Assembly (NCBI RefSeq): GCF_003402535.2
Contig: NZ_AP025170.1
Location: 620,001 to 684,000 of the forward strand
Direction: 5' to 3'
DNA length: 64,000 bases
DNA from: Cupriavidus sp. P-10
GTDB taxonomy: Bacteria; Pseudomonadota; Gammaproteobacteria; Burkholderiales; Burkholderiaceae
Within the stretch, counting starts at the first letter, position 1. Every line of letters begins with the position of its first letter. The translations under genes were made by a program, and so were the position numbers. Shown here piece by piece: positions 1 through 64,000 of the stretch. The notes under the pieces are model-generated. The model ran no database searches, had not been told where the DNA came from, and was given only the letters and a program-made list of their open reading frames with translations.

Positions 1-690
1 CTCGCGCAGTGCGCGTTCCTGGCTTTCCGGCTGCTGCCCGGGCTTGCCTTCATCCGGCGTCTGCGGCAGGTGGATATGGCTGGCGGTGTTCCACAGGTCC
101 AGCAACCGCTGCGGGATATCGTTGGCCGGCAGCACGAAATCCACCAGGCCGGTGCTGATGGCCGAGCGCGGCATGCTCGGATATTCGGCGTCTTCCGGAT
201 CCTGCGCGATGGCGATGCCGCCCAGCTCCTTCACGCGGGTCAGCCCGACTGAACCGTTGGCGCCGGCGCCGGACAAGACCACGCTGATTGCGCGCTGGCG
301 ATGCGCTTCGGCCAGCGAGCGAAAGAACAGGTCGATCGCCGCGCCGCGGCCTCCCTGCGCGCCAGGGCCTTCCTGCTGCGTCACGTGCAGGCAGCCGTCG
401 ACCATGGCCAGGCTGCAGTCCGGCGCGATGACGTAGACCTTGTTGGCCTCGATGCGGGCGGTGTTGCTGACCTGCTGCACGGGCATGGCGGTGCGCGCCT
501 GGAGCAGCGGCGCCAGTTGGCTGGCGTGGTCCGGGGACAGGTGCGCGACGAGGACGAAGGCAGCCCCGGTACTGGCTGGCAGGGCTTCGAAAAACTGGTT
601 CAAGGCAGCTATGCCGCCAGCGGATGCGCCGAGACCGACCACGGGGAAGGCAAGCGGGCTTGGCAGGGGTTCGTCACGATTTCTGGACAT
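1..690 (-). CDS. CheB-type protein-glutamate methylesterase (3' end outside the window)
   Basis: Reads leftwards from ATG 690 and runs off the window, so only about 230 N-terminal residues are visible. The segment VVGLGASAGG near the N terminus carries the methylesterase nucleophile serine, followed by a VAHLSPDH block with the presumed catalytic histidine. The third catalytic block, normally LSGTGxDG, reads LSGAGANG, so the usual aspartate is asparagine. CheB demethylates or deamidates chemoreceptors; proteins that start directly with this domain and lack a receiver are often CheB-CheR-PAS hybrids. The visible part has no receiver domain, and the missing part would decide whether CheR and PAS domains follow. 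There is no chemotaxis neighbour in the window. Confidence 0.85.
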   Translation of the reverse strand, partial: MSRNRDEPLPSPLAFPVVGLGASAGGIAALNQFFEALPASTGAAFVLVAHLSPDHASQLAPLLQARTAMPVQQVSNTARIEANKVYVIAPDCSLAMVDGCLHVTQQEGPGAQGGRGAAIDLFFRSLAEAHRQRAISVVLSGAGANGSVGLTRVKELGGIAIAQDPEDAEYPSMPRSAISTGLVDFVLPANDIPQRLLDLWNTASHIHLPQTPDEGKPGQQPESQERALRE

Positions 691-709
691 TACTGCATGG
701 GTAAGTGGA

Positions 710-735
710 ATTGCGCCGGCCGGAAGTGGCGCAAT
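710..735. terminator. 8-bp inverted repeat upstream of the cheB-like gene
   Basis: Arms ATTGCGCC (710-717) and GGCGCAAT (728-735) are perfectly complementary across a 10-nt loop. The repeat lies between the recombinase-like stop and the cheB-like start, both read leftwards. There is no T-run, so it could be a terminator, an operator or a leader hairpin. Confidence 0.35.
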
Positions 736-848
736 CCGCGTGCAAGGCGCCCGCCGCTCGTGCGGGGAACGCAGGGCATTGGCATCGTTGTTTGCCCGGG
801 TGCGTCATGCCACGTCCTCTCTTGAACCGGCTTGCCGACGCCACCCGG

Positions 849-1499
849 CTATTCCGCGGTGGACACTTCCGCGTCGGCTTCGGCTTCGGTGCTGTCGCCG
901 ACCGGGGGCAGCAGGATCGTTGCCGGTGCCGCCGCGCGGATGCGCAGCACCGTCTGGCGCGAGGTATTGAAACGTCGCGCGGTCTCGCTGACCGACTGGC
1001 CCTCCGCCAGCGCGCGCAGGATCGCGTCGCGTTCTTCGGGCTTGTGCTTGGGCGGGCGTCCGACCGCGCGCCCCATGGCCTTGGCCGCGGCCAGGCTGTC
1101 GCGCACGCGCGCACTGCGCGTGCTGCCCTCCAGCGCGGCAACGGTGCGCAGAACCATGACCGCCTCCGGCGGTGCGGCGCTGGCCAGGTTGGCGCGGCTG
1201 AGCTGCACGCAATGCAGTGCCACGCCGAGCAGGCGGAACTTGCGGATCGTACCCAGCACTTCCTGCACGCTCCAGCCCAGGCAGCACAACTGCATGGTCA
1301 CCACGATGTCGCCGGCGCGCACCCGTTGCAGCAGCGACAGCAGCCGCGGCCGTTCGCCCGCGGGTACTGAAGCCGGCTCGCTTTCCCAGAAGGCACAGCG
1401 CAGGTCGACGGTATAGCCGGCACGGTCGGCGATGCGCAGTTCGTCTTCCATCGCGTCGAGATCACCGGCGCGGTTCGAGTAGATGAAGGTAGACGGCAT
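849..1499 (-). CDS. Serine-recombinase-like protein with degenerate active site and C-terminal HTH
   Basis: 216 aa from ATG 1499, preceded by AGGA. The fold signature of the resolvase/invertase family is recognisable: an N-terminal YxxxA strand, a GERPRL block, a GD-IVV strand, a LGxS turn, the long E-helix region (VRDSLAAAKAMGR), then GRPPKHKP and a Hin-like helix-turn-helix (SVSETARRFNTSRQTVLRI). The catalytic positions are not kept. The YxRVS serine position reads YSNRA, and the DRLGR block reads CCLGW, so the Asp/Arg pair and the third Arg are lost. It is therefore unlikely to cut DNA and may be a DNA-binding protein domesticated from a recombinase. It stands alone, with no visible inverted segment or mobile-element ends beside it. 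Confidence 0.75.
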   Translation of the reverse strand: MPSTFIYSNRAGDLDAMEDELRIADRAGYTVDLRCAFWESEPASVPAGERPRLLSLLQRVRAGDIVVTMQLCCLGWSVQEVLGTIRKFRLLGVALHCVQLSRANLASAAPPEAVMVLRTVAALEGSTRSARVRDSLAAAKAMGRAVGRPPKHKPEERDAILRALAEGQSVSETARRFNTSRQTVLRIRAAAPATILLPPVGDSTEAEADAEVSTAE

Positions 1500-1805
1500 G
1501 AGGATTCCTCTTTGTGATCTTTCGTCTCCGGTCGCTGGCCGGACGCACCTCCAGGCATGTCCGCAAGCGACCTGTTTCTTCTGATTAGCAAAACTCGTCC
1601 CAGCAGCAGGGGGCGGCAAGATAGTGACGGTTATCGTGCCGATGTGTGCATTTCTGTCATGTACGTAACGCGAGTCTTACGTACTCGCGCGAAGCGCTCT
1701 GCGACGCGCACGCCTCGGCTAGCATGCGGATAAGGCGCGACATCAGGCCGTGCCGGTGAACGGGCATGCCGGTGCGCGCAAGCTTTTCAATGTGAGGCGG
1801 TACCC
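1500..1805. other. Intergenic region with one 7-bp inverted repeat
   Basis: About 300 bp separate the recombinase-like gene from the small ORF at 1806. It holds the arms CGCGAGT (1669-1675) and ACTCGCG (1683-1689) around a 7-nt loop, a possible operator. The base composition at 1620-1670 is more AT-rich, as expected for promoters. I see no coding signal. Confidence 0.4.
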
Positions 1806-2042
1806 ATGACAAAGGTGATCCACGTCGTCATCACCGCAGTGTGCGGGCGCTGGTATGCCACGCCGGTCCATGACGATCACAGTGCCGGGGGGTCGACGGG
1901 TTTCGATTCGCGGCAGGCAGCGCAACGGTTCTGCGCCCGCGTTTTCCCGGGCGTGCCGATCTCGCAGGGCGGCATGCGCGCCGCTCGCCGCATCGTCGCC
2001 TGTCCTTTGGTAGCCGGGTTTGGCGTCAAGCCTCAGGGCTGA
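1806..2042 (+). CDS. Small hypothetical protein (78 aa)
   Basis: ATG 1806 follows GAGG at 1794-1797 at good spacing. The sequence begins MTKVIHVVITAVCGRWYA and has a FDSRQAAQRF segment. This loosely resembles DUF2188-like small proteins (a HVV strand, a GRW turn, then an amphipathic helix), but the match is weak. No signal peptide or membrane segment is seen. It could be a chance ORF; the ribosome site and N-terminal pattern are the only support. Confidence 0.4.
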   Translation: MTKVIHVVITAVCGRWYATPVHDDHSAGGSTGFDSRQAAQRFCARVFPGVPISQGGMRAARRIVACPLVAGFGVKPQG

Positions 2043-2314
2043 ACGGCAAGCTCGCGAGATATCAATTCGGCAGCCGCAAGCGCCGGCGCGTGGCCGAGCG
2101 CATGCGTCGGGCCGCGTTGTCGGGCGGAAGGCGCCTTGGCGGGCACAAATAACAACCCTTCGCGCAGGAATTGCAACGATTGCCGTGTGCGCATGGCGGA
2201 TACGGGGCTCCGTTGTCGCGGCCGCGCGGTGCGTGGGCCGGGCACAGAACCTGCCTTCACGGTGGCGAAGCCGGGCCAGACCGGTTCCCCCACTCAAGCT
2301 CCCAGGAGGCAATC

Positions 2315-2782
2315 GTGGACAAGTCTAAGATCCCCGCAGACCAGGCCGAAGCCATCGGCGCACTGATGGACGACCACCGCGCAGTCAAGAAACTGTTCAA
2401 GGCATTCAAGGACACCGAAGCCCGCGAGGAGAAGGAATCGATCGCGATCGAGGTCTGCCATCAGCTGACCGTGCATGCCACCATCGAGGAAGAGATCTTC
2501 TACCCGGCCCTGCGCGGCGTCAGCGAGGAAATCGACGACATGCTGGACGAAGCCCAGGTCGAGCACCAGGTGGCCAAGGACCTGATCGCGGCGATCGAGG
2601 ACGACCCGGCCGGCGATATGCTCGAAGCCAGTTTCACGGTGCTGACCGAATACGTCTCCCACCATATCGAGGAAGAGGAAGGCGAGCTGTTCAAGAACGC
2701 GATCAAGGAGAAGGTCAACCTGCGCGACGTGGCTCAGGCCCTGGCGGCGCGCAAGGAAGAGCTGATGCAGGAAACCGCCTGA
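2315..2782 (+). CDS. Hemerythrin HHE-domain protein
   Basis: 155 aa. The start is GTG 2315, chosen because AGGAGG sits at 2304-2309. The helix-borne metal ligands of the hemerythrin fold are visible: DDHRAVKKLF, HATIEEEIFYPAL, EHQVAKDLI and YVSHHIEEEEGELF. Such proteins bind a di-iron centre and are linked to oxygen, nitric-oxide or iron sensing and repair; the substrate here is unknown. It is strongly acidic and cytoplasmic, with no signal peptide. It is monocistronic and followed by a stem-loop at 2788-2810. Confidence 0.88.
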   Translation: MDKSKIPADQAEAIGALMDDHRAVKKLFKAFKDTEAREEKESIAIEVCHQLTVHATIEEEIFYPALRGVSEEIDDMLDEAQVEHQVAKDLIAAIEDDPAGDMLEASFTVLTEYVSHHIEEEEGELFKNAIKEKVNLRDVAQALAARKEELMQETA

Positions 2783-2787
2783 TTTGC

Positions 2788-2810
2788 GAGCGGTTCTTCT
2801 GTAACCGCTC
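2788..2810 (+). terminator. Stem-loop after the hemerythrin gene
   Basis: Perfect 8-bp arms GAGCGGTT (2788-2795) and AACCGCTC (2803-2810) with a 7-nt loop, starting 6 nt after the stop codon. It is followed by a pyrimidine tract, not a clean T-run. Confidence 0.55.
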
Positions 2811-2840
2811 TCACCCCCCTCTCACCCCCCTCTCACCCTC
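2808..2840. repeat. 11-bp tandem repeat, about three copies
   Basis: The unit CTCTCACCCCC repeats with period 11 immediately after the hemerythrin stem-loop; the third copy is imperfect. It is intergenic. Confidence 0.7.
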
Positions 2841-2978
2841 TACTTCCACTGAGGCGGAACAGAAGCGGAGCGGGGCGGACGTCAGGCGATTTGAAGGAGT
2901 CGCACAAGGCGGCCCGTCCCGCGCCGCTTGCCAGGGGGCTACGATGACGCGTCTTTACCGTCGTACTGCGTTTGCCCC

Positions 2979-3308
2979 ATGACCTTTGTCGTGACGGATG
3001 CCTGCATCCAGTGCCGCCATACCGATTGCGTCGAAGTCTGCCCGATGACGTGCTTCCACGAAGGGCCCAACTTCCTCGCCATCGACCCCGACCAGTGCAT
3101 CGACTGCTCGATGTGCGTGCCGATGTGCCCCGTGGGCGCCATCTACTCCGAGCATGACCTGCCCGAAGACAAGCGCCATTTCATCGCGCTGAACGCCGAG
3201 CTGTCGCGCCGGCCGGACTGGCCGCCGCTGTTTGCGGCCAAGGGGCCGCTCGAAGGCCATGAGCAATGGGCGGATCATCCTGACCGCCTGGCGCTGCTGG
3301 TGCGCTAG
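2979..3308 (+). CDS. 7Fe/8Fe-type ferredoxin (FdxA-like)
   Basis: 109 aa from ATG 2979. The N-terminal half has the FdxA pattern: CIQCRHTDCVEVCP for the first cluster and CIDCSMCVPMCP for the second, with the intervening HEGPNFLAIDPDQ stretch typical of Azotobacter-type 3Fe-4S/4Fe-4S ferredoxins. It is a soluble low-potential electron carrier. It lies next to the formate dehydrogenase region, so a role in supplying or draining electrons there is possible but not shown. Its stop codon overlaps the fdsR stop on the other strand through a shared CTAG at 3305-3308. Confidence 0.9.
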   Translation: MTFVVTDACIQCRHTDCVEVCPMTCFHEGPNFLAIDPDQCIDCSMCVPMCPVGAIYSEHDLPEDKRHFIALNAELSRRPDWPPLFAAKGPLEGHEQWADHPDRLALLVR

Positions 3309-4399
3309 CGCGTGCCGGCGTAGTCGGGGAACGCGTCTTCCAGCGTCAGCACGCTGCCGGTCAGCGCGCCGTCATAGCCCGGCAGCGCATTGACGCGCTG
3401 GCGGAACGCCTCGCTGGTCAGCGCGCCCACCGCGCCGGACAGCGCCGCGCTGCGCAGCATCGATTTTTCGATGGCGAAGAAGTAGCGCTCCTTGATCACC
3501 GGCTCGAAACCCAGGCCAAAGCGCCGCGCCGCGGTTTCCACGCCGAAGCCCACATCCGCCATGCCGCTGCCGATATATGCCGCCACCGCGGCGTGGGTGA
3601 ACTCACCGTTGCTGTAGCCCTCGATCCGTGCCGGGTCGATGTTGCGCGCGGCCAGCATCAGGTCGAGCAGCAGCCGGGTGCCCGAGCCCACCTGCCGGTT
3701 GACGAAGCGCACCTCGCGCCGGGTCAGGTCTTCCAGCGTGCGGATCCCGAGCGGGTTGCCCGGCCGCACGAACAAGCCCTGGCTGCGCACCGCCAGATGC
3801 ACCAGGCAGTGCGTGTCGGGCTTGAGCCACCTGGTGAAGTGGCGCCACATGCCATGCTCGAACTCGCCGACCGGCACGTGGAAGCCGGCGATATCGCACG
3901 CGCCCTCGGCCAGCGCCGCCACCGCCTCGACGCTGCCGCAGTATTTCAGGTCGTGCCGCACATGTTGCTCGTCGAGGAAGTCGCGCAGCGCGGCCACCGC
4001 AAAGCCGTGGCTGGCATGCAGCCGCACCGCCGCCTCGGACTGCTCCATCAGCTTCTTCAGTTCGATTTCCAGCTCTGATGCCAGGCTGTCCAGCGTCGGC
4101 GACAGCCGCGCGCCGATGCGCTTGCTGGCCCACACCAGCTGCTGCGCCAGCGGCGTCAGCGCGCTGCCGCGCCCGCGGGTCTTGTCGATCAGTGGACCGC
4201 CGAACAGCGCCTCGGCATCGCGCAGGATGCCCCAGGCGTAGCGGTACGACAGCGACACCGCCTGTGCCGAGTGACTGATGCTGCCCGATTCCTCGATATG
4301 GCCGAGCAGGGCAACCAGCCGGGATACGTCAAGGGCTTCGGTGCCGGGCGTGGCATCGTCGCGGATTTGCAGGTGAGGATGGATCGAGATACGGAGCAT
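3305..4399 (-). CDS. fdsR: FdsR, regulator of the formate dehydrogenase operon
   Basis: 364 aa from ATG 4399. The N-terminal ~110 residues are a ModE-type winged helix (ALLGHIEESGSISHSAQAV, then SYRYAWGILRDAEALFGGPL). The rest is a periplasmic-binding-protein-like sensor domain (GSGTRLLLDLMLAARNIDP, MADVGFGVETAARRFGLGF) of the kind that binds oxyanions or small ligands. Position, divergent from fdsG, matches the known fdsR of Cupriavidus necator, reported to control the fds operon. No Shine-Dalgarno sequence precedes the start; a TTTTTTT tract sits there instead, and this tract is part of a 12-bp direct repeat that recurs at the fdsG promoter. Autoregulation is therefore plausible. Confidence 0.85.
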   Translation of the reverse strand: MLRISIHPHLQIRDDATPGTEALDVSRLVALLGHIEESGSISHSAQAVSLSYRYAWGILRDAEALFGGPLIDKTRGRGSALTPLAQQLVWASKRIGARLSPTLDSLASELEIELKKLMEQSEAAVRLHASHGFAVAALRDFLDEQHVRHDLKYCGSVEAVAALAEGACDIAGFHVPVGEFEHGMWRHFTRWLKPDTHCLVHLAVRSQGLFVRPGNPLGIRTLEDLTRREVRFVNRQVGSGTRLLLDLMLAARNIDPARIEGYSNGEFTHAAVAAYIGSGMADVGFGVETAARRFGLGFEPVIKERYFFAIEKSMLRSAALSGAVGALTSEAFRQRVNALPGYDGALTGSVLTLEDAFPDYAGTR

Positions 4400-4401
4400 A
4401 T

Positions 4402-4504
4402 GAAAAAAATAGCTTATTGCTGGACCGCTGTCACTCTCATATATTGCATTCCACGGCCTTAACAGCGTAGCTGGAGGGTCGGAAATAGGAAAAAAATAGC
4501 ATAT
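4402..4504. promoter_or_regulatory. fdsR-fdsG divergent control region with 12-bp direct repeat
   Basis: GAAAAAAATAGC occurs identically at 4402-4413 and 4489-4500, followed by TTAT and ATAT respectively. The first copy abuts the fdsR start codon and the second lies about 55 bp before fdsG. Identical A-tract boxes at both ends of a divergent promoter suggest binding sites for the regulator, probably FdsR. Confidence 0.55.
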
Positions 4505-4558
4505 AAGGGGTCCGGACGGCAGCGGCTGCCAGCCCCAGCGACCCCCACAGGAGACGCC

Positions 4559-5077
4559 ATGCCAGACATCGCTCCCAACGCCCAGGCCTCCGCCGACGCG
4601 ATCGACGCCATCGTGGCCGCGCGGCAGGACATGCCGGGCGCCTTGCTGCCGATCCTGCACGAGATCCAGGACACGCAGGGCCATATCCCGGACACGGCCG
4701 TGCCCGTGATCGCCCGGGCACTGAACCTGTCGCGCGCCGAGGTGCATGGCGTGATCACCTTCTATCACCACTTCCGCCAGGAGCCGGCCGGACGCCATGT
4801 GATCCAGGTGTGCCGGGCCGAAGCCTGCCAGGCCGTCGGCGCCGAGGCGCTGGCCGACCATGCCAGGCGCGCGCTGGGCTGCGGCTTCCATGAAACCACC
4901 GCCGACGGCGCGGTCACGCTGGAGCCGGTCTACTGCCTGGGCCAGTGCGCGTGCGGCCCGGCCGTGATGGTCGGCGAGCAGTTGCACGGCTATGTCGATG
5001 CGAAGCGCTTCGATGCGCTGGTCCGGTCGCTGCGCGAAGCGCAGGCCGCCAACGAAACCGCGGAGGTCCAGGCATGA
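4559..5077 (+). CDS. fdsG: NAD-dependent formate dehydrogenase, gamma subunit
   Basis: 172 aa. ATG 4559 is preceded by AGGAG at 4549-4553. It is homologous to NuoE: a thioredoxin-like [2Fe-2S] domain with ligands in VCRAEACQAVGAE and CLGQCACGPAVMVG. In the cytoplasmic Fds complex it passes electrons to or from the FMN-bearing FdsB. It is the first gene of fdsGBACD, and its TGA overlaps the fdsB ATG by 4 nt. Confidence 0.95.
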   Translation: MPDIAPNAQASADAIDAIVAARQDMPGALLPILHEIQDTQGHIPDTAVPVIARALNLSRAEVHGVITFYHHFRQEPAGRHVIQVCRAEACQAVGAEALADHARRALGCGFHETTADGAVTLEPVYCLGQCACGPAVMVGEQLHGYVDAKRFDALVRSLREAQAANETAEVQA

Positions 5078-6651
5078 GCGCCGCCATCACGACTATCTTC
5101 GTGCCGCGCGATTCCACCGCGCTGGCGCTGGGCGCCGATGACGTGGCCCGTGCGATCGAACGCGAAGCCGCCAGCCGCGGCGAGGCGGTGCGCATCGTCC
5201 GCAACGGCTCGCGTGGCATGTTCTGGCTGGAGCCGCTGGTCGAGGTGCAGACCGAAGCGGGGCGCGTGGCCTATGGCCCGGTCAGCGCGGCAGACGTGCC
5301 GGCGCTGTTCGACGCCGGCCTGCTGCAGGGCGGCGCGCATGCGCTGGCGCACGGCCTGACCGAAGAGATCCCGTTCCTGAAGAAGCAGGAGCGCCTGACC
5401 TTTGCCCGCGTCGGTATCACCGACCCGCTGTCGCTGGATGACTACCGCGCGCATGAAGGTTTTGCCGGCCTGGAGCGCGCGCTGTCGATGGCCCCCGCCG
5501 AGATCGTGCAGGAAGTCACCGACTCCGGCCTGCGCGGCCGCGGCGGCGCGGCGTTCCCCACCGGCATCAAGTGGAAGACCGTGCTGGGCGCGCAATCGGC
5601 CATCAAGTACATCGTCTGCAATGCCGACGAAGGCGACTCGGGCACGTTCTCCGACCGCATGGTGATGGAAGACGACCCGTTCACGCTGATCGAAGGCATG
5701 ACCATCGCCGGCCTCGCCGTCGGCGCCGAGCATGGCTACATCTACTGCCGCTCGGAGTACCCGCACGCGATTGCCGTGCTGGAAAGCGCGATCGGCATCG
5801 CCAACGCTGCCGGCTGGCTCGGCGACGATATCCGCGGCAGTGGCAAGCGCTTCCAGCTGGAAGTGCGCAAGGGCGCCGGCGCCTATGTCTGCGGCGAGGA
5901 AACCGCGCTGCTGGAAAGCCTGGAAGGCAAGCGCGGCGTGGTGCGCGCCAAGCCGCCGCTGCCGGCGCTGGAGGGTTTGTTCGGCAAGCCCACCGTCATC
6001 AACAACGTGATCTCGCTGGCCACCGTGCCGGTGATCCTGGCGCGCGGCGCGCAGTACTACCGTGACTACGGCATGGGCCGTTCGCGCGGCACGCTGCCGT
6101 TCCAGCTGGCCGGCAATATCAGGCAGGGCGGGCTGGTGGAAAAGGCGTTCGGCGTCACGCTGCGCGAGCTGCTGGTCGACTACGGCGGCGGCACCCGCAG
6201 CGGCCGCGCCATCCGCGCGGTGCAGGTGGGCGGGCCGCTGGGCGCCTACCTGCCGGAGTCGCGCTTCGACGTGCCGCTGGACTATGAGGCTTACGCCGCG
6301 TTTGGCGGCGTGGTCGGCCACGGCGGCATCGTGGTGTTCGACGAGACCGTCGACATGGCAAGGCAGGCGCGCTACGCAATGGAGTTCTGCGCGGTCGAAT
6401 CGTGCGGCAAGTGCACGCCGTGCCGGATCGGCTCGACCCGCGGCGTCGAGGTGATGGACAAGATCATCGCCGGCGAGCAGCCAGTGAAGCACGTCAAGCT
6501 GGTGCGCGACCTGTGCGACACCATGCTGTACGGCTCGCTCTGCGCCATGGGCGGCATGACGCCGTACCCGGTGCTGTCCGCGCTGAATGAATTCCCCGAG
6601 GACTTCGGCCTCGCCCCTAATCGGACCACTGTGCCGGCCAAGGCGGCTTAA
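5074..6651 (+). CDS. fdsB: NAD-dependent formate dehydrogenase, beta subunit (diaphorase)
   Basis: 525 aa from ATG 5074, in a 4-nt ATGA overlap with fdsG; longer upstream starts are rejected for that reason. It is NuoF/HoxF-like. An N-terminal thioredoxin-like domain of about 110 residues is followed by the FMN/NADH-binding segment GRGGAAFPTGIKWK, the ADEGDSGTFSDR segment and, near the C terminus, the 4Fe-4S motif ESCGKCTPCRIG. The subunit transfers electrons from formate oxidation to NAD+, and can run in reverse for CO2 reduction in this enzyme class. Confidence 0.95.
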   Translation: MSAAITTIFVPRDSTALALGADDVARAIEREAASRGEAVRIVRNGSRGMFWLEPLVEVQTEAGRVAYGPVSAADVPALFDAGLLQGGAHALAHGLTEEIPFLKKQERLTFARVGITDPLSLDDYRAHEGFAGLERALSMAPAEIVQEVTDSGLRGRGGAAFPTGIKWKTVLGAQSAIKYIVCNADEGDSGTFSDRMVMEDDPFTLIEGMTIAGLAVGAEHGYIYCRSEYPHAIAVLESAIGIANAAGWLGDDIRGSGKRFQLEVRKGAGAYVCGEETALLESLEGKRGVVRAKPPLPALEGLFGKPTVINNVISLATVPVILARGAQYYRDYGMGRSRGTLPFQLAGNIRQGGLVEKAFGVTLRELLVDYGGGTRSGRAIRAVQVGGPLGAYLPESRFDVPLDYEAYAAFGGVVGHGGIVVFDETVDMARQARYAMEFCAVESCGKCTPCRIGSTRGVEVMDKIIAGEQPVKHVKLVRDLCDTMLYGSLCAMGGMTPYPVLSALNEFPEDFGLAPNRTTVPAKAA

Positions 6652-6693
6652 GCCGACATTGTCTGACGCCAGAACAGAACACGGGAGACAAAG

Positions 6694-9597
6694 ATGGACT
6701 GCCGCGATGTAATTGACTTCGGTACCCCCGCCAGCGAATCGACCGAGATGGTCACCCTTGAAGTCGACGGCGTCAGCGTCACCGTGCCGGCCGGCACGTC
6801 GGTGATGCGCGCCGCGATGGAAGCCGAGATCGCCGTGCCCAAGCTGTGCGCGACCGACAGCCTCAAGGCCTTCGGCTCGTGCCGCCTGTGCCTGGTCGAG
6901 ATCGAAGGGCGCCGCGGCTATCCGGCCTCGTGCACCACGCCGGTGGAAGCCGGCATGAAGGTGAAGACGCAGAGCGACAAGCTTGCCGACCTGCGCCGCG
7001 GCGTGATGGAGCTGTATATCTCCGACCACCCGCTCGACTGCCTGACCTGCCCGACCAACGGCAACTGCGAGCTGCAGGACATGGCCGGCGTGGTCGGCCT
7101 GCGTGAAGTGCGCTACAACGACGGCGGACCGGAGGCTGGTACCAGCGCCAAGCCCATCGCCACGCACACCGCGCTGAAGAAGGACGAGTCCAATCCGTAC
7201 TTCACCTATGACGCCTCGAAGTGCATCGTCTGCAACCGCTGCGTGCGCGCCTGCGAAGAAACGCAAGGCACCTTCGCGCTGACCATCAGCGGCCGCGGGT
7301 TTGAGTCGCGCGTGTCGCCCGGCACCAGCCAGTCCTTCATGGACTCTGACTGCGTGTCGTGCGGCGCCTGCGTGCAGGCCTGCCCGACCGCAACGCTGAC
7401 TGAGACTTCGGTCATCAAGCTGGGCCAGGCTTCGCACAGCACCGTCACCACTTGCGCCTATTGTGGCGTGGGTTGCTCGTTCAAGGCCGAGATGAAGGGC
7501 AACGAGGTGGTGCGCATGGTGCCGTACAAGGACGGCAAGGCCAACGAGGGCCACGCCTGCGTCAAGGGCCGCTTTGCCTGGGGCTACGCCACGCACAAGG
7601 ACCGCATCCTCAAGCCGATGATCCGCGCGAAGATCACCGACCCATGGCGCGAAGTGTCATGGGAAGAGGCGATCGGCTACGCCGCATCGGAGTTCAAGCG
7701 CATCCAGGGCAAGCACGGCAAGGATTCGATCGGCGGCATCGTGTCGTCGCGCTGCACCAACGAAGAAGGGTACCTGGTCCAGAAGCTGGTGCGCGCCGCC
7801 TTCGGCAACAACAACGTCGACACCTGCGCCCGCGTGTGCCACTCGCCCACGGGCTATGGCCTGAAGCAGACGCTGGGCGAATCGGCCGGCACGCAGACCT
7901 TCAAGTCGGTGGAGAAGGCCGACGTGATCATGGTGATCGGCGCCAACCCGACCGACGGCCACCCGGTGTTTGCCTCGCGCATGAAGAAGCGACTGCGCGC
8001 CGGCGCCAAGCTGATCGTGGTCGACCCGCGCCGTATCGACCTGGTCGATTCGCCGCACATCCGCGCCGACTACCACCTGCAACTGCGTCCGGGCACCAAC
8101 GTGGCGCTGGTGACGTCGCTGGCCCACGTGATCGTCACCGAAGGCCTGCTCAACGAAGCCTTTATCGCCGAGCGCTGCGAGGATCGTGCCTTCGGCCAAT
8201 GGCGTGACTTTGTCGCGCTGCCGGAGAACTCGCCCGAGGCGATGGAATCGGTCACCGGCATCCCCGCCGACCAGCTGCGCGGCGCCGCGCGCCTGTACGC
8301 CACCGGCGGCAACGCCGCGATCTACTACGGCCTGGGCGTGACCGAGCATGCGCAGGGTTCGACCACCGTGATGGGCATCGCCAACCTGGCCATGGCCACC
8401 GGCAACATCGGCCGCGAAGGCGTGGGCGTGAACCCGCTGCGCGGGCAGAACAACGTGCAGGGCTCGTGCGACATCGGCTCCTTCCCGCATGAGCTGCCGG
8501 GCTACCGCCACGTGTCGGACTCGACCGTGCGCGGCCTGTTCGAATCCGCGTGGAATGTCGAGATCAGCCCGGAGCCGGGCCTGCGCATTCCCAACATGTT
8601 CGAAGCCGCGCTGGCGGGCAGCTTCAAGGGCCTGTACTGCCAGGGCGAGGACATCGTCCAGTCCGACCCGAACACGCAGCACGTGTCCGAGGCGCTGTCG
8701 TCGATGGAATGCATCGTGGTGCAGGACATCTTCCTGAACGAGACCGCCAAGTACGCGCACGTGTTCCTGCCGGGTTCGTCGTTCCTGGAGAAGGACGGCA
8801 CCTTCACCAACGCCGAGCGCCGCATCTCGCGCGTGCGCAAGGTGATGCCGCCCAAGGCCGGCTACGCCGACTGGGAAACCACCATCCTGCTGGCCAATGC
8901 ACTCGGCTACCCGATGGACTACACGCATCCGTCGCAGATCATGGACGAGATCGCGCGCCTGACGCCGACGTTCTCCGGCGTCAGCTACAAGCGGCTGGAC
9001 GAGCTGGGCAGCATCCAGTGGCCGTGCAACGCCGACGCGCCGGAAGGCACGCCGACCATGCATATCGACGCCTTCGTGCGCGGCAAGGGCAAGTTCATCA
9101 TCACCAAGTACGTGCCGACCACCGAGAAGATCACGCGCGCCTTCCCGCTGATCCTGACCACCGGGCGCATCCTGTCGCAGTACAACGTGGGCGCGCAGAC
9201 GCGGCGCACCGACAACGTCTACTGGCACGCGGAGGACCGCCTGGAAATCCATCCGCACGATGCGGAAGAACGCGGCATCAAGGACGGCGACTGGGTCGGG
9301 GTGCAGAGCCGGGCAGGGGATACGGTGCTGCGCGCGATCGTCAGCGAGCGCATGCAGCCGGGCGTGGTCTACACCACCTTCCACTTCCCGGAATCCGGCG
9401 CCAACGTGATCACCACCGACAACTCGGACTGGGCCACCAACTGCCCGGAATACAAGGTCACCGCGGTGCAGGTGATGCCGGTGGCGCAGCCGTCGGCGTG
9501 GCAGCAGCAGTACCAGGACTTCAACACGCAACAGCTGCAGTTGCTGGAAGCCGCCAGCGCGGATCCGACACAAACCGCGGCGCAGGCCGCGAACTGA
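6694..9597 (+). CDS. fdsA: NAD-dependent formate dehydrogenase, alpha (molybdenum) subunit
   Basis: 967 aa; GGGAGA precedes ATG 6694. The cofactor chain can be read in order: [2Fe-2S] cysteines C52, C63, C66; a His-Cys 4Fe-4S site around H112, C116, C119, C125; two ferredoxin-like 4Fe-4S motifs at C177-C187 and C220-C230; and the 4Fe-4S of the catalytic domain at C254, C257, C261, C289. The molybdenum ligand is a cysteine, C382 in RVCHSPTGYG, so this is not a selenoenzyme. The remainder is the bis-MGD-binding molybdopterin oxidoreductase fold. It oxidises formate to CO2 in the cytoplasm and supplies NADH for autotrophic or formatotrophic growth. Confidence 0.96.
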   Translation: MDCRDVIDFGTPASESTEMVTLEVDGVSVTVPAGTSVMRAAMEAEIAVPKLCATDSLKAFGSCRLCLVEIEGRRGYPASCTTPVEAGMKVKTQSDKLADLRRGVMELYISDHPLDCLTCPTNGNCELQDMAGVVGLREVRYNDGGPEAGTSAKPIATHTALKKDESNPYFTYDASKCIVCNRCVRACEETQGTFALTISGRGFESRVSPGTSQSFMDSDCVSCGACVQACPTATLTETSVIKLGQASHSTVTTCAYCGVGCSFKAEMKGNEVVRMVPYKDGKANEGHACVKGRFAWGYATHKDRILKPMIRAKITDPWREVSWEEAIGYAASEFKRIQGKHGKDSIGGIVSSRCTNEEGYLVQKLVRAAFGNNNVDTCARVCHSPTGYGLKQTLGESAGTQTFKSVEKADVIMVIGANPTDGHPVFASRMKKRLRAGAKLIVVDPRRIDLVDSPHIRADYHLQLRPGTNVALVTSLAHVIVTEGLLNEAFIAERCEDRAFGQWRDFVALPENSPEAMESVTGIPADQLRGAARLYATGGNAAIYYGLGVTEHAQGSTTVMGIANLAMATGNIGREGVGVNPLRGQNNVQGSCDIGSFPHELPGYRHVSDSTVRGLFESAWNVEISPEPGLRIPNMFEAALAGSFKGLYCQGEDIVQSDPNTQHVSEALSSMECIVVQDIFLNETAKYAHVFLPGSSFLEKDGTFTNAERRISRVRKVMPPKAGYADWETTILLANALGYPMDYTHPSQIMDEIARLTPTFSGVSYKRLDELGSIQWPCNADAPEGTPTMHIDAFVRGKGKFIITKYVPTTEKITRAFPLILTTGRILSQYNVGAQTRRTDNVYWHAEDRLEIHPHDAEERGIKDGDWVGVQSRAGDTVLRAIVSERMQPGVVYTTFHFPESGANVITTDNSDWATNCPEYKVTAVQVMPVAQPSAWQQQYQDFNTQQLQLLEAASADPTQTAAQAAN

Positions 9598-9612
9598 GCG
9601 GAGGGCCACATC

Positions 9613-10497
9613 ATGATGCGCTGCATGCAGTCACCGCAGGCCGAGCCGTCGGCGCTGGACGAGATGCCTACCCACAGCACCTTCGCCGTCAGCCGCTGGC
9701 GGCAGGGCGAGATCTCGCTCAGTCCCGACGAGATCGCCGAAGAAGTGCCGGTCGCGCTGGAATACAACGGCATCTCGCACGCGGTGATGCTGGCCACGCC
9801 GGCCGACCTGGAGGACTTCGCGCTGGGCTTCAGCCTGAGCGAGGGCATCGTGTCGACGGCGCGCGATGTCTATGACATCGAGATCGACATGCGCGAGCAC
9901 GGCATCGCGGTGCGGCTGGAAATCGCTTCCGAAGCATTCATGCTGCTGAAGGACCGGCGCCGCTCGCTGGCGGGGCGCACCGGCTGCGGGCTGTGTGGGA
10001 CCGAGTCGCTGGAACAGGTGATGCGCACGCCGGCACCGGTGCGCAGCGAGGCCAGTTTCCATACCGACCTGATCCAGGCCGCGTTTGTGCAACTCCAGTT
10101 GCGGCAGGCACTGCAGCGCCACACCGGCGCTACACACGCCGCCGCGTGGCTGCGTGCCGATGGCCATGTCTCACTCGTGCGTGAAGACGTGGGGCGCCAC
10201 AATGCGCTCGACAAGCTGGCCGGCGCGCTGGCGCGCAGCGGGGAGGACATCTCCACGGGCGCCGTGCTGGTGACCAGCCGGGCGAGTTATGAAATGGTGC
10301 TGAAGACCGCCGCCATCGGGGCCGGCGTGCTGGCGGCAGTGTCGGCGCCGACGGCGCTGGCGGTGCGGCTGGCCGAGCAGACCAATATGACGCTGGCCGG
10401 GTTCGTGCGCGCCGGCGCGCACGTGGTCTACGTCCATCCCCAACGGCTGCAACACGGCCTGCAACACGACCTGCAACACGAAGCGAGCCTCGTATGA
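9613..10497 (+). CDS. fdsC: FdsC, FdhD-family formate dehydrogenase maturation factor
   Basis: 294 aa from ATG 9613 (GGAGGG upstream; ATG 9616 is an alternative). It belongs to the FdhD family: the conserved GRTGCGLCG motif holds the CxxC pair used in sulfur transfer to the molybdenum cofactor, and LVREDVGRHNALDKLAGA is the family signature. It binds and sulfurates the bis-MGD cofactor before insertion into FdsA. The C-terminal tail has a short tandem repeat (LQHGLQHDLQHE). It overlaps fdsD by 4 nt. Confidence 0.93.
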   Translation: MMRCMQSPQAEPSALDEMPTHSTFAVSRWRQGEISLSPDEIAEEVPVALEYNGISHAVMLATPADLEDFALGFSLSEGIVSTARDVYDIEIDMREHGIAVRLEIASEAFMLLKDRRRSLAGRTGCGLCGTESLEQVMRTPAPVRSEASFHTDLIQAAFVQLQLRQALQRHTGATHAAAWLRADGHVSLVREDVGRHNALDKLAGALARSGEDISTGAVLVTSRASYEMVLKTAAIGAGVLAAVSAPTALAVRLAEQTNMTLAGFVRAGAHVVYVHPQRLQHGLQHDLQHEASLV

Positions 10498-10718
10498 ACG
10501 TCGAGAACCTGATCACCATGGCCAACCAGATCGGCTGCTTCTTCGAGGCGATGCCTGATCGCGAGGAGGCGGTTTCCGATATCGCCGGGCATATCAAGCG
10601 CTTCTGGGAGCCGCGCATGCGCAGGGCTTTGCTGGGGCACGTCGACGGCGAATCCGGCGTCGGGCTGGATGCGATCGTGCAGGAGGCGCTGGCGCGGCAC
10701 CGGAGCGTGCTGGAATAA
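10494..10718 (+). CDS. fdsD: Formate dehydrogenase delta subunit
   Basis: 74 aa; ATGA overlap with fdsC. It is a small all-helical protein starting MNVENLITMANQIGCFFEAMPD with a GHIKRFWEPRMRR segment typical of FdsD. The family is needed for activity or assembly of NAD-linked molybdenum formate dehydrogenase and carries no cofactor motif. It is the last gene of the operon and is convergent with the DUF899 gene 32 bp further on. Confidence 0.93.
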   Translation: MNVENLITMANQIGCFFEAMPDREEAVSDIAGHIKRFWEPRMRRALLGHVDGESGVGLDAIVQEALARHRSVLE

Positions 10719-10750
10719 GTTCCGCACGAACGCCGCGCTGATCTTCGCCG

Positions 10751-11458
10751 CTACCGCTTTCCATACTCCAGCTGCGGATACCAGTCGCCGCCGCGGCCTT
10801 CCGGCGTGGTATCCAGCAGCGTCCAGAGCGGGTCCAGGTCCGGCGCGCCGCGCGGATCCTGTCCGGGGTCGGCCGTGAGGGCATACATTTCGCCGCTCCA
10901 GAAGTGCCGGATCTTGCCGTCGCGCCGCGTGAAGACCGAGTAGCCTGGCACGTCGCCGTCTTCCGGGCTGACATAGTCGCGCGTGAATGCGCCGTCGAGG
11001 TCCGCATAGACCTTCAGCTTCGTCCAGCCCCGTTCCTGCTTCGCCTGCAGCAGGCGTTCGACCGGTGAGCGGGCGATCATGGCCAGCGCCACGCGTTGCT
11101 CGATATCCGGCACCTTGTGGTCCCACGAACCCATCAGCGAAGTGCACATCGGGCAAGGCCGTTCGCGCTGCGGCCCGAACATATAGCTGTAGATAACGAG
11201 GGTGTCCTTGTCCCCGAACAGCGCTTCCAGCGTCATGGGTCCGTGTTCGCCCTGGAAGGTGTAGCGTTTGGTGACTTCGCCGCCGGGCGGCAGCCTGCGG
11301 CGTTGCGCGGCGACGCGTTCGATGTGCCGTCGCAGTTCGATCTCTTCCGCCAGCAGCGTATTGCGCGCCTTGCGGTACTCGGCACTTTCGTTGGGGAAAT
11401 GCACGGGATTGCGTTGCGCAAGTTCCATGGCTGGGGTAAGTGTTGCCTTGGCATCCAT
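10751..11458 (-). CDS. DUF899 thioredoxin-like family protein
   Basis: 235 aa from ATG 11458 with AGGAGGG just upstream. It shows the DUF899 pattern: ELRRHIERVAAQRRRLPPGGEV near the N terminus, then YSYMFGPQRERPCPMCTSLMGSWD with two close cysteines, and a C-terminal FHRWDG-like region (RHFWSGEMYAL). The family has a thioredoxin-like fold and no firmly assigned activity; a redox or dehalogenation-like role is sometimes guessed. No signal peptide. It stands alone between the fds operon and the transglycosylase gene. Confidence 0.85.
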   Translation of the reverse strand: MDAKATLTPAMELAQRNPVHFPNESAEYRKARNTLLAEEIELRRHIERVAAQRRRLPPGGEVTKRYTFQGEHGPMTLEALFGDKDTLVIYSYMFGPQRERPCPMCTSLMGSWDHKVPDIEQRVALAMIARSPVERLLQAKQERGWTKLKVYADLDGAFTRDYVSPEDGDVPGYSVFTRRDGKIRHFWSGEMYALTADPGQDPRGAPDLDPLWTLLDTTPEGRGGDWYPQLEYGKR

Positions 11459-11637
11459 GTCAGCCCTCCTTGTCAGGCTAGCGTCCCGGAACAGCCATGC
11501 AAGGTGCGCTACCCACCACCGGGTGGGATCGCGGATAACATGGCCCGTCAAGGTTGGTACCCGCCCGGAAGGGAATCGTTCCCACGCCGCGCGTTTCCGG
11601 GCCCTCACTTCCGCATCAATACCGCATCACTTCCGCA

Positions 11638-12333
11638 TCACTTCAGCCGCAAAGGCTCCAGCAGCGCCCCGTCATACTCGGGATGCGAAATCCTGCCCAG
11701 CTCCAGCATGCGGCGCAGGATATAGACTTGCCGCTGCCGGGCGCGGCGGGGATTGGCGACGGGGTTGTTCGCCGAGGGGGCCTTGGGCAGGCCGGCGAGC
11801 ATCGCGCTCTCGGCCAGCGACAGCTGCGCCAGCGGCCTGCCGAAGTAAGTCTGCGCCGCATCGGCGAAGCCATACGCGCCCTGGCCCAGGTAGATCTTGT
11901 TCATGTACAGCTCAAGGATCTCGTCCTTGCCCAGTGCGTCTTCGATCCGGTACGACAGCAGCACCTCATACAGCTTGCGCGTATAGGTCTTGTCGCGCGA
12001 CAGGTAGAAATTGCGCGCCACCTGCATGGTGATGGTCGACGCGCCCTGCGACAGGTCGTCCGACAGGTTGGCGACGCCGGCGCGGATCACGCCGACGTAG
12101 TCGATGCCGTCATGCACGTAGAAGCGCTCGTCCTCGATCGCCACCACGGCGTCGATCAGGTCGCGCGGATAGCGCGACAGCGGGACGTAGTCAGCGGTGC
12201 GGCGGAAATCCGTCAGCGCGTCGAGCGACGGCAGTTGCCGCTGGACGGCGAGGATGGCAACGGTGGCAAGCAGCGCGCCGCCGATCACGGCGAGCACCAG
12301 CAGCCTGACAAAGGCGGACCAGAGACTTTTCAT
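11638..12333 (-). CDS. Solo GT51 peptidoglycan glycosyltransferase
   Basis: 231 aa. An N-terminal membrane anchor (about residues 9-30) is followed by a GT51 domain with the catalytic block AIEDERFYVHDGID, the QGASTITMQVARN block, and RKLYEVLLSYRIE and ELYMNKIYLGQGAYG. It polymerises lipid II into glycan chains at the outer face of the inner membrane. Motif wording is closer to the glycosyltransferase half of class A PBP1a than to classical MtgA, and there is no transpeptidase domain. The protein ends in a complete stop, so it is a stand-alone polymerase of roughly MtgA length. Confidence 0.88.
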   Translation of the reverse strand: MKSLWSAFVRLLVLAVIGGALLATVAILAVQRQLPSLDALTDFRRTADYVPLSRYPRDLIDAVVAIEDERFYVHDGIDYVGVIRAGVANLSDDLSQGASTITMQVARNFYLSRDKTYTRKLYEVLLSYRIEDALGKDEILELYMNKIYLGQGAYGFADAAQTYFGRPLAQLSLAESAMLAGLPKAPSANNPVANPRRARQRQVYILRRMLELGRISHPEYDGALLEPLRLK

Positions 12334-12414
12334 GCCGCGTATTGTGCCAGCCGCGGGCGGCGGGGTGCGAGTCCCTGCTGTCCCGCTCGCCCATGGCTGG
12401 TGGCGCCGCGGCGG

Positions 12415-13464
12415 TCAGCCCTGCGGCACCGGTACGCCTACTGCCTGCGCCAGCTGCTCCAGGTTGCGCCAGATCGCGGGGTTGATGTCGAGGGCATCCG
12501 CGGCACGCTCGCGGTTGGCCGCTTCGAACTCGCCGGGATACTGCACGCGGTCGAAGCCGGGCGCCGTCGGGGTGTCGTGCAGGTATTTGACGAACGCCTC
12601 CACCTCGGCGCTTTCCCAGCTCAGGCCGAGGTCCAGCTCGGGATTGACCAGCACCGCGAACAGGTTGTTGGTGGCCACGCCGCCGCGCGGGTTTTCCGGC
12701 TGGATGGTGCCGCCGCCCGACAGCACCCCCGCCAGCAGTTCCGCCACCACGCCGAGCGCATAGCCCTTGTGCAGGCCGAACGGCAGCAGCGCGCCGGGTT
12801 CTTCGCCGAACATGGTCGAGGCGTCGGTGGTGGGGTTGCCTTCGGCGTCGATGATGCTGTTCTCGGGCGCGGCCTCGCCTTTCTCGGCCAGCACGCGCGC
12901 CTTGTTGATGGCGATCGCGCTGGTGGCCATGTCGACCACGATGGGCGGGCGGCCGTTCGGCATGGGGCCGGCGAAACACAGCGGGTTGGTGGTCAGGCGC
13001 GCGACGCGGCCGCCATACGGTGCCACTACCGGCGGCCGGTTGGTCACGTTGGTGAAGCTCAGCAGCACGAAACCCGCCGCCGCCACCAGCTCGCCGTAGT
13101 GCCCCATGCGGCCCAGGTGGTGCGAATGGCGCAGCGTGACGATGCAATGGCCGTGCTCGCGCACGCGCTCGATGGCGGCCTGCATCACGGTCTTGCCCAC
13201 GTGCTGGCCGAAGCCGCGGTGGCCGTCGAACACCATCAGCGAGCCCCGGTCCAGCGCGCAGGTGGCGCGGCCTTCGCGGTTGACGTTGTTGGTCTCGATC
13301 GCCTTGCGGTAGTTGGGCAGGATCGAGATGCCGTGGCTGGCGTAGCCGCAGCGGTCGGCTTCGACCAGGTGCTCGGCGACGTCGTCGGCGATGTCCTCGG
13401 GTACCGACTGTGCCACCAGCAGGTCGCGGGCAAAACGGCGGGCGGAATCCAGGGAGATTTTCAT
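12415..13464 (-). CDS. Ldh/YiaK-type NAD(P)-dependent 2-hydroxyacid dehydrogenase
   Basis: 349 aa. ATG 13464 is preferred over 13467 because GGAGG then sits 5 nt away. Family hallmarks: an N-terminal HxVEADRCGYASHGI segment, RHSHHLGRMGHYGE in the nucleotide and substrate pocket, TNPLCFAGP, VVDMATSAIA, and KGYALGVVAELLAG. This malate/L-lactate/ureidoglycolate dehydrogenase family has a novel NAD fold, distinct from Rossmann lactate dehydrogenases. It lies 22 nt downstream of the DASS transporter gene on the same strand, so the substrate is probably the carboxylic or hydroxy acid that the transporter imports. The exact acid cannot be read from the sequence. Confidence 0.85.
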   Translation of the reverse strand: MKISLDSARRFARDLLVAQSVPEDIADDVAEHLVEADRCGYASHGISILPNYRKAIETNNVNREGRATCALDRGSLMVFDGHRGFGQHVGKTVMQAAIERVREHGHCIVTLRHSHHLGRMGHYGELVAAAGFVLLSFTNVTNRPPVVAPYGGRVARLTTNPLCFAGPMPNGRPPIVVDMATSAIAINKARVLAEKGEAAPENSIIDAEGNPTTDASTMFGEEPGALLPFGLHKGYALGVVAELLAGVLSGGGTIQPENPRGGVATNNLFAVLVNPELDLGLSWESAEVEAFVKYLHDTPTAPGFDRVQYPGEFEAANRERAADALDINPAIWRNLEQLAQAVGVPVPQG

Positions 13465-13486
13465 CATGGCCTCCTTAACGGCTGTC

Positions 13487-15043
13487 TTATACCCAGCCCA
13501 GCCAGCGCCAGTAAGTCGCCGCGAACAGCAGCATCAGGCCGTAGCCGATGATGGTGACCGGGATGCCGATGCGCGCGAACTGGCGGCCGTTGAAGGTATC
13601 GGTGCCCAGGCACACCATGTTCTGCGGCGCGTTGATCGGCAGGATAAAGCCGAAGCTGACGGTAAAGCCCAGCAGCATGGTGATGCCGACGCGGTTGATG
13701 TCGCCGGGCAGGGTCTGCAGTACCGAGATCAGGATCGGCAGCAGCGCCGCGGTGAGCGCGGTGGCGCTGGCAAAGCCCAGGTGGATCAGGATCAGGAACG
13801 CCGCCAGGATGGCGAACACCATCACCGCACCCTGCGTGGCCAGGCCCGAGTGCGTGACCACGAATTCGCCCAGCCACTGGCCGGCCTTGGTCGACAACAA
13901 CGCGGTGCCCAAGCTGATGCCGACGCCGAACACGATCAGCGTGCCCCACGGCGTGCGCTGCTGCATGGTCTTCCAGTCCATCACGCCGATGCGCGGCAGC
14001 ATCAGGATCACCAGGCCGACAAAGGTCACCGTGGCGGTATCGAAGCTGTGCAGCTTGCCCTCGGTGGCCCAGAACAGCAGCAGGCCGATCGACACCGCGG
14101 CCAGGCGCTTCTGCGGGCCGGTCATCGGGCCCAGTTCGGACAGCTCGCGCTGCACCGCTTCCTTGCCGCCGGGGATGGCTTCGGTCTCGGGCGGCAGCAG
14201 CCAGCGCACCAGGAAGTACAGCACCACCGACATGACGATGGCCCACGGCGCGCCGGCGATCAGCCACTGCAGCCAGGTGATCCGCTCACCGAGCAGCTTG
14301 TCCATGAAGCCCACGGTCAGCAGGTTCTGCGCGGCGGCGGTCTGGATGCCGACGTTCCAGATGCTGGTGGCCTGCGCCACCGTGATCATGATGCCGGCGG
14401 CGATATTCGACTTCTTGTCGACACCGAACGCGGCGATCACGCCCATCATGATCGGCACCACGCACGCGCTGCGCGCGGTGGCGCTCGGCACCACCAGGCT
14501 CAGCGCGATGGTGACGGCGACCGTGCCGATCAGGATGCGGCGCGTGCTGGTGCCGATGGCCGACAGCGTCACCAGCGCGATGCGCCGGTCCAGCCCGGTC
14601 ACGGTCATCGCCGCGGAGATGAACAGCGCGGCGGCCACCAGCGCGAGCGCCGTGTTGGAGAAGCCGGCCAGCGCCATGCCCAGCGCCCGGGAGGTGCCGT
14701 ACTGCACGCTGGGGTCGCTGACCGTCGGCGCAAAGCCGATCAGCCCGGCCATCAGCGAGGTGATCATGATCGCGCTGGCCTCGTACGAGACCGCCTCGGT
14801 GATCCACACCACGATGGCGAAGGCGAGGATGGCCAGCATGCGCTGGCCGGCTATGGTCAGTCCTTCCGGCTGCGGGATCGCGAGTACGCCAAGCAGCACG
14901 GCGACGGCGAGGAACAGGCCCCAGTGCAGCGCCATCCTGGGCGCGGCGGCGCTGGCGGTTGCCGCGGTCGCGGGCGCCGTGGGGGGAGCCGGGGAGGCAG
15001 GTGAAGCCGGGGAGGCAGGTGAAGCGTGAGAGGTATCGGGCAT
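13487..15043 (-). CDS. DASS-family (SLC13) anion/dicarboxylate transporter
   Basis: 518 aa. ATG 15043 is chosen because AAGGA lies about 8 nt upstream; ATG 15052 would leave no spacing. After a Ser-Pro-Ala-rich tail of about 40 residues there are 11-12 hydrophobic segments with the DASS signatures VPSATARSACVVPIM and, near the C terminus, FILPINAPQNMVCLGTDTF. Members are Na+- or proton-coupled carriers or exchangers of dicarboxylates, tartrate or sulfate. It is the first gene of a two-gene unit with the Ldh-type dehydrogenase. The N-terminal tail contains a four-fold SPA repeat encoded by a tandem DNA repeat. Confidence 0.88.
   Translation of the reverse strand: MPDTSHASPASPASPASPAPPTAPATAATASAAAPRMALHWGLFLAVAVLLGVLAIPQPEGLTIAGQRMLAILAFAIVVWITEAVSYEASAIMITSLMAGLIGFAPTVSDPSVQYGTSRALGMALAGFSNTALALVAAALFISAAMTVTGLDRRIALVTLSAIGTSTRRILIGTVAVTIALSLVVPSATARSACVVPIMMGVIAAFGVDKKSNIAAGIMITVAQATSIWNVGIQTAAAQNLLTVGFMDKLLGERITWLQWLIAGAPWAIVMSVVLYFLVRWLLPPETEAIPGGKEAVQRELSELGPMTGPQKRLAAVSIGLLLFWATEGKLHSFDTATVTFVGLVILMLPRIGVMDWKTMQQRTPWGTLIVFGVGISLGTALLSTKAGQWLGEFVVTHSGLATQGAVMVFAILAAFLILIHLGFASATALTAALLPILISVLQTLPGDINRVGITMLLGFTVSFGFILPINAPQNMVCLGTDTFNGRQFARIGIPVTIIGYGLMLLFAATYWRWLGWV
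14994..15028. repeat. In-frame tandem repeat encoding (Ser-Pro-Ala)n
   Basis: The 18-bp unit GGGAGGCAGGTGAAGCCG is repeated about twice inside the N-terminal cytoplasmic tail of the DASS transporter gene. Copy-number change would keep the reading frame. Confidence 0.7.
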
Positions 15044-15113
15044 CGCCGTCATCCTTGTGTTGATGATCCTCGTCGGATACCTCGACGCGGCGTGCTGGCG
15101 ATCGGTGCGGCAG

Positions 15114-15131
15114 GCCGGCAACTTTGCCGGC
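15114..15131. promoter_or_regulatory. 18-bp palindrome upstream of the DASS operon
   Basis: Arms GCCGGCAA (15114-15121) and TTGCCGGC (15124-15131) are perfect, separated by CT, about 70 bp before the transporter start. It is a candidate operator for an unidentified regulator. The rest of the 15044-15462 gap holds no other signal that I trust. Confidence 0.45.
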
Positions 15132-15462
15132 GGGGCATTGTCGGTCGCGAGGCTGCATCCGCGTCGGGCTTGCTCTAGCGGCCCGGCTTCTGGCCTGGCC
15201 GCCGCGTTCGACATGATAGGAATTGTCCGGGCCGGCGGTGGGCGATGTCGAGGCTCCGACTCGCTTCATTGCGCCGACAATGATTCAGATCAAGTTTAGT
15301 TTCGAGCGACGGATTTTTGCGGCGGCTTCGCTATCCCATCTATAAAGGCCGGCGCTACAAGGCGTGGCGGGCGTGGCGTGGCGATGAGGGCGCACGCGCC
15401 ACCGCGCCCGGCCAGCCGGGTGATGCATGCGCCGGTGTGATCTGAAATAATTGGAGCCGATG

Positions 15463-15708
15463 ATGAAGGTTTTAGTACGCGGGCTGAAGGCAGGACTCAG
15501 CGCAGCGGCGCTGCGCAAGGCATTGGCACAATACGCCAGCATCCGCTCGGTCGAGCTGGTCGAGGCCGGCGACCCGAAGCGCCCGTGGGCCTGGGTCGAT
15601 ATCGACGCCGGCGCACTGGCGGTGTGGAAGCTGGTGGCGCGGCTGGACCGGCGCTATATCGCCGGCAGCCACCTGCGCTGGTATGTGCCGGCCTATCGCG
15701 GCCGCTGA
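15463..15708 (+). CDS. RRM-like mini-protein, copy A
   Basis: 81 aa from ATG 15463, with GGAG at 15453-15456 (ATG 15460 is too close to it). The protein begins MKVLVRGL, has SIRSVELVEAGDPKRPWAWVDID in the middle and ends SHLRWYVPAY. The order of a beta strand VLVRGL, a helix, a strand and then a PWAWVDID strand resembles a minimal RNA-recognition motif, with RNP2-like and RNP1-like strands, although the aromatic RNP1 consensus is only partly present. A clear paralog is encoded at 19589-19831. Function is unknown; RNA binding is an inference from the fold pattern. Confidence 0.7.
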   Translation: MKVLVRGLKAGLSAAALRKALAQYASIRSVELVEAGDPKRPWAWVDIDAGALAVWKLVARLDRRYIAGSHLRWYVPAYRGR

Positions 15709-15757
15709 CGCTGCCAGGTGCGACGCCCGCATCGACAAGAACATTCAGGGAGCAACA

Positions 15758-16579
15758 ATGAACAAGTGGTTCCGATGGGCGTTTCCGCAGGCCCAGGCAA
15801 TCGTGTCGCCAGGACCGGCGGCAGTGGAGAGCATGAACGGCAACGCCGCACTGGCATTCGACACCATCAGCAATGCGCGCGACCTTGGCGGGCTGCGCGG
15901 CGCCGCCGGACGGCGCGTGCGCAACGGCCGGCTGTACCGCAGCGGCAACCCGGCGCTGGCCAGCACGGCCGACCTGGACCGGCTGCATGCGCTCGATCTC
16001 GACACGGTGGTCGACTTCCGTTCGTCCGGCGAGAAGTCGCCGGACGAAGCCGCCTTCGGCGCGCGCTTCAACTGGGTGGCGGTGCCGGTGCTCGATGGCA
16101 GCATGGCGATGGACGTGCTGATGCCGCGCCTGCGCACCAGCACGCCGGCGCAGATCGACGGCTTCATGCTTGACGTCTACCGCGATTTCCCGGTGCGCTA
16201 CCGCGACGCCTTCGCCGGCTTCATGCAGACCGCGCAGCAGGGCAAGACGCTGCTGTTCCACTGCACCGCGGGCAAGGACCGCACCGGTTTTGCCTCGCTG
16301 TTGCTGCTGTCGGCGCTGGGCGTGGCGCAGGACGATATCCTCGCCAACTACCTGGAATCGAACCAGCGCAATGCCCGCTTCAACGAGACCGCGCTGGCGC
16401 GCATGGCGCAGCTGGGCGTGAGCGCCGAGGCCATGATGCCGCTGCTCGAAGTCCGCGCCAGCTATCTGGATGCCTCGCTGCAGGCGATCGAGCAGGGTTG
16501 GGGCAGCGTCGACAACTACCTGGGCGACGCGCTTGCCGTCGACGTCGCGCAGCTGCGCGCGCACTACCTGGAAGACTGA
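15758..16579 (+). CDS. Tyrosine-protein phosphatase (Y_phosphatase3 family)
   Basis: 273 aa from ATG 15758, with GGGAG upstream. The N terminus carries the NARDLGGL and LYRSGN signatures of the family, and the P-loop is HCTAGKDRTG with nucleophile C169 and R175. DFRSSGEKSPDEA is the general-acid region. There is no signal peptide. Relatives dephosphorylate phosphotyrosine and, in some cases, phosphoinositides; the substrate here is unknown. It sits between the RRM-like gene and the ackA remnant. Confidence 0.88.
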   Translation: MNKWFRWAFPQAQAIVSPGPAAVESMNGNAALAFDTISNARDLGGLRGAAGRRVRNGRLYRSGNPALASTADLDRLHALDLDTVVDFRSSGEKSPDEAAFGARFNWVAVPVLDGSMAMDVLMPRLRTSTPAQIDGFMLDVYRDFPVRYRDAFAGFMQTAQQGKTLLFHCTAGKDRTGFASLLLLSALGVAQDDILANYLESNQRNARFNETALARMAQLGVSAEAMMPLLEVRASYLDASLQAIEQGWGSVDNYLGDALAVDVAQLRAHYLED

Positions 16580-16624
16580 CGCGCCGCCTCGCTCAAAGTC
16601 CGAATGCCCTGAAGCCCTGAAGCA

Positions 16625-16765
16625 TTAAAGCCGCCCGCATTCGCGCAGGATGCGGGCGGTACTCAGCGCGATCATCCCTTCTTCATCGGTCGGCAGCACC
16701 AGCACCGGCACGCGGCTTCAGCCCGGATTCGCCATAGAGCATCGACTGGATCTCGGCCGGCTTAT
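16625..16765 (-). pseudogene. Remnant of acetate kinase (ackA), internally deleted
   Basis: On the minus strand, the last codons before TAA at 16627-16625 read VPVLVLPTDEEGMIALSTAR, then ILRECGRL, which is an acetate-kinase C terminus (PTxEE-MIA-DT). Just upstream, in another frame, KPAEIQSMLYGESGLK matches the central EIExLLYxxSGL region of AckA. The piece between these two is missing, so this is a deleted, frameshifted relic. A 10-bp inverted repeat (16631-16640 with 16650-16659) lies inside it. The rest of the 16580-16913 gap holds nothing coding. Confidence 0.65.
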
Positions 16766-16913
16766 ACCGAGACCTCACCGCCGGTGCCTTGCACCGCGCC
16801 ACGTCGGCTGCTAGGCTTTATTTTAGTTGCAGTGCAACATGCGCCACTCCGGCCTGCGCCACCAGCGTGCACACCCGCAACAGGCGCGAACAGGCGCCAA
16901 CAGGGGAAGTGGA

Positions 16914-19292
16914 ATGACCGCTCGCATACCCGCCGGTCCGTCTCAGCGCGGCACCGGCCCCTCCACGCGCCCGTCCGCCGACGGCGCCAACCCCTACCTG
17001 GGGCAGCCGGCTCTGGAGTACTTCGCCGATGCCTGGCAACGCTCGGTGCTGTTGCTGGATATCCTGCGCCAGCGCGGCAACGAGTCCTCCGAACATGAGC
17101 GCGAAGGCATGCCTGCGGTGCTGGTGTTCGAGCACGAACTGCTGGCCGACGGACGTGAACTGTCCGAGCCCGTCAACTACGCGCTGCTGCGCATCATCCC
17201 GCCTGCCGCCAGTCCCACCGACCCAACCAAGCGCGCCTTCGTGGTGATCGACCCGCGTGCGGGCCACGGCCCGGGCATCGGCGGTTTCAAGGCTGACAGC
17301 GAGATCGGCATCGCGCTGCGCACCGGCCACCCTTGCTACTTCATCACCTTCTACCAGGAGCCGTGCCCTGGGCAGACCATTGAATCGGTCGCGCGCGCCG
17401 AGGCGCATTTCCTGCGGCTCGTCAGCGAGCGCCACCCCGACGCGCCGGGCAAGCCCTTTATCGTCGGCAACTGCCAGGCCGGCTGGGCCCTGATGATCCT
17501 GGCTGCGGTGGCGCCCGAGCGCTGCGGGCCGCTGCTGGTCGCCGGCGCGCCGCTGGCGTATTGGTCAGGCGTGCGCGGGCGCAATCCGATGCGCTACAGC
17601 GGCGGGCTGCTGGGCGGCTCGTGGCTCGCGTCGCTGACCGCCGACATGGGCAACGGGCGCTTCGACGGCGCCTGGCTGGTGCAGAACTTCGAGAAGCTCA
17701 ATCCCGCCAACACGCTGTGGTCAAAGCTCTACGACGTCTACGCCAGGGCCGATACCGAAGGCCCGCGCTTCCTGGAATTCGAGCGCTGGTGGGGCGGCCA
17801 CTTCCTGATGAACCGGGAAGAGATCGACTGGATCGTGCAGAACCTGTTCGTCGGAAACCGCCTGACCGCGGGGCAGGTGCGCAGCAGTGACGGCAAGACC
17901 GAGGTCGACCTGCGCAACGTGCGCTCGCCGGTGATCGTGTTCGCATCGTGGGGGGACAACATCACGCCGCCGCAGCAGGCGCTGAACTGGATCCCCGATC
18001 TCTACGCCACCGATGAAGAGCTGGTGGCCAACGACCAGGTCATTGTCTATTGCCTGCATCCGACCGTCGGCCACCTCGGCATCTTTGTCTCGGCCGGTGT
18101 CGCCAACCGCGAGCACAGCGAACTGTTCTGCGCGCTTGACCTGATCGACGTGCTGCCGCCGGGCCTGTACGAGGCCAGGATCGAGGACGTCGCGCCGGAC
18201 ATGCCGCACCGCGACCTGGTCGAAGGGCGCTACCTGGTGCGCTTCGAGCGCCGCAGCGTGACCGACATCCTGGCGCTGGACGACGGACGCGAGGACGAGC
18301 GCGCCTTCGAGGTGGTGCGCCGCGTCGCCGAAGTCAACCAGCACCTCTACGACACCTTTGTCTCGCCGTGGGTGCGCGGGATGTCGAGCGAACTCAGCGC
18401 GCAATGGATGCGCAATATGCATCCGGCCCGGCTGGAGCGTTCGCTGGCCACCGACATGAACCCGTGGATGGCGTGGATCGGCGCCCTCGCGCCGATGGTG
18501 CGCGCGCACCGCACGCCGGTATCGCCGGACAACCCGTTCCTGACGATGGAGAAGGCGGCGTCGGCGCAGATCGTCAGCGCGCTGGACCAGTTCCGCGACG
18601 TGCGCGACGCCTGGTACGAGCAGGCCTTCGAGGCCATCTACAACTCGCCGGCGATGGCCGCGCTGGTGGGGCTGCAGGCGCAGCCGCCGGTCAATACCGA
18701 ATCGCCGGTCACGCAGGCATTGCGCAAGGAACTGGCTGAACGCCGGCTGCACGACGCCGAGGCCGCGATCGAGCAGGGCGGCAAGCTGGAGGCCTTCGTG
18801 CGCGTGCTGGCCTACGTGGCCGACCGGCCCAGTTCGATCGAGGAACGGCCCTTCAACCTGCTGCGCCGGTTCGCGCGCGAGCAGCCCGAGACCGCGGGGC
18901 AGGTAAGCCTGGCCAGGTTCAAGCAGGTGGTGCGCCAGCAGACCTTCATCGTGCAGCGCTATCCGCAGCATGCGGTGCAGGCGCTGCCGGCATTGGTGCA
19001 GGACCGCGAAATGCGACGCCGGCTGATGATCGCGGTGCACCAGGTCATGACGCTGGACCACCCGCTCGAAGGCGAGCGGCTGGCGCGCTACCGCGAAGTG
19101 AGCGAGGTGCTGGGCACGCGCCACCCGCTGCGTTCCGCCAAAGACGACGGCGAGGCCGTGGCCGGCAGCGAGGTGTCCGAAGTGCGCGAGGTGCCCGAGG
19201 TGCCCGAGGTGCCCGAGGCACCCGAAGCGGCCAGCAAGCCGCAGGCATCGCGCGCGGTGCAGCGCAAGGCGGCGCCGCGGCCGGGTAGCTGA
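16914..19292 (+). CDS. DUF3141 PhaC-like alpha/beta-hydrolase
   Basis: 792 aa from ATG 16914. The N-terminal half resembles class III-type PHA synthases: a GNCQAG nucleophile elbow with C187 in the lipase-box-like site, the acidic residue in SWGDNITPPQQAL, and the histidine in HPTVGHLGIFVS. The C-terminal half is helical and ends in a low-complexity EVxEVxEVP repeat. Family members usually sit beside a bifunctional enoyl-CoA hydratase/phosphate acetyltransferase, ackA and fabI, and their role is not settled. Here those partners are lost or reduced to relics. The gene itself is intact and has a strong ribosome site. Confidence 0.85.
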   Translation: MTARIPAGPSQRGTGPSTRPSADGANPYLGQPALEYFADAWQRSVLLLDILRQRGNESSEHEREGMPAVLVFEHELLADGRELSEPVNYALLRIIPPAASPTDPTKRAFVVIDPRAGHGPGIGGFKADSEIGIALRTGHPCYFITFYQEPCPGQTIESVARAEAHFLRLVSERHPDAPGKPFIVGNCQAGWALMILAAVAPERCGPLLVAGAPLAYWSGVRGRNPMRYSGGLLGGSWLASLTADMGNGRFDGAWLVQNFEKLNPANTLWSKLYDVYARADTEGPRFLEFERWWGGHFLMNREEIDWIVQNLFVGNRLTAGQVRSSDGKTEVDLRNVRSPVIVFASWGDNITPPQQALNWIPDLYATDEELVANDQVIVYCLHPTVGHLGIFVSAGVANREHSELFCALDLIDVLPPGLYEARIEDVAPDMPHRDLVEGRYLVRFERRSVTDILALDDGREDERAFEVVRRVAEVNQHLYDTFVSPWVRGMSSELSAQWMRNMHPARLERSLATDMNPWMAWIGALAPMVRAHRTPVSPDNPFLTMEKAASAQIVSALDQFRDVRDAWYEQAFEAIYNSPAMAALVGLQAQPPVNTESPVTQALRKELAERRLHDAEAAIEQGGKLEAFVRVLAYVADRPSSIEERPFNLLRRFAREQPETAGQVSLARFKQVVRQQTFIVQRYPQHAVQALPALVQDREMRRRLMIAVHQVMTLDHPLEGERLARYREVSEVLGTRHPLRSAKDDGEAVAGSEVSEVREVPEVPEVPEAPEAASKPQASRAVQRKAAPRPGS
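19165..19230. repeat. In-frame repeat encoding Glu-Val-Pro units
   Basis: The 9-bp unit GAGGTGCCC is repeated in frame near the 3' end of the DUF3141 gene, giving a glutamate-rich tail. It is compositionally unlike the rest of the gene. Confidence 0.7.
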
Positions 19293-19295
19293 GTG

Positions 19296-19336
19296 GTGCC
19301 AGGTGGAGCGCCAGGTGGTCCGCCAGGTGGTGCCCT
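19296..19336. repeat. 12-bp imperfect tandem repeat between DUF3141 and the fabI relic
   Basis: GCCAGGTGG recurs every 12 bp, three to four times, in the short interval after the DUF3141 stop. It lies at the probable deletion junction. Confidence 0.6.
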
Positions 19337-19373
19337 CAGCAGTCCTGCGTGAAGTCTTCCCCCGGAGGCATCG

Positions 19374-19582
19374 ATGGTCAACGTTTCCAACCCGCCGCTC
19401 GCCGGCGCCCGCGTGCTGGTGGCGGGCGTCGCCTGGCCGATGCTGCAGGGCGCGCGCCGCTGGGCGAGGTGGTCGACATCATGGACGTCGGCTTTGCCAC
19501 TGCCTACCTGGCCACGCCGTACGCGCGGCGCATCTCGGGCAATACGGTGTACGTCGATGGCGGCGTGCACATCATGGCGTAG
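19374..19582 (+). pseudogene. Remnant of enoyl-ACP reductase (fabI) with internal deletion
   Basis: The ribosome site (GGAGG) and the first ~20 codons from ATG 19374 read MVNVSNPPLAGARVLVAGVA, a FabI N terminus with the first strand of the Rossmann fold. From about 19454, in a different frame, APLGEVVDIMDVGFATAYLA continues to a NTVYVDGGVHIMA end and a stop at 19582, which is a FabI C terminus. Roughly 190 central codons, including the Tyr/Lys catalytic region, are gone. It cannot encode a functional reductase. Confidence 0.75.
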
Positions 19583-19588
19583 CGGGTC

Positions 19589-19831
19589 ATGCAGATACTG
19601 ATCCGCGGCTTGCCCCGCGACGTCACCGAAGCCATGCTGCAGGACAAGCTCTGCATCTATGCGCCGGTCAGGTCCGTGGAGATCCTGCGCGACGGCGATC
19701 CCGAGCGCCCGTGGGCATGGGTCGACCTTGACATCGACCGGATCGCTGCCTTGCGCCTGCTGCGCCAGTTCGACCGCCAGTCCTTCAAAGGCGGCGTGAT
19801 GCGCTGGTATATCCCCATGCACCAGGAATGA
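19589..19831 (+). CDS. RRM-like mini-protein, copy B
   Basis: 80 aa from ATG 19589, starting MQILIRGLPRDVTEAMLQDK. It shares length and layout with the protein at 15463: an ILIRGL strand, a helix, APVRSVEILRDGDPERPWAW then VDLD, and a final MRWYIP. Similarity to an RNA-recognition motif is clearer here (LPRDVTEAMLQDKL resembles the helix after RNP2). It follows the fabI relic by 6 nt and precedes modE. Function is unknown. Confidence 0.75.
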   Translation: MQILIRGLPRDVTEAMLQDKLCIYAPVRSVEILRDGDPERPWAWVDLDIDRIAALRLLRQFDRQSFKGGVMRWYIPMHQE

Positions 19832-19904
19832 ATGCCCGGGAAAGGGATTACCATAGCCGCGTCTGCCACTCTGTCACGGCACCGGCCCACGGTGCCTCTC
19901 CTCC

Positions 19905-20699
19905 ATGCTTGAACTCCAGGGAGCCATCTGGTTCCGCTCCGGCTCGCAAGACTGGGGCGGCAAGGACCGCATCGCGCTGCTGGCCGCCATCGGCGAGCAC
20001 GGCTCGATCACCGCGGCCGCGCGCGCGGTCGGCATCAGCTACAAGGCCGCGTGGGACGCCATCGACCTGATGAACAACAGCGCCGGCGAAGCGCTGGTGG
20101 TGCGCGCCGCCGGCGGCAAGGGCGGTGGCGGCACGCGCCTGACCGCGCGCGGCGAGCAGCTGATCCGCACCTACCGCGCGCTCGAGGACGAGCACCGGCG
20201 CTTTGTCGCGCAGCTGTCGCGGCTGGGAGAGGGCGCGGCTGACGATATCCACCTGATGAGGCGAATGATGATCAAGACCAGTGCGCGCAACAAGCTGTTC
20301 GGGCGCGTGGCCAGTGTGCGCGGCGGCGCGGTCAACGACGAGGTGGTGCTGGCGCTGCCGGGCGGCCAGCAGATCGTGTCGACGATCACGCATGAAAGCG
20401 TCGAGGCGCTGGAGCTGGCCGAAGGCGTGGAGGCATTTGCGCTGATCAAGGCGTCATCGGTGCTGGTGGGCCTGCCCGATCCGGGCGTGCGGCTGTCTGC
20501 GCGCAACCAGCTGCCGGGTGTGGTGTCGCGCGTGATGCCGGGCGCGGTCAATGCGGAGGTGGTGATCGAGCTGGATGGCGGCGGCACCATCGCGGCGATC
20601 GTCACCAATGGCAGTGTCGAGACGCTGGAGCTTGCCGTGGGTGTGCCGGCGGTGGCGGTGTTCAAGGCGTCTAGCGTGATCCTGGGGGTGGTGGGGTGA
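19905..20699 (+). CDS. modE: ModE, molybdate-responsive transcriptional regulator
   Basis: 264 aa. Residues 1-110 form a winged helix (ALLAAIGEHGSITAAARAVG, SYKAAWDAIDLMN). Two Mop/TOBE domains follow (SARNKLFGRVASVRGGAVND and SARNQLPGVVSRVMPGAVNA), each with the molybdate-binding SARN-G pattern. Molybdate-loaded ModE represses molybdate uptake genes; the probable operator is at 23040-23063 before modA. The gene is convergent with modC, which ends 28 bp away. The start has no good Shine-Dalgarno sequence. Confidence 0.93.
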   Translation: MLELQGAIWFRSGSQDWGGKDRIALLAAIGEHGSITAAARAVGISYKAAWDAIDLMNNSAGEALVVRAAGGKGGGGTRLTARGEQLIRTYRALEDEHRRFVAQLSRLGEGAADDIHLMRRMMIKTSARNKLFGRVASVRGGAVNDEVVLALPGGQQIVSTITHESVEALELAEGVEAFALIKASSVLVGLPDPGVRLSARNQLPGVVSRVMPGAVNAEVVIELDGGGTIAAIVTNGSVETLELAVGVPAVAVFKASSVILGVVG

Positions 20700-20727
20700 G
20701 GGTGGCATGCTGACGCCGCGCCGGCGC

Positions 20728-21462
20728 TCAGGCCACGCGCGCCGACAGCGGCGCGTAGACCGGCGCATGGTGGCGGCTGTCGCCGCTGCCGAAGATGCGG
20801 CCTTCGCGGATCTCGAGCACGTGGTCGCCCAGCGCTTCAACGTCGGCGGGATCGTGCGAGATCACCAGCATGGGCACGTCAAGGCTCGACTGCAGCGTGC
20901 GCAGCTCTGCGCGCATGCGTGCGCGCAGCGCGGGATCGAGCGCCGAGAACGGTTCGTCGAGCAGCACGATATCGGGCTGCGCCACCAGCGCGCGCGCCAG
21001 CGCCACGCGCTGCTTCTGCCCGCCGGAAATCTCGGCAGGATAGTTGCCGACGATCTCGTTCAGCCCGAAGGCATCGATCCAGCGCCGGGCTTCCGGCGGG
21101 ATCGCGCCGCGGCGCGGGTTGCGCCAGCCGCGCGCCAGCCCGAAGGCGATGTTCTGGCCGACCGTCAGGTGCGGGAACAGCGCGTATTCCTGGAACAGGT
21201 AGGCCACGCGGCGCTCTTGCGGGCGTACGTCGATGCCCGCCTCGCTGTCGAACAACGTGCGCCCGTTCAGTTCGATGCGGCCGCTGTCGGGCGCGAGCAG
21301 CCCGGCGATGGCGCGCAGCGTCAGGCTCTTGCCGGCGCCGGACGGCCCGAACAGCGCGATGCGGCGGCTGTCGGAGTCGAAATCGATATCAAGCGAAAAC
21401 TGCCGGTCGGCCGACACCATCTGCTTGCGGATACTGACGTGCATGCCCATGGCGTTCCTCAC
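20728..21462 (-). CDS. modC: ModC, molybdate ABC transporter ATP-binding protein
   Basis: 244 aa. Walker A is GPSGAGKS, the Q-loop lies in FQEYALFPHLTV, the signature is ISGGQKQRVALARAL, and Walker B is VLLDEPFSALDP. The protein stops soon after the nucleotide-binding domain, so it lacks the C-terminal Mop domain of E. coli ModC; regulation by molybdate binding would rest on ModE. It overlaps modB by 4 nt. The first ATG is used; ATG 21450 is a possible alternative. Confidence 0.93.
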   Translation of the reverse strand: MRNAMGMHVSIRKQMVSADRQFSLDIDFDSDSRRIALFGPSGAGKSLTLRAIAGLLAPDSGRIELNGRTLFDSEAGIDVRPQERRVAYLFQEYALFPHLTVGQNIAFGLARGWRNPRRGAIPPEARRWIDAFGLNEIVGNYPAEISGGQKQRVALARALVAQPDIVLLDEPFSALDPALRARMRAELRTLQSSLDVPMLVISHDPADVEALGDHVLEIREGRIFGSGDSRHHAPVYAPLSARVA

Positions 21463-22172
21463 CGTACCGCGCGCGGGCGCAGGCGCCGGCGTTCATACAC
21501 TTCAGCGGGATTGCGCGCGGCGGCGGGCACCAGCCGACCGGCGACCACCAGCAGCAGCACGCAGGTGACCGAAGTCACCAGCACCAGCAGGTTGGCGGTG
21601 TTGTCGTCGCCGGCCTGCACGGCCTCATAAATTGCCACCGACAGGGTCTGGGTGCGCCCGGGCAGGTTGCCGGCGATCATCAGCGTGGCGCCGAATTCGC
21701 CCAGCGCGCGCGCGAATGCCAGCAGCACGCCGGCGATGATGCCGCGCGCGGCCAGCGGCAGCGTCACGCGGAAGAAGATGCCGGATTCGGAAACGCCCAT
21801 CACGCGTGCGGCGTTTTCCAGCTGGTGGTCGACGCCTTCAAACGCAGCGCGGGCCGACTTGAGCACCAGCGGGAAGGCCACGATGGTCGAAGCCAGCACC
21901 GCGCCCTGCCAGGTGAAGACCAGTTCGATGCCGAGGCTGGACAGCCACTCGCCAAACACGCCACGCCGGCCCACCAGCACCAGCAGGTAGTAGCCGAGCA
22001 CGGTGGGCGGCAGCACCAGCGGCAGCGTCAGCACCGCGTCGACCACGTCGCGCAGCGGCGAGCGCCAGCGCGCCAGCGCCCACGCGGCGCCGACGCCAAG
22101 CACGGCGTTCAGCGCGGTGGCCCAGCCGGCAACCTTCAGCGACAGCAGCAGCGGTACCCAGACGGCATCCAT
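21459..22172 (-). CDS. modB: ModB, molybdate ABC transporter permease
   Basis: 237 aa with about five to six membrane segments and the coupling EAA-like loop FALGEFGATLMIAGN-type sequence (here ARALGEFGATLMIAGNLPG). It forms the inner-membrane channel with ModC and receives molybdate from ModA. modA lies 13 nt upstream and modC overlaps downstream, so the three genes are one operon. Confidence 0.94.
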   Translation of the reverse strand: MDAVWVPLLLSLKVAGWATALNAVLGVGAAWALARWRSPLRDVVDAVLTLPLVLPPTVLGYYLLVLVGRRGVFGEWLSSLGIELVFTWQGAVLASTIVAFPLVLKSARAAFEGVDHQLENAARVMGVSESGIFFRVTLPLAARGIIAGVLLAFARALGEFGATLMIAGNLPGRTQTLSVAIYEAVQAGDDNTANLLVLVTSVTCVLLLVVAGRLVPAAARNPAEVYERRRLRPRAVR

Positions 22173-22185
22173 GGCGTGGCGGAAA

Positions 22186-22983
22186 TCAGGGCTTGTGGAA
22201 GCCGTAGCGCGCCAGGATGGCCTGGCCTTCCGGCGACGCCACGAAGTCGACGAACTGCGCCGCTTCCTTCTGCTGGCGGGTCTGGCTGGTGACGGCGATG
22301 GGGTAGGTCACCGGGGTGCGGCTGGGCACGCGCACGGCGACCTTGACCTTGTCGGGCATCAGCGTGGCGTCGGTGGCAAAGACGAAGCCGGCCTCGACCT
22401 CGCCGCGCGCCACGTAGTCCAGGCTCTGGCGCACGTTCTGCGCGGGCACGCCCTTGGCGGCGACCGCGTCCCACAGCCCGGCGGCTTCCAGCGCGCCGCG
22501 GGTGTAGCGGCCGACCGGTACCGAGGCCGGGTTGCCATAGGCGATGCGCTTCACTTCCGGCCTGGTCAGGTCCTGCAGCGAGCCGATGTTCAGCTTGCTG
22601 TCCGACGGCACGATCAGCACCACCTCGTTGGCGGCGAAATTGCGGCGCGAGGCGGGCGCAATCACCTTCTCGGTCTCGGCCTTGTTCATCGCTTCCTGGT
22701 CGGCGGAGGCAAACACGTCGGCCGGCGCGCCCTTGACGATCTGCTGCATCAGCACGTCCGACGCGCCGAAGTTCAGCACCACCTTGGTCCCGGGATGGGC
22801 GCGCTCGTAGGTCTCGGCCAGCGACTTGAAGGCGTTGGTCAGGCTGGCGGCGGCGGACACCACCAGGTCGGCGCCGAAGGCCGGCGCGGCGGGCAGGGCC
22901 AGCGCCAGGGCGGCCAGCATGGCACCGGCGGCGCCGGCGAGAACGGAGCGGCGCCCGGTACGGGCGGAGCGGAACGCGGACAT
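22186..22983 (-). CDS. modA: ModA, periplasmic molybdate-binding protein
   Basis: 265 aa. Residues 1-35 are a signal peptide with an arginine pair (GRRSVLAGAAGAMLA), so Tat export is possible. The mature part has the ModA signature VVSAAASLTNAFKSLAETYE, NFGASDVLMQQI and the DVFASADQEAMN region. It captures molybdate (and probably tungstate) for ModBC. It is the first gene of modABC. Confidence 0.94.
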   Translation of the reverse strand: MSAFRSARTGRRSVLAGAAGAMLAALALALPAAPAFGADLVVSAAASLTNAFKSLAETYERAHPGTKVVLNFGASDVLMQQIVKGAPADVFASADQEAMNKAETEKVIAPASRRNFAANEVVLIVPSDSKLNIGSLQDLTRPEVKRIAYGNPASVPVGRYTRGALEAAGLWDAVAAKGVPAQNVRQSLDYVARGEVEAGFVFATDATLMPDKVKVAVRVPSRTPVTYPIAVTSQTRQQKEAAQFVDFVASPEGQAILARYGFHKP

Positions 22984-23039
22984 GGGATCCTCAGCGAAGC
23001 GGCCAGTAAAGCTGGCGCTGGTATGGGTGGACTGTCAGG

Positions 23040-23063
23040 CGCAATATACGTCCGTATATAGCG
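23040..23063. promoter_or_regulatory. ModE operator upstream of modA
   Basis: CGCAATATACG (23040-23050) and CGTATATAGCG (23053-23063) form an inverted repeat with one mismatch around TC, matching the CGnTATAT-N-ATATAnCG style of ModE boxes. It lies 57 bp before the modA start, where a repressor would block the promoter. Confidence 0.8.
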
Positions 23064-23162
23064 GTGCGTCAATGATGCACCCTGCGCGCTGTTGTGGGTA
23101 TTCCGGCGGGGATAAGTGCGGTATCAGGGGCTGCGAATGTGCCCCAAGGGGGGAAGGTCGGG

Positions 23163-23187
23163 AGCTGGCGCCATTGCAGCGCCAGCT
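23163..23187 (-). terminator. Stem-loop after the DUF1059 gene
   Basis: Perfect 9-bp arms AGCTGGCGC (23163-23171) and GCGCCAGCT (23179-23187) with a 7-nt loop, just downstream of the DUF1059 stop. There is no U-run on that strand. Confidence 0.5.
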
Positions 23188-23197
23188 TGTTCCGGTT

Positions 23198-23392
23198 TCA
23201 GGCCGGCGGGTTGCCTTCTTTGAACAACGACTTCAACTGGGTGCGCAGTTCGGGGGTGTCCTGGTGCTGGTGCACCGCGACTGCGTGCTGGACCGCGGCT
23301 TCGAGTAGTTCGTCTTCACTGTCGGCGCTCAGCGCAACCGTGCAGCCAATGTCGCTCGGGTAATCGCGGCAATCGATAAACTTGCGTCCCAT
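23198..23392 (-). CDS. DUF1059 small protein
   Basis: 64 aa from ATG 23392 with AGGAGG directly upstream. MGRKFIDCRDYPSDIGCTVA and a HAVAVHQH segment are the DUF1059 pattern; two cysteines and the histidines could bind a metal. Function is unknown. It has its own terminator-like stem-loop and probably its own promoter. Confidence 0.8.
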   Translation of the reverse strand: MGRKFIDCRDYPSDIGCTVALSADSEDELLEAAVQHAVAVHQHQDTPELRTQLKSLFKEGNPPA

Positions 23393-23452
23393 GGTGCCTC
23401 CTGTCACCGGCCGCGCGGCCGGCGTATCCAGTATAGGCAGGGGGACCGGCCA

Positions 23453-24394
23453 CTACAGCACTGGCGTCAGCACCTTGCCGCCGGCCAGGAACGCATCCAG
23501 GTTCTGCAGCGTGAGCGCGGTCATCGCGGCGCGGGTCTCGTTCGTGCCGCTGGCCATGTGCGGCGCCAGCACGACGTTGTCTAGCGCCAGCAGCGCGGCC
23601 GGCATGTTGGGCTCGTCCCGGAACACATCGAGGCCGGCGCCGCCCAGGCGGCCTTCGGCCAGCGCCGCCACCATCGCGTCTTCGTCGATCACGCTGCCGC
23701 GCGAGACATTGACCAGGATGCCCTTGGGGCCGAGCGCGTCGATGACCTCGCGCGATACCAGCCCGGCGGTTTCCGGGCCGCCCACGCAGGTCACCACCAG
23801 GAAGTCCGACCACGCGGCCAGCGCCTTCAGGTCGGCCTCGAAGCGCCACGGCGCGCCGTCGCGCGGGCGGCGGTTGTTATAGGCGATCTCCATGTCGTAG
23901 CCCTGCGCGCGGCGCGCCACGATCTCGCCGATGCGGCCCAGCCCCAGGATGCCGAGCTTCTTGCCCGAGGCCCGTGTCGTCAGCGGAAAGCCGCCCTGCG
24001 GCCAGCGTCCGGCGCGCACGTAACGGTCGCCATGGGCGATGCCGCGTGCGGCGTCGAGCAGCAGCCCGAAGGCCAGGTCAGCGACGCAGTCGTTGAGCAC
24101 ATCGGGCGTATTGCTGACCTGGATGCCGCGTGCGCGGGCGGCATCCAGTGCGATCGAGTCATAGCCCACGCCGAAGCTGACGATGGCCTGCAGCGCCGGC
24201 AGCGCGTCGATCAGCGCGGCGCTGCAGCCATGGCGCGCCGAGGTCACCACCACGCGCACCTGCTGGCCGTGCTCGTGCGCCCAGGCAAGCGCATCGCCCT
24301 GTTGCCACAGCGCGATGGCGCCGTACTGTTGCTGGAGGCTGGCATTGGTCTGGGGCGCGAGCGGGCCGACCTGGAGGATCTGGGAAGCGGACAT
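23453..24394 (-). CDS. D-isomer-specific 2-hydroxyacid dehydrogenase (glyoxylate/hydroxypyruvate reductase type)
   Basis: 313 aa from ATG 24394. NAD(P)-binding GLGRIG in KKLGILGLGRIGEIVARR, active-site arginine in VNVSRGSVIDE, glutamate in DEPNMP, and histidine in APHMASGTNETR. The arginine-bearing dinucleotide tail NNRRPRDG suggests NADPH use, as in plant-type HPR2 and GhrA/GhrB-like enzymes. It probably reduces glyoxylate or hydroxypyruvate in the cytoplasm. The upstream ATG at 24439 is less likely. It is divergent from the deoxyribosyltransferase-like gene. Confidence 0.85.
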   Translation of the reverse strand: MSASQILQVGPLAPQTNASLQQQYGAIALWQQGDALAWAHEHGQQVRVVVTSARHGCSAALIDALPALQAIVSFGVGYDSIALDAARARGIQVSNTPDVLNDCVADLAFGLLLDAARGIAHGDRYVRAGRWPQGGFPLTTRASGKKLGILGLGRIGEIVARRAQGYDMEIAYNNRRPRDGAPWRFEADLKALAAWSDFLVVTCVGGPETAGLVSREVIDALGPKGILVNVSRGSVIDEDAMVAALAEGRLGGAGLDVFRDEPNMPAALLALDNVVLAPHMASGTNETRAAMTALTLQNLDAFLAGGKVLTPVL

Positions 24395-24561
24395 GAGGTG
24401 TAGCGGGTATCGACGGAGGGACCAAGGATGGTAGCGCAAGGCCCCGCGTCGTGCAGGCGACCGCCGCCGCCGCGGCGCCGGCGCGCAAGCAACTTTGTGC
24501 GATGTTCGTGCGGGGGCGGGTTATGCTGCGGCATCCCATTCCTTCCCTGACGAACATCGCC

Positions 24562-25122
24562 ATGAAAACCATCTACCTGGCCGGTTTCGACGTCTTCCGC
24601 AAGGACGCCATCGCCTGGGGCGAGCACCTCAAGTCGCTGTGCGCGGCGCATGGCTTCACCGGGCTGTATCCGCTCGACAAGGCGGCACCCGGAGGCCTGT
24701 CGGGGCAAGACGCGGCGCGCTGGATCTACGACGCCAATATCGCGCTGCTGCGCCGCGCCGACATGGTGATGGCCAACCTCGACGATTTCCGCGGGCCGGG
24801 AGAGCCGGACTCCGGTACGGCCTTCGAGGTGGGGTTCGCGGTTGCGCTGCAAAAACCGGTGTGGGGCTACAGCACTGACCTCGGCACGGTGCTTGATCGT
24901 GCCACGGTGGTGACCGACGAGGACGGCCGGCCGCTGGATGCGCGGGGCTTCGTGGTGGAGGATTTCGGCTTGCCCAAGAACCTGATGCTGGCGTGCCCGG
25001 TGAAGCTGGTGCAGGGCGGGGCGGCGCAATGCCTGGCGGCGATGGCCGACGCCATCCACCGGCGCGCCGCCGAAGCGGCGGCACGGCGCGAGCGCGATGC
25101 GGCGGCCTGGGGGGATGACTGA
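24562..25122 (+). CDS. Nucleoside 2-deoxyribosyltransferase-like protein
   Basis: 186 aa from ATG 24562. The N-terminal MKTIYLAGFDVFRKDA and the DSGTAFEVGFAVALQKPVWG block, with the putative nucleophile glutamate in AFEVG, are the family's signatures; RADMVMANLDDFRGPGEPD lines the active site. The family swaps or hydrolyses 2'-deoxyribose on nucleosides or deoxynucleotides, for salvage or to remove damaged nucleotides. The Arg/Ala-rich C terminus is not conserved. It is convergent with pqiC and has no obvious partner. Confidence 0.8.
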   Translation: MKTIYLAGFDVFRKDAIAWGEHLKSLCAAHGFTGLYPLDKAAPGGLSGQDAARWIYDANIALLRRADMVMANLDDFRGPGEPDSGTAFEVGFAVALQKPVWGYSTDLGTVLDRATVVTDEDGRPLDARGFVVEDFGLPKNLMLACPVKLVQGGAAQCLAAMADAIHRRAAEAAARRERDAAAWGDD

Positions 25123-25142
25123 CGCGGCGCGATGGAACCTGC

Positions 25143-25820
25143 CTATCGCCGCAGCGCCTCCACCCCCGCCGCAATATCCCTAGCCGTGCTTGCCACGATC
25201 TCGCGGTAAGCCGCCACCACGCCATCGACTTCGCCCGGCGCGGACAACTCCGCCTGCGTCCGGCCGCTGACCACCTTCCCGTCCGGCAGCCGCCGCACCG
25301 TCCAGTTGATCGTGGCGCCGGCGCGCTGCCCGACATCCGCATCGAGTCGCAGCACTTCCGTGGTGATCCGATACAGCGGCTGCACGTCCGACAACCCCTG
25401 CTGGTAGGTATCGACCGCGCCCAGCGTAGCCTGCAGGCGCTGTGACAGCGCATCGCGCAGTTCGTCCGGCAGCGGCGACGACCAGCGCGCCAGGTCGAGC
25501 AGGCGCAGGCTGGCGTCACTGCTGCCGTCGCGCACCACCAGTTGCGGCCGGTTGAGGCGCTCCGGCACACGCACCGGCGCGACTTCCAGCCACAGCGTGT
25601 TGGTCGACGGCACCGGTGCTGCCGCCGGCGGCGTGGCAACCGCCGTGGCGCCTTGCGCCAGCGTGTAGTAGCGCGGCTCCGGCGAGGCGCAACCTGCGAG
25701 CACGGCGGCGCCCATTGCCCCGGCAATGGCGCAGCGGGCGAGTGTGGACGCAAGTGCGGAGGCAAGTGCCGAGGTAGGTGCCGAGGTAGGTGCCGAGGTA
25801 AGGGAATGGCGCTTCATCAT
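25143..25820 (-). CDS. pqiC: PqiC, outer-membrane lipoprotein of the Pqi lipid-transport system
   Basis: 225 aa. The signal sequence ends in a lipobox (AAVLAGC), so the mature protein is a lipoprotein beginning at that cysteine. The remainder (RYYTLA, LWLEVAPVRVPERLNRPQLVV, QPLYRITTEVLRLDADVG) matches the ABC-transport auxiliary/PqiC family. It links the PqiB needle to the outer membrane. The N-terminal region before the hydrophobic core is lengthened by a tandem repeat (SAPT). ATGA overlap with pqiB. Confidence 0.88.
   Translation of the reverse strand: MMKRHSLTSAPTSAPTSALASALASTLARCAIAGAMGAAVLAGCASPEPRYYTLAQGATAVATPPAAAPVPSTNTLWLEVAPVRVPERLNRPQLVVRDGSSDASLRLLDLARWSSPLPDELRDALSQRLQATLGAVDTYQQGLSDVQPLYRITTEVLRLDADVGQRAGATINWTVRRLPDGKVVSGRTQAELSAPGEVDGVVAAYREIVASTARDIAAGVEALRR
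25752..25802. repeat. 12-bp in-frame tandem repeat in the pqiC signal region
   Basis: GGCAAGTGCCGA / GGTAGGTGCCGA units recur every 12 bp about four times, coding Ser-Ala-Pro-Thr/Ser-Ala-Leu-Ala before the hydrophobic core of the signal peptide. Confidence 0.75.
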
Positions 25821-27463
25821 TCTTTCTCCGCCTTGCCGCGCAGCAGCGCTTCGGGATGGCGTTCGAGGTAGTCGGTCAGCGTGCGCAGCGACGTGGCGGT
25901 GCGCGTCAGCTCCTGCAGCATGCGGCGCGTGTCCTGCTGCAGCGGCGCGTCCGACGCCAGCGTACCGTTGGCCGTGGTCAGCGTCTTGCGCGCGTCCTGC
26001 AGCGCCGCCAGCACCTGCGGCGCGACGTCGCCGTTGAGCTGCTGCACCAGCTGGTCGGCGGTGGCGAGCGTCTTGTTCAGGCTCGCCACGGTTGCGCGCA
26101 GGTCCTGGCCGATCTGGTCGAACGGGATCTTGTCGATGCGGTTGACGATTTCGCCCACCTGCGCCTGCAACTGGTCAAAGGTACCCGGCGTGGTGGCGAA
26201 CTCGGGGATCGGCGCGTCCAGGTTGACCTGGGCCGGCGGCGCCTTCGGGAAGAAGTCGAGCGCCACGTACAGCTGGCCGGTGAGCAGGTTGCCGGTGCGC
26301 AGCTGCGCGCGCATGCCACGCTTGAGCAGACCCTCGATGATCTGGCGGGCACGCGCGCGGTCTTCCACGTCGCGCTCGCGGAAGCCCATGCGCGACGGGT
26401 ACAGCTCGACCACCACCGGCATGCGGAAGGCCTTCTTGTCGCGCTGGTATTCGATGCCGATCGAGCGGACCTGGCCCACGATCACGCCGCGGAAGTCCAC
26501 CGGCGCGCCCGGCGACAGGCCGCGCACCGACTGGTCGAAGTTGAGCACGGCCAGGGTCGGCGCCAGTTCTTCCGGCTCCTTCATGGCGTCGGACTGGTCG
26601 GCCGCCAGCAGGAACTGGGTGTTCTCGGCGGCGGCGTCGGTGGCGGCGGTGCGGTCCGGCGCCTGGAACGCAACGCCGCCCAGCAGCACCGTCACCAGCG
26701 ATTGCGTCGACAGCTTGAGGCCGCCGGCATCGAGCTTGAGGTCGACGCCGCTGGCATGCCAGAAGCGCGTGTCGGCGGTGACCAGCTTGTCATAGGGTTT
26801 GTTGACGAATACGCGCAGCGAGATGTCGCGCCCGTTGGGCTCGAGCTGGTAGGCCACCACCTGGCCCACCTGCACGCGGCGGTAGTAGACCGGCGAGCCG
26901 ATGTCGAGCGAGCCCAGCTCGGACGCGCGCAGCACGAACTGCTTGCCGGATGAGTCGGTGGTCACCACCGGCGGCACTTCCAGCCCCTTGAATTCGCGCG
27001 TGGACTCGGACGACTTGCCGGCATCGACGCCAATGTAGGCGCCCGACAGCAGCGTCTCCAGCCCCGACACGCCACTGGCGGCGAAGCGCGGGCGCACTAC
27101 CCAGAAGCGCGTGTCGGCCACCGCGAAGTTCTCGGCGTCCTTGGTCAGGTCGATCGACGCGATCACGTGCGAGCGGTCGCGCGCGAGCCGCACCGACTTG
27201 ACCAGGCCGATATCGACGTCCTTGTAGCGCACCGCGGTCTTGCCCGGTGTCAGGCCCTCCGCGGTGCGGAAGCTGACGGTGATCTCCGGCCCGCGCGACG
27301 CCAGCGTGTGCACCAGCAGCGACACGCCGACGACCGCCGCGACGATCGGGATCAGCCACACCAGCGATGGCAGCCAGCGCGCGCGGCGCCGGCGCTCGGG
27401 CCGTGGCAGGCCGGGGCCGGGAGCGCCGGACGGGTTGGGCGGATGTTGTTCAGTGTCGGGCAT
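25817..27463 (-). CDS. pqiB: PqiB, MCE-domain lipid-transport protein
   Basis: 548 aa. One membrane anchor (about residues 33-52) follows a Pro/Arg-rich tail. There are three MlaD/MCE domains (SFRTAEGLTPGKTAVRYKDV; PVYYRRVQVGQVVAYQL; VRGLSPGAPVDFRGVIVGQV) and then a long C-terminal helical region (VGEIVNRIDKIPFDQIGQDL) that forms the periplasm-spanning needle in E. coli PqiB. It shuttles phospholipid between membranes, and the operon is stress-linked in E. coli. It overlaps its upstream pqiA by 14 nt and pqiC by 4 nt. Confidence 0.93.
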   Translation of the reverse strand: MPDTEQHPPNPSGAPGPGLPRPERRRRARWLPSLVWLIPIVAAVVGVSLLVHTLASRGPEITVSFRTAEGLTPGKTAVRYKDVDIGLVKSVRLARDRSHVIASIDLTKDAENFAVADTRFWVVRPRFAASGVSGLETLLSGAYIGVDAGKSSESTREFKGLEVPPVVTTDSSGKQFVLRASELGSLDIGSPVYYRRVQVGQVVAYQLEPNGRDISLRVFVNKPYDKLVTADTRFWHASGVDLKLDAGGLKLSTQSLVTVLLGGVAFQAPDRTAATDAAAENTQFLLAADQSDAMKEPEELAPTLAVLNFDQSVRGLSPGAPVDFRGVIVGQVRSIGIEYQRDKKAFRMPVVVELYPSRMGFRERDVEDRARARQIIEGLLKRGMRAQLRTGNLLTGQLYVALDFFPKAPPAQVNLDAPIPEFATTPGTFDQLQAQVGEIVNRIDKIPFDQIGQDLRATVASLNKTLATADQLVQQLNGDVAPQVLAALQDARKTLTTANGTLASDAPLQQDTRRMLQELTRTATSLRTLTDYLERHPEALLRGKAEKE

Positions 27464-28208
27464 TGTCGTCTTCCAGCGAATCCCACAGCAGGCGCGGATC
27501 GAAGCTGAGCGAGGCCAGCATGGTCAGCACCACGACCGCGCCAAAGGCCAGCGCGCCGCCGCCCGGGATGACGGTGGCCAGCGCCCCGGCCCGCACCAGC
27601 GAGGCCAGCAGCGCCACCACGAAAATATCCAGCATCGACCAGCGGCCGATCACCTCTACCAGTCCGTACAGCCGGGTTTGCTGCCGGATGCGCCAGGTCG
27701 CGCGGAAATGCACCGACAGCAGCAGGAAGGTGAGGATCACCATCTTCAAGAGCGGCACGATGATGCTGGCGATCAGCACCAGCACAGCCAGCATGTGCGA
27801 GCCGGACAGCCACAGGTAGATCACGCCGGACAGGATGGTGTCCTGCTGCGTGCCGAGGATCGATTGCGTGACCATCACCGGCAGCATGTTGGCCGGGATG
27901 TAGAGGATAAATGCGGCCAGCAGGAAGGCCCACGTGCGCGCCAGGCTGTCCGGCTTGCGGTGGTGCAGCGTGGCGCCGCAGCGCGGGCAGGGCTCGCCTT
28001 CCAGCGTGCGCGGGCTGACCAGGTCGCAGGCGTGGCAGGAGAGCAGGCCCAGGCGGCTGGCGGTCGGCACCTGCGGCAGCGGCGTGCGCTCGTCGTCGTC
28101 GGTGAGTTCGGCCACCACCTCGCGCGCGAGCCGGCGCGGGTGCGCCAGGCGGTCGGGGCGAGATGGCCGTGGCGCTTGCCGGGGCGGCGGCCGACTCGCG
28201 TCCGTCAT
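27450..28208 (-). CDS. pqiA: PqiA-family membrane protein, half 1 (downstream gene)
   Basis: 252 aa. A cytoplasmic zinc-ribbon (CHACDLVSPRTLEGEPCPRCG) precedes four membrane segments, with RTWAFLLAAFILYIPANMLPV as the first. E. coli PqiA holds two such ribbon-plus-four-helix modules in one chain; here they are two adjacent genes overlapping by 4 nt. It is the probable inner-membrane partner of PqiB. Confidence 0.9.
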   Translation of the reverse strand: MTDASRPPPRQAPRPSRPDRLAHPRRLAREVVAELTDDDERTPLPQVPTASRLGLLSCHACDLVSPRTLEGEPCPRCGATLHHRKPDSLARTWAFLLAAFILYIPANMLPVMVTQSILGTQQDTILSGVIYLWLSGSHMLAVLVLIASIIVPLLKMVILTFLLLSVHFRATWRIRQQTRLYGLVEVIGRWSMLDIFVVALLASLVRAGALATVIPGGGALAFGAVVVLTMLASLSFDPRLLWDSLEDDNARH

Positions 28209-28912
28209 CGGCCTCCCTCGCTTGCACCGCCGGCATCCCCTGCGCCTCCGGCCTCATCCTCCGGGGTTTCCAGGTAGCGCCACAGGTCGCGCGGGTCGAA
28301 CGACAGCATCGCCGCCAGCACGATCACCAGCGCGGCGAACGACCACAGCGCGATGCCGGGCAGCACGCGCGCCATGGTGGACAGCTTCACCAGCGTGACC
28401 AGCACGCCGATCATGAAGACCTCGATCATGCCCCACGGCCGCGTTTGCCGGATGCCGCGCACGATGCGGTCGAAGCCCGGCGGCATGCGGTGCTTCGCCA
28501 TCGGCACCAGCAGGTAAATCATCATCAGCAGCTCGGACAGCGGGAACAATATGGTGGTGGCGAATACCAGCGCCGCGACCAGCGCCATGTGGTCGTCGTA
28601 CAGCGCCTGCACCGCGCCCAGCAGCGTGGTCTGCGTGCGCACGCCCTTGAGGTCCATCTCGACGATGGGGTAGGCGTTGGAAACCAGGAACAGGATCAGC
28701 GCGGTGACCACCAGCGGCAGCAGGCGCCGGTAGTGGCGCCGGCTCTCGCGGTACAGCTCGCCGCCGCAGCGCAGGCACAGCGCGCGCTCGCCGGGGGAGA
28801 TCGGGGTGCGCTCGTAGACGGCATCGCAGTACTCGCACGCCACCAGCCGGTGCAGGGCGGCGGGCGAGGTATCGGGCAAGGCGGGTGCGGGGGCGTTGTC
28901 GGGACCTGCCAT
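28205..28912 (-). CDS. pqiA: PqiA-family membrane protein, half 2 (upstream gene)
   Basis: 235 aa. Zinc-ribbon cysteines in CEYCDAVYERTPISPGERALCLRCG, then four membrane segments starting LLPLVVTALILFLVSNAYPI, and a PWGMIEVFMIGVLVTLVKL helix typical of PqiA. It pairs with the 27450-28208 gene to make the equivalent of a full PqiA. It lies 7 nt after the AI-2E-family gene. Confidence 0.9.
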   Translation of the reverse strand: MAGPDNAPAPALPDTSPAALHRLVACEYCDAVYERTPISPGERALCLRCGGELYRESRRHYRRLLPLVVTALILFLVSNAYPIVEMDLKGVRTQTTLLGAVQALYDDHMALVAALVFATTILFPLSELLMMIYLLVPMAKHRMPPGFDRIVRGIRQTRPWGMIEVFMIGVLVTLVKLSTMARVLPGIALWSFAALVIVLAAMLSFDPRDLWRYLETPEDEAGGAGDAGGASEGGR

Positions 28913-28919
28913 CAGCCGT

Positions 28920-30125
28920 TCAGCCGGGGTGCTTGCCGGTGGTCGCCGGCGGCACGTCGGGGTTGTCGACCACGGCGGGTGCCGCTGCTGCTGCCGTTTT
29001 AGCCGTTGCTGCCGGGGCGGGCGGCGCTACCGCAGCCGCGCCGCCCGGCTTCAGGTCGTGCGCGAGGTCCTGCGCCAGCTCGGCCTGCGAGCCGATGGTC
29101 CAGTCGCGCAGCAGCGCATACGCCACCGCCAGCAGCGTCGGGCCGATGAATACACCCAGGAAGCCGAACGCCAGCGCGCCGCCCAGCACGCCCAGCATGA
29201 TCCAGATCAGCGGCATGCCGGTGCCCTTGCTGATCAGCAGCGGCTTGACGATGTTGTCGGCCATGCTGACCACGCCCACGCCCCAGACCACCAGGAAGAT
29301 GGCCCAGCCAGTGGATCCGGAGTGGTACAGCCACAGCGCCGCCGGCAGCCACACCAGCGGCGGGCCCACCGGCACCACCGACAGGAAGAACGTGACGAAG
29401 CCGAGGATGGCCGCGCCCGGCACGCCGGCGATCCAGAGCCCGATGGCGGCCAGCACCGCCTGGATAAAGGCCGTGCCCAGCACGCCGTAGACCACGCCCT
29501 TGACGGTGCTGCCGGCCAGTTCCAGCAGGTGGTCGGCACGCTCGCCGGCAATGCGGCGCATGCCCGCGCGCAGCCAGGCAATGGCGAACTCGCCGCCGGT
29601 ATAGAAGAAGAACGCCAGGATGATCGACAGCGCCAGCTGCCCCAGCCCCGCGCCGATCGACAGGCCGGCGCCGAGCAGCACATGCCCGACCGGCGCGATC
29701 AGCTTGCGCAGGTTGGCGACCATCTCGGAGTCGGCGTTGATGATGCGGTCCCACGAGCCTTGCAGGTACGTGCCGACATAGGGCAGGCTGCTCAGCCAGT
29801 CAGGCAGCTGCGGGATGCCGTGCTCCATGTAGCGGTCGACCAGCGCCGACAGGTCGTCCAGGTGCGCCGAGAAGCTGGCGCCGGCATAGACGAACGGGCC
29901 CAGCACGATCACCGTAGCCAGCAGCACGCAGATCAGCGCGGCCAGGCCGCGGCGGTTGCCGAGCCAGCGCGACAGCACGGTGTACGGGTACCACGAGCTG
30001 TAGGCCAGGATCGCGCCCCACAGCAGCGCCGTGGTAAAGGGCGCGAGCACAAGCAGCGAGCCGCCGATCAGGACGATCAGCGCAAAGACTGCTGCAATTT
30101 TCTCGATTAACTGGCCGGAACTCAT
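28920..30125 (-). CDS. AI-2E-family (UPF0118) transporter
   Basis: 401 aa from ATG 30125 with GGGAGA upstream. About seven to eight membrane segments; the family signatures are the central amphipathic region and the GVPGAAILGFVTFFLSVVPVGPPLVWLPAALWL stretch. Relatives export autoinducer-2 or act as Na+/H+ antiporters or permeases; YdiK is the closest E. coli type. The C-terminal tail is Ala-rich low complexity. It is apparently the first gene of the pqi operon here, an arrangement that hints at a membrane-stress role. Confidence 0.85.
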   Translation of the reverse strand: MSSGQLIEKIAAVFALIVLIGGSLLVLAPFTTALLWGAILAYSSWYPYTVLSRWLGNRRGLAALICVLLATVIVLGPFVYAGASFSAHLDDLSALVDRYMEHGIPQLPDWLSSLPYVGTYLQGSWDRIINADSEMVANLRKLIAPVGHVLLGAGLSIGAGLGQLALSIILAFFFYTGGEFAIAWLRAGMRRIAGERADHLLELAGSTVKGVVYGVLGTAFIQAVLAAIGLWIAGVPGAAILGFVTFFLSVVPVGPPLVWLPAALWLYHSGSTGWAIFLVVWGVGVVSMADNIVKPLLISKGTGMPLIWIMLGVLGGALAFGFLGVFIGPTLLAVAYALLRDWTIGSQAELAQDLAHDLKPGGAAAVAPPAPAATAKTAAAAAPAVVDNPDVPPATTGKHPG

Positions 30126-30337
30126 CGATGGCTCTCCCTGGGCCCGCCGGTGTGACGGAAACGGCGTAAATATAGCCTACGCCGGGGCGGGCGATGCCAA
30201 AGGGCTGCTGGAGGGTGCTGGAGGGATGCTTCAGGCACCACATCGCGATGCGCCGGCGCAGCACGCCCGGGACGCATCCACAGTGCCATAGCTTTGTGAC
30301 GTTGAACAGCGCGGCGGGCGTGCCGTCAAGGCATGGA

Positions 30338-30365
30338 GGAAAAGGCGCCGGGCAGGGCCGGCGCC
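30338..30365 (-). terminator. Rho-independent terminator after the HPP-CBS gene
   Basis: On the minus strand GGCGCCGG and CCGGCGCC arms (30344-30351, 30358-30365) form an 8-bp stem with a 6-nt loop, followed by TTTTCC. It lies about 40 bp after the HPP-CBS stop. Confidence 0.65.
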
Positions 30366-30402
30366 AGCGAGGGGGTCAACCTCAGGCCAACCCCGGCCAA
30401 CC

Positions 30403-31542
30403 TCAGGCCGGCACTGCCATCACGCCGCTCTTGAGCAGCGCGGCAACCAGGTCGGACTGCGTCACCATGCCGATCACGCGGCGGTGGTCGTCGATCACCG
30501 GCGCATGGTGCAGGCCGCCATCGGAGAAGGCCTGGGCCAGTTCCACCATCGGCTGGTCGGCGCGGGCGGTGACCACGGCGTGCGTCATCAGGTTGCGCAC
30601 GGTGCCGGCCAGCCGGCGCGCACCGGTATCGCGCTGCGCGGCGAAGAAATCGCTCTGGGTGATGATGCCTTCGAGGCGGTTCTGCGCATCGACCACCGGC
30701 AGTGCCTTGATGCGGTGCCGCGACAGCAGGTGGCCAGCCTCGTGCGCGGGCTGGTCCGGCCGCACCATGATGACGTCGCGCGACATGATCTCGCCGCACA
30801 GAACGTTGCCGAAGTGGCGCCGGTACGCGCGCAGCTGCGCCGCCACCAGGATGGCCTCGAGGTCGTCTTCTTCGATGTCGAGGAATTCGCCGCGCGCCTT
30901 CAGGGCCGCGTCCAGGTCGGCGCGGTTAAAGCCCACGCGCTGGGTCGGCGGCACGTCTTTGGTGCCATGCTGCACCGCGGGCTCGGGCGGGCGGTGCGGG
31001 TAGCGCCGGCGCGACAGGTTGTTGAAGGCCAGCGCCATCAGCAGCAGCAGCATCGAGTTGAACAGCACTGGCACCACCACGAAGCCGAAGCCGAGAGCGC
31101 TGACCGCCGGGCCGCCGAATACCGCGGTGATCGCCACGGCCCCGCTGGGCGGATGCACGCAGCGGAACTGGAACATGACGGCGATCGCCACGGCCACGGC
31201 TGTCGCCGCGGCCAGGCCCGGGTCAGGGATCCAGCGCGCGCAGGCCACGCCCACCAGCGCCGCAAACAGGTTGCCGCCGATGATCGACCACGGCTGCGCC
31301 AGTGGCGAAGACGGCACCGCGAACAGCAATACCGCCGACGCGCCCATTGGCGCGACGAACCAGGGATTGAATCCGCCCAGCGTCTGGTGGCTGATCCATT
31401 CGGTGCAGAACAGGCCGAGCAGCGCGCCGAAGCAGCTCTTGAGGCGCTCATGTCGGTTGGCGGAGATCGGCAGCGGGACGAAAGTGCGCAGCCATGCACG
31501 GGTGTTTTGCGCCAGGGAGGCGACAGCGGGGGCGGTTGGCAT
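30403..31542 (-). CDS. HPP-family membrane protein with tandem CBS domains
   Basis: 379 aa from ATG 31542. Four membrane helices make up the HPP domain, including the name-giving FQFRCVHPPSGAVAITAV. After a linker come two CBS modules (IMSRDVIMVRPDQPAHEAGH and LMTHAVVTARADQPMVELAQ) ending near the C terminus. HPP proteins have been linked to nitrite transport in chloroplasts and cyanobacteria; CBS pairs bind adenosyl ligands and gate the transport. Substrate is not predictable here. It diverges from the ClC gene across a perfect palindrome. Confidence 0.85.
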   Translation of the reverse strand: MPTAPAVASLAQNTRAWLRTFVPLPISANRHERLKSCFGALLGLFCTEWISHQTLGGFNPWFVAPMGASAVLLFAVPSSPLAQPWSIIGGNLFAALVGVACARWIPDPGLAAATAVAVAIAVMFQFRCVHPPSGAVAITAVFGGPAVSALGFGFVVVPVLFNSMLLLLMALAFNNLSRRRYPHRPPEPAVQHGTKDVPPTQRVGFNRADLDAALKARGEFLDIEEDDLEAILVAAQLRAYRRHFGNVLCGEIMSRDVIMVRPDQPAHEAGHLLSRHRIKALPVVDAQNRLEGIITQSDFFAAQRDTGARRLAGTVRNLMTHAVVTARADQPMVELAQAFSDGGLHHAPVIDDHRRVIGMVTQSDLVAALLKSGVMAVPA

Positions 31543-31576
31543 TCTTGGACGGGGGCGGCTTGGGAATGGTGCACGT

Positions 31577-31599
31577 AATATATCACGCGGTGATATATT
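31577..31599. promoter_or_regulatory. 23-bp palindromic operator between HPP-CBS and ClC genes
   Basis: AATATATCAC (31577-31586) and GTGATATATT (31590-31599) are perfectly inverted around GCG. The site is centred 46 bp from the HPP-CBS start and 86 bp from the ClC start, and is AT-rich in a GC-rich genome. It looks like the binding site of a dimeric regulator controlling both genes. Confidence 0.7.
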
Positions 31600-31673
31600 T
31601 GGCCGCCTTTGGTGCAGCGCATCCCCGTGTTGGGGAGTGATGCACCGCACAAGAGCAAAAAGGAGTCGCCCTC

Positions 31674-33446
31674 ATGTCGTTCCCTGCGTCATCCACCGCC
31701 GCGCCCGTCGAGAAGCGTGACTACGCCGTCAACCGCCGCCTGCTGATGCTGTCGGCGATCGCGCTGGGCATCGGCGCGCTCAGCACCGTGGCGGCCAGCG
31801 TGCTGGTCAACCTGATCCGCTTCTTCACCAACCTGTTCTTCTACCAGACGCTGTCGCTGGCCGAGCGCTCGCCGGCGGACCATGCGCTGGGCGCGTGGGT
31901 CATCGCCGTGCCGGTGGTCGGCGGCCTGGTGGTGGGGCTGATGGCGCGCTACGGCAGCGACAAGATCCGCGGCCACGGCATTCCCGAGGCGATCGAGGCG
32001 GTGCTGTTCGGCAAGAGCAAGATGTCGCCGCGGGTGGCGGTGCTCAAGCCGCTGTCGTCGGGCATCGTGATCGGCAGCGGCGGGCCGTTCGGCGCCGAGG
32101 GGCCGATCATCATGACCGGCGGCTCGCTGGCGTCGCTGCTGGCGCAGTACCTGCACCTGACCGCCGGCGAGCGCAAGGCGTTGCTGGTGGCGGGCGCGTG
32201 CGCGGGCATGACGGCGATCTTCGGCACGCCGGTGGCGGCGGTGCTGCTGGCGGTGGAACTGCTGCTGTTCGAGCTGCGCCCGCGCAGCCTGCTGCCGGTG
32301 GCGCTGGCATGCGCGGTGGCGGGCTTCCTGCGGCCGCTGTTGTTCGAGGCTGGCCCGCTGTTCCCGCTGCAGACCGCGGCCGCGGGCACGCCGGCCCTGG
32401 CATCGTGCGTGATCGCCGGACTGTTGTGCGGCGCGCTGGGCGCTGGGCTGACGCTGGCGCTGTACCGCACCGAGGACGCATTCTCGCGCCTGCCGCTGCA
32501 CTGGATGTGGTGGCCGGCGATAGGCGGGCTGGTGGTCGGCATCGGCGGCTATTTCGAGCCGCGCGCGCTGGGCGTTGGCTATGACGTGATCGGCGACCTG
32601 CTCAACCACCGCATCGCCATTGGCATTGCGCTGGGGCTGCTGGCGGTCAAGGCGGTGATCTGGATCGCGGCACTGGGCTCCGGCACCTCGGGTGGCGTGC
32701 TGGCCCCGCTGCTGATGCTCGGGGCGGGGCTGGGCACGGTGCTGGCGCCGTGGCTGCCGGGCGGTTCGCCCGAGCTGTGGGCGCTGGTGTGCATGGCCGG
32801 CGTGCTTGGCAGCGTGCTGGGCGCGCCGCTGACCGCGATCGTGTTCGCCTTCGGGCTGACGCACGACACGCACGCGCTGCTGCCGTTGCTGCTGACGACG
32901 GCGGTCGCGTACGGTTTCTCGGTGCTGACCATGAAGCGCTCGATCATGACCGAAAAGATCGCCCGGCGCGGCCTGCATATCTACCGCGAATACGGCGTCG
33001 ACCCGCTTGAGCGCGCCCATGTGGGCGAGCTGATGACGCACGAGGTGGTGACGATCGATGCCGACCTGCCGGTGGCCGACGCCTTGGCGCGCTACTTCGG
33101 CGAACACGCCGCGCACCGCGCCTATCCGGTGGTGGCGGGCGGGCGCGTGCTGGGCATGCTGGAACGCGCCGCCATCCGCGGCGCGGCCGCCGGCGAGGTG
33201 CCGCCTGGCCTGCGCTGCCGTGACTTGCTGAGTGCGCCGGCGCATGTGCTGTTGCCTGAGCAGACCGCGCGCGCGGCCGCGGGGAGCATGGCCACGCTCA
33301 GCGTGGCGCGGCTGCCGGTGGTGGAAAGCGTGGACAGCATGCGGCTGGCGGGCATTGTGTCGCTGCGCGACCTGCTGCAGGCAAGTTCGCAGGTCCATCA
33401 TGAGGAAGCGCGGCGCGAGCGGCTGCGGGGGCGGTTGGCAGGCTGA
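31674..33446 (+). CDS. ClC-family chloride channel/antiporter with CBS domains
   Basis: 590 aa from ATG 31674 with AAGGAG. The selectivity motifs are present: GHGIPEA, GSGGPFGAEGP (the glutamate of the external gate is kept), and the GSGTSGG loop. In the helix that carries the second (internal proton) glutamate of E. coli ClC-ec1, PVAAVLLAVELLLFE has the preceding Glu but Leu at the aligned proton-glutamate site, so channel-like behaviour is possible. Two CBS motifs follow (LMTHEVVTIDADLPVADALA; ARLPVVESVD). Fluoride or chloride flux is the likely role. Confidence 0.88.
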   Translation: MSFPASSTAAPVEKRDYAVNRRLLMLSAIALGIGALSTVAASVLVNLIRFFTNLFFYQTLSLAERSPADHALGAWVIAVPVVGGLVVGLMARYGSDKIRGHGIPEAIEAVLFGKSKMSPRVAVLKPLSSGIVIGSGGPFGAEGPIIMTGGSLASLLAQYLHLTAGERKALLVAGACAGMTAIFGTPVAAVLLAVELLLFELRPRSLLPVALACAVAGFLRPLLFEAGPLFPLQTAAAGTPALASCVIAGLLCGALGAGLTLALYRTEDAFSRLPLHWMWWPAIGGLVVGIGGYFEPRALGVGYDVIGDLLNHRIAIGIALGLLAVKAVIWIAALGSGTSGGVLAPLLMLGAGLGTVLAPWLPGGSPELWALVCMAGVLGSVLGAPLTAIVFAFGLTHDTHALLPLLLTTAVAYGFSVLTMKRSIMTEKIARRGLHIYREYGVDPLERAHVGELMTHEVVTIDADLPVADALARYFGEHAAHRAYPVVAGGRVLGMLERAAIRGAAAGEVPPGLRCRDLLSAPAHVLLPEQTARAAAGSMATLSVARLPVVESVDSMRLAGIVSLRDLLQASSQVHHEEARRERLRGRLAG

Positions 33447-33463
33447 GGTTCAAGCCGGCGGCG

Positions 33464-33883
33464 CTATTTGTAGGTCGACAGCAAAATACTCGTCTCCGTC
33501 GCGCTGATCCCCTCGATCAACCGGATCCGGTCCAGGGTCCGGTCAAACGCCTCCAGCGTATCCGCGCGCAGTTCGGCAATGATGTCCCAGCGCCCATTGG
33601 TGGTATGCAGCGCCTGCACGTTGGGCTCGCCCCGCAGCGCCTGCAGCACCGTGCGCGCCTTGTTGCCTTCCACCGCGATCGTCATCCACGCGCGGATCCG
33701 GTGCGCCTCGGCCTCGGGCCGCAGGCGCACGGTATAGCCGACGATCAGTCCTTCCTTCTCCAGTTTGTCGATCCGGTTCTGCACGGTCGCGCGCGACACG
33801 CGCAGTGCCTGCGCCAGCGCGGTGACCGGCGTGCGTGCGTTGTCGCGCAGCAGGGAAAGCAGCTGTTGATCGGTGGCGTCCAT
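33464..33883 (-). CDS. Lrp/AsnC-family transcriptional regulator
   Basis: 139 aa. An N-terminal winged helix (DQQLLSLLRDNARTPVTALA, VSRATVQNRIDKLEKEGLI) is joined to a RAM domain (ALHTTNGRWDIIAELRADTL, ATETSILLSTYK). Lrp-type proteins bind amino acids. It is divergent from the CtlX/ornithine cyclodeaminase pair by 158 bp, and the interval contains the palindrome TTGCGCAA at 33951-33958, so it probably senses arginine, citrulline or ornithine and controls that pair. Confidence 0.88.
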   Translation of the reverse strand: MDATDQQLLSLLRDNARTPVTALAQALRVSRATVQNRIDKLEKEGLIVGYTVRLRPEAEAHRIRAWMTIAVEGNKARTVLQALRGEPNVQALHTTNGRWDIIAELRADTLEAFDRTLDRIRLIEGISATETSILLSTYK

Positions 33884-34041
33884 GTGGGTATCGGGGGTTC
33901 TGGCGATTTGCCAGTGAAGTCTGTCGTTTTGCTAAGTGGAAGGCGTAAATTGCGCAACTTGCTGGCTATTAGTTAACACCAGCCTGCACCAGAATGCAAT
34001 CGACTGATTTGTTTCCAGAACCCCAGAAAAAAGGAGCCGCC

Positions 34042-34920
34042 GTGATCCACACCCCCACGATCCTGATTGTCGAGCCGACCTTCTACGACGTGTCGTACAG
34101 CATCAATCCGTGGATGGACCCCGACGCCTGGGCGCGCGACCCGCGCGGCATGCACCGCAACGCCATGCAGTCCTTCGACGCGCTGCGCGCGGCGCTGGGC
34201 CGGGCCGGCTTCGCGGTGGAAGTGGCGGCCGGCGCCCCCGACCTGCCCGACATGGTATTCCCGGCCAATGCCGCCGTGGTGCTAGACGGCCGCGCACTGC
34301 TGGCGCGCTTCCGCTACCCGCAGCGGCGCGGCGAAGAAGCGCCGTTCGCGGCAATCTTCGGCGTGCTGCGCGAGCGCGGCCTGCTCGATGAAGTGGCGCT
34401 GCTGCCCGAGGGCTGCTTCCAGGAAGGCGCGGGCGACTGCATCTGGGATGCCGGCCGCGGCCACTTCTGGGCCGGCTTCGGTCCGCGCTCGTCGCATGAG
34501 GCGGCCACCGCCGTGTCGGAATTCTTTGGCAAGGAAGTGGTGGCGCTGGAGCTGGCCACCGAGCAGAGCTACCACCTCGACGTATGCTTCTGCCCGCTGT
34601 CCGGCGGCGAGATCCTCTACTATCCGCCGGCCTTCAGTGAAGCGGCGTTGCGCGAGCTGCGCGCACGCCTGCCGGCGCGCCTGCGCATCGAGGCCAGCGC
34701 CGACGACCTGCGCCACTTCAGCGTCAACGCCGTCAACCTGGACGACCAGGTGGTGATGACCCGCACCACGCCGCACCTGCGCACCGAACTGGGCCGGCGC
34801 GGCTACCAGCTGCACGAGGTCGACCTCTCGCCCTTCATGCTGTCCGGCGGCGGCGCGTATTGCATGACGCTGCGGCTCGACCGCAGCAGCGGGCCCGGCG
34901 TCGCCGCGGCCGCGGCCTGA
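34042..34920 (+). CDS. Arginine-deiminase-related amidinohydrolase (CtlX/DDAH-like)
   Basis: 292 aa. GTG 34042 is preferred, with AAGGAG at 34031-34036; the upstream ATG 33994 has no ribosome site. Guanidino-modifying fold signatures: MVFPANAAVVLDG, RYPQRRGEE, EGAGDCIWD (substrate-binding Asp/Glu), YHLDVCFCPL (catalytic His), and the C-terminal cysteine in SGGGAYCMTLRL. The family hydrolyses arginine, methylarginines or related guanidines to citrulline or ornithine precursors. It is followed by ornithine cyclodeaminase, so the pair may turn a guanidino compound into proline. Confidence 0.85.
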   Translation: MIHTPTILIVEPTFYDVSYSINPWMDPDAWARDPRGMHRNAMQSFDALRAALGRAGFAVEVAAGAPDLPDMVFPANAAVVLDGRALLARFRYPQRRGEEAPFAAIFGVLRERGLLDEVALLPEGCFQEGAGDCIWDAGRGHFWAGFGPRSSHEAATAVSEFFGKEVVALELATEQSYHLDVCFCPLSGGEILYYPPAFSEAALRELRARLPARLRIEASADDLRHFSVNAVNLDDQVVMTRTTPHLRTELGRRGYQLHEVDLSPFMLSGGGAYCMTLRLDRSSGPGVAAAAA

Positions 34921-34952
34921 TGCATCCGCCATCGACAGCCAAGGAAACGATC

Positions 34953-36038
34953 ATGAAAGAGACCGCCCGGTCGCTGTTCCTCGACGCCAACGACGTGGCC
35001 CGGCTGGTGGCCGCGGTCGGCGTTCAGCCCGCCATCGTGCAGATGGCCGACCATGTCCGCCAGGACTTCCTGCGTTGGGATGCCTTCGACAAGTCCGCCC
35101 GCCTGGCCAGCCATTCCGCCCGCGGCGTGATCGAGCTGATGCCGGTGAGCGACGGCATCCAGTACGCGTTCAAGTACGTCAACGGCCATCCGCGCAACGC
35201 GCAGCATGGCATGCCGACGGTGATGGCGTGTGGCATGCTGGCAGAGGTGGAAACCGGCTTCCCGCTGATGCTCGCCGACCTGACGCTGGCCACCGCGCTG
35301 CGCACCGCCGCCACCTCGGCGCTGGCCGCGCAGGCGATGGCGCGGCCGGGTGCGCGCACCATGGCGCTGATCGGCAATGGCGCGCAGGCCGAGTTCCAGG
35401 TGCTTGCCTTCCACGCCATGCTGGGCGTGCGCGAGATCGCCGCCTACGACATCGATCCCGCCGCCACGGCACGGCTGATGCGCAACCTTGCCGGCGTGCC
35501 GGGACTGGCGATCCGCGCCGCGGCATCCGTGCAGGCCGCGCTGGACGGCGCCGACATCGTGTCCACCGTGACCGCCGACAAGACCCGCGCCACCATCCTG
35601 ACACCGGCGCAGGTGCGCCCGGGCATGCACCTGAACGCGGTCGGCGGCGACTGCCCCGGCAAGACCGAGCTGCATGCCGATATCCTGCGCCGGGCGCGCA
35701 TCGTGGTGGAGTACGAACCGCAGACGCGCATCGAGGGCGAGATCCAGCAACTGCCTGCCGACGCGCCCGTGACCGAGCTGTGGCAGGTGCTGGCCGGCGA
35801 CGCGCCGGGCCGTGTCACGGCCGACGACGTGACGGTGTTCGATTCCGTGGGATTTGCGCTGGAAGACTACGCCGCGCTGCGCTGGCTCTATGCCGCCGCG
35901 CATGCCCGGCGGGCGGGCAGGGCGGTGGAACTGGTGGCGATGCCGCCGGATCCGCGCAATCTCTATGGCTGGATGATGGCGCAGGCTGAAGACCGCGAGG
36001 CCGGGCTGGAACTGCCGCGGCTGGCATCGCTGGCCTGA
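34953..36038 (+). CDS. Ornithine cyclodeaminase
   Basis: 361 aa. ATG 34953 is chosen, with AAGGAA at 34941. Signatures: IELMPVSDGIQYAFKYVNGHP at the active site, the Rossmann segment MALIGNGAQAEFQVLAFHAM, and VNAVGGDCPGKTELHAD with VTVFDSVGFALEDYAAL. It converts ornithine to proline and ammonia using NAD+. It is 32 nt downstream of the CtlX-like gene; they form one operon under the Lrp regulator. Confidence 0.9.
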   Translation: MKETARSLFLDANDVARLVAAVGVQPAIVQMADHVRQDFLRWDAFDKSARLASHSARGVIELMPVSDGIQYAFKYVNGHPRNAQHGMPTVMACGMLAEVETGFPLMLADLTLATALRTAATSALAAQAMARPGARTMALIGNGAQAEFQVLAFHAMLGVREIAAYDIDPAATARLMRNLAGVPGLAIRAAASVQAALDGADIVSTVTADKTRATILTPAQVRPGMHLNAVGGDCPGKTELHADILRRARIVVEYEPQTRIEGEIQQLPADAPVTELWQVLAGDAPGRVTADDVTVFDSVGFALEDYAALRWLYAAAHARRAGRAVELVAMPPDPRNLYGWMMAQAEDREAGLELPRLASLA

Positions 36039-36052
36039 CCGCGAACGCGACT

Positions 36053-36069
36053 CCCCTCGTTGCGAGGGG
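36053..36069. terminator. Hairpin between convergent genes
   Basis: CCCCTCG (36053-36059) and CGAGGGG (36063-36069) around TTG, between the ornithine cyclodeaminase stop and the convergent regulator stop. There is no T-run. Confidence 0.4.
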
Positions 36070-36078
36070 GCGCTCGAC

Positions 36079-36675
36079 TCAGCCGGCGCGCCCCATCATC
36101 AGCTGGGCGCGCAGGAAGCCCTTGACCTCTTCCAGCGAGGGCGTCTTCAGGAACACCATGATGCCCCAGTGCTGCAGCGCGTCGGCCACGCCATCATAGG
36201 CTTGCCGGTTGGTGATCACCGCAAAGATCACGTGCTGGCTGGCAAAGAAATTCTGCAATTTCTCGATGGTGGCCGACTCGGCGTCGTTGAGTTCGTCGAC
36301 GTAGTACAGCACCACGCGCGGATGCGCGCTGACCGAGGTGATGACGGTGTCAAGCACATCGTCGACCACCACGCTCTTGAGCGGCAGGCCCCACTTGCCA
36401 AGCTGGCCGTGGATGCGCTGCGCTTCCTGGTGGTTGGGATGGAACACCACCAGGTCCAGGCCATGCGGCGCCGCCGCTTCGTGCCCGATGCGCGTCGCCA
36501 GCAGGCGATGCACGGTTTCCTTGTGGATGCGCCGGTGGCCGCCGTTGGTCTTCCAGGCGCCCAGTTCGCCGCGCTCTACCATCTTCTGGACAGTGCCCAG
36601 CGAGACATTGAGCAGTTTTGCCGCTGTACGCGTGCTGTAGTAAGGCTTTTCAGCTAGTGCCGGATCCAGTTTCAT
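36079..36675 (-). CDS. Excisionase-type HTH regulator with receiver-like C-terminal domain
   Basis: 198 aa from ATG 36675. Residues 12-60 are a MerR/excisionase DNA-binding domain (YYSTRTAAKLLNVSLGTVQK, NGGHRRIHKETV). The rest has a receiver-like alpha/beta fold: LDLVVFHPNH, SAHPRVVLYYVDELND, and VIFAVITNRQAYDGVADAL ending in a KTPSLEEVKGFLRAQL helix. The normal phospho-acceptor aspartate is not obvious. Such proteins occur in Burkholderiales as polar or motility regulators. Its target here is unknown; it faces dctD across a 476-bp gap. Confidence 0.75.
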   Translation of the reverse strand: MKLDPALAEKPYYSTRTAAKLLNVSLGTVQKMVERGELGAWKTNGGHRRIHKETVHRLLATRIGHEAAAPHGLDLVVFHPNHQEAQRIHGQLGKWGLPLKSVVVDDVLDTVITSVSAHPRVVLYYVDELNDAESATIEKLQNFFASQHVIFAVITNRQAYDGVADALQHWGIMVFLKTPSLEEVKGFLRAQLMMGRAG

Positions 36676-37151
36676 CCAATCACCCGTAGTCCTGAAGGCA
36701 GTCCGCGCCGGCAAGGCGCGCGCGGCACCAGACACCTGCGCCGCGTATGTCACTGCCAATGGTTGACTGACCCTGTGTCCTGGCCCGCTCCCCCGCCGGC
36801 CGGACGATTATTTATCGTCGAATTGACGTTTTTGTTATTTCCCGCAGACTGCCTGCAGATGATTGCTTTGCATGTCCCGGTTCCGGATTTGCCGGAAGCC
36901 CATAATATGCCGCAAAGGTCAGGCAATCAGTAAGAAAAAACTACAAATCCATCGCACTTTTGTTTTTCAACGCACATTGAAAACTGTGCCGTGCCATGGG
37001 AACGCGCAGTCAGTAACGCAGACACCGTGGTGCCCGGGTGGTTCCCCGCGCCGCTGTCCGATTTGTGGCAGTTGCTGAATTCAGCGGCCGCTCCAGAGCA
37101 TGCCTGTCAGGCAATGATGCAACGCATGGCATGCGAGCTGCGATGACAGAC
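36676..37151. other. Intergenic region between the HTH/receiver-like gene and dctD
   Basis: Markedly AT-rich from 36800 to 36990 compared with its surroundings. TTTTCAA (36964-36970) and TTGAAAA (36977-36983) form a 7-bp inverted repeat with a 6-nt spacer. This is probably the promoter and operator zone of the leftward regulator gene. I see no ORF with a ribosome site and no RNA gene I can name. Confidence 0.4.
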
Positions 37152-38469
37152 CTACCGGTCTTGCAGGCCGTGCTTGCGCACCTTGTCGAACAGCGTGGTC
37201 TTGGCCACGCCAAGCGCCTCGCTGGCGCGGCTGAGATTGCCGTCGTGCCTGCGCATGGCATCGGCGATCAGCGCGCGCTCGAACTGGTCGACCGCCTGCG
37301 CCAGCGGCAGCGCTGCCGGAGCGGCAGTGCCATGGCCCGGGTTGCAGCCCAGCCCGAGGACGTGGCGCTCGGCCAGGTTGCGCAGCTCGCGCACATTGCC
37401 CGGCCAGGGGTAGGCGACCAGCGCCGCCAGTTCGGCCGCGCTTGCGGGCACGACCTCGCGCTCGAAGCGCAGCGCCGCCTGCGCGACGAAATGCTCGAAC
37501 AGTGGCGGCACGTCTTCGCGCCGCTCGCGCAGCGCCGGCAGCTCCAGCGTGATCACGTTCAGGCGGTAGTACAGGTCGGCGCGGAACTGGCCGGCATCGG
37601 ACAGCGTGCGCAGGTCGGCCTTGGTCGCCGCCACCACGCGCGCGTTGACGGGCACCGGCTGGTTCGAGCCGAGCCGCTCCACCACGCGCTCCTGCAGCAC
37701 GCGCAGCAGCTTGATCTGCAGCGGCATCGGCATGCTTTCGATCTCGTCGAGGAACAGCGTGCCGCCTTCGGCGTGTTCGATCTTGCCGATGCGCCGGCGC
37801 GCGGCGCCGGTGAACGAGCCTGCCTCATGGCCGAAAATCTCGCTTTCGAACAGCTGCTCGGGCAGGCCGCCGCAATTGATGGCGACGAAGTGGCGCGCAT
37901 GGCGCGGGCTGGCCTCGTGCAGGCAGCGCGCCACCAGTTCCTTGCCGGTGCCGGTCTCGCCGTGGATCAGCACGTTGGCGTCGGTGCCGGCGAGGTCGGC
38001 GATCAGCCGGCGCAAGCGTTCGACCGCGGGCGAATGGCCGATCAGGCGAGTTTCGAGTTTTTCGCGTCCGGCCAGACGTTCGCGCAGTTCTGACACTTCC
38101 AGCGCGAGCCGGCGCTGCTCCAGCGCGCGGCGCGTGGCATCGACCAGCTGCTCGGGCGAGAACGGCTTTTCGAGGAAGTCATAGGCGCCTTGCTTCATCG
38201 CCTGCACCGCCAGGCCCACGTCGCCGTGGCCGGTGATCATGATCACCGGCAGCGCGGGGTCGCGTTCGCGCAGCTGCGCCAGCAGCGCCATGCCGTCAAT
38301 GCCGGGCAGGCGGATGTCGCTGACCACCACGCCGGCGTAGCCGCGATCCACCTCGCGCAGCGCCGCCTCGGCGCTGCCCACGCCGCGCGTGGCCAGCCCC
38401 TCGAGGCGCAGCGCCTGTTCGCAGCCCAGGCGCACGTCGGCATCGTCCTCGACGATCAGTACGGTCAGT

Positions 38470-38480
<11 letters not shown>
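37152..38480 (-). CDS. dctD: DctD, sigma-54-dependent response regulator for C4-dicarboxylates
   Basis: 442 aa from ATG 38480, inside the dctB stop region. Receiver domain 1-120 (VLIVEDDADVRLG, VVVSDIRLPGIDGM, and KP in YDFLEKPF), AAA+ domain with Walker A HGETGTGKE, Walker B GTLFLDEIESM, and a C-terminal Fis-type HTH (LSRASEALGVAKTTLFDKV). The sigma-54-contacting loop is GSFTGA in place of the usual GAFTGA. Phosphorylated by DctB, it would activate dctA from its sigma-54 promoter at 42248-42263. Confidence 0.92.
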
Positions 38481-40476
<1,996 letters not shown>

Positions 40477-40612
40477 CAGGAAGTCTGGTCAGGCTAGGGG
40501 CGAAGCGGACGCGCCGGCAGGACAGTGATCCATGGCAGTCTTTTCCGGGGCCAGGGCGGCGCGGGTGCCTACTTTTACCACACCGGCGCGACCATGCCCG
40601 TGTCATGGATGC

Positions 40613-40646
40613 AAAAAGGCCCGGTTGCCTTGTCGGCAACCGGGCC
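40613..40646 (-). terminator. Rho-independent terminator of dctA
   Basis: On the minus strand GGCCCGGTTGCC and GGCAACCGGGCC form a perfect 12-bp stem (40618-40629, 40635-40646) with a 5-nt loop, followed by TTTTT. It starts 23 nt after the dctA stop. Confidence 0.92.
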
Positions 40647-40668
40647 CTGGCACACCTGGCAGGCTGTG

Positions 40669-41982
40669 TTACTTGCCGGCCACGGCCTGGACCGATGCCA
40701 GGCTGGTGGTGGTATCCGCGACGACGGGTTCTTCCTCGTCGGACAGTACCGGCGCGCCGATGGCGCCTTCGCTTTTGGCGACGACGGCGGTGGCAATGGC
40801 ATTGCCGAGCACATTGGTCACGGTGCGACCCATGTCGAGTACGTGGTCGATGCCCAGCACCAGCAGGATGCCGGCCTCCGGCAGGCCGAACATCGGCAGC
40901 ACGGCGGCGACCACCACCAGCGAGGCGCGCGGCACGCCGGCGATGCCCTTGCTGGTGACAAGCAGGACCAGCAGCATGGTGATCTGCTGGCTCAGCGACA
41001 GCTCGATGCCATACACCTGGGCCACGAACAGCGCGGCGAACGAGGTGTACATGATCGAGCCGTCCAGGTTGAACGAATAGCCCAGCGGCAGCACGAAGTT
41101 GGTGATGCGCTCCTTGACGCCGAAACGGGTCAGCTGGTCGATCACCTTCGGGTAGGCCGATTCGCTGCTGGCGGTGGCGAAGCCGATCATCAGCGGCGTG
41201 CGCATGCCCTTGAGCAGGCGGAACACGTCACGGCCCAGGAAGAAGTAGCCTCCCGCGATCAGCGCCACCCACAGCAGCGCCAGCGCCAGGTACAGGCTGC
41301 CCAGCAGCTTGGCGTAGACCGCCAGCACGCCCAGGCCCTGTGCGGCGATCACCGCCGAGATGGCGCCAAACACGCCCACCGGCGCGAACGCCATCACGTA
41401 GTTGGTGACCTTCAGCATCACGTGGCCCAGGCCCTCGATGCCTTCCAGCACCGGCTTGCCCACGCCGTCCTTGACCGTGCCCAGCGCGAAGCCGAAGAAC
41501 AGCGAGAACACCACGATCTGCAGGATCTCGTTGTGCGCCATCGCCTCGGCGAAGCTCTTCGGGAACATGTGGGCGATGAAGTCGCGCAGGTTCAGCGCGC
41601 CGGTCTTCAGGTTCGAGGCGGCGTCCGCGGCCGGCAGCGGCAGGTTCATGCCGTGGCCGGGCTGCAGCGCGTTGGCCATCACCAGGCCGAGCAGCAGCGA
41701 GGTGATCGAGGCGCCGATAAACCACATCATCGCCTTCGTGCCGATGCGGCCGACGGCGCGGCCGTCGCCCATGCTGGCGATGCCGGCCACCAGCGTGGCG
41801 AACACCAGCGGGCCGATGATCATCTTGATCATCCGCAGGAACACGTCAGTCAGGATGGACAGGTGGTCCGCAATCGATTTCGCGGTGGCGGCGTCCGGCG
41901 CCATGTTGTGCACGGCGGTGCCGACCAGCACGCCTAGCAGCATCGCAATGAAGATCAGGGTGGGCAGTCGATTCAGTTTCAT
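40669..41982 (-). CDS. dctA: DctA, C4-dicarboxylate/proton symporter
   Basis: 437 aa; member of the DAACS (glutamate-transporter-fold) family. Signatures: the N-terminal LYxxVLxAMxLGxxxG-like helix (here LIFIAMLLGVLVG), SSESAYPKVIDQLTRFGV for the serine-rich hairpin, GYSFNLDGS, and VTSKGIAGVPRASLVVVAAVL. It imports succinate, fumarate and malate. The start codon has no clear Shine-Dalgarno sequence, unlike the short ORF 106 nt upstream. Regulation by DctBD is supported by the sigma-54 promoter and paired upstream sites. Confidence 0.95.
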   Translation of the reverse strand: MKLNRLPTLIFIAMLLGVLVGTAVHNMAPDAATAKSIADHLSILTDVFLRMIKMIIGPLVFATLVAGIASMGDGRAVGRIGTKAMMWFIGASITSLLLGLVMANALQPGHGMNLPLPAADAASNLKTGALNLRDFIAHMFPKSFAEAMAHNEILQIVVFSLFFGFALGTVKDGVGKPVLEGIEGLGHVMLKVTNYVMAFAPVGVFGAISAVIAAQGLGVLAVYAKLLGSLYLALALLWVALIAGGYFFLGRDVFRLLKGMRTPLMIGFATASSESAYPKVIDQLTRFGVKERITNFVLPLGYSFNLDGSIMYTSFAALFVAQVYGIELSLSQQITMLLVLLVTSKGIAGVPRASLVVVAAVLPMFGLPEAGILLVLGIDHVLDMGRTVTNVLGNAIATAVVAKSEGAIGAPVLSDEEEPVVADTTTSLASVQAVAGK

Positions 41983-42088
41983 CGTGGATCAGGCCTGTGC
42001 GTCCGTTCCCCGCGGGCAGGGCCGGACGTCGGTATTGCGGGATGGCTGGCGGGCTTTGGAGGGCACGCACCGGCCATGCGGATTTTTT

Positions 42089-42160
42089 TCAGCGCGGCAA
42101 CAGGTGCCAGCGAGTCGCCCGGGCGGCGAGAGGGGGGATGGGCAAGGCGGGGTCAGTCAT
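42089..42160 (-). CDS. 23-residue upstream ORF in the dctA leader
   Basis: ATG 42160 is preceded by GGAGG with 6-nt spacing; the ORF reads MTDPALPIPPLAARATRWHL then LPR and stops at 42089, immediately followed by A7. It lies inside the roughly 255-nt 5' untranslated region predicted from the sigma-54 promoter. Proline-rich, with no homology I recognise. It could be a leader peptide that controls dctA, which itself lacks a good ribosome site. Confidence 0.55.
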   Translation of the reverse strand: MTDPALPIPPLAARATRWHLLPR

Positions 42161-42247
42161 GTGTTTCCTCCTTTGTTTTTTGGCGAGGCCGGCGCGTTGG
42201 GAAGCATGCCGGCCGACCTGTCTGGGCGCTGTAGCGGCGGCCTATAT

Positions 42248-42263
42248 TGCACACGGCGTGCCA
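42248..42263 (-). promoter_or_regulatory. Sigma-54 promoter of dctA
   Basis: On the minus strand TGGCACGCCGTGTGCA has the -24 GG and -12 GC dinucleotides at the required 12-bp separation and differs from TGGCACG-N4-TTGCA at one base. It lies 266 bp before the dctA start and downstream of two DctD-like sites. Confidence 0.85.
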
Positions 42264-42334
42264 GGCGGGAGGGGCCGTCCGCGCTGTGCAACTCGTTGAA
42301 TTCAAAGGGGAAATCGAAGTGACGCCGGCGCACG

Positions 42335-42383
42335 GTTCGGAGATCCGGATAGGCGGCGGGGAGGGGTGTTCGGGAATCCGAAT
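42335..42383. promoter_or_regulatory. Paired upstream activator sites, probably for DctD
   Basis: GTTCGGAGATCCGGAT (42335-42350) and GTTCGGGAATCCGAAT (42368-42383) are near-identical imperfect palindromes offset by 33 bp, three helical turns, and lie 72-120 bp upstream of the -24 box. This is the layout expected for a sigma-54 activator such as DctD. Confidence 0.65.
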
Positions 42384-42458
42384 GGTGTTCTAGGTGTAAA
42401 CCCGCGATTTTGGAGGGGTTCGAGGGGCTGGGAGGGTTTGAAATTGCCGCTGGTTTGC

Positions 42459-42604
42459 CCCCCTCTCCCGCTTGCGGGAGAGGGGTTGGGGGAGGGGGCA
42501 GGAGGGTCAACGGCTGAGGCCTGTGGGTTAAACCGAGGGCCTTGCTTGATGTGGTGCCTTGCTAACCCACCCCTCTCCCCATGAGGCCATGAGGGGAGAG
42601 GGAG
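42459..42604. repeat. REP-like palindromic repeats
   Basis: CCCCTCTCCCGC and GCGGGAGAGGGG flank TT at about 42461-42486, followed by a G-rich tract. A second related hairpin, CCCCTCTCCCC with GGGGAGAGGG around a short loop, lies at about 42570-42602. These resemble intergenic REP elements of beta- and gammaproteobacteria. Confidence 0.65.
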
Positions 42605-42618
42605 AACATCTTTGCTTA

Positions 42619-42717
42619 GGCTAGTTCGGGCGGTTTGGGTGCACCTTGCCTTGGCTAGTTCGCGCGGCTTGGGCGCACTTTTCTCAGGCCAGTTCGCTTG
42701 TCTTTGGTGAGCTCGCT
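42619..42717. repeat. 34-bp direct repeat, three diverged copies
   Basis: Copies start at 42619, 42653 and 42687 with GGCTAGTTCG, GGCTAGTTCG and GGCCAGTTCG, each followed by a GCGG-TTGGG-like stretch. The array runs up to the hutG stop codon. Confidence 0.7.
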
Positions 42718-43686
42718 TCAGCCACCCAACAACCGATAGCACAGCCGTGCCGCCACCCGCGCCCCACACCCATCGCGGTCATACAGCGGATTGAACTCCG
42801 CGATATCCGCCACGCGCAGCTTGCCGCTATCGCGCAGCCGCGTGGCGATGGCTTCCACCACCGGCAGCGGCACGCCGTAGGCGGCCGGCGCCGACACGCC
42901 GGGCATCACCGCGGCGGGCAGCACGTCGAGGTCGATGGTCAGGTAGACGTGGTCGGCCTCGGCCACCCATTCATCCAGCGCGGCCAGGCGTGCGTCGAGG
43001 TGGCGCTCCTGCATATCCACGTCCTCGACATAGCGCACCCCCAGCGTGCTGGCGCGCGCGAACAGCGCGGCGGTATTGCCGAGCCGGCTTACGCCCAGGC
43101 AGGCGTAGTCGAAGCGCAGGCCGCGGCGCTGGCAGTCGATGGCGATCTGGTCGAAGGGCGTGCCGGAGCTGGCGGGCCGGCTGCCGCGCAGGTCGAAGTG
43201 CGCGTCCAGGTTGACGACCAGCACGCGGCCCCGGTCGCCGTGCGCGTCCAGGTGCGCGCGCAGGCCCTGCCACGTGCCCCAGGCAACCTCGTGGCCGCCG
43301 CCAAGCACCAGCGGCCAGGCGCCCACCGCCAGCTCGGCGGCGACGGCATGGCCCAGCCGCTGCTGCGCGTCTTCCAGCGCATCGCCCTCGCAATGGATGT
43401 CGCCGCCGTCGATCAGGCGGCCGATACCGTGTGCCGGCACGCCCGCCAGCGCGCGGCGGATTTCGCGCGGGCCGTTGGCCGCGCCGGGGCGGCCCTGGTT
43501 GCGCAGCACGCCGGCATCGCAGCAGAAGCCCAGCAGCACCGGCACGCCGGGGGTGCGCGGCGCATCCGGAGTGCGGTGGCCGGCGACGATATCGAACAGG
43601 CGGCGGGTATCGCCCGCCTCGCCGGCATCGCGCCGGCCGCGCCAGACCGTGTCGCTGGACTGGGCGAGTTCGGCGAGGTCGCTCAT
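42718..43686 (-). CDS. hutG: Formimidoylglutamase (HutG, ureohydrolase family)
   Basis: 322 aa. Manganese-binding motifs of the arginase/agmatinase fold are visible: [18 protein letters not shown] and TIDLDVLP with SAPAAYG. It hydrolyses N-formimidoyl-L-glutamate to glutamate and formamide in histidine catabolism. The start overlaps the upstream permease stop by 4 nt. Wording fits the HutG type better than agmatinase, and the hut neighbours support this. Confidence 0.9.
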
Positions 43687-44981
43687 TTCAGCCGGCGTCC
43701 CAGGGTTTCGGGCACCATCGCCAGGCCGATCAGCGAGACCAGGCCGCAGCCGATCACGTACAGCGCCGGGGCGTTGGCGTCACCGGTGATCTGGATCAGC
43801 CGGGTCGAGAAGTACTGCGCAAAGCCGCCGAAGATCGCGATCGCCACGCAATAGGCGATGGACAGGCCGGTGGCGCGCAGGCGCTGCGGCAGCACCTCGC
43901 TGACCAGCACCATCGACGCCGGCGCGGTCATCGACATCGGCACCGACAGGCAGCCCACCACCAGCAGCAGGCGTGCCAGCGACGGCTCGGCATTGATCAG
44001 CACGAACGCCGGGTAGATCATCACCAGCAGCGCCACGCGCGACCACAGCACCACGGTCTTGCGGCCGATGCGGTCGGCGAGCCAGCCGGCGAACGGCGAC
44101 AGCACCACTTGCACCAGCGCTGCGACGCACGCGGCCCAGATGCTCAGCGACAGCGGCATCTTCAGCACGCTCACGGCGTAGTTGCTGATGTAGTAGACGA
44201 CGATATAGGTGGACGAAGCCAGGCCGATCATCAGCAGGATGCTGGCCAGCACCTGGCGTGCGTGCGCACGCAGCAGCGGCCACTGCGCGGCGTGCTCGCC
44301 GTGGCGCGCGGGCGCGGCGGTTTCTTCGAGCCGGCGGCGGATCAGCAGGCCCACGGGGATCACCAGGATGCCGATCAGGAAGGCCAGGCGCCAGCCCCAC
44401 GCTTCCAGGTCGGCCGGCGCCAGCACGTTGCTCAGCACCAGGCCGGTGATCGCGCCCAGCAGCGCCGCCAGGCCCTGGCTGAACGGCTGCCAGGCGGTAT
44501 AGAAGCCGCGCGTGCGGTCATCGGCGTATTCGAGCAGCAGCGCGGTGGAGGCGCCCATCTCGCCGCCGATGGCAAAGCCCTGCACCAGTCGCGCCACCAC
44601 CACCATGATCGGCGCGAGGATGCCGATCTGCGCGTACGGCGGCGTGACCACGAAGATCAGCGAGCTCAGGCCCATCAGCCACAGCGTCAGCGCCACCGCC
44701 GGCTTGCGTCCGGCGCGGTCGGCGTACATGCCGATCAGCAGGCCACCGAGCGGGCGCATCAGGAAGCCGACGCCAAAGGTGGCGAACGACATCAGCAGCT
44801 GGCCGGTGGGGTTGTCGACGGGGAAGTAGAGGCGGCCGATCAGCGTGGCAAAGAAGCTGTAGACCACGAAATCGTAGAACTCCAGGCCATTGCCGATGGT
44901 GATGGCGGCAATGGCGCGCGTGCGCGACAGCGGCGGCTGTGGCGCCGCGACCGCCACGCCGGCGGTGGTGTCGATGGACAT
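43683..44981 (-). CDS. MHS-family MFS permease in the hut cluster
   Basis: 432 aa from ATG 44981 with GGAGA. Twelve membrane helices; the family signature is [23 protein letters not shown] at the first helix, with [21 protein letters not shown] in loop 2-3. Metabolite:H+ symporters carry citrate, ketoglutarate, proline and similar acids. Position between hutG and hutU suggests histidine, urocanate or a breakdown product. Confidence 0.85.
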
Positions 44982-45082
44982 GGGTGTCTCCGTGAAGGGT
45001 ATGGCGACGGCCGGGCGCGCGCGTGGCGGCCCGGCCGGCAAGGCGGCTCTAGGTGGCCCGTGGTGGCCTGTAGCGGCCGAGA

Positions 45083-46750
45083 TCAGCCGCGCAGCATCGG
45101 CAGGTCCAGGCCCTGCTCGCGCGCGCAGTCGACGGCGATCTGGTAGCCGGCGTCGGCATGGCGCATCACGCCGGTGGCGGGGTCGTTGTGCAGCACGCGG
45201 GCGATGCGCGCGGCGGCTTCATCGGTGCCGTCGCACACGATCACCACGCCGGAATGCTGCGAGAAGCCCATGCCCACGCCGCCGCCGTGGTGCAGCGAGA
45301 CCCAGGTCGCACCGCTGGCGGTGTTCAGCAGCGCGTTCAGCAGCGGCCAGTCGGACACGGCATCCGAGCCGTCCTGCATGGCTTCGGTCTCGCGGTTGGG
45401 GCTGGCGACCGAGCCCGAGTCCAGGTGGTCGCGGCCGATCACGACCGGCGCCGACAGCTCGCCGCTGCGGACCATCTCGTTGAACGCCAGGCCCAGCTTG
45501 GCGCGCAGGCCCAGTCCCACCCAGCAGATCCGTGCCGGCAGGCCCTGGAAGCTGATGCGCTCGCGCGCCATGTCGAGCCAGCGGTGCAGGTGCTCGTCAT
45601 CGGGGATCAGTTCCTTGACCTTGGCGTCGGTCTTGTAGATGTCCTGCGGATCGCCCGACAGCGCGGCCCAGCGGAACGGGCCGACGCCGCGGCAGAACAG
45701 CGGGCGGATATAGGCGGGCACGAAGCCGGGGAAGTCAAAGGCGTTGGCCACGCCTTCTTCCTTGGCCATCTGGCGGATGTTGTTGCCGTAGTCGAAGGTC
45801 GGCACGCCCAGCTTCTGGAAGTCCAGCATGGCTTGCACATGTGCGGCCATCGAGGCCTTGGCGGCCTTCACCACCACGGCCGGCTCGCGCTGCGCGCGCT
45901 CGCGGTATTCGTCCCAGCTCCAGCCGGCGGGCAGGTAGCCGTTGAGCGGGTCATGGGCGCTGGTCTGGTCGGTGACCATGTCGGGGCGCACGCCGCGGCG
46001 GACCAGTTCGGGCAGCACTTCGGCGGCGTTGGCGCACAGCGCGATCGAGATTGCCTTGCCTTGCGAGGTGTAGCGGTCAATGCGGGCCAGCGCGTCGTCG
46101 AGGTCGGTGGCCTGCTCGTCGACATAGCGGGTCTTCAGGCGGAAATCGATGCGGCTCTGCTGGCATTCGATGTTCAGCGAGCAGGCACCGGCCAGCGTCG
46201 CGGCCAGCGGCTGCGCGCCGCCCATGCCGCCCAGGCCCGCGGTCAGCACCCAGCGGCCCTTCAGGTTGCCGTTGTAGTGCTGCCGGCCGGCTTCGACGAA
46301 GGTTTCATACGTGCCTTGCACGATGCCCTGGCTGCCGATGTAGATCCAGCTGCCGGCGGTCATCTGGCCATACATGGCCAGGCCCTTGGCGTCGAGTTCG
46401 TTGAAGTGTTCCCAGTTGGCCCAGTGGGGGACCAGGTTGGAGTTGGCGATCAGCACGCGCGGGGCGTCGCGATGGGTCTGGAACACGCCGACCGGCTTGC
46501 CGGACTGGACCAGCAGGGTCTGGTTGTCTTCCAGGCGGGTCAGGGCTTCGACGATGCGGTCATAGCATTCCCAGTTGCGCGCGGCGCGGCCGATGCCGCC
46601 GTAGACCACCAGTTCCTTCGGGTTCTCCGCGACCTCGGGGTCGAGGTTGTTCATCAGCATGCGCAGCGGGGCTTCGGTCAGCCAGCTTTTGGCGGTGAGC
46701 TTGGTGCCGCGGGGGGCGCGGATTTCGGTGTCGCGGAAGCGGGTGGTCAT
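45083..46750 (-). CDS. hutU: Urocanate hydratase
   Basis: 555 aa, the usual length. Start ATG 46750 has AAAGGAGC in front. Characteristic segments: [53 protein letters not shown] (NAD-binding) and [15 protein letters not shown]. It converts urocanate to imidazolonepropionate with tightly bound NAD+. It is the first structural gene of the leftward hutU-permease-hutG unit, behind the HutC-like operator at 46826. Confidence 0.96.
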
Positions 46751-46825
46751 TTGGGTTGCTCCTTTGTGTGCTGGGCTGGCTTGGTCGGTCGCCTGGTTTT
46801 TGGCGACTGCATAGGCATGTATAAT

Positions 46826-46839
46826 CTTGTATATACAAG
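46826..46839. promoter_or_regulatory. HutC operator upstream of hutU
   Basis: CTTGTATATACAAG is a perfect 14-bp palindrome, 76 bp before hutU, matching the CTTGTATnTACAAG type bound by HutC/GntR repressors. A -10-like TATACAT follows on the hutU strand, so the site overlaps the promoter. Confidence 0.85.
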
Positions 46840-47003
46840 TACGTATGAATCGGGGTTATCCCCTAGTCGGCTATCTTTTAGGTTCGTTTGTGGAACTACG
46901 AGCGCTTGGCGTTGCTTGGCGCGGGTTTTGTTCTGCGGTTTTTAGCCGTCTTCGCGATTGGTGACATGCTGTCGCCTGTTGAACCGCCTGGTTCCGCCCT
47001 CCT

Positions 47004-47069
47004 GGGCGGGTCACTTTTTGGCCGAGCGCCAAAAAGTAACCAAAAAGCGCGTCGCCTGAGCGGCTGGCT
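47004..47069. repeat. Left inverted repeat of the hut intergenic block
   Basis: It contains a hairpin ACTTTTTGGC (47013-47022) / GCCAAAAAGT (47028-47037) followed by AACCAAAAAGCGCGTCGCCT. The whole ~65 bp is repeated, inverted and about 80% identical, at 47560-47630. Confidence 0.8.
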
Positions 47070-47559
47070 ATCAATTTGGCGGCGTGGGTGGGTCGGGCGG
47101 CGGTGATTTCCGTTTTGGCTCAGTGCCCGTTCGAGCCTGCTAACGCTATGTGAGTCAGGGATAGTGCCTGGCGCTAACCGGCTCTTGAACGATCCCCATG
47201 CCGGCCGTAGGCCGCCTGCTACCCGGGATATTGGTGGGACGCCTTCGGCTGCGCTACGCGCGGGCCCAAGGTGGCAGAGCGGCCGATTTCGAACCGTTCA
47301 CCGACAGCGCACTGCGAGCGCAGCGATGCAGATCCGTGCCCGAGCATGTCATCCGCGAGACTGAGCCGCGCGCAGCGCAGCCGTAGGCGATGACGCGATA
47401 CCGCTCTCAGCAGGTGGCCTACACCCGTCCTGGGGATTGTTCAAAAGTCGGTTTTCGCCAGGCACCCACACTCACTCACCTGGCGTAGCAGGGTGGAATC
47501 GCGACCACGCCTCACTGAGACCAAAACCGCCCATATGACCAGAAGCGCCAAATTGGCTC

Positions 47560-47630
47560 AGCCAGCCGCAGGCGACGCGTTTTTGGTTACTTTTGCCGCT
47601 CGGGCAAAAGTGACTCGCCCCTTCAGGGGC
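47560..47630. repeat. Right inverted repeat of the hut intergenic block
   Basis: Inverse of 47004-47069: AGGCGACGCGTTTTTGGTTA leads to a hairpin with arms ACTTTTGCC (47589-47597) and GGCAAAAGT (47603-47611), then GACTCGCCC. It lies just before the hutC stop. Confidence 0.8.
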
Positions 47631-47701
47631 GAAACCGGGGCACATCAACATCCACCAGATGTAAAGCCGCAGCCAGCGATCAGCAATCGATCAGCAAAAG
47701 C

Positions 47702-48457
47702 CTATGATGCAAACCGCCCTTCAAGCCGATGCAACGACCCCGGATGCACCAGCCTGACCGACGTCACAACCCGCCCCGCCGACCATGTCCGTCTACGGAT
47801 CAGCAAACACGGCTCACCCTTGTCGATGTCGAGCAACCCGCATTCCTCCGGATGCGCCAGCACGGCTTCCACAACGTGCTCCCCTTCGGTCAGCGGCGCG
47901 ACGCGCGTCAGGTACTGGTAGGGCGTTTCGCGCGTGAAGTCCTGCTCGAGGTAATCCGGCGCGACGGCGGCATTGACGTAGCGGTCTTCCAGCTGGATCG
48001 CAACATCGTCTTCATAGTGGACGATGACCGAGTGGAACACGCGCTGCTCCAGCGGTACATCCAGCGCGGTGGCCTGCGCCGGGCCGGCGCGTTCCTCCCG
48101 CACGCTGATGACGCGCGCATGATGCCGATGACCCCGCGCGGCAATGTCGTCCGCAATATTGTTGACCGCATACAGCGCCGTGCGCAGCTTGGGCTCGGCG
48201 ACAAAGGTCCCGACCCCCTGCAGCCGCACCAGCATCCCCTCCGCCGTCAGCTCGCGCAGCGCCCGATGCACCGTCATGCGGCTGACGCCCAGCGCTTCGA
48301 CCAGCTCGGCCTCCGAGGGCACGCGATGGTGGGGCGGCCAGCTGCCGTCAGCAATCCTGCTGCTGATGTGTTGCTTGACGCGCGCATAGAGCGGCGCCGG
48401 CGTGGATGCGAGCGGCAACGGTTTCCCCCGGGTGGCGACAGCCGCCGAATGTATCAC
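47702..48457 (-). CDS. hutC: HutC, histidine utilisation repressor
   Basis: 251 aa if translated from GTG 48457, which overlaps the stop of the GGDEF-EAL gene by 4 nt and has AGGGGG 4 nt upstream. GntR-family winged helix (LYARVKQHISSRIADGSWPP, RVPSEAELVEALGVSRMTVH, GVGTFVAEPK) and a UTRA effector domain (VHYEDDVAIQLEDRYVNAAV, GLLDIDKGEPCLLIRRRTWS). It represses hut genes and releases the operator when urocanate binds. The start is the least certain part. Confidence 0.9.
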   Translation of the reverse strand: MIHSAAVATRGKPLPLASTPAPLYARVKQHISSRIADGSWPPHHRVPSEAELVEALGVSRMTVHRALRELTAEGMLVRLQGVGTFVAEPKLRTALYAVNNIADDIAARGHRHHARVISVREERAGPAQATALDVPLEQRVFHSVIVHYEDDVAIQLEDRYVNAAVAPDYLEQDFTRETPYQYLTRVAPLTEGEHVVEAVLAHPEECGLLDIDKGEPCLLIRRRTWSAGRVVTSVRLVHPGSLHRLEGRFAS

Positions 48458-51400
48458 GCCCCCTGGTGTTGTTCGACGCCGCGCGGCCCGCACGCTTCCA
48501 GGAACGCTTCGAGCGGCGTCGGCCGCCCGATCGCATAGCCCTGCGCATAGTCGACGCCGATTGCGCGCAGCGCGTCGAGCGTGCGTTCGTCCTCGACCCA
48601 CTCTGCCACGGTCTTCACCCCCAGCCGGTGGCCGATATCGTTGATCGAGCTGACGATCTCGCGGTCGACCGCGTTGTCGGCGAGCTGGCGGATAAAGCTG
48701 CCGTCGATCTTCAGGTAGTCGACCGGGAACTGCTTCAGGTACGCGAACGAAGACAGCCCCGACCCGAAGTCATCGAGCGAGACGGTGCAGCCCGCGCGGC
48801 GCATCTCGGACACCAGCCGGTTGGCCGCCGACATGTTGTTGATCAGCGCCGTCTCGGTGATTTCCAGCCGGATGCGGTCGGCGGGCAGCGCGCTGGTATC
48901 CAGCTCGGCATGCAGGAAGGGCAGCAGGAACGGCTCGCCCAGCGAGTTGGCCGACAGGTTGATCGACACCGACAGCCCCGGCACCGCCCGCAGCCGCTCG
49001 CCGTAGCCGTGCAGCACGTTGTGGATGACCCAGCGGTCGACATGGCCCATCAGGTCGTAACGCTCGGCGGCAGGAATGAAGGCGCCGGGCAGGATCATTT
49101 CCCCGCTCTCGTCGACCATGCGCACCAGGATCTCGATGTGGCGGTGTTCGCCACGGCCTTTGCCGGCCGGCTGCAGCGCGCGGATTTCCTGCGCGAACAG
49201 GCGGAAGCGGTTGGCTTCCAGCGCCGAGTGGATGCCCGCGGCGACCTCCAGCTCGCGGTGGTGGCGGCGCGCGTCGCTCTCGTCGCGGCGGTAGACCGAG
49301 ACCCGGCTGCGGCCGGCGGCCTTGGCGGCGTAGCAGGCCACGTCGGCGCGGCTCATCAGTTCGCTGACGGGCGGCACGTCGAGGTCGATCGCGGCGATGC
49401 CGATGCTGGCGCCGACGTCATAGACCCGGCCTTCCCACGGGAAGCGGCGGCCGCGGATGGCGTCGATCACGCCCTGGCAGACCTGCTCGGCCTGGTCCAC
49501 GGTGCAATCCTTGAGCAGCAGCGCGAATTCGTCGCCACCGAGGCGCGCCAGCAAGTCGTCCGGGCGCACGTGGTTGCGGATCATGTAGCCGAGCTCGCGC
49601 AGCAGCACGTCGCCGGCGCCGTGGCCGGCGGTGTCGTTGACGATCTTGAAGCGGTCCAGGTCGATGAAGCAGAGCGCGGCGCGGTGGCCCTGCAGCCGCG
49701 CGTCGTCGCAGGCCTCGCGCAGGCGCTTCTCGAACCAGGTGCGGTTGGGCAGGCCGGTGAGCGCGTCGTGCATGGCCGAGCGCGCCAGCTCGCGCTGCAG
49801 CGCGCGCGCGGTGGTGATGTCCTGGAACACCAGCACCGCGCCCAGCACCTCGCCGCCGGCGGTCAGCACCGGCGCGGCGGAGTCCTGCACGTCGTGGCGC
49901 TCGCCGGTCAGGCTCTGCAGCACCGCGCCGTCCTGCAGGTAGGCGGGCGTGAGCGTGCGCAGGCAGGCCTCGACCGGGCTGGGGATCGAAGCGCCGGTGG
50001 CTTCGTCGACGATGCGGAAGACCTGCTCCAGCGGCAGGCCGCTGGCGCTGGCCATGGTCCAGCCGGTCAGCTGCTCGGCGATCGGGTTCATGAAGGTGAC
50101 GTGCATGTTGGCGTCGGTGCAGATCACCGCATCGCCGATCGAGCGCAGCGTGATATGCAGCCGCTCTTTCTCTTCGAACAACGCCTCGGTCAGGCGGCGC
50201 TGCTCGGTGATGTCCCAGTTGGTGCCGACCAGCGCATGCGCCATGCCATCGGCGCCGCGCGAGACCATGGCCATGGCGCGCACATGGCGCACCGCGCCGC
50301 CGGGGCGCAGGATGCGGTATTCGGTATCGAACGGCGCGGCGCCGCGGATGGCCTGGCGCAACTCCGTGCTGACGCGGCTGACGTCTTCCGGGTGCAGCAT
50401 GGCGATCCACTGCTCCGCCTGCGGCGTGCCCTGCGCGGGATCGGTGCCGTGCAAGGCATGCATGCGCGCATCCCAGGTGATGACGGCGCCAGCGAAGTCC
50501 CATTCCCAGATGCCGACGCCGCCGGCCTCCACCGCCAGCTGGATGCGCCGCGACAGCCGTTCCAGCTCTTCCTGCACCAGCCTGCGCGCATGGATGTCTT
50601 CCACCTGGGCGATGTAGTGCAGCGGCGCGCCGGTATCTTCGTCGCGCACCAGCGAGACCGCCAGCAGCGCCCAGCGGTACTGGCCGTCCTTGTGGCGGTA
50701 GCGCTTTTCCATGCGGTAGGACTCGATCTTGCCGTCCACCAGCAGCGCGGCCTGGCGCAGGTCGTCGGCCAGATCCTCGGGGTGGGTCAGCTGCTGGAAG
50801 GTGATCGCGCGCAGTTCCGCGTCGCTGTAGCCAAGCAGCTCGGTCATGGCGCGGTTGACGGTCTCCCAGCGGCCGTCCATGGCCACCAGCGCCATGCCGA
50901 TGGCCGAGTGCTCCATGGCCTGGCGGAAGCGCTTTTCGCTGCCGCGCAGGCTGGCGCGGCCGTGGCGGTTCTGCTCGGTCAGGTAGGCGATGCAGACCGG
51001 GAACACCATGATCACCGCGGCCGACAGCGGCACCGCTTCATGGCCGTGCCCGACCAGCATCAGCGCCTGCAGCGACAGCGTTGCCACCAGCGTCAGCAGC
51101 GCGGTGGCGAACGGGTTGCCGGACAGCGCCACCAGCACCAGCGGCAGTGACATCGCGGCAAAGGGGTCGTGGCCCTGCCATTGCGCGAACGCGCCGATCG
51201 CCAGGCACAGCGCCAGCAGGCCGGCCTGCGGCGCCAGCGCCGGCCGTGCCAGCGCGGCGCGCACGCGCCCGGGCGTCATCGACAGCATCATTGGCAGCAG
51301 CAGCGCCATGCCCAGCGCGCTGGCCTGCCACCAGGTCCACCACACCGACGCGAACGCGGTGCCATGCAGGCTGGAGATGGCCGCGGCTCCGGCGGTGGCG

Positions 51401-51843
51401 CCCAGCGCCGGAGCGACGATGCCGGCGACCGCCAGCATGACCGCGAACGACGCCAGCGGCCCGTGGCGGACCAGCCCGGCGTGCCGGTCCAGCAGGCGCA
51501 GCAGGCCGGTGGCGCACAAGATCTCGGCCAGGTTGGCGCCGGCCAGCATCAGCGCGCTGGCGGTGCTGTCGCCGGCGGCATGGTTGGCCAGCAGGTTGGC
51601 GCCCAGCATGCCGGCCAGCAGCCACGGTGTTTCGCGTCGGGGCCGGTGCAGCAGCAGACCCAGCGCGAAGGCGTTGGGCAGCCATACCGCGGCCACGTTG
51701 CCCGGCAGCCGCGCCAGCCAGAGGCCAACCGCCGCCAGCACGAAATAGCCGGCACCGGCCAGCAGCAAGGGCTGCCAGCGGCGCGGCGCGGCGGAAAGGG
51801 CGGTGGCGGCCTGGTGGCTCGGCGGGGCCGTATCGGGCGTCAT
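48454..51843 (-). CDS. MASE1-PAS-GGDEF-EAL cyclic-di-GMP enzyme
   Basis: 1129 aa from ATG 51843. An N-terminal MASE1-like membrane sensor (about residues 20-300, eight helices) is followed by three PAS/PAC regions (about 325-690), GGDEF at 769-773 and an EAL-type domain starting at 904. The cyclase motif RLGGDEF is intact. The phosphodiesterase motif reads EILVR rather than EALLR, but the metal and base residues (INLSAN, EITET, DDFGSG, LKIDGSF, AEWVE) are kept, so both activities are possible. The stop overlaps the hutC start, so the two may be co-transcribed. The start lacks a clear ribosome site. Confidence 0.9.
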   Translation of the reverse strand: MTPDTAPPSHQAATALSAAPRRWQPLLLAGAGYFVLAAVGLWLARLPGNVAAVWLPNAFALGLLLHRPRRETPWLLAGMLGANLLANHAAGDSTASALMLAGANLAEILCATGLLRLLDRHAGLVRHGPLASFAVMLAVAGIVAPALGATAGAAAISSLHGTAFASVWWTWWQASALGMALLLPMMLSMTPGRVRAALARPALAPQAGLLALCLAIGAFAQWQGHDPFAAMSLPLVLVALSGNPFATALLTLVATLSLQALMLVGHGHEAVPLSAAVIMVFPVCIAYLTEQNRHGRASLRGSEKRFRQAMEHSAIGMALVAMDGRWETVNRAMTELLGYSDAELRAITFQQLTHPEDLADDLRQAALLVDGKIESYRMEKRYRHKDGQYRWALLAVSLVRDEDTGAPLHYIAQVEDIHARRLVQEELERLSRRIQLAVEAGGVGIWEWDFAGAVITWDARMHALHGTDPAQGTPQAEQWIAMLHPEDVSRVSTELRQAIRGAAPFDTEYRILRPGGAVRHVRAMAMVSRGADGMAHALVGTNWDITEQRRLTEALFEEKERLHITLRSIGDAVICTDANMHVTFMNPIAEQLTGWTMASASGLPLEQVFRIVDEATGASIPSPVEACLRTLTPAYLQDGAVLQSLTGERHDVQDSAAPVLTAGGEVLGAVLVFQDITTARALQRELARSAMHDALTGLPNRTWFEKRLREACDDARLQGHRAALCFIDLDRFKIVNDTAGHGAGDVLLRELGYMIRNHVRPDDLLARLGGDEFALLLKDCTVDQAEQVCQGVIDAIRGRRFPWEGRVYDVGASIGIAAIDLDVPPVSELMSRADVACYAAKAAGRSRVSVYRRDESDARRHHRELEVAAGIHSALEANRFRLFAQEIRALQPAGKGRGEHRHIEILVRMVDESGEMILPGAFIPAAERYDLMGHVDRWVIHNVLHGYGERLRAVPGLSVSINLSANSLGEPFLLPFLHAELDTSALPADRIRLEITETALINNMSAANRLVSEMRRAGCTVSLDDFGSGLSSFAYLKQFPVDYLKIDGSFIRQLADNAVDREIVSSINDIGHRLGVKTVAEWVEDERTLDALRAIGVDYAQGYAIGRPTPLEAFLEACGPRGVEQHQGA

Positions 51844-52200
51844 GGACGAGTGCGGTGCAAAGGGCGATGCGAATCGGTCGGAGCCGGGCGGCAGTTCCGG
51901 CGCGCCAGCGCGCCGGGGGTATGGGCCCGGCAAGGCGCGCGGACGGACTGCCGCCCAGCGTAGCGGCAACTGTAACGGGGATGGGCACCCGGGCAAAAGC
52001 CGGACAGCGGGGTGCCGGGGGCGTTGTTGCCACTGGTGTTCGGCCCGTTTTTTTGGTAGGGGGGGTGACGCGGCGGGCGCGATCGGGTATGGCCGGCGAT
52101 GACCTCGCGGGTAATCGCGGCACTGCGCCGGGGCATCCATCATGCATCCATGGCCTGCCAGACGGGCCGAACGGATTCCCAACCCGCACAGGAGCACACC
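51844..52200. other. Gap between the GGDEF-EAL gene and the SnoaL-like gene
   Basis: About 357 bp of divergent promoter space. One T7 tract at 52049-52056 and short GC-rich repeats are the only features. I see no operator or RNA that I can support. Confidence 0.3.
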
Positions 52201-52635
52201 ATGTCCGCCGCCGTCCAGTCTTTCCAGTCTGCCGCCCCCGCCGCTTCCGCCGCCCCCGCCGCTTCCGTTGATCACGCCACGCTCGCCGATCGCTACCTCG
52301 CCGCCTGGAACGAGACCGACCCCGCGCGCCGCCGCGAGCTGATCGCGCTGGCGTGGACCGAATCGGCCAGCTACGTCGACCCGCTGACGCGCGGCGACGG
52401 CCATGCCGGCATCGACGCCATGATCGCGGCGGTACAGGGCAAGTTTCCCGGTTTCCGCTTTACCCGCGTCAGCCCCGTCGACGCGCACGGCGAGCACCTG
52501 CGCTTTACCTGGGAGCTCGGGCCCGCGGGCGAGCCGGCGCTGGTGGTCGGCACCGATTTCGCCACCGTTGCCGCCGACGGCCGGCTGGCGCGCATGACCG
52601 GCTTTATCGACCGCGCCCCCGCCGGCCTGGCCTGA
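52201..52635 (+). CDS. SnoaL/NTF2-like protein
   Basis: 144 aa. ATG 52201 has AGGAG upstream. After an Ala/Ser-rich tail, the NTF2-like fold is seen (YLAAWNETDPARRRELIALA, YVDPLTRGDGHAGIDAMI, FRFTRVSPVDAHGEHLRFTW). The family includes cyclases, isomerases and binding proteins, so the function cannot be assigned. It lies 100 bp before the cytochrome gene. Confidence 0.8.
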   Translation: MSAAVQSFQSAAPAASAAPAASVDHATLADRYLAAWNETDPARRRELIALAWTESASYVDPLTRGDGHAGIDAMIAAVQGKFPGFRFTRVSPVDAHGEHLRFTWELGPAGEPALVVGTDFATVAADGRLARMTGFIDRAPAGLA

Positions 52636-52735
52636 ACGCGGCAGGCGCGCGCGCCTGTGTGGCCTGCCCCACCGACAGCCCCCCGCCCGCTGGCTGCAAG
52701 CTGTTGCATCCAGTGCGGCGGACAGGGGAGCGAAG

Positions 52736-53623
52736 ATGGCGCGTGTTCTGCGGGTGGCGGCGTGGGGGCTGGCCGGCGTGGCCGCTGCCGTGGCCGTGGC
52801 GGCCTATGCCGCGGTCTGGGTTGGCGAGCGCAAAGCGTCGCGGACCGTGGCGGTGCAGGTCGCGCCGCTGGCCTTGCGCGACGACGCCGCCGCCATCGCC
52901 CACGGCAAGTACCTCTATGAATCGCGCGGCTGCATGGAATGCCACGGCGCCGGCGCCGGCGGCAAGCAGGTATTCGACGATCCCAAGGGCCTGCGCGTGC
53001 GCGCGCCGGACCTGACCCGCGGCAACCCGGCCATCGCCACTTACCGCGCCGAGGACTGGGTGCGCAGTGTGCGCCATGGCGTGGCGCCGTCGGGCCGGCC
53101 GCTGCTGATCATGCCGAGCGAGGACTACAACCGCCTCAGCGACGAAGACCTGGGCGCGATGGTCGCCTACCTGCGCAGCCTGCCGCCGGGCATGGGCGCG
53201 CCCGCCGAGATCACCCTGCCATGGATGGTGCGCGCGCTGTACGGCGTGGGCGTGGTGCGGGACGCTGCGTCCAAGATCGACCACAGCCTGCCGGTGCAGC
53301 CGGCGCAGGTGCCGGCGGCCACGGCGCAGTACGGCGGCTATGTCGCCAATGCCTGCCTGGGCTGCCATGGCCATGACTTCAGCGGCGGCAAGATTCCCGG
53401 CGCGCCCCCCGACTGGCCGCCGGCGGCGGACCTGCGCCCGGTCTCGGGCGGCGCCATGTCGCGCTATGGCCAGGCCAGGGGCTTTATCGAGATGATGCGC
53501 AGCGGCAAGCGGCCCGACGGCTCGCAGATCAGCCGCGTGATGCCGTTCGACTCGTTCGGGCGCATGAACGATACCGAGCTGACCGCGCTCTACCTGTACC
53601 TGGCGGACATGCCGCGGCGCTGA
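52736..53623 (+). CDS. Di-haem cytochrome c, membrane-anchored
   Basis: 295 aa. An uncleaved or cleaved N-terminal hydrophobic helix (residues 6-28) leads to two CxxCH haem sites, C66-MEC-H70 and C207-LGC-H211, each with a downstream methionine as likely sixth ligand. It acts in the periplasm. Cytochromes like this are the electron acceptors of periplasmic molybdenum hydroxylases, and the Ior-type enzyme is encoded 1.5 kb downstream, so partnership is plausible. Confidence 0.85.
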   Translation: MARVLRVAAWGLAGVAAAVAVAAYAAVWVGERKASRTVAVQVAPLALRDDAAAIAHGKYLYESRGCMECHGAGAGGKQVFDDPKGLRVRAPDLTRGNPAIATYRAEDWVRSVRHGVAPSGRPLLIMPSEDYNRLSDEDLGAMVAYLRSLPPGMGAPAEITLPWMVRALYGVGVVRDAASKIDHSLPVQPAQVPAATAQYGGYVANACLGCHGHDFSGGKIPGAPPDWPPAADLRPVSGGAMSRYGQARGFIEMMRSGKRPDGSQISRVMPFDSFGRMNDTELTALYLYLADMPRR

Positions 53624-53650
53624 CGTCGGGCTGCCAGCGCGCGCCTCGCA

Positions 53651-54850
53651 TCATTGCCTTGCCAGCCGGCGTCCCGCGGCGATGCCCGGCAGCTCCACCC
53701 AGCGGTGCAGCAGCAGCGCCAGGACCAGCGCCAGGCCGGCGTCGATGGCAAAGCGCAGCAGCTGCAGGCCGGTCTGGTCGGGCGTCAGTTCCGGCATCAG
53801 CCGCTTGACGGCTTCGATCACGGTCGGGTGCACCAGGTAGAGCGCGTACGACAGCTCGCCCAGCCACACCAGCGCGCGCGGCACGCGCAGCATGCCGGTA
53901 TGCTCGGCCGCGACCGCGCCCGCCAGCAGCAGTGCCGCCGGCACGCCGCGCCCGGCCAGGCTGAAGTCCGTGCCGACCAGCGGCAGCGACAGCGCGAACG
54001 CCGCGCAGCCGACGGCCAGCATCCCCAGCGCGATCGACTGCGTCAGCAGGTGGCGCCAGCGCGAGTAAGCCCACGCCAGCAGGCAGCCGAGCAGGAACTC
54101 CAGCACCAGCGGGTTGCTCGCCATCGCCAGCCATGGCGACGCGAAGGGGTAGCCTTGCGCGGGATCGGCGACCAGCGTGCCGAAGCGCCACCACGGCAGC
54201 ACCAGCGTCGCCAGCGCGAACAGTGCCAGCACCACCCAGAGCGCGCGCCGCCCGGCCAGCAGCAGCCCGAGCGCGAACGCGGCGTAGAACGCGATCTCAT
54301 AGTTGAGCGACCAGCCCACGTAGAGCGCCGGATAGCCGTAGTAGGGCGCATGCGCGGTCGTGGTGGGCAGGAACGCCAGCGACGCGGCGAACAGCGCGGG
54401 CGTCACCGGGTTGAGCAGCAGCGCGTGGATCACCGACATGGCCCAGTACGGCGGCGCCAGCCGGAACGCGCGGCGGACCAGGAAGCTGAGCGGGCGCTCC
54501 GGGCGTGGCCGCGCCAGCACCGCGACCCAAGCGATGATGAAACCGCTGATGACGAAGAACACATCGACGCCGACATGGCCGCGCTTGATCACGTTGGCGG
54601 TCAGCCAGCCCAGCACGGGCGCGTCGGGCCCGCCCAGCGCGAGGCCGGAATGGTAGACCACCACGAAGGCCGCGGCCAGGCCGCGCAGCGCCTGGATGCT
54701 GTCGAGCCGGGCAATGGCGGGGGAGGTGCGGGAGGTGGCGGGCGCGGCGGGCGCGTCGGCGCCGCGCGGGCGCGCCGCGGGCTGCACGGCGCGTGGCGGT
54801 GCTGGCGTACCCGTCAACGGATGGTGGCGTTCTGGAATAGTCGACGGCAC
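53651..54850 (-). CDS. Acyltransferase-3 family membrane protein
   Basis: About 399 aa from GTG 54850, or longer from TTG 54922; neither start has a strong ribosome site. The N-terminal motif IQALRGLAAAFVVVYHSG and HVGVDVFFVISGFIIAW are the acyltransferase-3 signatures, followed by about nine further membrane helices. The family O-acetylates surface polysaccharides or lipids. It lies between the cytochrome and the Ior genes on the opposite strand, without an evident link to them. Confidence 0.85.
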   Translation of the reverse strand: MPSTIPERHHPLTGTPAPPRAVQPAARPRGADAPAAPATSRTSPAIARLDSIQALRGLAAAFVVVYHSGLALGGPDAPVLGWLTANVIKRGHVGVDVFFVISGFIIAWVAVLARPRPERPLSFLVRRAFRLAPPYWAMSVIHALLLNPVTPALFAASLAFLPTTTAHAPYYGYPALYVGWSLNYEIAFYAAFALGLLLAGRRALWVVLALFALATLVLPWWRFGTLVADPAQGYPFASPWLAMASNPLVLEFLLGCLLAWAYSRWRHLLTQSIALGMLAVGCAAFALSLPLVGTDFSLAGRGVPAALLLAGAVAAEHTGMLRVPRALVWLGELSYALYLVHPTVIEAVKRLMPELTPDQTGLQLLRFAIDAGLALVLALLLHRWVELPGIAAGRRLARQ

Positions 54851-55145
54851 TGTTTCAGCGGCAGGAATCCGCAAGCGGTGAATCCATGAGGGACAGCGGC
54901 CGGATGCACAAAGTTCGTGCAAACGCCGTCAAAACGCGCGTTTGCGCCGCGCGCGGCGCACGGCCTCCGGCAAGGTGACCGGAATTGCACTATCCTCCCT
55001 TGTCCCGTACGCCATGCTGCGTGCGCGGGCAGTGCCCCCGCATCCCCACGCCTTCGCCATGCGCCGGTTCCCGCTGGCGCGGACCGCGTGCGGGCCCGGG
55101 CACACGCCATGACCAGTGGGCAACGTACCCAAGGAGTGTCCCCCA
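54851..55145. promoter_or_regulatory. Divergent control region with two stacked palindromes
   Basis: AAACGCGCGTTT (54932-54943) and the 18-bp palindrome TGCGCCGCGCGCGGCGCA (54943-54960) adjoin each other before iorA and the acyltransferase gene. Both are perfect. They may form an operator or a hairpin. Confidence 0.45.
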
Positions 55146-55637
55146 ATGACCACCTTCAACATCAACGTCAACGGCAAGACCCGCGCGGTCGACGTGGATC
55201 CGTCCACGCCGCTGCTGTGGGCGCTGCGTGACAACCTCGACATGACCGGCACCAAGTTCGGCTGCGGCATGGCCGCGTGCGGTGCCTGCACCGTGCATAT
55301 CAACGGCCAGGCCACGCGCAGCTGCGTCACGCCGGTTTCCGCCGCCGCCGGCGCCAGCATCACCACCATCGAAGGCGTGGACACCGACAAGGTGGGCCGC
55401 GCCGTGCTCGACGCGTGGGTCAGGCACGACGTCGCGCAATGCGGCTACTGCCAGAACGGCCAGGTGATGAGCGCGATCGGCTTGCTGCGCAGCAAGCCGC
55501 GTCCCACCGATGCCGATATCGACCAGGCCATGGCCGGCAACCTGTGCCGCTGCGGCACGTACCAGCGTATCCGCGCGGCGATCAAGGACGCCGCGCGCGC
55601 GCTGGCCTCGGTGGCCTCGGTGGCCTCGGCGGCCTGA
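55146..55637 (+). CDS. iorA: Molybdenum hydroxylase [2Fe-2S] subunit (isoquinoline 1-oxidoreductase alpha type)
   Basis: 163 aa. ATG 55146 follows AAGGAG at about 55131. Plant-type [2Fe-2S] cluster in [20 protein letters not shown] and the second cluster in [12 protein letters not shown] with [11 protein letters not shown]. It shuttles electrons from the molybdenum centre of the large subunit. The C-terminal tail repeats ASVASV. It is 16 nt upstream of iorB in one operon. Confidence 0.88.
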
Positions 55638-55653
55638 ACCGGAGGAACCGATC

Positions 55654-57903
55654 ATGCGAATCCGAGGCATCGAAGCACTGGCCGGCGGCCAGGGCGGCAA
55701 CGACGGCGCGGCGCAGGGCGGTGGCATTGCCACGCTCAGCCGCCGCGGTTTCCTGAAACTCACCGGCCTGGCCGGCGGCGGGCTGGCGCTGGGCGTGGCC
55801 CCGCTGGCGCAGGCACAGGAGGCGGGCAGGCTCAAGGCACCGCCGCCGCAGGCGTTCCTGATCATCGCGCCGGACAACACCGTCACGGTGGCGGTGAACC
55901 GGCTCGAGTTCGGCCAGGGCGTGCATACCGCGCTGCCGATGGCGCTGGCGGAAGAACTGGATGCCGACTGGCGCAACGTGCGCGCGACGCTGGCACCGGC
56001 GGGCGACGCGTACAAGGATCCCGCCTTCGGCATGCAGATGACTGGCGGCTCCACCGCGCTCAACCACTCGTTCGAGCAGTACCGCGAGCTGGGCGCGCGC
56101 GCCCGCGCCATGCTGGTAACCGCCGCCGCGCAGAAGTGGCAGGTCGATCCGGCCAGCATCAAGGTCGAGCAGGGCGTGCTGGCGTCGGGCAGCCACCGCG
56201 CCACCTTCGGCGAACTGGCACAGGCGGCGATGGAACTCCCGGTGCCGCAGCGGATCACGCTGAAGGACCCGTCGCAGTTCCGCATCGTCGGCAAGCCGAC
56301 GCAGCGGCTGGACGCGCGCGGCAAGATGGCGGCGACCACGCCGTTCGGCATCGACACGAAGCTCGACAAGATGGTGGTGGCCGTGGTCGCGCGCCCGCCG
56401 CGCTTCGGCGGCAAGGTGAAGTCGTTCAATGCCGACAAGGCGCGCGCGGTACAGGGCGTGCATGGCGTGATGCAAGTGCCGGTGGATCGCGGCGGCACCG
56501 GCGTGGCCGTGGTCGGCAGCGGCTACTGGCCGGCCAGGATGGGGCGCGAAGCGCTGGAGATCCAGTGGGAAGACGCGGGTTCCAAAGTCTCGTCGCAGGC
56601 GCTGTTCGACGAGTACGCGAAGCTGGCTGCGCAACCGGGTACGGTGGCACGGCCAGGAGAAGGAGACATCGGCGCCTCCATCAACGGTGCCGCGCGCAAG
56701 ATCGATGCCGAGTTTCGCTTCCCGTACCTCGCGCACGCGCCGATGGAACCGCTCAACTGCACGCTGCAGCCCGAGGTGTCGGGCGGCAGGCTGCAGGCGG
56801 TCAAGGTATGGGTGGGGTCGCAGTTCCAGACCGTCGACCAGGCCGCGATCGCGCGCACGCTGGCCCTGGCACCCGACAAGGTGGTGCTCAATACCATGAT
56901 GGCCGGCGGCGGCTTCGGCCGGCGCGCGGTGCCGACCTCCGACTACCTGGTGGAAGCGGCCAACGTGCTCAAGGCCTGGGTGGCCGCCGGGCATACCGAG
57001 CCGCTCAAGGTGGTGTGGAGCCGCGAGGACGATATCCGCGGCGGCTACTACCGTCCGCTGCACCTGCACCGCGCGCGCATCGGGTTCGATGCGCAGGGCA
57101 AGGTGGTGGGCTGGCAGCACACCGTGGTCGGGCAGTCGATCCTGAAGGGCACGCCGTTCGAGCCCTTCATGGTCAAGAACGGCGTCGACGCGACCATGAC
57201 CGAGGGCATCGTCGAGAACGACTACGACCTGCCGCTGCAGATGTCGGTGCATCACCCGCAGGTGGATGTTCCGGTGCTTTGGTGGCGCTCGGTCGGCAAC
57301 ACGCATACCGCCTACGTCAAGGAAACGCTGGCCGACGAAATGGCCGCCGCCGCGAAGCAGGACCCGGTGGCGTTCCGGCTGGCGCGCCTCGACGAAAAGA
57401 AGCACGCGCGCCACCGTGCCGCGCTGCAACTGGCGGTGGACAAGTCCGGCTATGGCAAGCGCAAGCTGCCCAAGGGGCATGCGTGGGGCGTGGCGGTGCA
57501 CGAGTCGTTCAGCACCGTGGTGGCCTACGTGGTCGACGTGTCGCTGGTGAAGGGCGAGCCGCGCGTGCACCGCGTGACCGCCGGCGTGCATGCCAACCGC
57601 GTGGTCAACCCGTTGTCGGCCGAGGCCCAGATCCAGGGCGGCTGCGTGTTCGGGCTGGCGATGACCAGGCCGGGGTTTGCCATCGAGATCGAGAACGGCG
57701 CCGTGAAGAACAGCAACTTCACGGACTTCCCGCCGCCACGCATCACCGATGCACCGGTGGTGGAGGTGTTCTTCGTGCCCTCGCAGGAGAACCCCACCGG
57801 CCTGGGCGAGCCGGGCGTGCCGCCGATCGCGCCCGCGGTGGCGAATGCGCTGTTCCGGCTGACCGGCAAGCGGCAGCGGCAGTTGCCGTTCGAGCTGGCG
57901 TAG
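55654..57903 (+). CDS. iorB: Molybdenum hydroxylase large subunit (isoquinoline 1-oxidoreductase beta type)
   Basis: 749 aa from ATG 55654, with GGAGG. Tat signal: SRRGFLKLTGLAGGGLALGV then APLAQAQ. The xanthine-dehydrogenase-type molybdopterin domain follows (QVDVPVLWWRSVGNTHTAYVKE; MAGGGFGRRAVPTSDYLVEA), and the catalytic glutamate lies in GLGEPGVPP near the C terminus. It works in the periplasm with the small subunit, hydroxylating an N-heteroaromatic or aldehyde; the real substrate is unknown. Molybdenum cytosine dinucleotide is the usual cofactor. Confidence 0.88.
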   Translation: MRIRGIEALAGGQGGNDGAAQGGGIATLSRRGFLKLTGLAGGGLALGVAPLAQAQEAGRLKAPPPQAFLIIAPDNTVTVAVNRLEFGQGVHTALPMALAEELDADWRNVRATLAPAGDAYKDPAFGMQMTGGSTALNHSFEQYRELGARARAMLVTAAAQKWQVDPASIKVEQGVLASGSHRATFGELAQAAMELPVPQRITLKDPSQFRIVGKPTQRLDARGKMAATTPFGIDTKLDKMVVAVVARPPRFGGKVKSFNADKARAVQGVHGVMQVPVDRGGTGVAVVGSGYWPARMGREALEIQWEDAGSKVSSQALFDEYAKLAAQPGTVARPGEGDIGASINGAARKIDAEFRFPYLAHAPMEPLNCTLQPEVSGGRLQAVKVWVGSQFQTVDQAAIARTLALAPDKVVLNTMMAGGGFGRRAVPTSDYLVEAANVLKAWVAAGHTEPLKVVWSREDDIRGGYYRPLHLHRARIGFDAQGKVVGWQHTVVGQSILKGTPFEPFMVKNGVDATMTEGIVENDYDLPLQMSVHHPQVDVPVLWWRSVGNTHTAYVKETLADEMAAAAKQDPVAFRLARLDEKKHARHRAALQLAVDKSGYGKRKLPKGHAWGVAVHESFSTVVAYVVDVSLVKGEPRVHRVTAGVHANRVVNPLSAEAQIQGGCVFGLAMTRPGFAIEIENGAVKNSNFTDFPPPRITDAPVVEVFFVPSQENPTGLGEPGVPPIAPAVANALFRLTGKRQRQLPFELA

Positions 57904-58029
57904 GCGGCCGCCAGGGGCTGGCCGGATCACCGTGCCGATGGCGATATCGGCCACGCGGGCGCTATCGCGGTAAGGCAGCTCCGCCAGCTCACGCAGCGCC
58001 AGCACGTTGCGATAGGCCAGCGGCAGCTG
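57904..58029 (-). pseudogene. ECF sigma-factor remnant (region 4)
   Basis: Reading leftwards from 58029, LPLAYRNVLALRELAELPYR then DSARVADIAIGTVI and RLRQLER match sigma region 4.2 (YRxVLxLRExxxLxYxExAxxxxIPIGTV), but no start, region 2 or complete gene is present. Truncated relic abutting iorB. Confidence 0.65.
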
Positions 58030-58162
58030 GGGTAAGGGGGGTAGGCGGCCCTATTGCCTTTGCCCTGCGAGCCGCGTAGAACGTAGGGAAACCGGCGCCG
58101 CCAGCGGCGCCGCAGCCGCCTGCCATGCGCGGCAGCGCACAATGGAGGATCGAGGTGTGGCC

Positions 58163-58450
58163 ATGGAGACCCAAGACAGCGCGCTGACGCTTGCCCTGTT
58201 GACCGAACCCGCGCGCGCCACGATCTGCCGCGCGCTGCTGGAAGCCGGCGAGGAAGGGCTGCCTGCCGCCGAACTGGCGCGGCTGGCCGGCCTGAGCCTG
58301 CCGCGCGCCGCGCATGTGTTCCAGGAACTGGTGCAGGCCGATGTGGTGGCGCTGGCGATCCGCGAGCGCCAGGTCTGCTACCTGCTCAAGGCCAGGCGCG
58401 CGGTGCGCGAGGCGCTGGGCTATATCGACAGCAGCGGCCTGGCTGACTGA
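58163..58450 (+). CDS. ArsR-like winged-helix regulator
   Basis: 95 aa from ATG 58163, with GAGG at 58152-58155 (ATG 58142 possible). An HTH with LTEPARATICRALLEAGEEG, ELARLAGLSLPRAAHVFQEL, then a wing and REALGYIDSSGL. It has no cysteine pair typical of metal-sensing ArsR members. It may regulate the neighbouring Ior or sigma-related genes; direct evidence is lacking. Confidence 0.75.
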   Translation: METQDSALTLALLTEPARATICRALLEAGEEGLPAAELARLAGLSLPRAAHVFQELVQADVVALAIRERQVCYLLKARRAVREALGYIDSSGLAD

Positions 58451-58486
58451 CCGGCGCGGCTGACACGCCGGCGCCATGCCGGCCGG

Positions 58487-60034
58487 CTATTTCCGCACCT
58501 GCTCCAGCGCCCGCTTGCGCGCGGCCTCCTGATCCTGCATCAGCCGGTAGGCCGCGTAGTACTTGAAGATGTTGCGCACATAAGTGGTGGTCTCGATGCC
58601 GATCTTCTCCGCCACCACGATCTCGACATTGTTGAACCACTTGTCGGGATCCAGGCCGCGCGCCGCCGCTTCCTTGCGCATCTTGGCGATATTGCCCGGC
58701 CCGGCGTTATAGCTGGCAAAGGCGAACAGCGGCCGGTTCGATTCCGAGAAATGCGCGTCGGGGAAGTACTTCGTCATCAGCCGGTCCATGTACTTGGCGC
58801 CGGCGTGGACGTTGGACTCGGCCATCCGGATATTGCCGACATTCAGCTCCTTGCCGGTAGCCGGCATGATCTGCATGATGCCGACCGCGCCGACGTGGCT
58901 GCGCGCCTCCTGGTTCAGCTGCGACTCCTGGAAGCCCTGCGCGGCCAGCATCAGCGGGTCGAAGCCATAGTCCTTGCCGTACTTCTCGAAGAAGGCGATG
59001 GTCTGCTGGAAGCGCTTGTACTCGGCATCCTCGGTGTTGTTCTTGATCTGCTTGACGCGCTGCATGGCCTGCTTGAGCCGGTACTCCGCCACGCCCTGCT
59101 TCTTGACGAAGTTGACGTAGAAGTCCTCGATCGCCTGCCGCAGCTGCGGGCTGTTCTTGCGGAACGCCCAGCCGACATGGCCGCCTTCGCGCACGGCCAG
59201 GTCTTCGCGCACCTTGATGTCCGGCAGGATCTGCGCCCACATCGCGGCCTTCCAGTCATCGACCACGACGATCTGCAGCACGCCCGCGTTAAGCATCTCC
59301 AGCGCGTCTTCATCTTCGAGCGCCTCAGGCAGCATGACCAGCTTCATCGGCGCCTTGCCCGCATGGCGCAGGCGGTCGTTCAGCACGGTCAGGCTGTCGA
59401 AATAGCTGCTGGCGCGCCGTACGTGCACGGTCTTGCCGGAAAGGTCGTCGAGACGCTGCAAAGCCGGCGCCTTCGGCCCGGTGACCACCAGCTCGCGCAC
59501 CGGCTTGCGGTCGCGCGGCGCGGCGAAATCGACCTGCTTCAGCCGGTTCTCGGTCTCGGTCAGGTTGCCCGCGGCGATATCGCCAAGCCCCGCCATCAGG
59601 TCAGGCAGCAGGCGGTCGCGCGTGGTCGGGATGATGATGATCGTCAGCGGGCGCTTGCCGAGATCGTCGGCGTATTTCTTGTTCAGGTAGCGCTCGAAGT
59701 CACGCACCAGTTCCGCGGTCAGTCCGCGCTCGCGACCCTTGTCGCTGAAGTAGAGCGTGCGGCTGTATGGCACCAGCACGCGGATCACGCGGCTCTTGAA
59801 CATCACGTCGAAGTCGCCGGTACGGGGCTTGTTGGCAAGGTTCAGGCCACGTGGCTTGGCGGGGATTGCCTGGCTTGGCGGCGCGGTCGCGGCAGGAGCC
59901 GTCGCAGCGGGCGCGGCTTTTTGCGACGGCGGAATTTGCTGCGCCACAGCAGAGGGCGCGCGCAGGCCGAGGATACCCATCAGGCCGGACAGAAGCAGGC
60001 CTGCCAACCAGAAAGACGGGCGGACAGCGGGCAT
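58487..60034 (-). CDS. MltF-like membrane-bound lytic transglycosylase
   Basis: 515 aa from ATG 60034; ATG 60061 would add 9 residues. A signal peptide or anchor (MPAVRPSFWLAGLLLSGLMG) is followed by a periplasmic-binding-protein-like domain (about residues 80-310; VRVLVPYSRTLYFSDKGRER) and an SLT domain with catalytic Glu in QGFQESQLNQEARS and GIMQIMPATGKELNVGN. It cleaves peptidoglycan glycan strands. The domain order is that of E. coli MltF. Confidence 0.9.
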   Translation of the reverse strand: MPAVRPSFWLAGLLLSGLMGILGLRAPSAVAQQIPPSQKAAPAATAPAATAPPSQAIPAKPRGLNLANKPRTGDFDVMFKSRVIRVLVPYSRTLYFSDKGRERGLTAELVRDFERYLNKKYADDLGKRPLTIIIIPTTRDRLLPDLMAGLGDIAAGNLTETENRLKQVDFAAPRDRKPVRELVVTGPKAPALQRLDDLSGKTVHVRRASSYFDSLTVLNDRLRHAGKAPMKLVMLPEALEDEDALEMLNAGVLQIVVVDDWKAAMWAQILPDIKVREDLAVREGGHVGWAFRKNSPQLRQAIEDFYVNFVKKQGVAEYRLKQAMQRVKQIKNNTEDAEYKRFQQTIAFFEKYGKDYGFDPLMLAAQGFQESQLNQEARSHVGAVGIMQIMPATGKELNVGNIRMAESNVHAGAKYMDRLMTKYFPDAHFSESNRPLFAFASYNAGPGNIAKMRKEAAARGLDPDKWFNNVEIVVAEKIGIETTTYVRNIFKYYAAYRLMQDQEAARKRALEQVRK

Positions 60035-60183
60035 GGCGTGGATTGCAAGCCGCGCAAGCATGCGCGCGGCTTGCCCATAACGAGTCTAGGCTCGATACGG
60101 CAGCTTGCAAGCGGGAGGCAGCGCGCGGCCCGCGTAAAGGCAGCGCAGGGATGCGCAATCCAGGAGGAGCGCGTCGAGGGAGT

Positions 60184-60212
60184 GAAAAGAAGGCGGCCGG
60201 CTTGCGCCGGCC
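60184..60212 (-). terminator. Rho-independent terminator of the 60243-60593 gene
   Basis: On the minus strand GGCCGGC and GCCGGCC form a 7-bp stem with a GCAA loop (60195-60212), followed by GCCTTCTTTTC. It lies 30 bp after the stop. Confidence 0.75.
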
Positions 60213-60242
60213 ACCCATGGCATTCGCGCTTGCGCGATGCCG

Positions 60243-60593
60243 CTATTGCTTGGGCGCTGCCATTTCCTGGCGGGCAGTGGAGTCCGCGGCCTTGTTCTCG
60301 ACCTTGCGCTCTTGCTTGGCCTCGCTGACTTCTTCCTTGTACTCGCCCTTGGCGGCCTTCTTCTTCGCCTTGTATTCGTCGGAGGCGCGTTTGCGTGCCT
60401 CGCGGCGCTCGACCAGCGGGTCCTTGGGCGGTTCGATCTGGGTCACGCCGGGCGGCACGCCCTGCGCGCCCGACGGGGGTGCCGCGGGCGCGGCCGTGGT
60501 CTGGGCCAGCACGGTGGCGCAGCTGAGGCCTGCCAGGCCGGCGGCAATCGCGCCGACGATCTTGGGAAGGCTAGCGGGCTGTTTCGGATCCAT
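60243..60593 (-). CDS. Small secreted Lys/Glu-rich hypothetical protein
   Basis: 116 aa. ATG 60593 has GGAGG in front. A signal peptide (IVGAIAAGLAGLSCATVLAQ) is followed by a Pro/Ala linker and a highly charged helix (ERREARKRASDEYKAKKKAA, EYKEEVSEAKQERKVENKAA) that would be a coiled coil. Likely periplasmic. No family is recognised; it resembles other short charged periplasmic helices of Burkholderiales. Confidence 0.75.
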   Translation of the reverse strand: MDPKQPASLPKIVGAIAAGLAGLSCATVLAQTTAAPAAPPSGAQGVPPGVTQIEPPKDPLVERREARKRASDEYKAKKKAAKGEYKEEVSEAKQERKVENKAADSTARQEMAAPKQ

Positions 60594-60835
60594 GGAAAAC
60601 CTCCAGAGTTGTTGTCGGAGGCGCCGGTAGTGGAGGGGCCCGGCGCGGCTTTGACCGCGCATCGCCGCCGTGGCGGGGATGCAGCGGTAGCACTCAGTCT
60701 AGGCAGCGGGGCGGTGTTGCGCTGTCGGGCGCACGCTGATGCGCCGCCGGCGTTACTCCTACACGGCCGCGTTGATGCCTGGCCGCAACAGACTCCTGTC
60801 AAGGGGCCCGGCCGCCACATCGTGGCCGGCGCGGT

Positions 60836-60887
60836 TCAGCGAAACGCAGCGAGGCTCAGCGAAACCCAGCGAGGCTCAGCGAGGCGG
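60836..60887. repeat. 20-bp tandem repeat overlapping the 3' end of the LysR gene
   Basis: TCAGCGAAACGCAGCGAGGC and TCAGCGAAACCCAGCGAGGC are consecutive, with a third partial copy starting at 60876, where its TCA is the LysR stop codon read on the other strand. The rest of the 60594-60835 gap is featureless. Confidence 0.75.
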
Positions 60888-61751
60888 TGACAGCGCCACG
60901 CCGAGCAGCGCGGCGATCAGCGGGCGGTCCTTGCGCACGTCCAGGCAGCACAGCGCGTAGTCGATCGACAGCAGCGCATCGTCGACCGGCACTTCCTGCA
61001 GTCCCGGCAGCGGGATGCATTCGATCTGCGTGACGAAGCTGATGCCCATGCCGCTGGCCACGGCATGCAGCGTGGCCTCGCGGCTGTTGATCTCCATCGC
61101 GCAGTGCAATGCCACGCCATGCTGCGCGCAGGCGCGCTCGACGCGGTCGCGCGTCTTCGAGCCCGGCTCGCGCAGGATCACGGACTCGCCGGCAAGGTCC
61201 TGCAAGGTGATCGCGTGGCGCGATGCCAGCCGGTGCCCGCGCGGCACCACCGCGACGATGCGTTCGCTGCGGTAGGGGGCGATGTGCAGTCCCGGCACGG
61301 GATCGGGTTCGGCCACGATGCCGACATCGATGTCGAAATCCTGCAGGCCGCGCAGCACCGAGTCTTCCGAGCCGATCGTGACGGTGAGGTCCAGAGAAGG
61401 ATACGCGCCGCGGAAGCTCCGCGCCAGCTCCAGCGCGATCGGCGGCGAGACCGCGCCCACGCGCACCAGCCCGGTCTTGAGCTTGTGCGCGCTGTGCAGG
61501 AACTGCATCGCTTCCTCTTCCTGCCCGAACAGTCCCTGCGTGATGGCGTAGAGGCGCGCGCCGGTATCGGTCAGGCGCACGGTGCGGCCGGCGCGCAGGA
61601 ACAGTTCAACGCCGAAGCGCATCTCCAGCGCCTTGACCTGGTCGGTCACGGTGGGCTGCCCGATATGCAGGTACTGCGCCGCGGCAGTGAAGCCGCCGGT
61701 GCGCGCCACCGCGTGGAAGCAGCGGATCGCCTTGTAGTACTGGTGGAACAT
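60876..61751 (-). CDS. LysR-family regulator, probably of aminoethylphosphonate catabolism
   Basis: 291 aa from ATG 61751. N-terminal HTH (CFHAVARTGGFTAAAQYLHI, QPTVTDQVKALEMRFGVELF) and a C-terminal effector domain. Sequence features match the LysR regulators associated with 2-aminoethylphosphonate degradation, and the divergent alcohol dehydrogenase is of the phosphonate-associated type. It would sense an aminoethylphosphonate intermediate. The 236-bp interval to the dehydrogenase gene carries GTCTCCCACA twice (61799-61808 and 61910-61919). Confidence 0.8.
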   Translation of the reverse strand: MFHQYYKAIRCFHAVARTGGFTAAAQYLHIGQPTVTDQVKALEMRFGVELFLRAGRTVRLTDTGARLYAITQGLFGQEEEAMQFLHSAHKLKTGLVRVGAVSPPIALELARSFRGAYPSLDLTVTIGSEDSVLRGLQDFDIDVGIVAEPDPVPGLHIAPYRSERIVAVVPRGHRLASRHAITLQDLAGESVILREPGSKTRDRVERACAQHGVALHCAMEINSREATLHAVASGMGISFVTQIECIPLPGLQEVPVDDALLSIDYALCCLDVRKDRPLIAALLGVALSPPR

Positions 61752-61987
61752 GTGGGGTCAGGGAGGACGGCCGCGGCCCGGTGCCGCAGGCGTCAAGAGT
61801 CTCCCACAGCCACACGCCGGCGCCCACGCAGGGTTTCCCCCGAGGCCACGCGATCCATCGGTTTTTCCGCATCGGCCCGTCAAAGATGCGATTGGACTGC
61901 CCTCTGGCGGTCTCCCACACTTCGGTCAACGCAGGGCGCGGCGCACGCCGCTCCCGCCCCGCCACAAAGAAAAGTGAGGAGCCCCCC

Positions 61988-63100
61988 ATGATCCATGCGT
62001 ATTACAACCCCGTCTCGATCCACTGCGGGCCGGGCAGCCTTGACCGGCTGCCTGCCTTGCTGCACGGCCGCCGTGCCGTGGTCGTGACCTTTCCCGAAGC
62101 CCGCGCGCTGGGGCTGGTCGCGAGGCTCGAGGCGCTGCTCGGCGCCGGCCTCGTTGCCGTGATCGAAGACGTACAGCCCAATCCCGACGTGGCGCAGCTG
62201 TCGGGCCTCTACAACCGCTTCTGGGAACAGCCCGACGCCTGCGACGCGATCGTCGCGGTCGGCGGCGGCAGCGCCATCGACACGGCCAAGGCGCTGATGG
62301 TCGGCACGGCCGGAACGACCGGATCAACGAGCGGCGGCCGCTTCGATTCGCTGCTCAGCCTGCTCGCCACCGGCAAGCCGTTCGCGCCGGCGCAGGTCAA
62401 GCCGCTGATCGCGGTGCCGACCACCGCGGGCACTGGCAGCGAAGTGACGCCATGGGCCACGATCTGGGACGCGGCCAACCAGAAGAAATACTCGCTGCAC
62501 CTAGACGCGACCTGGCCGGAGGCGGCCATCGTCGACCCGGGGCTGATGGTGTCGGTGCCGCTGGGCACGACGGTCTCCACCGGCCTCGACGCGCTCTCGC
62601 ACGCACTGGAATCGGTGTGGAACGTCAACGCCAACCCGATCTCCGACACCTACGCGGTGTCGGCGGTGGAAGACATTTTCGAGACCCTCCCGGCGCTGGT
62701 GCGCAACCCGGCCGACATCGCGCTGCGCGAGCGCATGGCGCTGGCCGCGCTCAAGGCCGGCCTGGCGTTCTCCAACACCAAGACCGCGCTGGCGCATTCG
62801 ATCTCGTACGAAATGACGCTGCGCCACGGCCTGCCGCACGGCATCGCGTGCTCGTTCACGCTGCCGCTGGTGCTGGAGAAGGCGTGGGCGCGCCGCCCCG
62901 ACCGCGACCGTACGCTGCAGCGGCTGTTCGGGCCGTCGCTGGAAGCCGGCCAGCAGCGCCTGCGCGCCTTCCTGCAGGGGCTGGGCGTGAAGACCGAGTT
63001 TGCCGACTACGGCGTCTCCGACGAGGAGGCCGGCGCCATGATCGCGCGAGCGCTGGACGGCGCGCGCGGCAGGAATTTCATCGGCGCCGTGCCGGCTTAG
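61988..63100 (+). CDS. Iron-containing alcohol dehydrogenase, phosphonate-associated type
   Basis: 370 aa. ATG 61988 has GAGGAG at about 61976. NAD-binding VAVGGGSAIDTAK, AVPTTAGTGSEVTPWATIWD, and metal ligands in ALSHALESVW and HGLPHGIACSF. In phosphonate loci this family reduces phosphonoacetaldehyde or oxidises its alcohol. It lies next to the aminoethylphosphonate-type LysR gene and before an OPA-family transporter. The substrate is inferred from context. Confidence 0.85.
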   Translation: MIHAYYNPVSIHCGPGSLDRLPALLHGRRAVVVTFPEARALGLVARLEALLGAGLVAVIEDVQPNPDVAQLSGLYNRFWEQPDACDAIVAVGGGSAIDTAKALMVGTAGTTGSTSGGRFDSLLSLLATGKPFAPAQVKPLIAVPTTAGTGSEVTPWATIWDAANQKKYSLHLDATWPEAAIVDPGLMVSVPLGTTVSTGLDALSHALESVWNVNANPISDTYAVSAVEDIFETLPALVRNPADIALRERMALAALKAGLAFSNTKTALAHSISYEMTLRHGLPHGIACSFTLPLVLEKAWARRPDRDRTLQRLFGPSLEAGQQRLRAFLQGLGVKTEFADYGVSDEEAGAMIARALDGARGRNFIGAVPA

Positions 63101-63189
63101 CGGGGCGTCCGCCACGGGCAAGGTTTACCCCGGCCACCAGAGCCCCCCAGAGCCCGCAATACGGGCCGACAATACAACAGGAGACAAGA

Positions 63190-64000
63190 ATGGAAACTGC
63201 CGATCGCATCCAGGTGGGGGCGTTCGTCGCCCCGGCGGCGCAATCGTTCCGGCGCGCACAGTGGCGCATGCTGCTGGCCGCGATGTTTTGCTACTTCTTC
63301 TTCTACACCGGCCGCCAGACCTTCGGCTTCGCCATCCCCGGCATCCAGCAGGAATTCGGTTTTTCCAAGGAAGCGCTGGGCTGGGCCTCCACCTGCCTGT
63401 TGTGGTGCTATGCGATCGGGCAGGCCATCAACGGCAACCTTGGCGACAAGTTCGGCGGGCGCCGCGTGATGACTGCCGGCGCGATCCTGTCGTGCGCGGC
63501 CAACTGGGTGGTCAGCTTTGCCGTGGGGTTCAAGAGCCTGGCGATTCCCTGGGGCATCAACGGCTACTTCCAGGCGCTAGGCTGGGCGCCGGGCAGCCGG
63601 CTGCTGTCGAACTGGTGGGGGGCCGGCGAGCGCGGCAAAGTCTATGGCTTCTACGTGTTCGCCGCGGGCTGCGCGTCGGTGCTGTCGTTCGTCACGTCGA
63701 TCGTGGTGGTCAATATCCTGCACCTGGACTGGCGCTGGATCTTCCGGCTGCCGGTGCTGCTGATGCTGGTAGGCGGCATCACCTTCTACCTGATCGTGCG
63801 CGAACGTCCGGAAGACCTCGGCTACAGGTCGCCGGATACCGGCGTGGCCAAGGGCGAGGATGGCGGCCAGGGCACGCATGCCGGGACCGATGCCGATGAA
63901 AGTTCCTGGTCGCGCTACAAGGCCGTGCTGCGCAACCCGCGCCTGCTGATCGCCGGCCTGTCGATCGGCTTCCAGAATGCCGCGCGCTATGGCCTGATCG
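63190..64000 (+). CDS. OPA-family major facilitator transporter (3' end outside the window)
   Basis: The first 270 residues of a longer protein, from ATG 63190 with AGGAGA. Membrane helices begin at residue 27, and FYTGRQTFGFAIPGIQQEFG and GRRVMTAGAILSCAANW resemble the GlpT/UhpT/PgtP organophosphate:phosphate antiporters. Position after the phosphonate-type dehydrogenase suggests uptake of a phosphonate or phosphorylated organic acid. Confidence 0.85.
   Translation, partial: METADRIQVGAFVAPAAQSFRRAQWRMLLAAMFCYFFFYTGRQTFGFAIPGIQQEFGFSKEALGWASTCLLWCYAIGQAINGNLGDKFGGRRVMTAGAILSCAANWVVSFAVGFKSLAIPWGINGYFQALGWAPGSRLLSNWWGAGERGKVYGFYVFAAGCASVLSFVTSIVVVNILHLDWRWIFRLPVLLMLVGGITFYLIVRERPEDLGYRSPDTGVAKGEDGGQGTHAGTDADESSWSRYKAVLRNPRLLIAGLSIGFQNAARYGLI

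Follow-up and report, generated by a model that had tools for sequence, protein, structure and literature searches.

In our reading, two small genes in the window, the 64,000 nt stretch of the Cupriavidus sp. P-10 genome analysed here, are copies of a fifth gene that has gone unnoticed in some Burkholderiales DUF3141-pta-ackA-fabI operons and has been retained after the enzyme genes were lost. Each gene encodes a protein of about 80 residues with a single RNA recognition motif (RRM), and we call them RRMA and RRMB. In some relatives the intact cluster ends with such an RRM gene, a position suggestive of a control protein able to outlive the enzymes. The mini-RRM is probably a small RNA-binding regulator, with RNA binding predicted from the RRM fold, two tryptophans in RNP1 and a relative in Acinetobacter baumannii. 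The full proposal, namely an eroded operon whose fifth gene was duplicated in Cupriavidus and whose products are predicted to bind RNA and act post-transcriptionally, has in our judgement an even chance of being right. The features of the locus, in window coordinates, are as follows (L and G numbers are our designations for loci and genomes).

13487–15214, minus strand: DASS-family anion symporter gene, one flank (PF00939, E=1.1e-146).
15437–15462, plus strand: conserved AT-rich RRMA leader (GTGATCTGAAATAATTGGAG...) with a Shine-Dalgarno-like GGAG.
15463–15708, plus strand: RRMA, 81-aa single-RRM protein (AlphaFold model, Foldseek, dN/dS).
15758–16579, plus strand: PTP, intact tyrosine phosphatase gene (Y_phosphatase3; PF13350, E=4.8e-62).
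16640–16717, minus strand: ackA remnant, 3' end of the gene (tblastn).
16716–16763, minus strand: second ackA fragment, from deeper in the gene and fused to the first (blastn).
16773–16913, plus strand: conserved region upstream of the DUF3141 gene that outlived the ackA/pta deletion (alignment to L066).
16914–19292, plus strand: intact DUF3141 alpha/beta-hydrolase-like gene (PF11339).
19374–19582, plus strand: fabI remnant (sequence reading and comparison with relatives).
19589–19831, plus strand: RRMB, 80-aa single-RRM protein, 6 nt past the fabI stop codon (RRM_1, model).
19905–20699, plus strand: ModE-type molybdenum regulator gene, the other flank.

A first-pass annotation of this DNA had proposed that the two small proteins on either side of the PTP and DUF3141 genes are paralogues, and comparison of RRMA with RRMB bore this out (BLASTP E=2e-27, 34/79 residues identical, 43%). 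The M-x-x-L-x-RGL start, GDPxRPWAWVD centre and RWY[VI]P end that it had picked out are present in both. Their likeness to RRMs, for which it had proposed structure prediction, was likewise borne out: AlphaFold modelled both as RRM folds with the order beta-alpha-beta-beta-alpha-beta, at a mean pLDDT of 90.6 for RRMB and 81.7 for RRMA. RRMB scores 21.7 bits against Pfam RRM_1 (cut-off 20.7) and RRMA falls below the cut-off at 11.9 bits. The best PDB match to RRMB found by Foldseek was the A. baumannii RRM 7qzp (TM 0.77). At E <= 0.001, 111 PDB chains matched RRMB and only two matched RRMA, for which the 50 matches listed are, judging from their titles, mostly RRMs or RNA-binding domains. A single-sequence search of solved structures returned nothing below E=1 for RRMA and a weak best match (0.0026) for RRMB.

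The ackA and fabI relics recognised in the first pass are both real, as judged by tblastn and blastn against the genes of relatives. The first ackA remnant is 88% identical to residues 421–446 of a relative's AckA (tblastn, E=1e-7), and the fragment fused to it is 87.5% identical over 48 nt to positions 6611–6658 of L061 (blastn). The fabI remnant retains ~20 codons from the start of the gene and ~48 from its end, on either side of a single internal deletion with its join at 19433. Since the points matching this join are 571 nt apart in L064, L066 and L068, the two halves lie in different frames. An out-of-frame translation begun at the fabI start terminates at 19601, 13 nt into RRMB, and translational coupling from the fabI remnant to RRMB is possible. 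Only 6% of the ackA query and 19% of the fabI query were covered at the window locus, and pta had no tblastn match at E <= 1e-3 between RRMA and RRMB, leaving no intact pta-ackA-fabI set there. The DUF3141 gene had been described as intact and is so: its product matches PF11339 at 951 bits, over the cut-off, from profile position 1 to 579 of 582, and is 89% identical to that of another Cupriavidus locus (L160). The earlier statement that the acetyl-phosphate module had been lost therefore holds for this locus, where pta is unmatched and ackA a remnant, but not for the cell, which retains pta and ackA at L116 and L117. These DUF3141 loci lie on P-10 contigs C1 and C3, respectively, and in both pta and ackA are stop-free in the matched stretch; L117 also has fabI, one in-frame TAG in its DUF3141 gene and an RRM fragment upstream.

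The region upstream of the DUF3141 gene is 85.5% identical to that of L066 over 159 alignment columns, with conservation from about 16773. A scan for sigma-70-like promoters listed none in 16773–16913. A conserved block at 16789–16817 was considered as a sigma-70 promoter for DUF3141 and rejected, as its hexamers match at only 3/6 positions each by our own count and it is absent from the scan. Rfam models at gathering thresholds gave no match within 10000–26000.

We mapped 45 loci of the genus Cupriavidus, the window included, all of them selected for an RRM match. In L053, L055, L056 and L120 the island is intact and has the order RRMA-PTP-(ackA and pta on the other strand)-DUF3141-fabI-RRMB followed by modE, which in L120 is about 3 kb further away. 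Between ackA and DUF3141 lies a phosphate acetyltransferase gene, whose product matches PF01515 and passes the cut-off of NCBIfam PRK11890. Thus, the comparison with other Cupriavidus genomes that had been suggested shows that intact pta-ackA and fabI do lie between two RRM genes in relatives. It also disposes of the idea that the P-10 genome was rearranged here, because ackA is opposite to DUF3141 in every island locus where both were found, which makes this the normal orientation for the genus; only deletions are seen in the window. In other genera the genes of the DUF3141 operon are all on one strand, unlike the Cupriavidus island, and any inversion must therefore predate the P-10 genome. 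Nor was the RRM pair gained in P-10 or along with the decay, as the first pass had allowed, since both copies are present in six other genus loci and a single copy in 38.

Both RRM genes were found in seven of the 45 loci, RRMA only in 18 and RRMB only in 20. PTP lies 3' of RRMA on the same strand in all 25 loci with RRMA, and the DASS symporter was matched in 31/45 of the fetched stretches, including the window and one locus at 9% coverage. All four enzyme genes were matched at >=80% coverage in 21/45 loci, among them L127, where DUF3141 is split over three frames. None of the four reached this coverage in 11/45 loci, all of which kept an RRM, so the function of the RRMs is not tied to the enzymes in cis. 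The state of the window, with both RRM genes and DUF3141 whole, pta absent and ackA and fabI reduced to remnants, is unique among the 45 loci. We rejected an apparent anticorrelation of the two copies across the 52 genus genomes (7 with both, 18 with A, 20 with B, 7 with neither; Fisher p=0.002), which is confounded by phylogeny and counts two broken A copies as present. The genus genomes with no RRM match were G005, G012 (54% complete), G016, G026, G027, G215 and G282.

The arrangement DUF3141-pta-ackA-fabI-RRM on one strand was found outside this island in G078, G733, G841, G1059 and Massilia sp. BJB1822 (L115, L289, L294, L297 and L213). In each, the RRM gene is last and begins about 8–25 nt past fabI, with the RRM start codon in G841 and G1059 uncertain by a few codons. 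A second Cupriavidus island, L086, likewise has its RRM gene last, behind fabI with the same spacing of about 8–25 nt and on the same strand. When a first profile of 39 rows, mainly Cupriavidus A and B proteins with one row from L083, was used to search 299 genomes of the family, it returned one strong locus outside the genus, that of G078, with the RRM gene directly behind the fabI of a DUF3141-pta-ackA-fabI cluster. The four other non-genus matches came from one genus and were weak (E 2.5e-4 to 6.5e-4); no island genes were found at L132 and L133, two of those four loci. A 13-row profile run over 104 loci, nearly all around DUF3141, detected RRM-like frames in additional loci, and its reversed-sequence controls gave nothing below E=1, with one at 0.046 after iteration. 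L176, from Burkholderiaceae bacterium 16, has one RRM gene ahead of DUF3141 and another, decayed, following fabI, and in L150, from another order of the class, RRM genes flank DUF3141 on both sides; paired RRMs around DUF3141 are therefore not unique to the window. The small frames listed behind FabI (58/103 DUF3141 loci with FabI) yielded by eye only the known RRMs and the decayed one in L176, in a test that missed the L162 RRM, whose start lies beyond its limit. Tandem RRM genes stand behind DUF3141 in L083 and L084; in L084 the first is in two frames and pta was matched only in part.

A phylogeny of 33 proteins groups RRMA and RRMB in one clade (97/95) with two subgroups, A (85/93) and B (88/86). 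This clade adjoins the operon RRMs of Massilia and G733 (92/83), a join that carries a long-branch warning. Alignment of the A/B profile by hhalign to nine operon or near-operon RRMs gave a probability of 97.0% (E=9.4e-11); the figure was 99.5% when the pair from Massilia and G733 was used. We infer that RRMB has kept the ancestral position following fabI and that it was RRMA that moved. The ancestral operon would have been DUF3141-pta-ackA-fabI-RRM, with an ~80-residue single-RRM protein as the fifth gene product. In the Cupriavidus ancestor, pta-ackA may have become divergent from DUF3141-fabI, and the RRM gene would have been duplicated, with RRMB staying behind fabI and RRMA placed in front of the PTP gene. 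P-10 would then have lost pta, the greater part of ackA and the central part of fabI in separate deletions, while DUF3141, PTP and both RRM genes appear to have been kept under selection. The two proteins are predicted to bind short single-stranded RNA by the beta-sheet and the two tryptophans at the RNP1 positions, and would exert post-transcriptional control over the mRNA of the operon itself or over shared stress mRNAs.

The RPWAWVD[LI] centre is the RNP1 strand. RPWAWVDL aligns opposite RGFAFVTF of hnRNP A1 RRM2, with W42 and W44 opposite its two RNP1 phenylalanines. RNP2 of hnRNP A1 also has an aromatic residue, whereas RRMA and RRMB have Leu where one is expected. Eukaryotic RRM proteins often have several RRMs each; those of hnRNP A1, PABP, HuR and TIA-1 have their fold in common with RRMB, and the RNP1 strand is alignable for hnRNP A1. 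AB-Elavl of A. baumannii (7qzp; PMC9313427) is like RRMA and RRMB a single RRM of the same topology, and its RNP2, ILVRNL, also has Leu at the aromatic position. Its RNP1 is KGFGFVEM as against RPWAWVD[LI], and its gene neighbours encode an ASCH-domain protein and a helicase rather than a DUF3141 island. AB-Elavl is reported to bind AU-rich RNA, and the role of prokaryotic RRM proteins is called not fully elucidated (PMC9313427). Cyanobacterial Rbp proteins (PMC9333190) are small and have one RRM, like RRMA and RRMB. They differ in the Rbp_regulator model (NCBIfam NF058537, cut-off 100), in which RRMB scores 12.1 bits and the first RRM of L083 16.4 bits, with RRMA unlisted.

Neither the nine operon or near-operon RRM relatives nor the first RRM of L083 have the RNP1 aromatics. 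Together with the RNP2 Leu, this speaks against the family binding RNA in the classical way and makes a protein-binding role a serious rival. The mini-RRM would then be a domain that binds no RNA and serves as a partner or assembly factor of an operon enzyme or of the phosphatase, and its fixed position behind fabI and beside PTP is consistent with that. However, both RNP1 tryptophans are nearly invariant in the Cupriavidus A and B proteins, and RRMs persist in the 11 loci that have none of the four enzymes. We give the protein-binding explanation a real but clearly smaller probability than the RNA-binding regulator.

A possible first target of that regulator would be RRMA's own conserved AU-rich leader. 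By our own count, 17 of the 23 upstream regions aligned for RRMA share the 18 bases GATCTGAAATAATTGGAG without change, the loci being related. A 15-mer of the leader, GTGATCTGAAATAAT, has one exact occurrence in the genome and one more at 2 mismatches, with none for the backwards control. We regard the leader as a candidate self-control site; alternatively, it may be a promoter. A regulon built on it was rejected, as only the one further site at 2 mismatches was found in the genome. A stronger version of the proposal has a separate bacterial single-RRM subfamily controlling the acetyl-phosphate/fatty-acid operon via its mRNA, with the Cupriavidus pair as independent regulators that outlasted the enzymes and RRMA controlling itself through the AU-rich leader. 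We consider this version rather doubtful.

A second rival holds that the RRMs have a general stress function, such as adaptation to cold or low oxygen, and are near DUF3141 only through shared neighbourhoods and regulation. Relatives of the family do occur beside genes for RND efflux, PPK2, DUF2950/DUF3300 and PqiA/MlaD, and P-10 has two further such RRM genes away from DUF3141 (L285 and L286). Against this stand the operon-like spacing behind fabI in five taxa outside the genus and the location of general RRM_1 matches given below. The distribution of the wider RRM type favours the main proposal. Among 399 genomes of the order, a wider (A5) profile seeded mostly from RRMs beside DUF3141, which inflates the association and proximity figures, matched 32, with DUF3141 in 49 and both in 18 (Fisher p=2.5e-10, uncorrected, like the counts below, for genome size and phylogeny). 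DUF3141 was thus present in 18/32 genomes with the RRM type and 31/367 without. With Cupriavidus left out the values were 15/29 and 31/367 (p=2.4e-8), and counted by genus 14/23 and 21/135. The 15 genomes from outside the genus that have both genes contain 17 RRM matches; four of these are no more than 5 kb from DUF3141, where 0.05 would be expected. General RRM_1 matches occurred in 12/19 DUF3141 genomes. Five of the matches are the RRMs of Cupriavidus islands, and the remaining ten, nine from outside the genus and one from G012, do not share a contig with DUF3141 or are 300 kb distant from it, a weak control as several genomes are in many contigs. The link between RRM and DUF3141 is not universal: six of 80 named DUF3141 loci have a flanking RRM, four of them in Cupriavidus and some loci being cut by contig ends, and 4/46 non-genus DUF3141 genomes of the order sample have an RRM within 5 kb. 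On balance a general stress function seems unlikely.

RRMA and RRMB are under purifying selection. Median pairwise dN/dS was 0.186 for RRMA (23 genes, 239/253 pairs usable, two broken copies excluded) and 0.188 for RRMB (27 genes, 333/351 pairs usable). Among the eight comparisons listed for the window gene, RRMA gave 0.06–0.39 against its five nearest orthologues and RRMB 0.23–0.39; the window's DUF3141 gave 0.20–0.23 (three orthologues) and PTP 0.17–0.31 (four comparisons). That the whole locus is decaying, with the RRMs merely next to be lost, is very improbable and already weakened: L118 and L119 carry a truncated or interrupted RRMA, only RRMB-start-like stretches of 31 and 16 nt follow fabI in L066 and L068, and L117 and L084 hold RRM fragments, but dN/dS is well below 1 for all four genes, window comparisons included, and an RRM match was found in 45/52 genus genomes, two broken copies among them.

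DUF3141 (PF11339) proteins are described together with PHA synthases (PMC11878206). The window protein matches the full family but has no intact pta, ackA or fabI beside its gene. DUF3141 is rarely mentioned in the literature searched, and the mini-RRM adds a possible regulator to DUF3141 loci. Searches for RRMs with Cupriavidus or with an ackA/fabI operon, covering titles and the beginnings of abstracts, found no account of such a link, and searches on Sinorhizobium meliloti pta-ackA and on fabI2 found nothing pertinent. The recurrent place of the RRM gene at the end of a metabolic operon offers a concrete, testable function for one RRM subfamily.

Other members of the wider family have different neighbours. 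In L290, L291 and L083 the RRM gene adjoins an RND efflux set and a gene for a 356-aa protein that matches no Pfam family at E <= 1e-5, and in P-10 L285 adjoins genes of DUF2950, DUF3300 and PPK2 clusters. Two of the window's own proteins contain repeats: the DUF3141 protein is repetitive at its C-terminus (VPEVPEVPEAPEA, window 19160–19240), beyond the matched Pfam domain, and the DASS transporter has short SPA repeats near its N-terminus (window 14985–15045).
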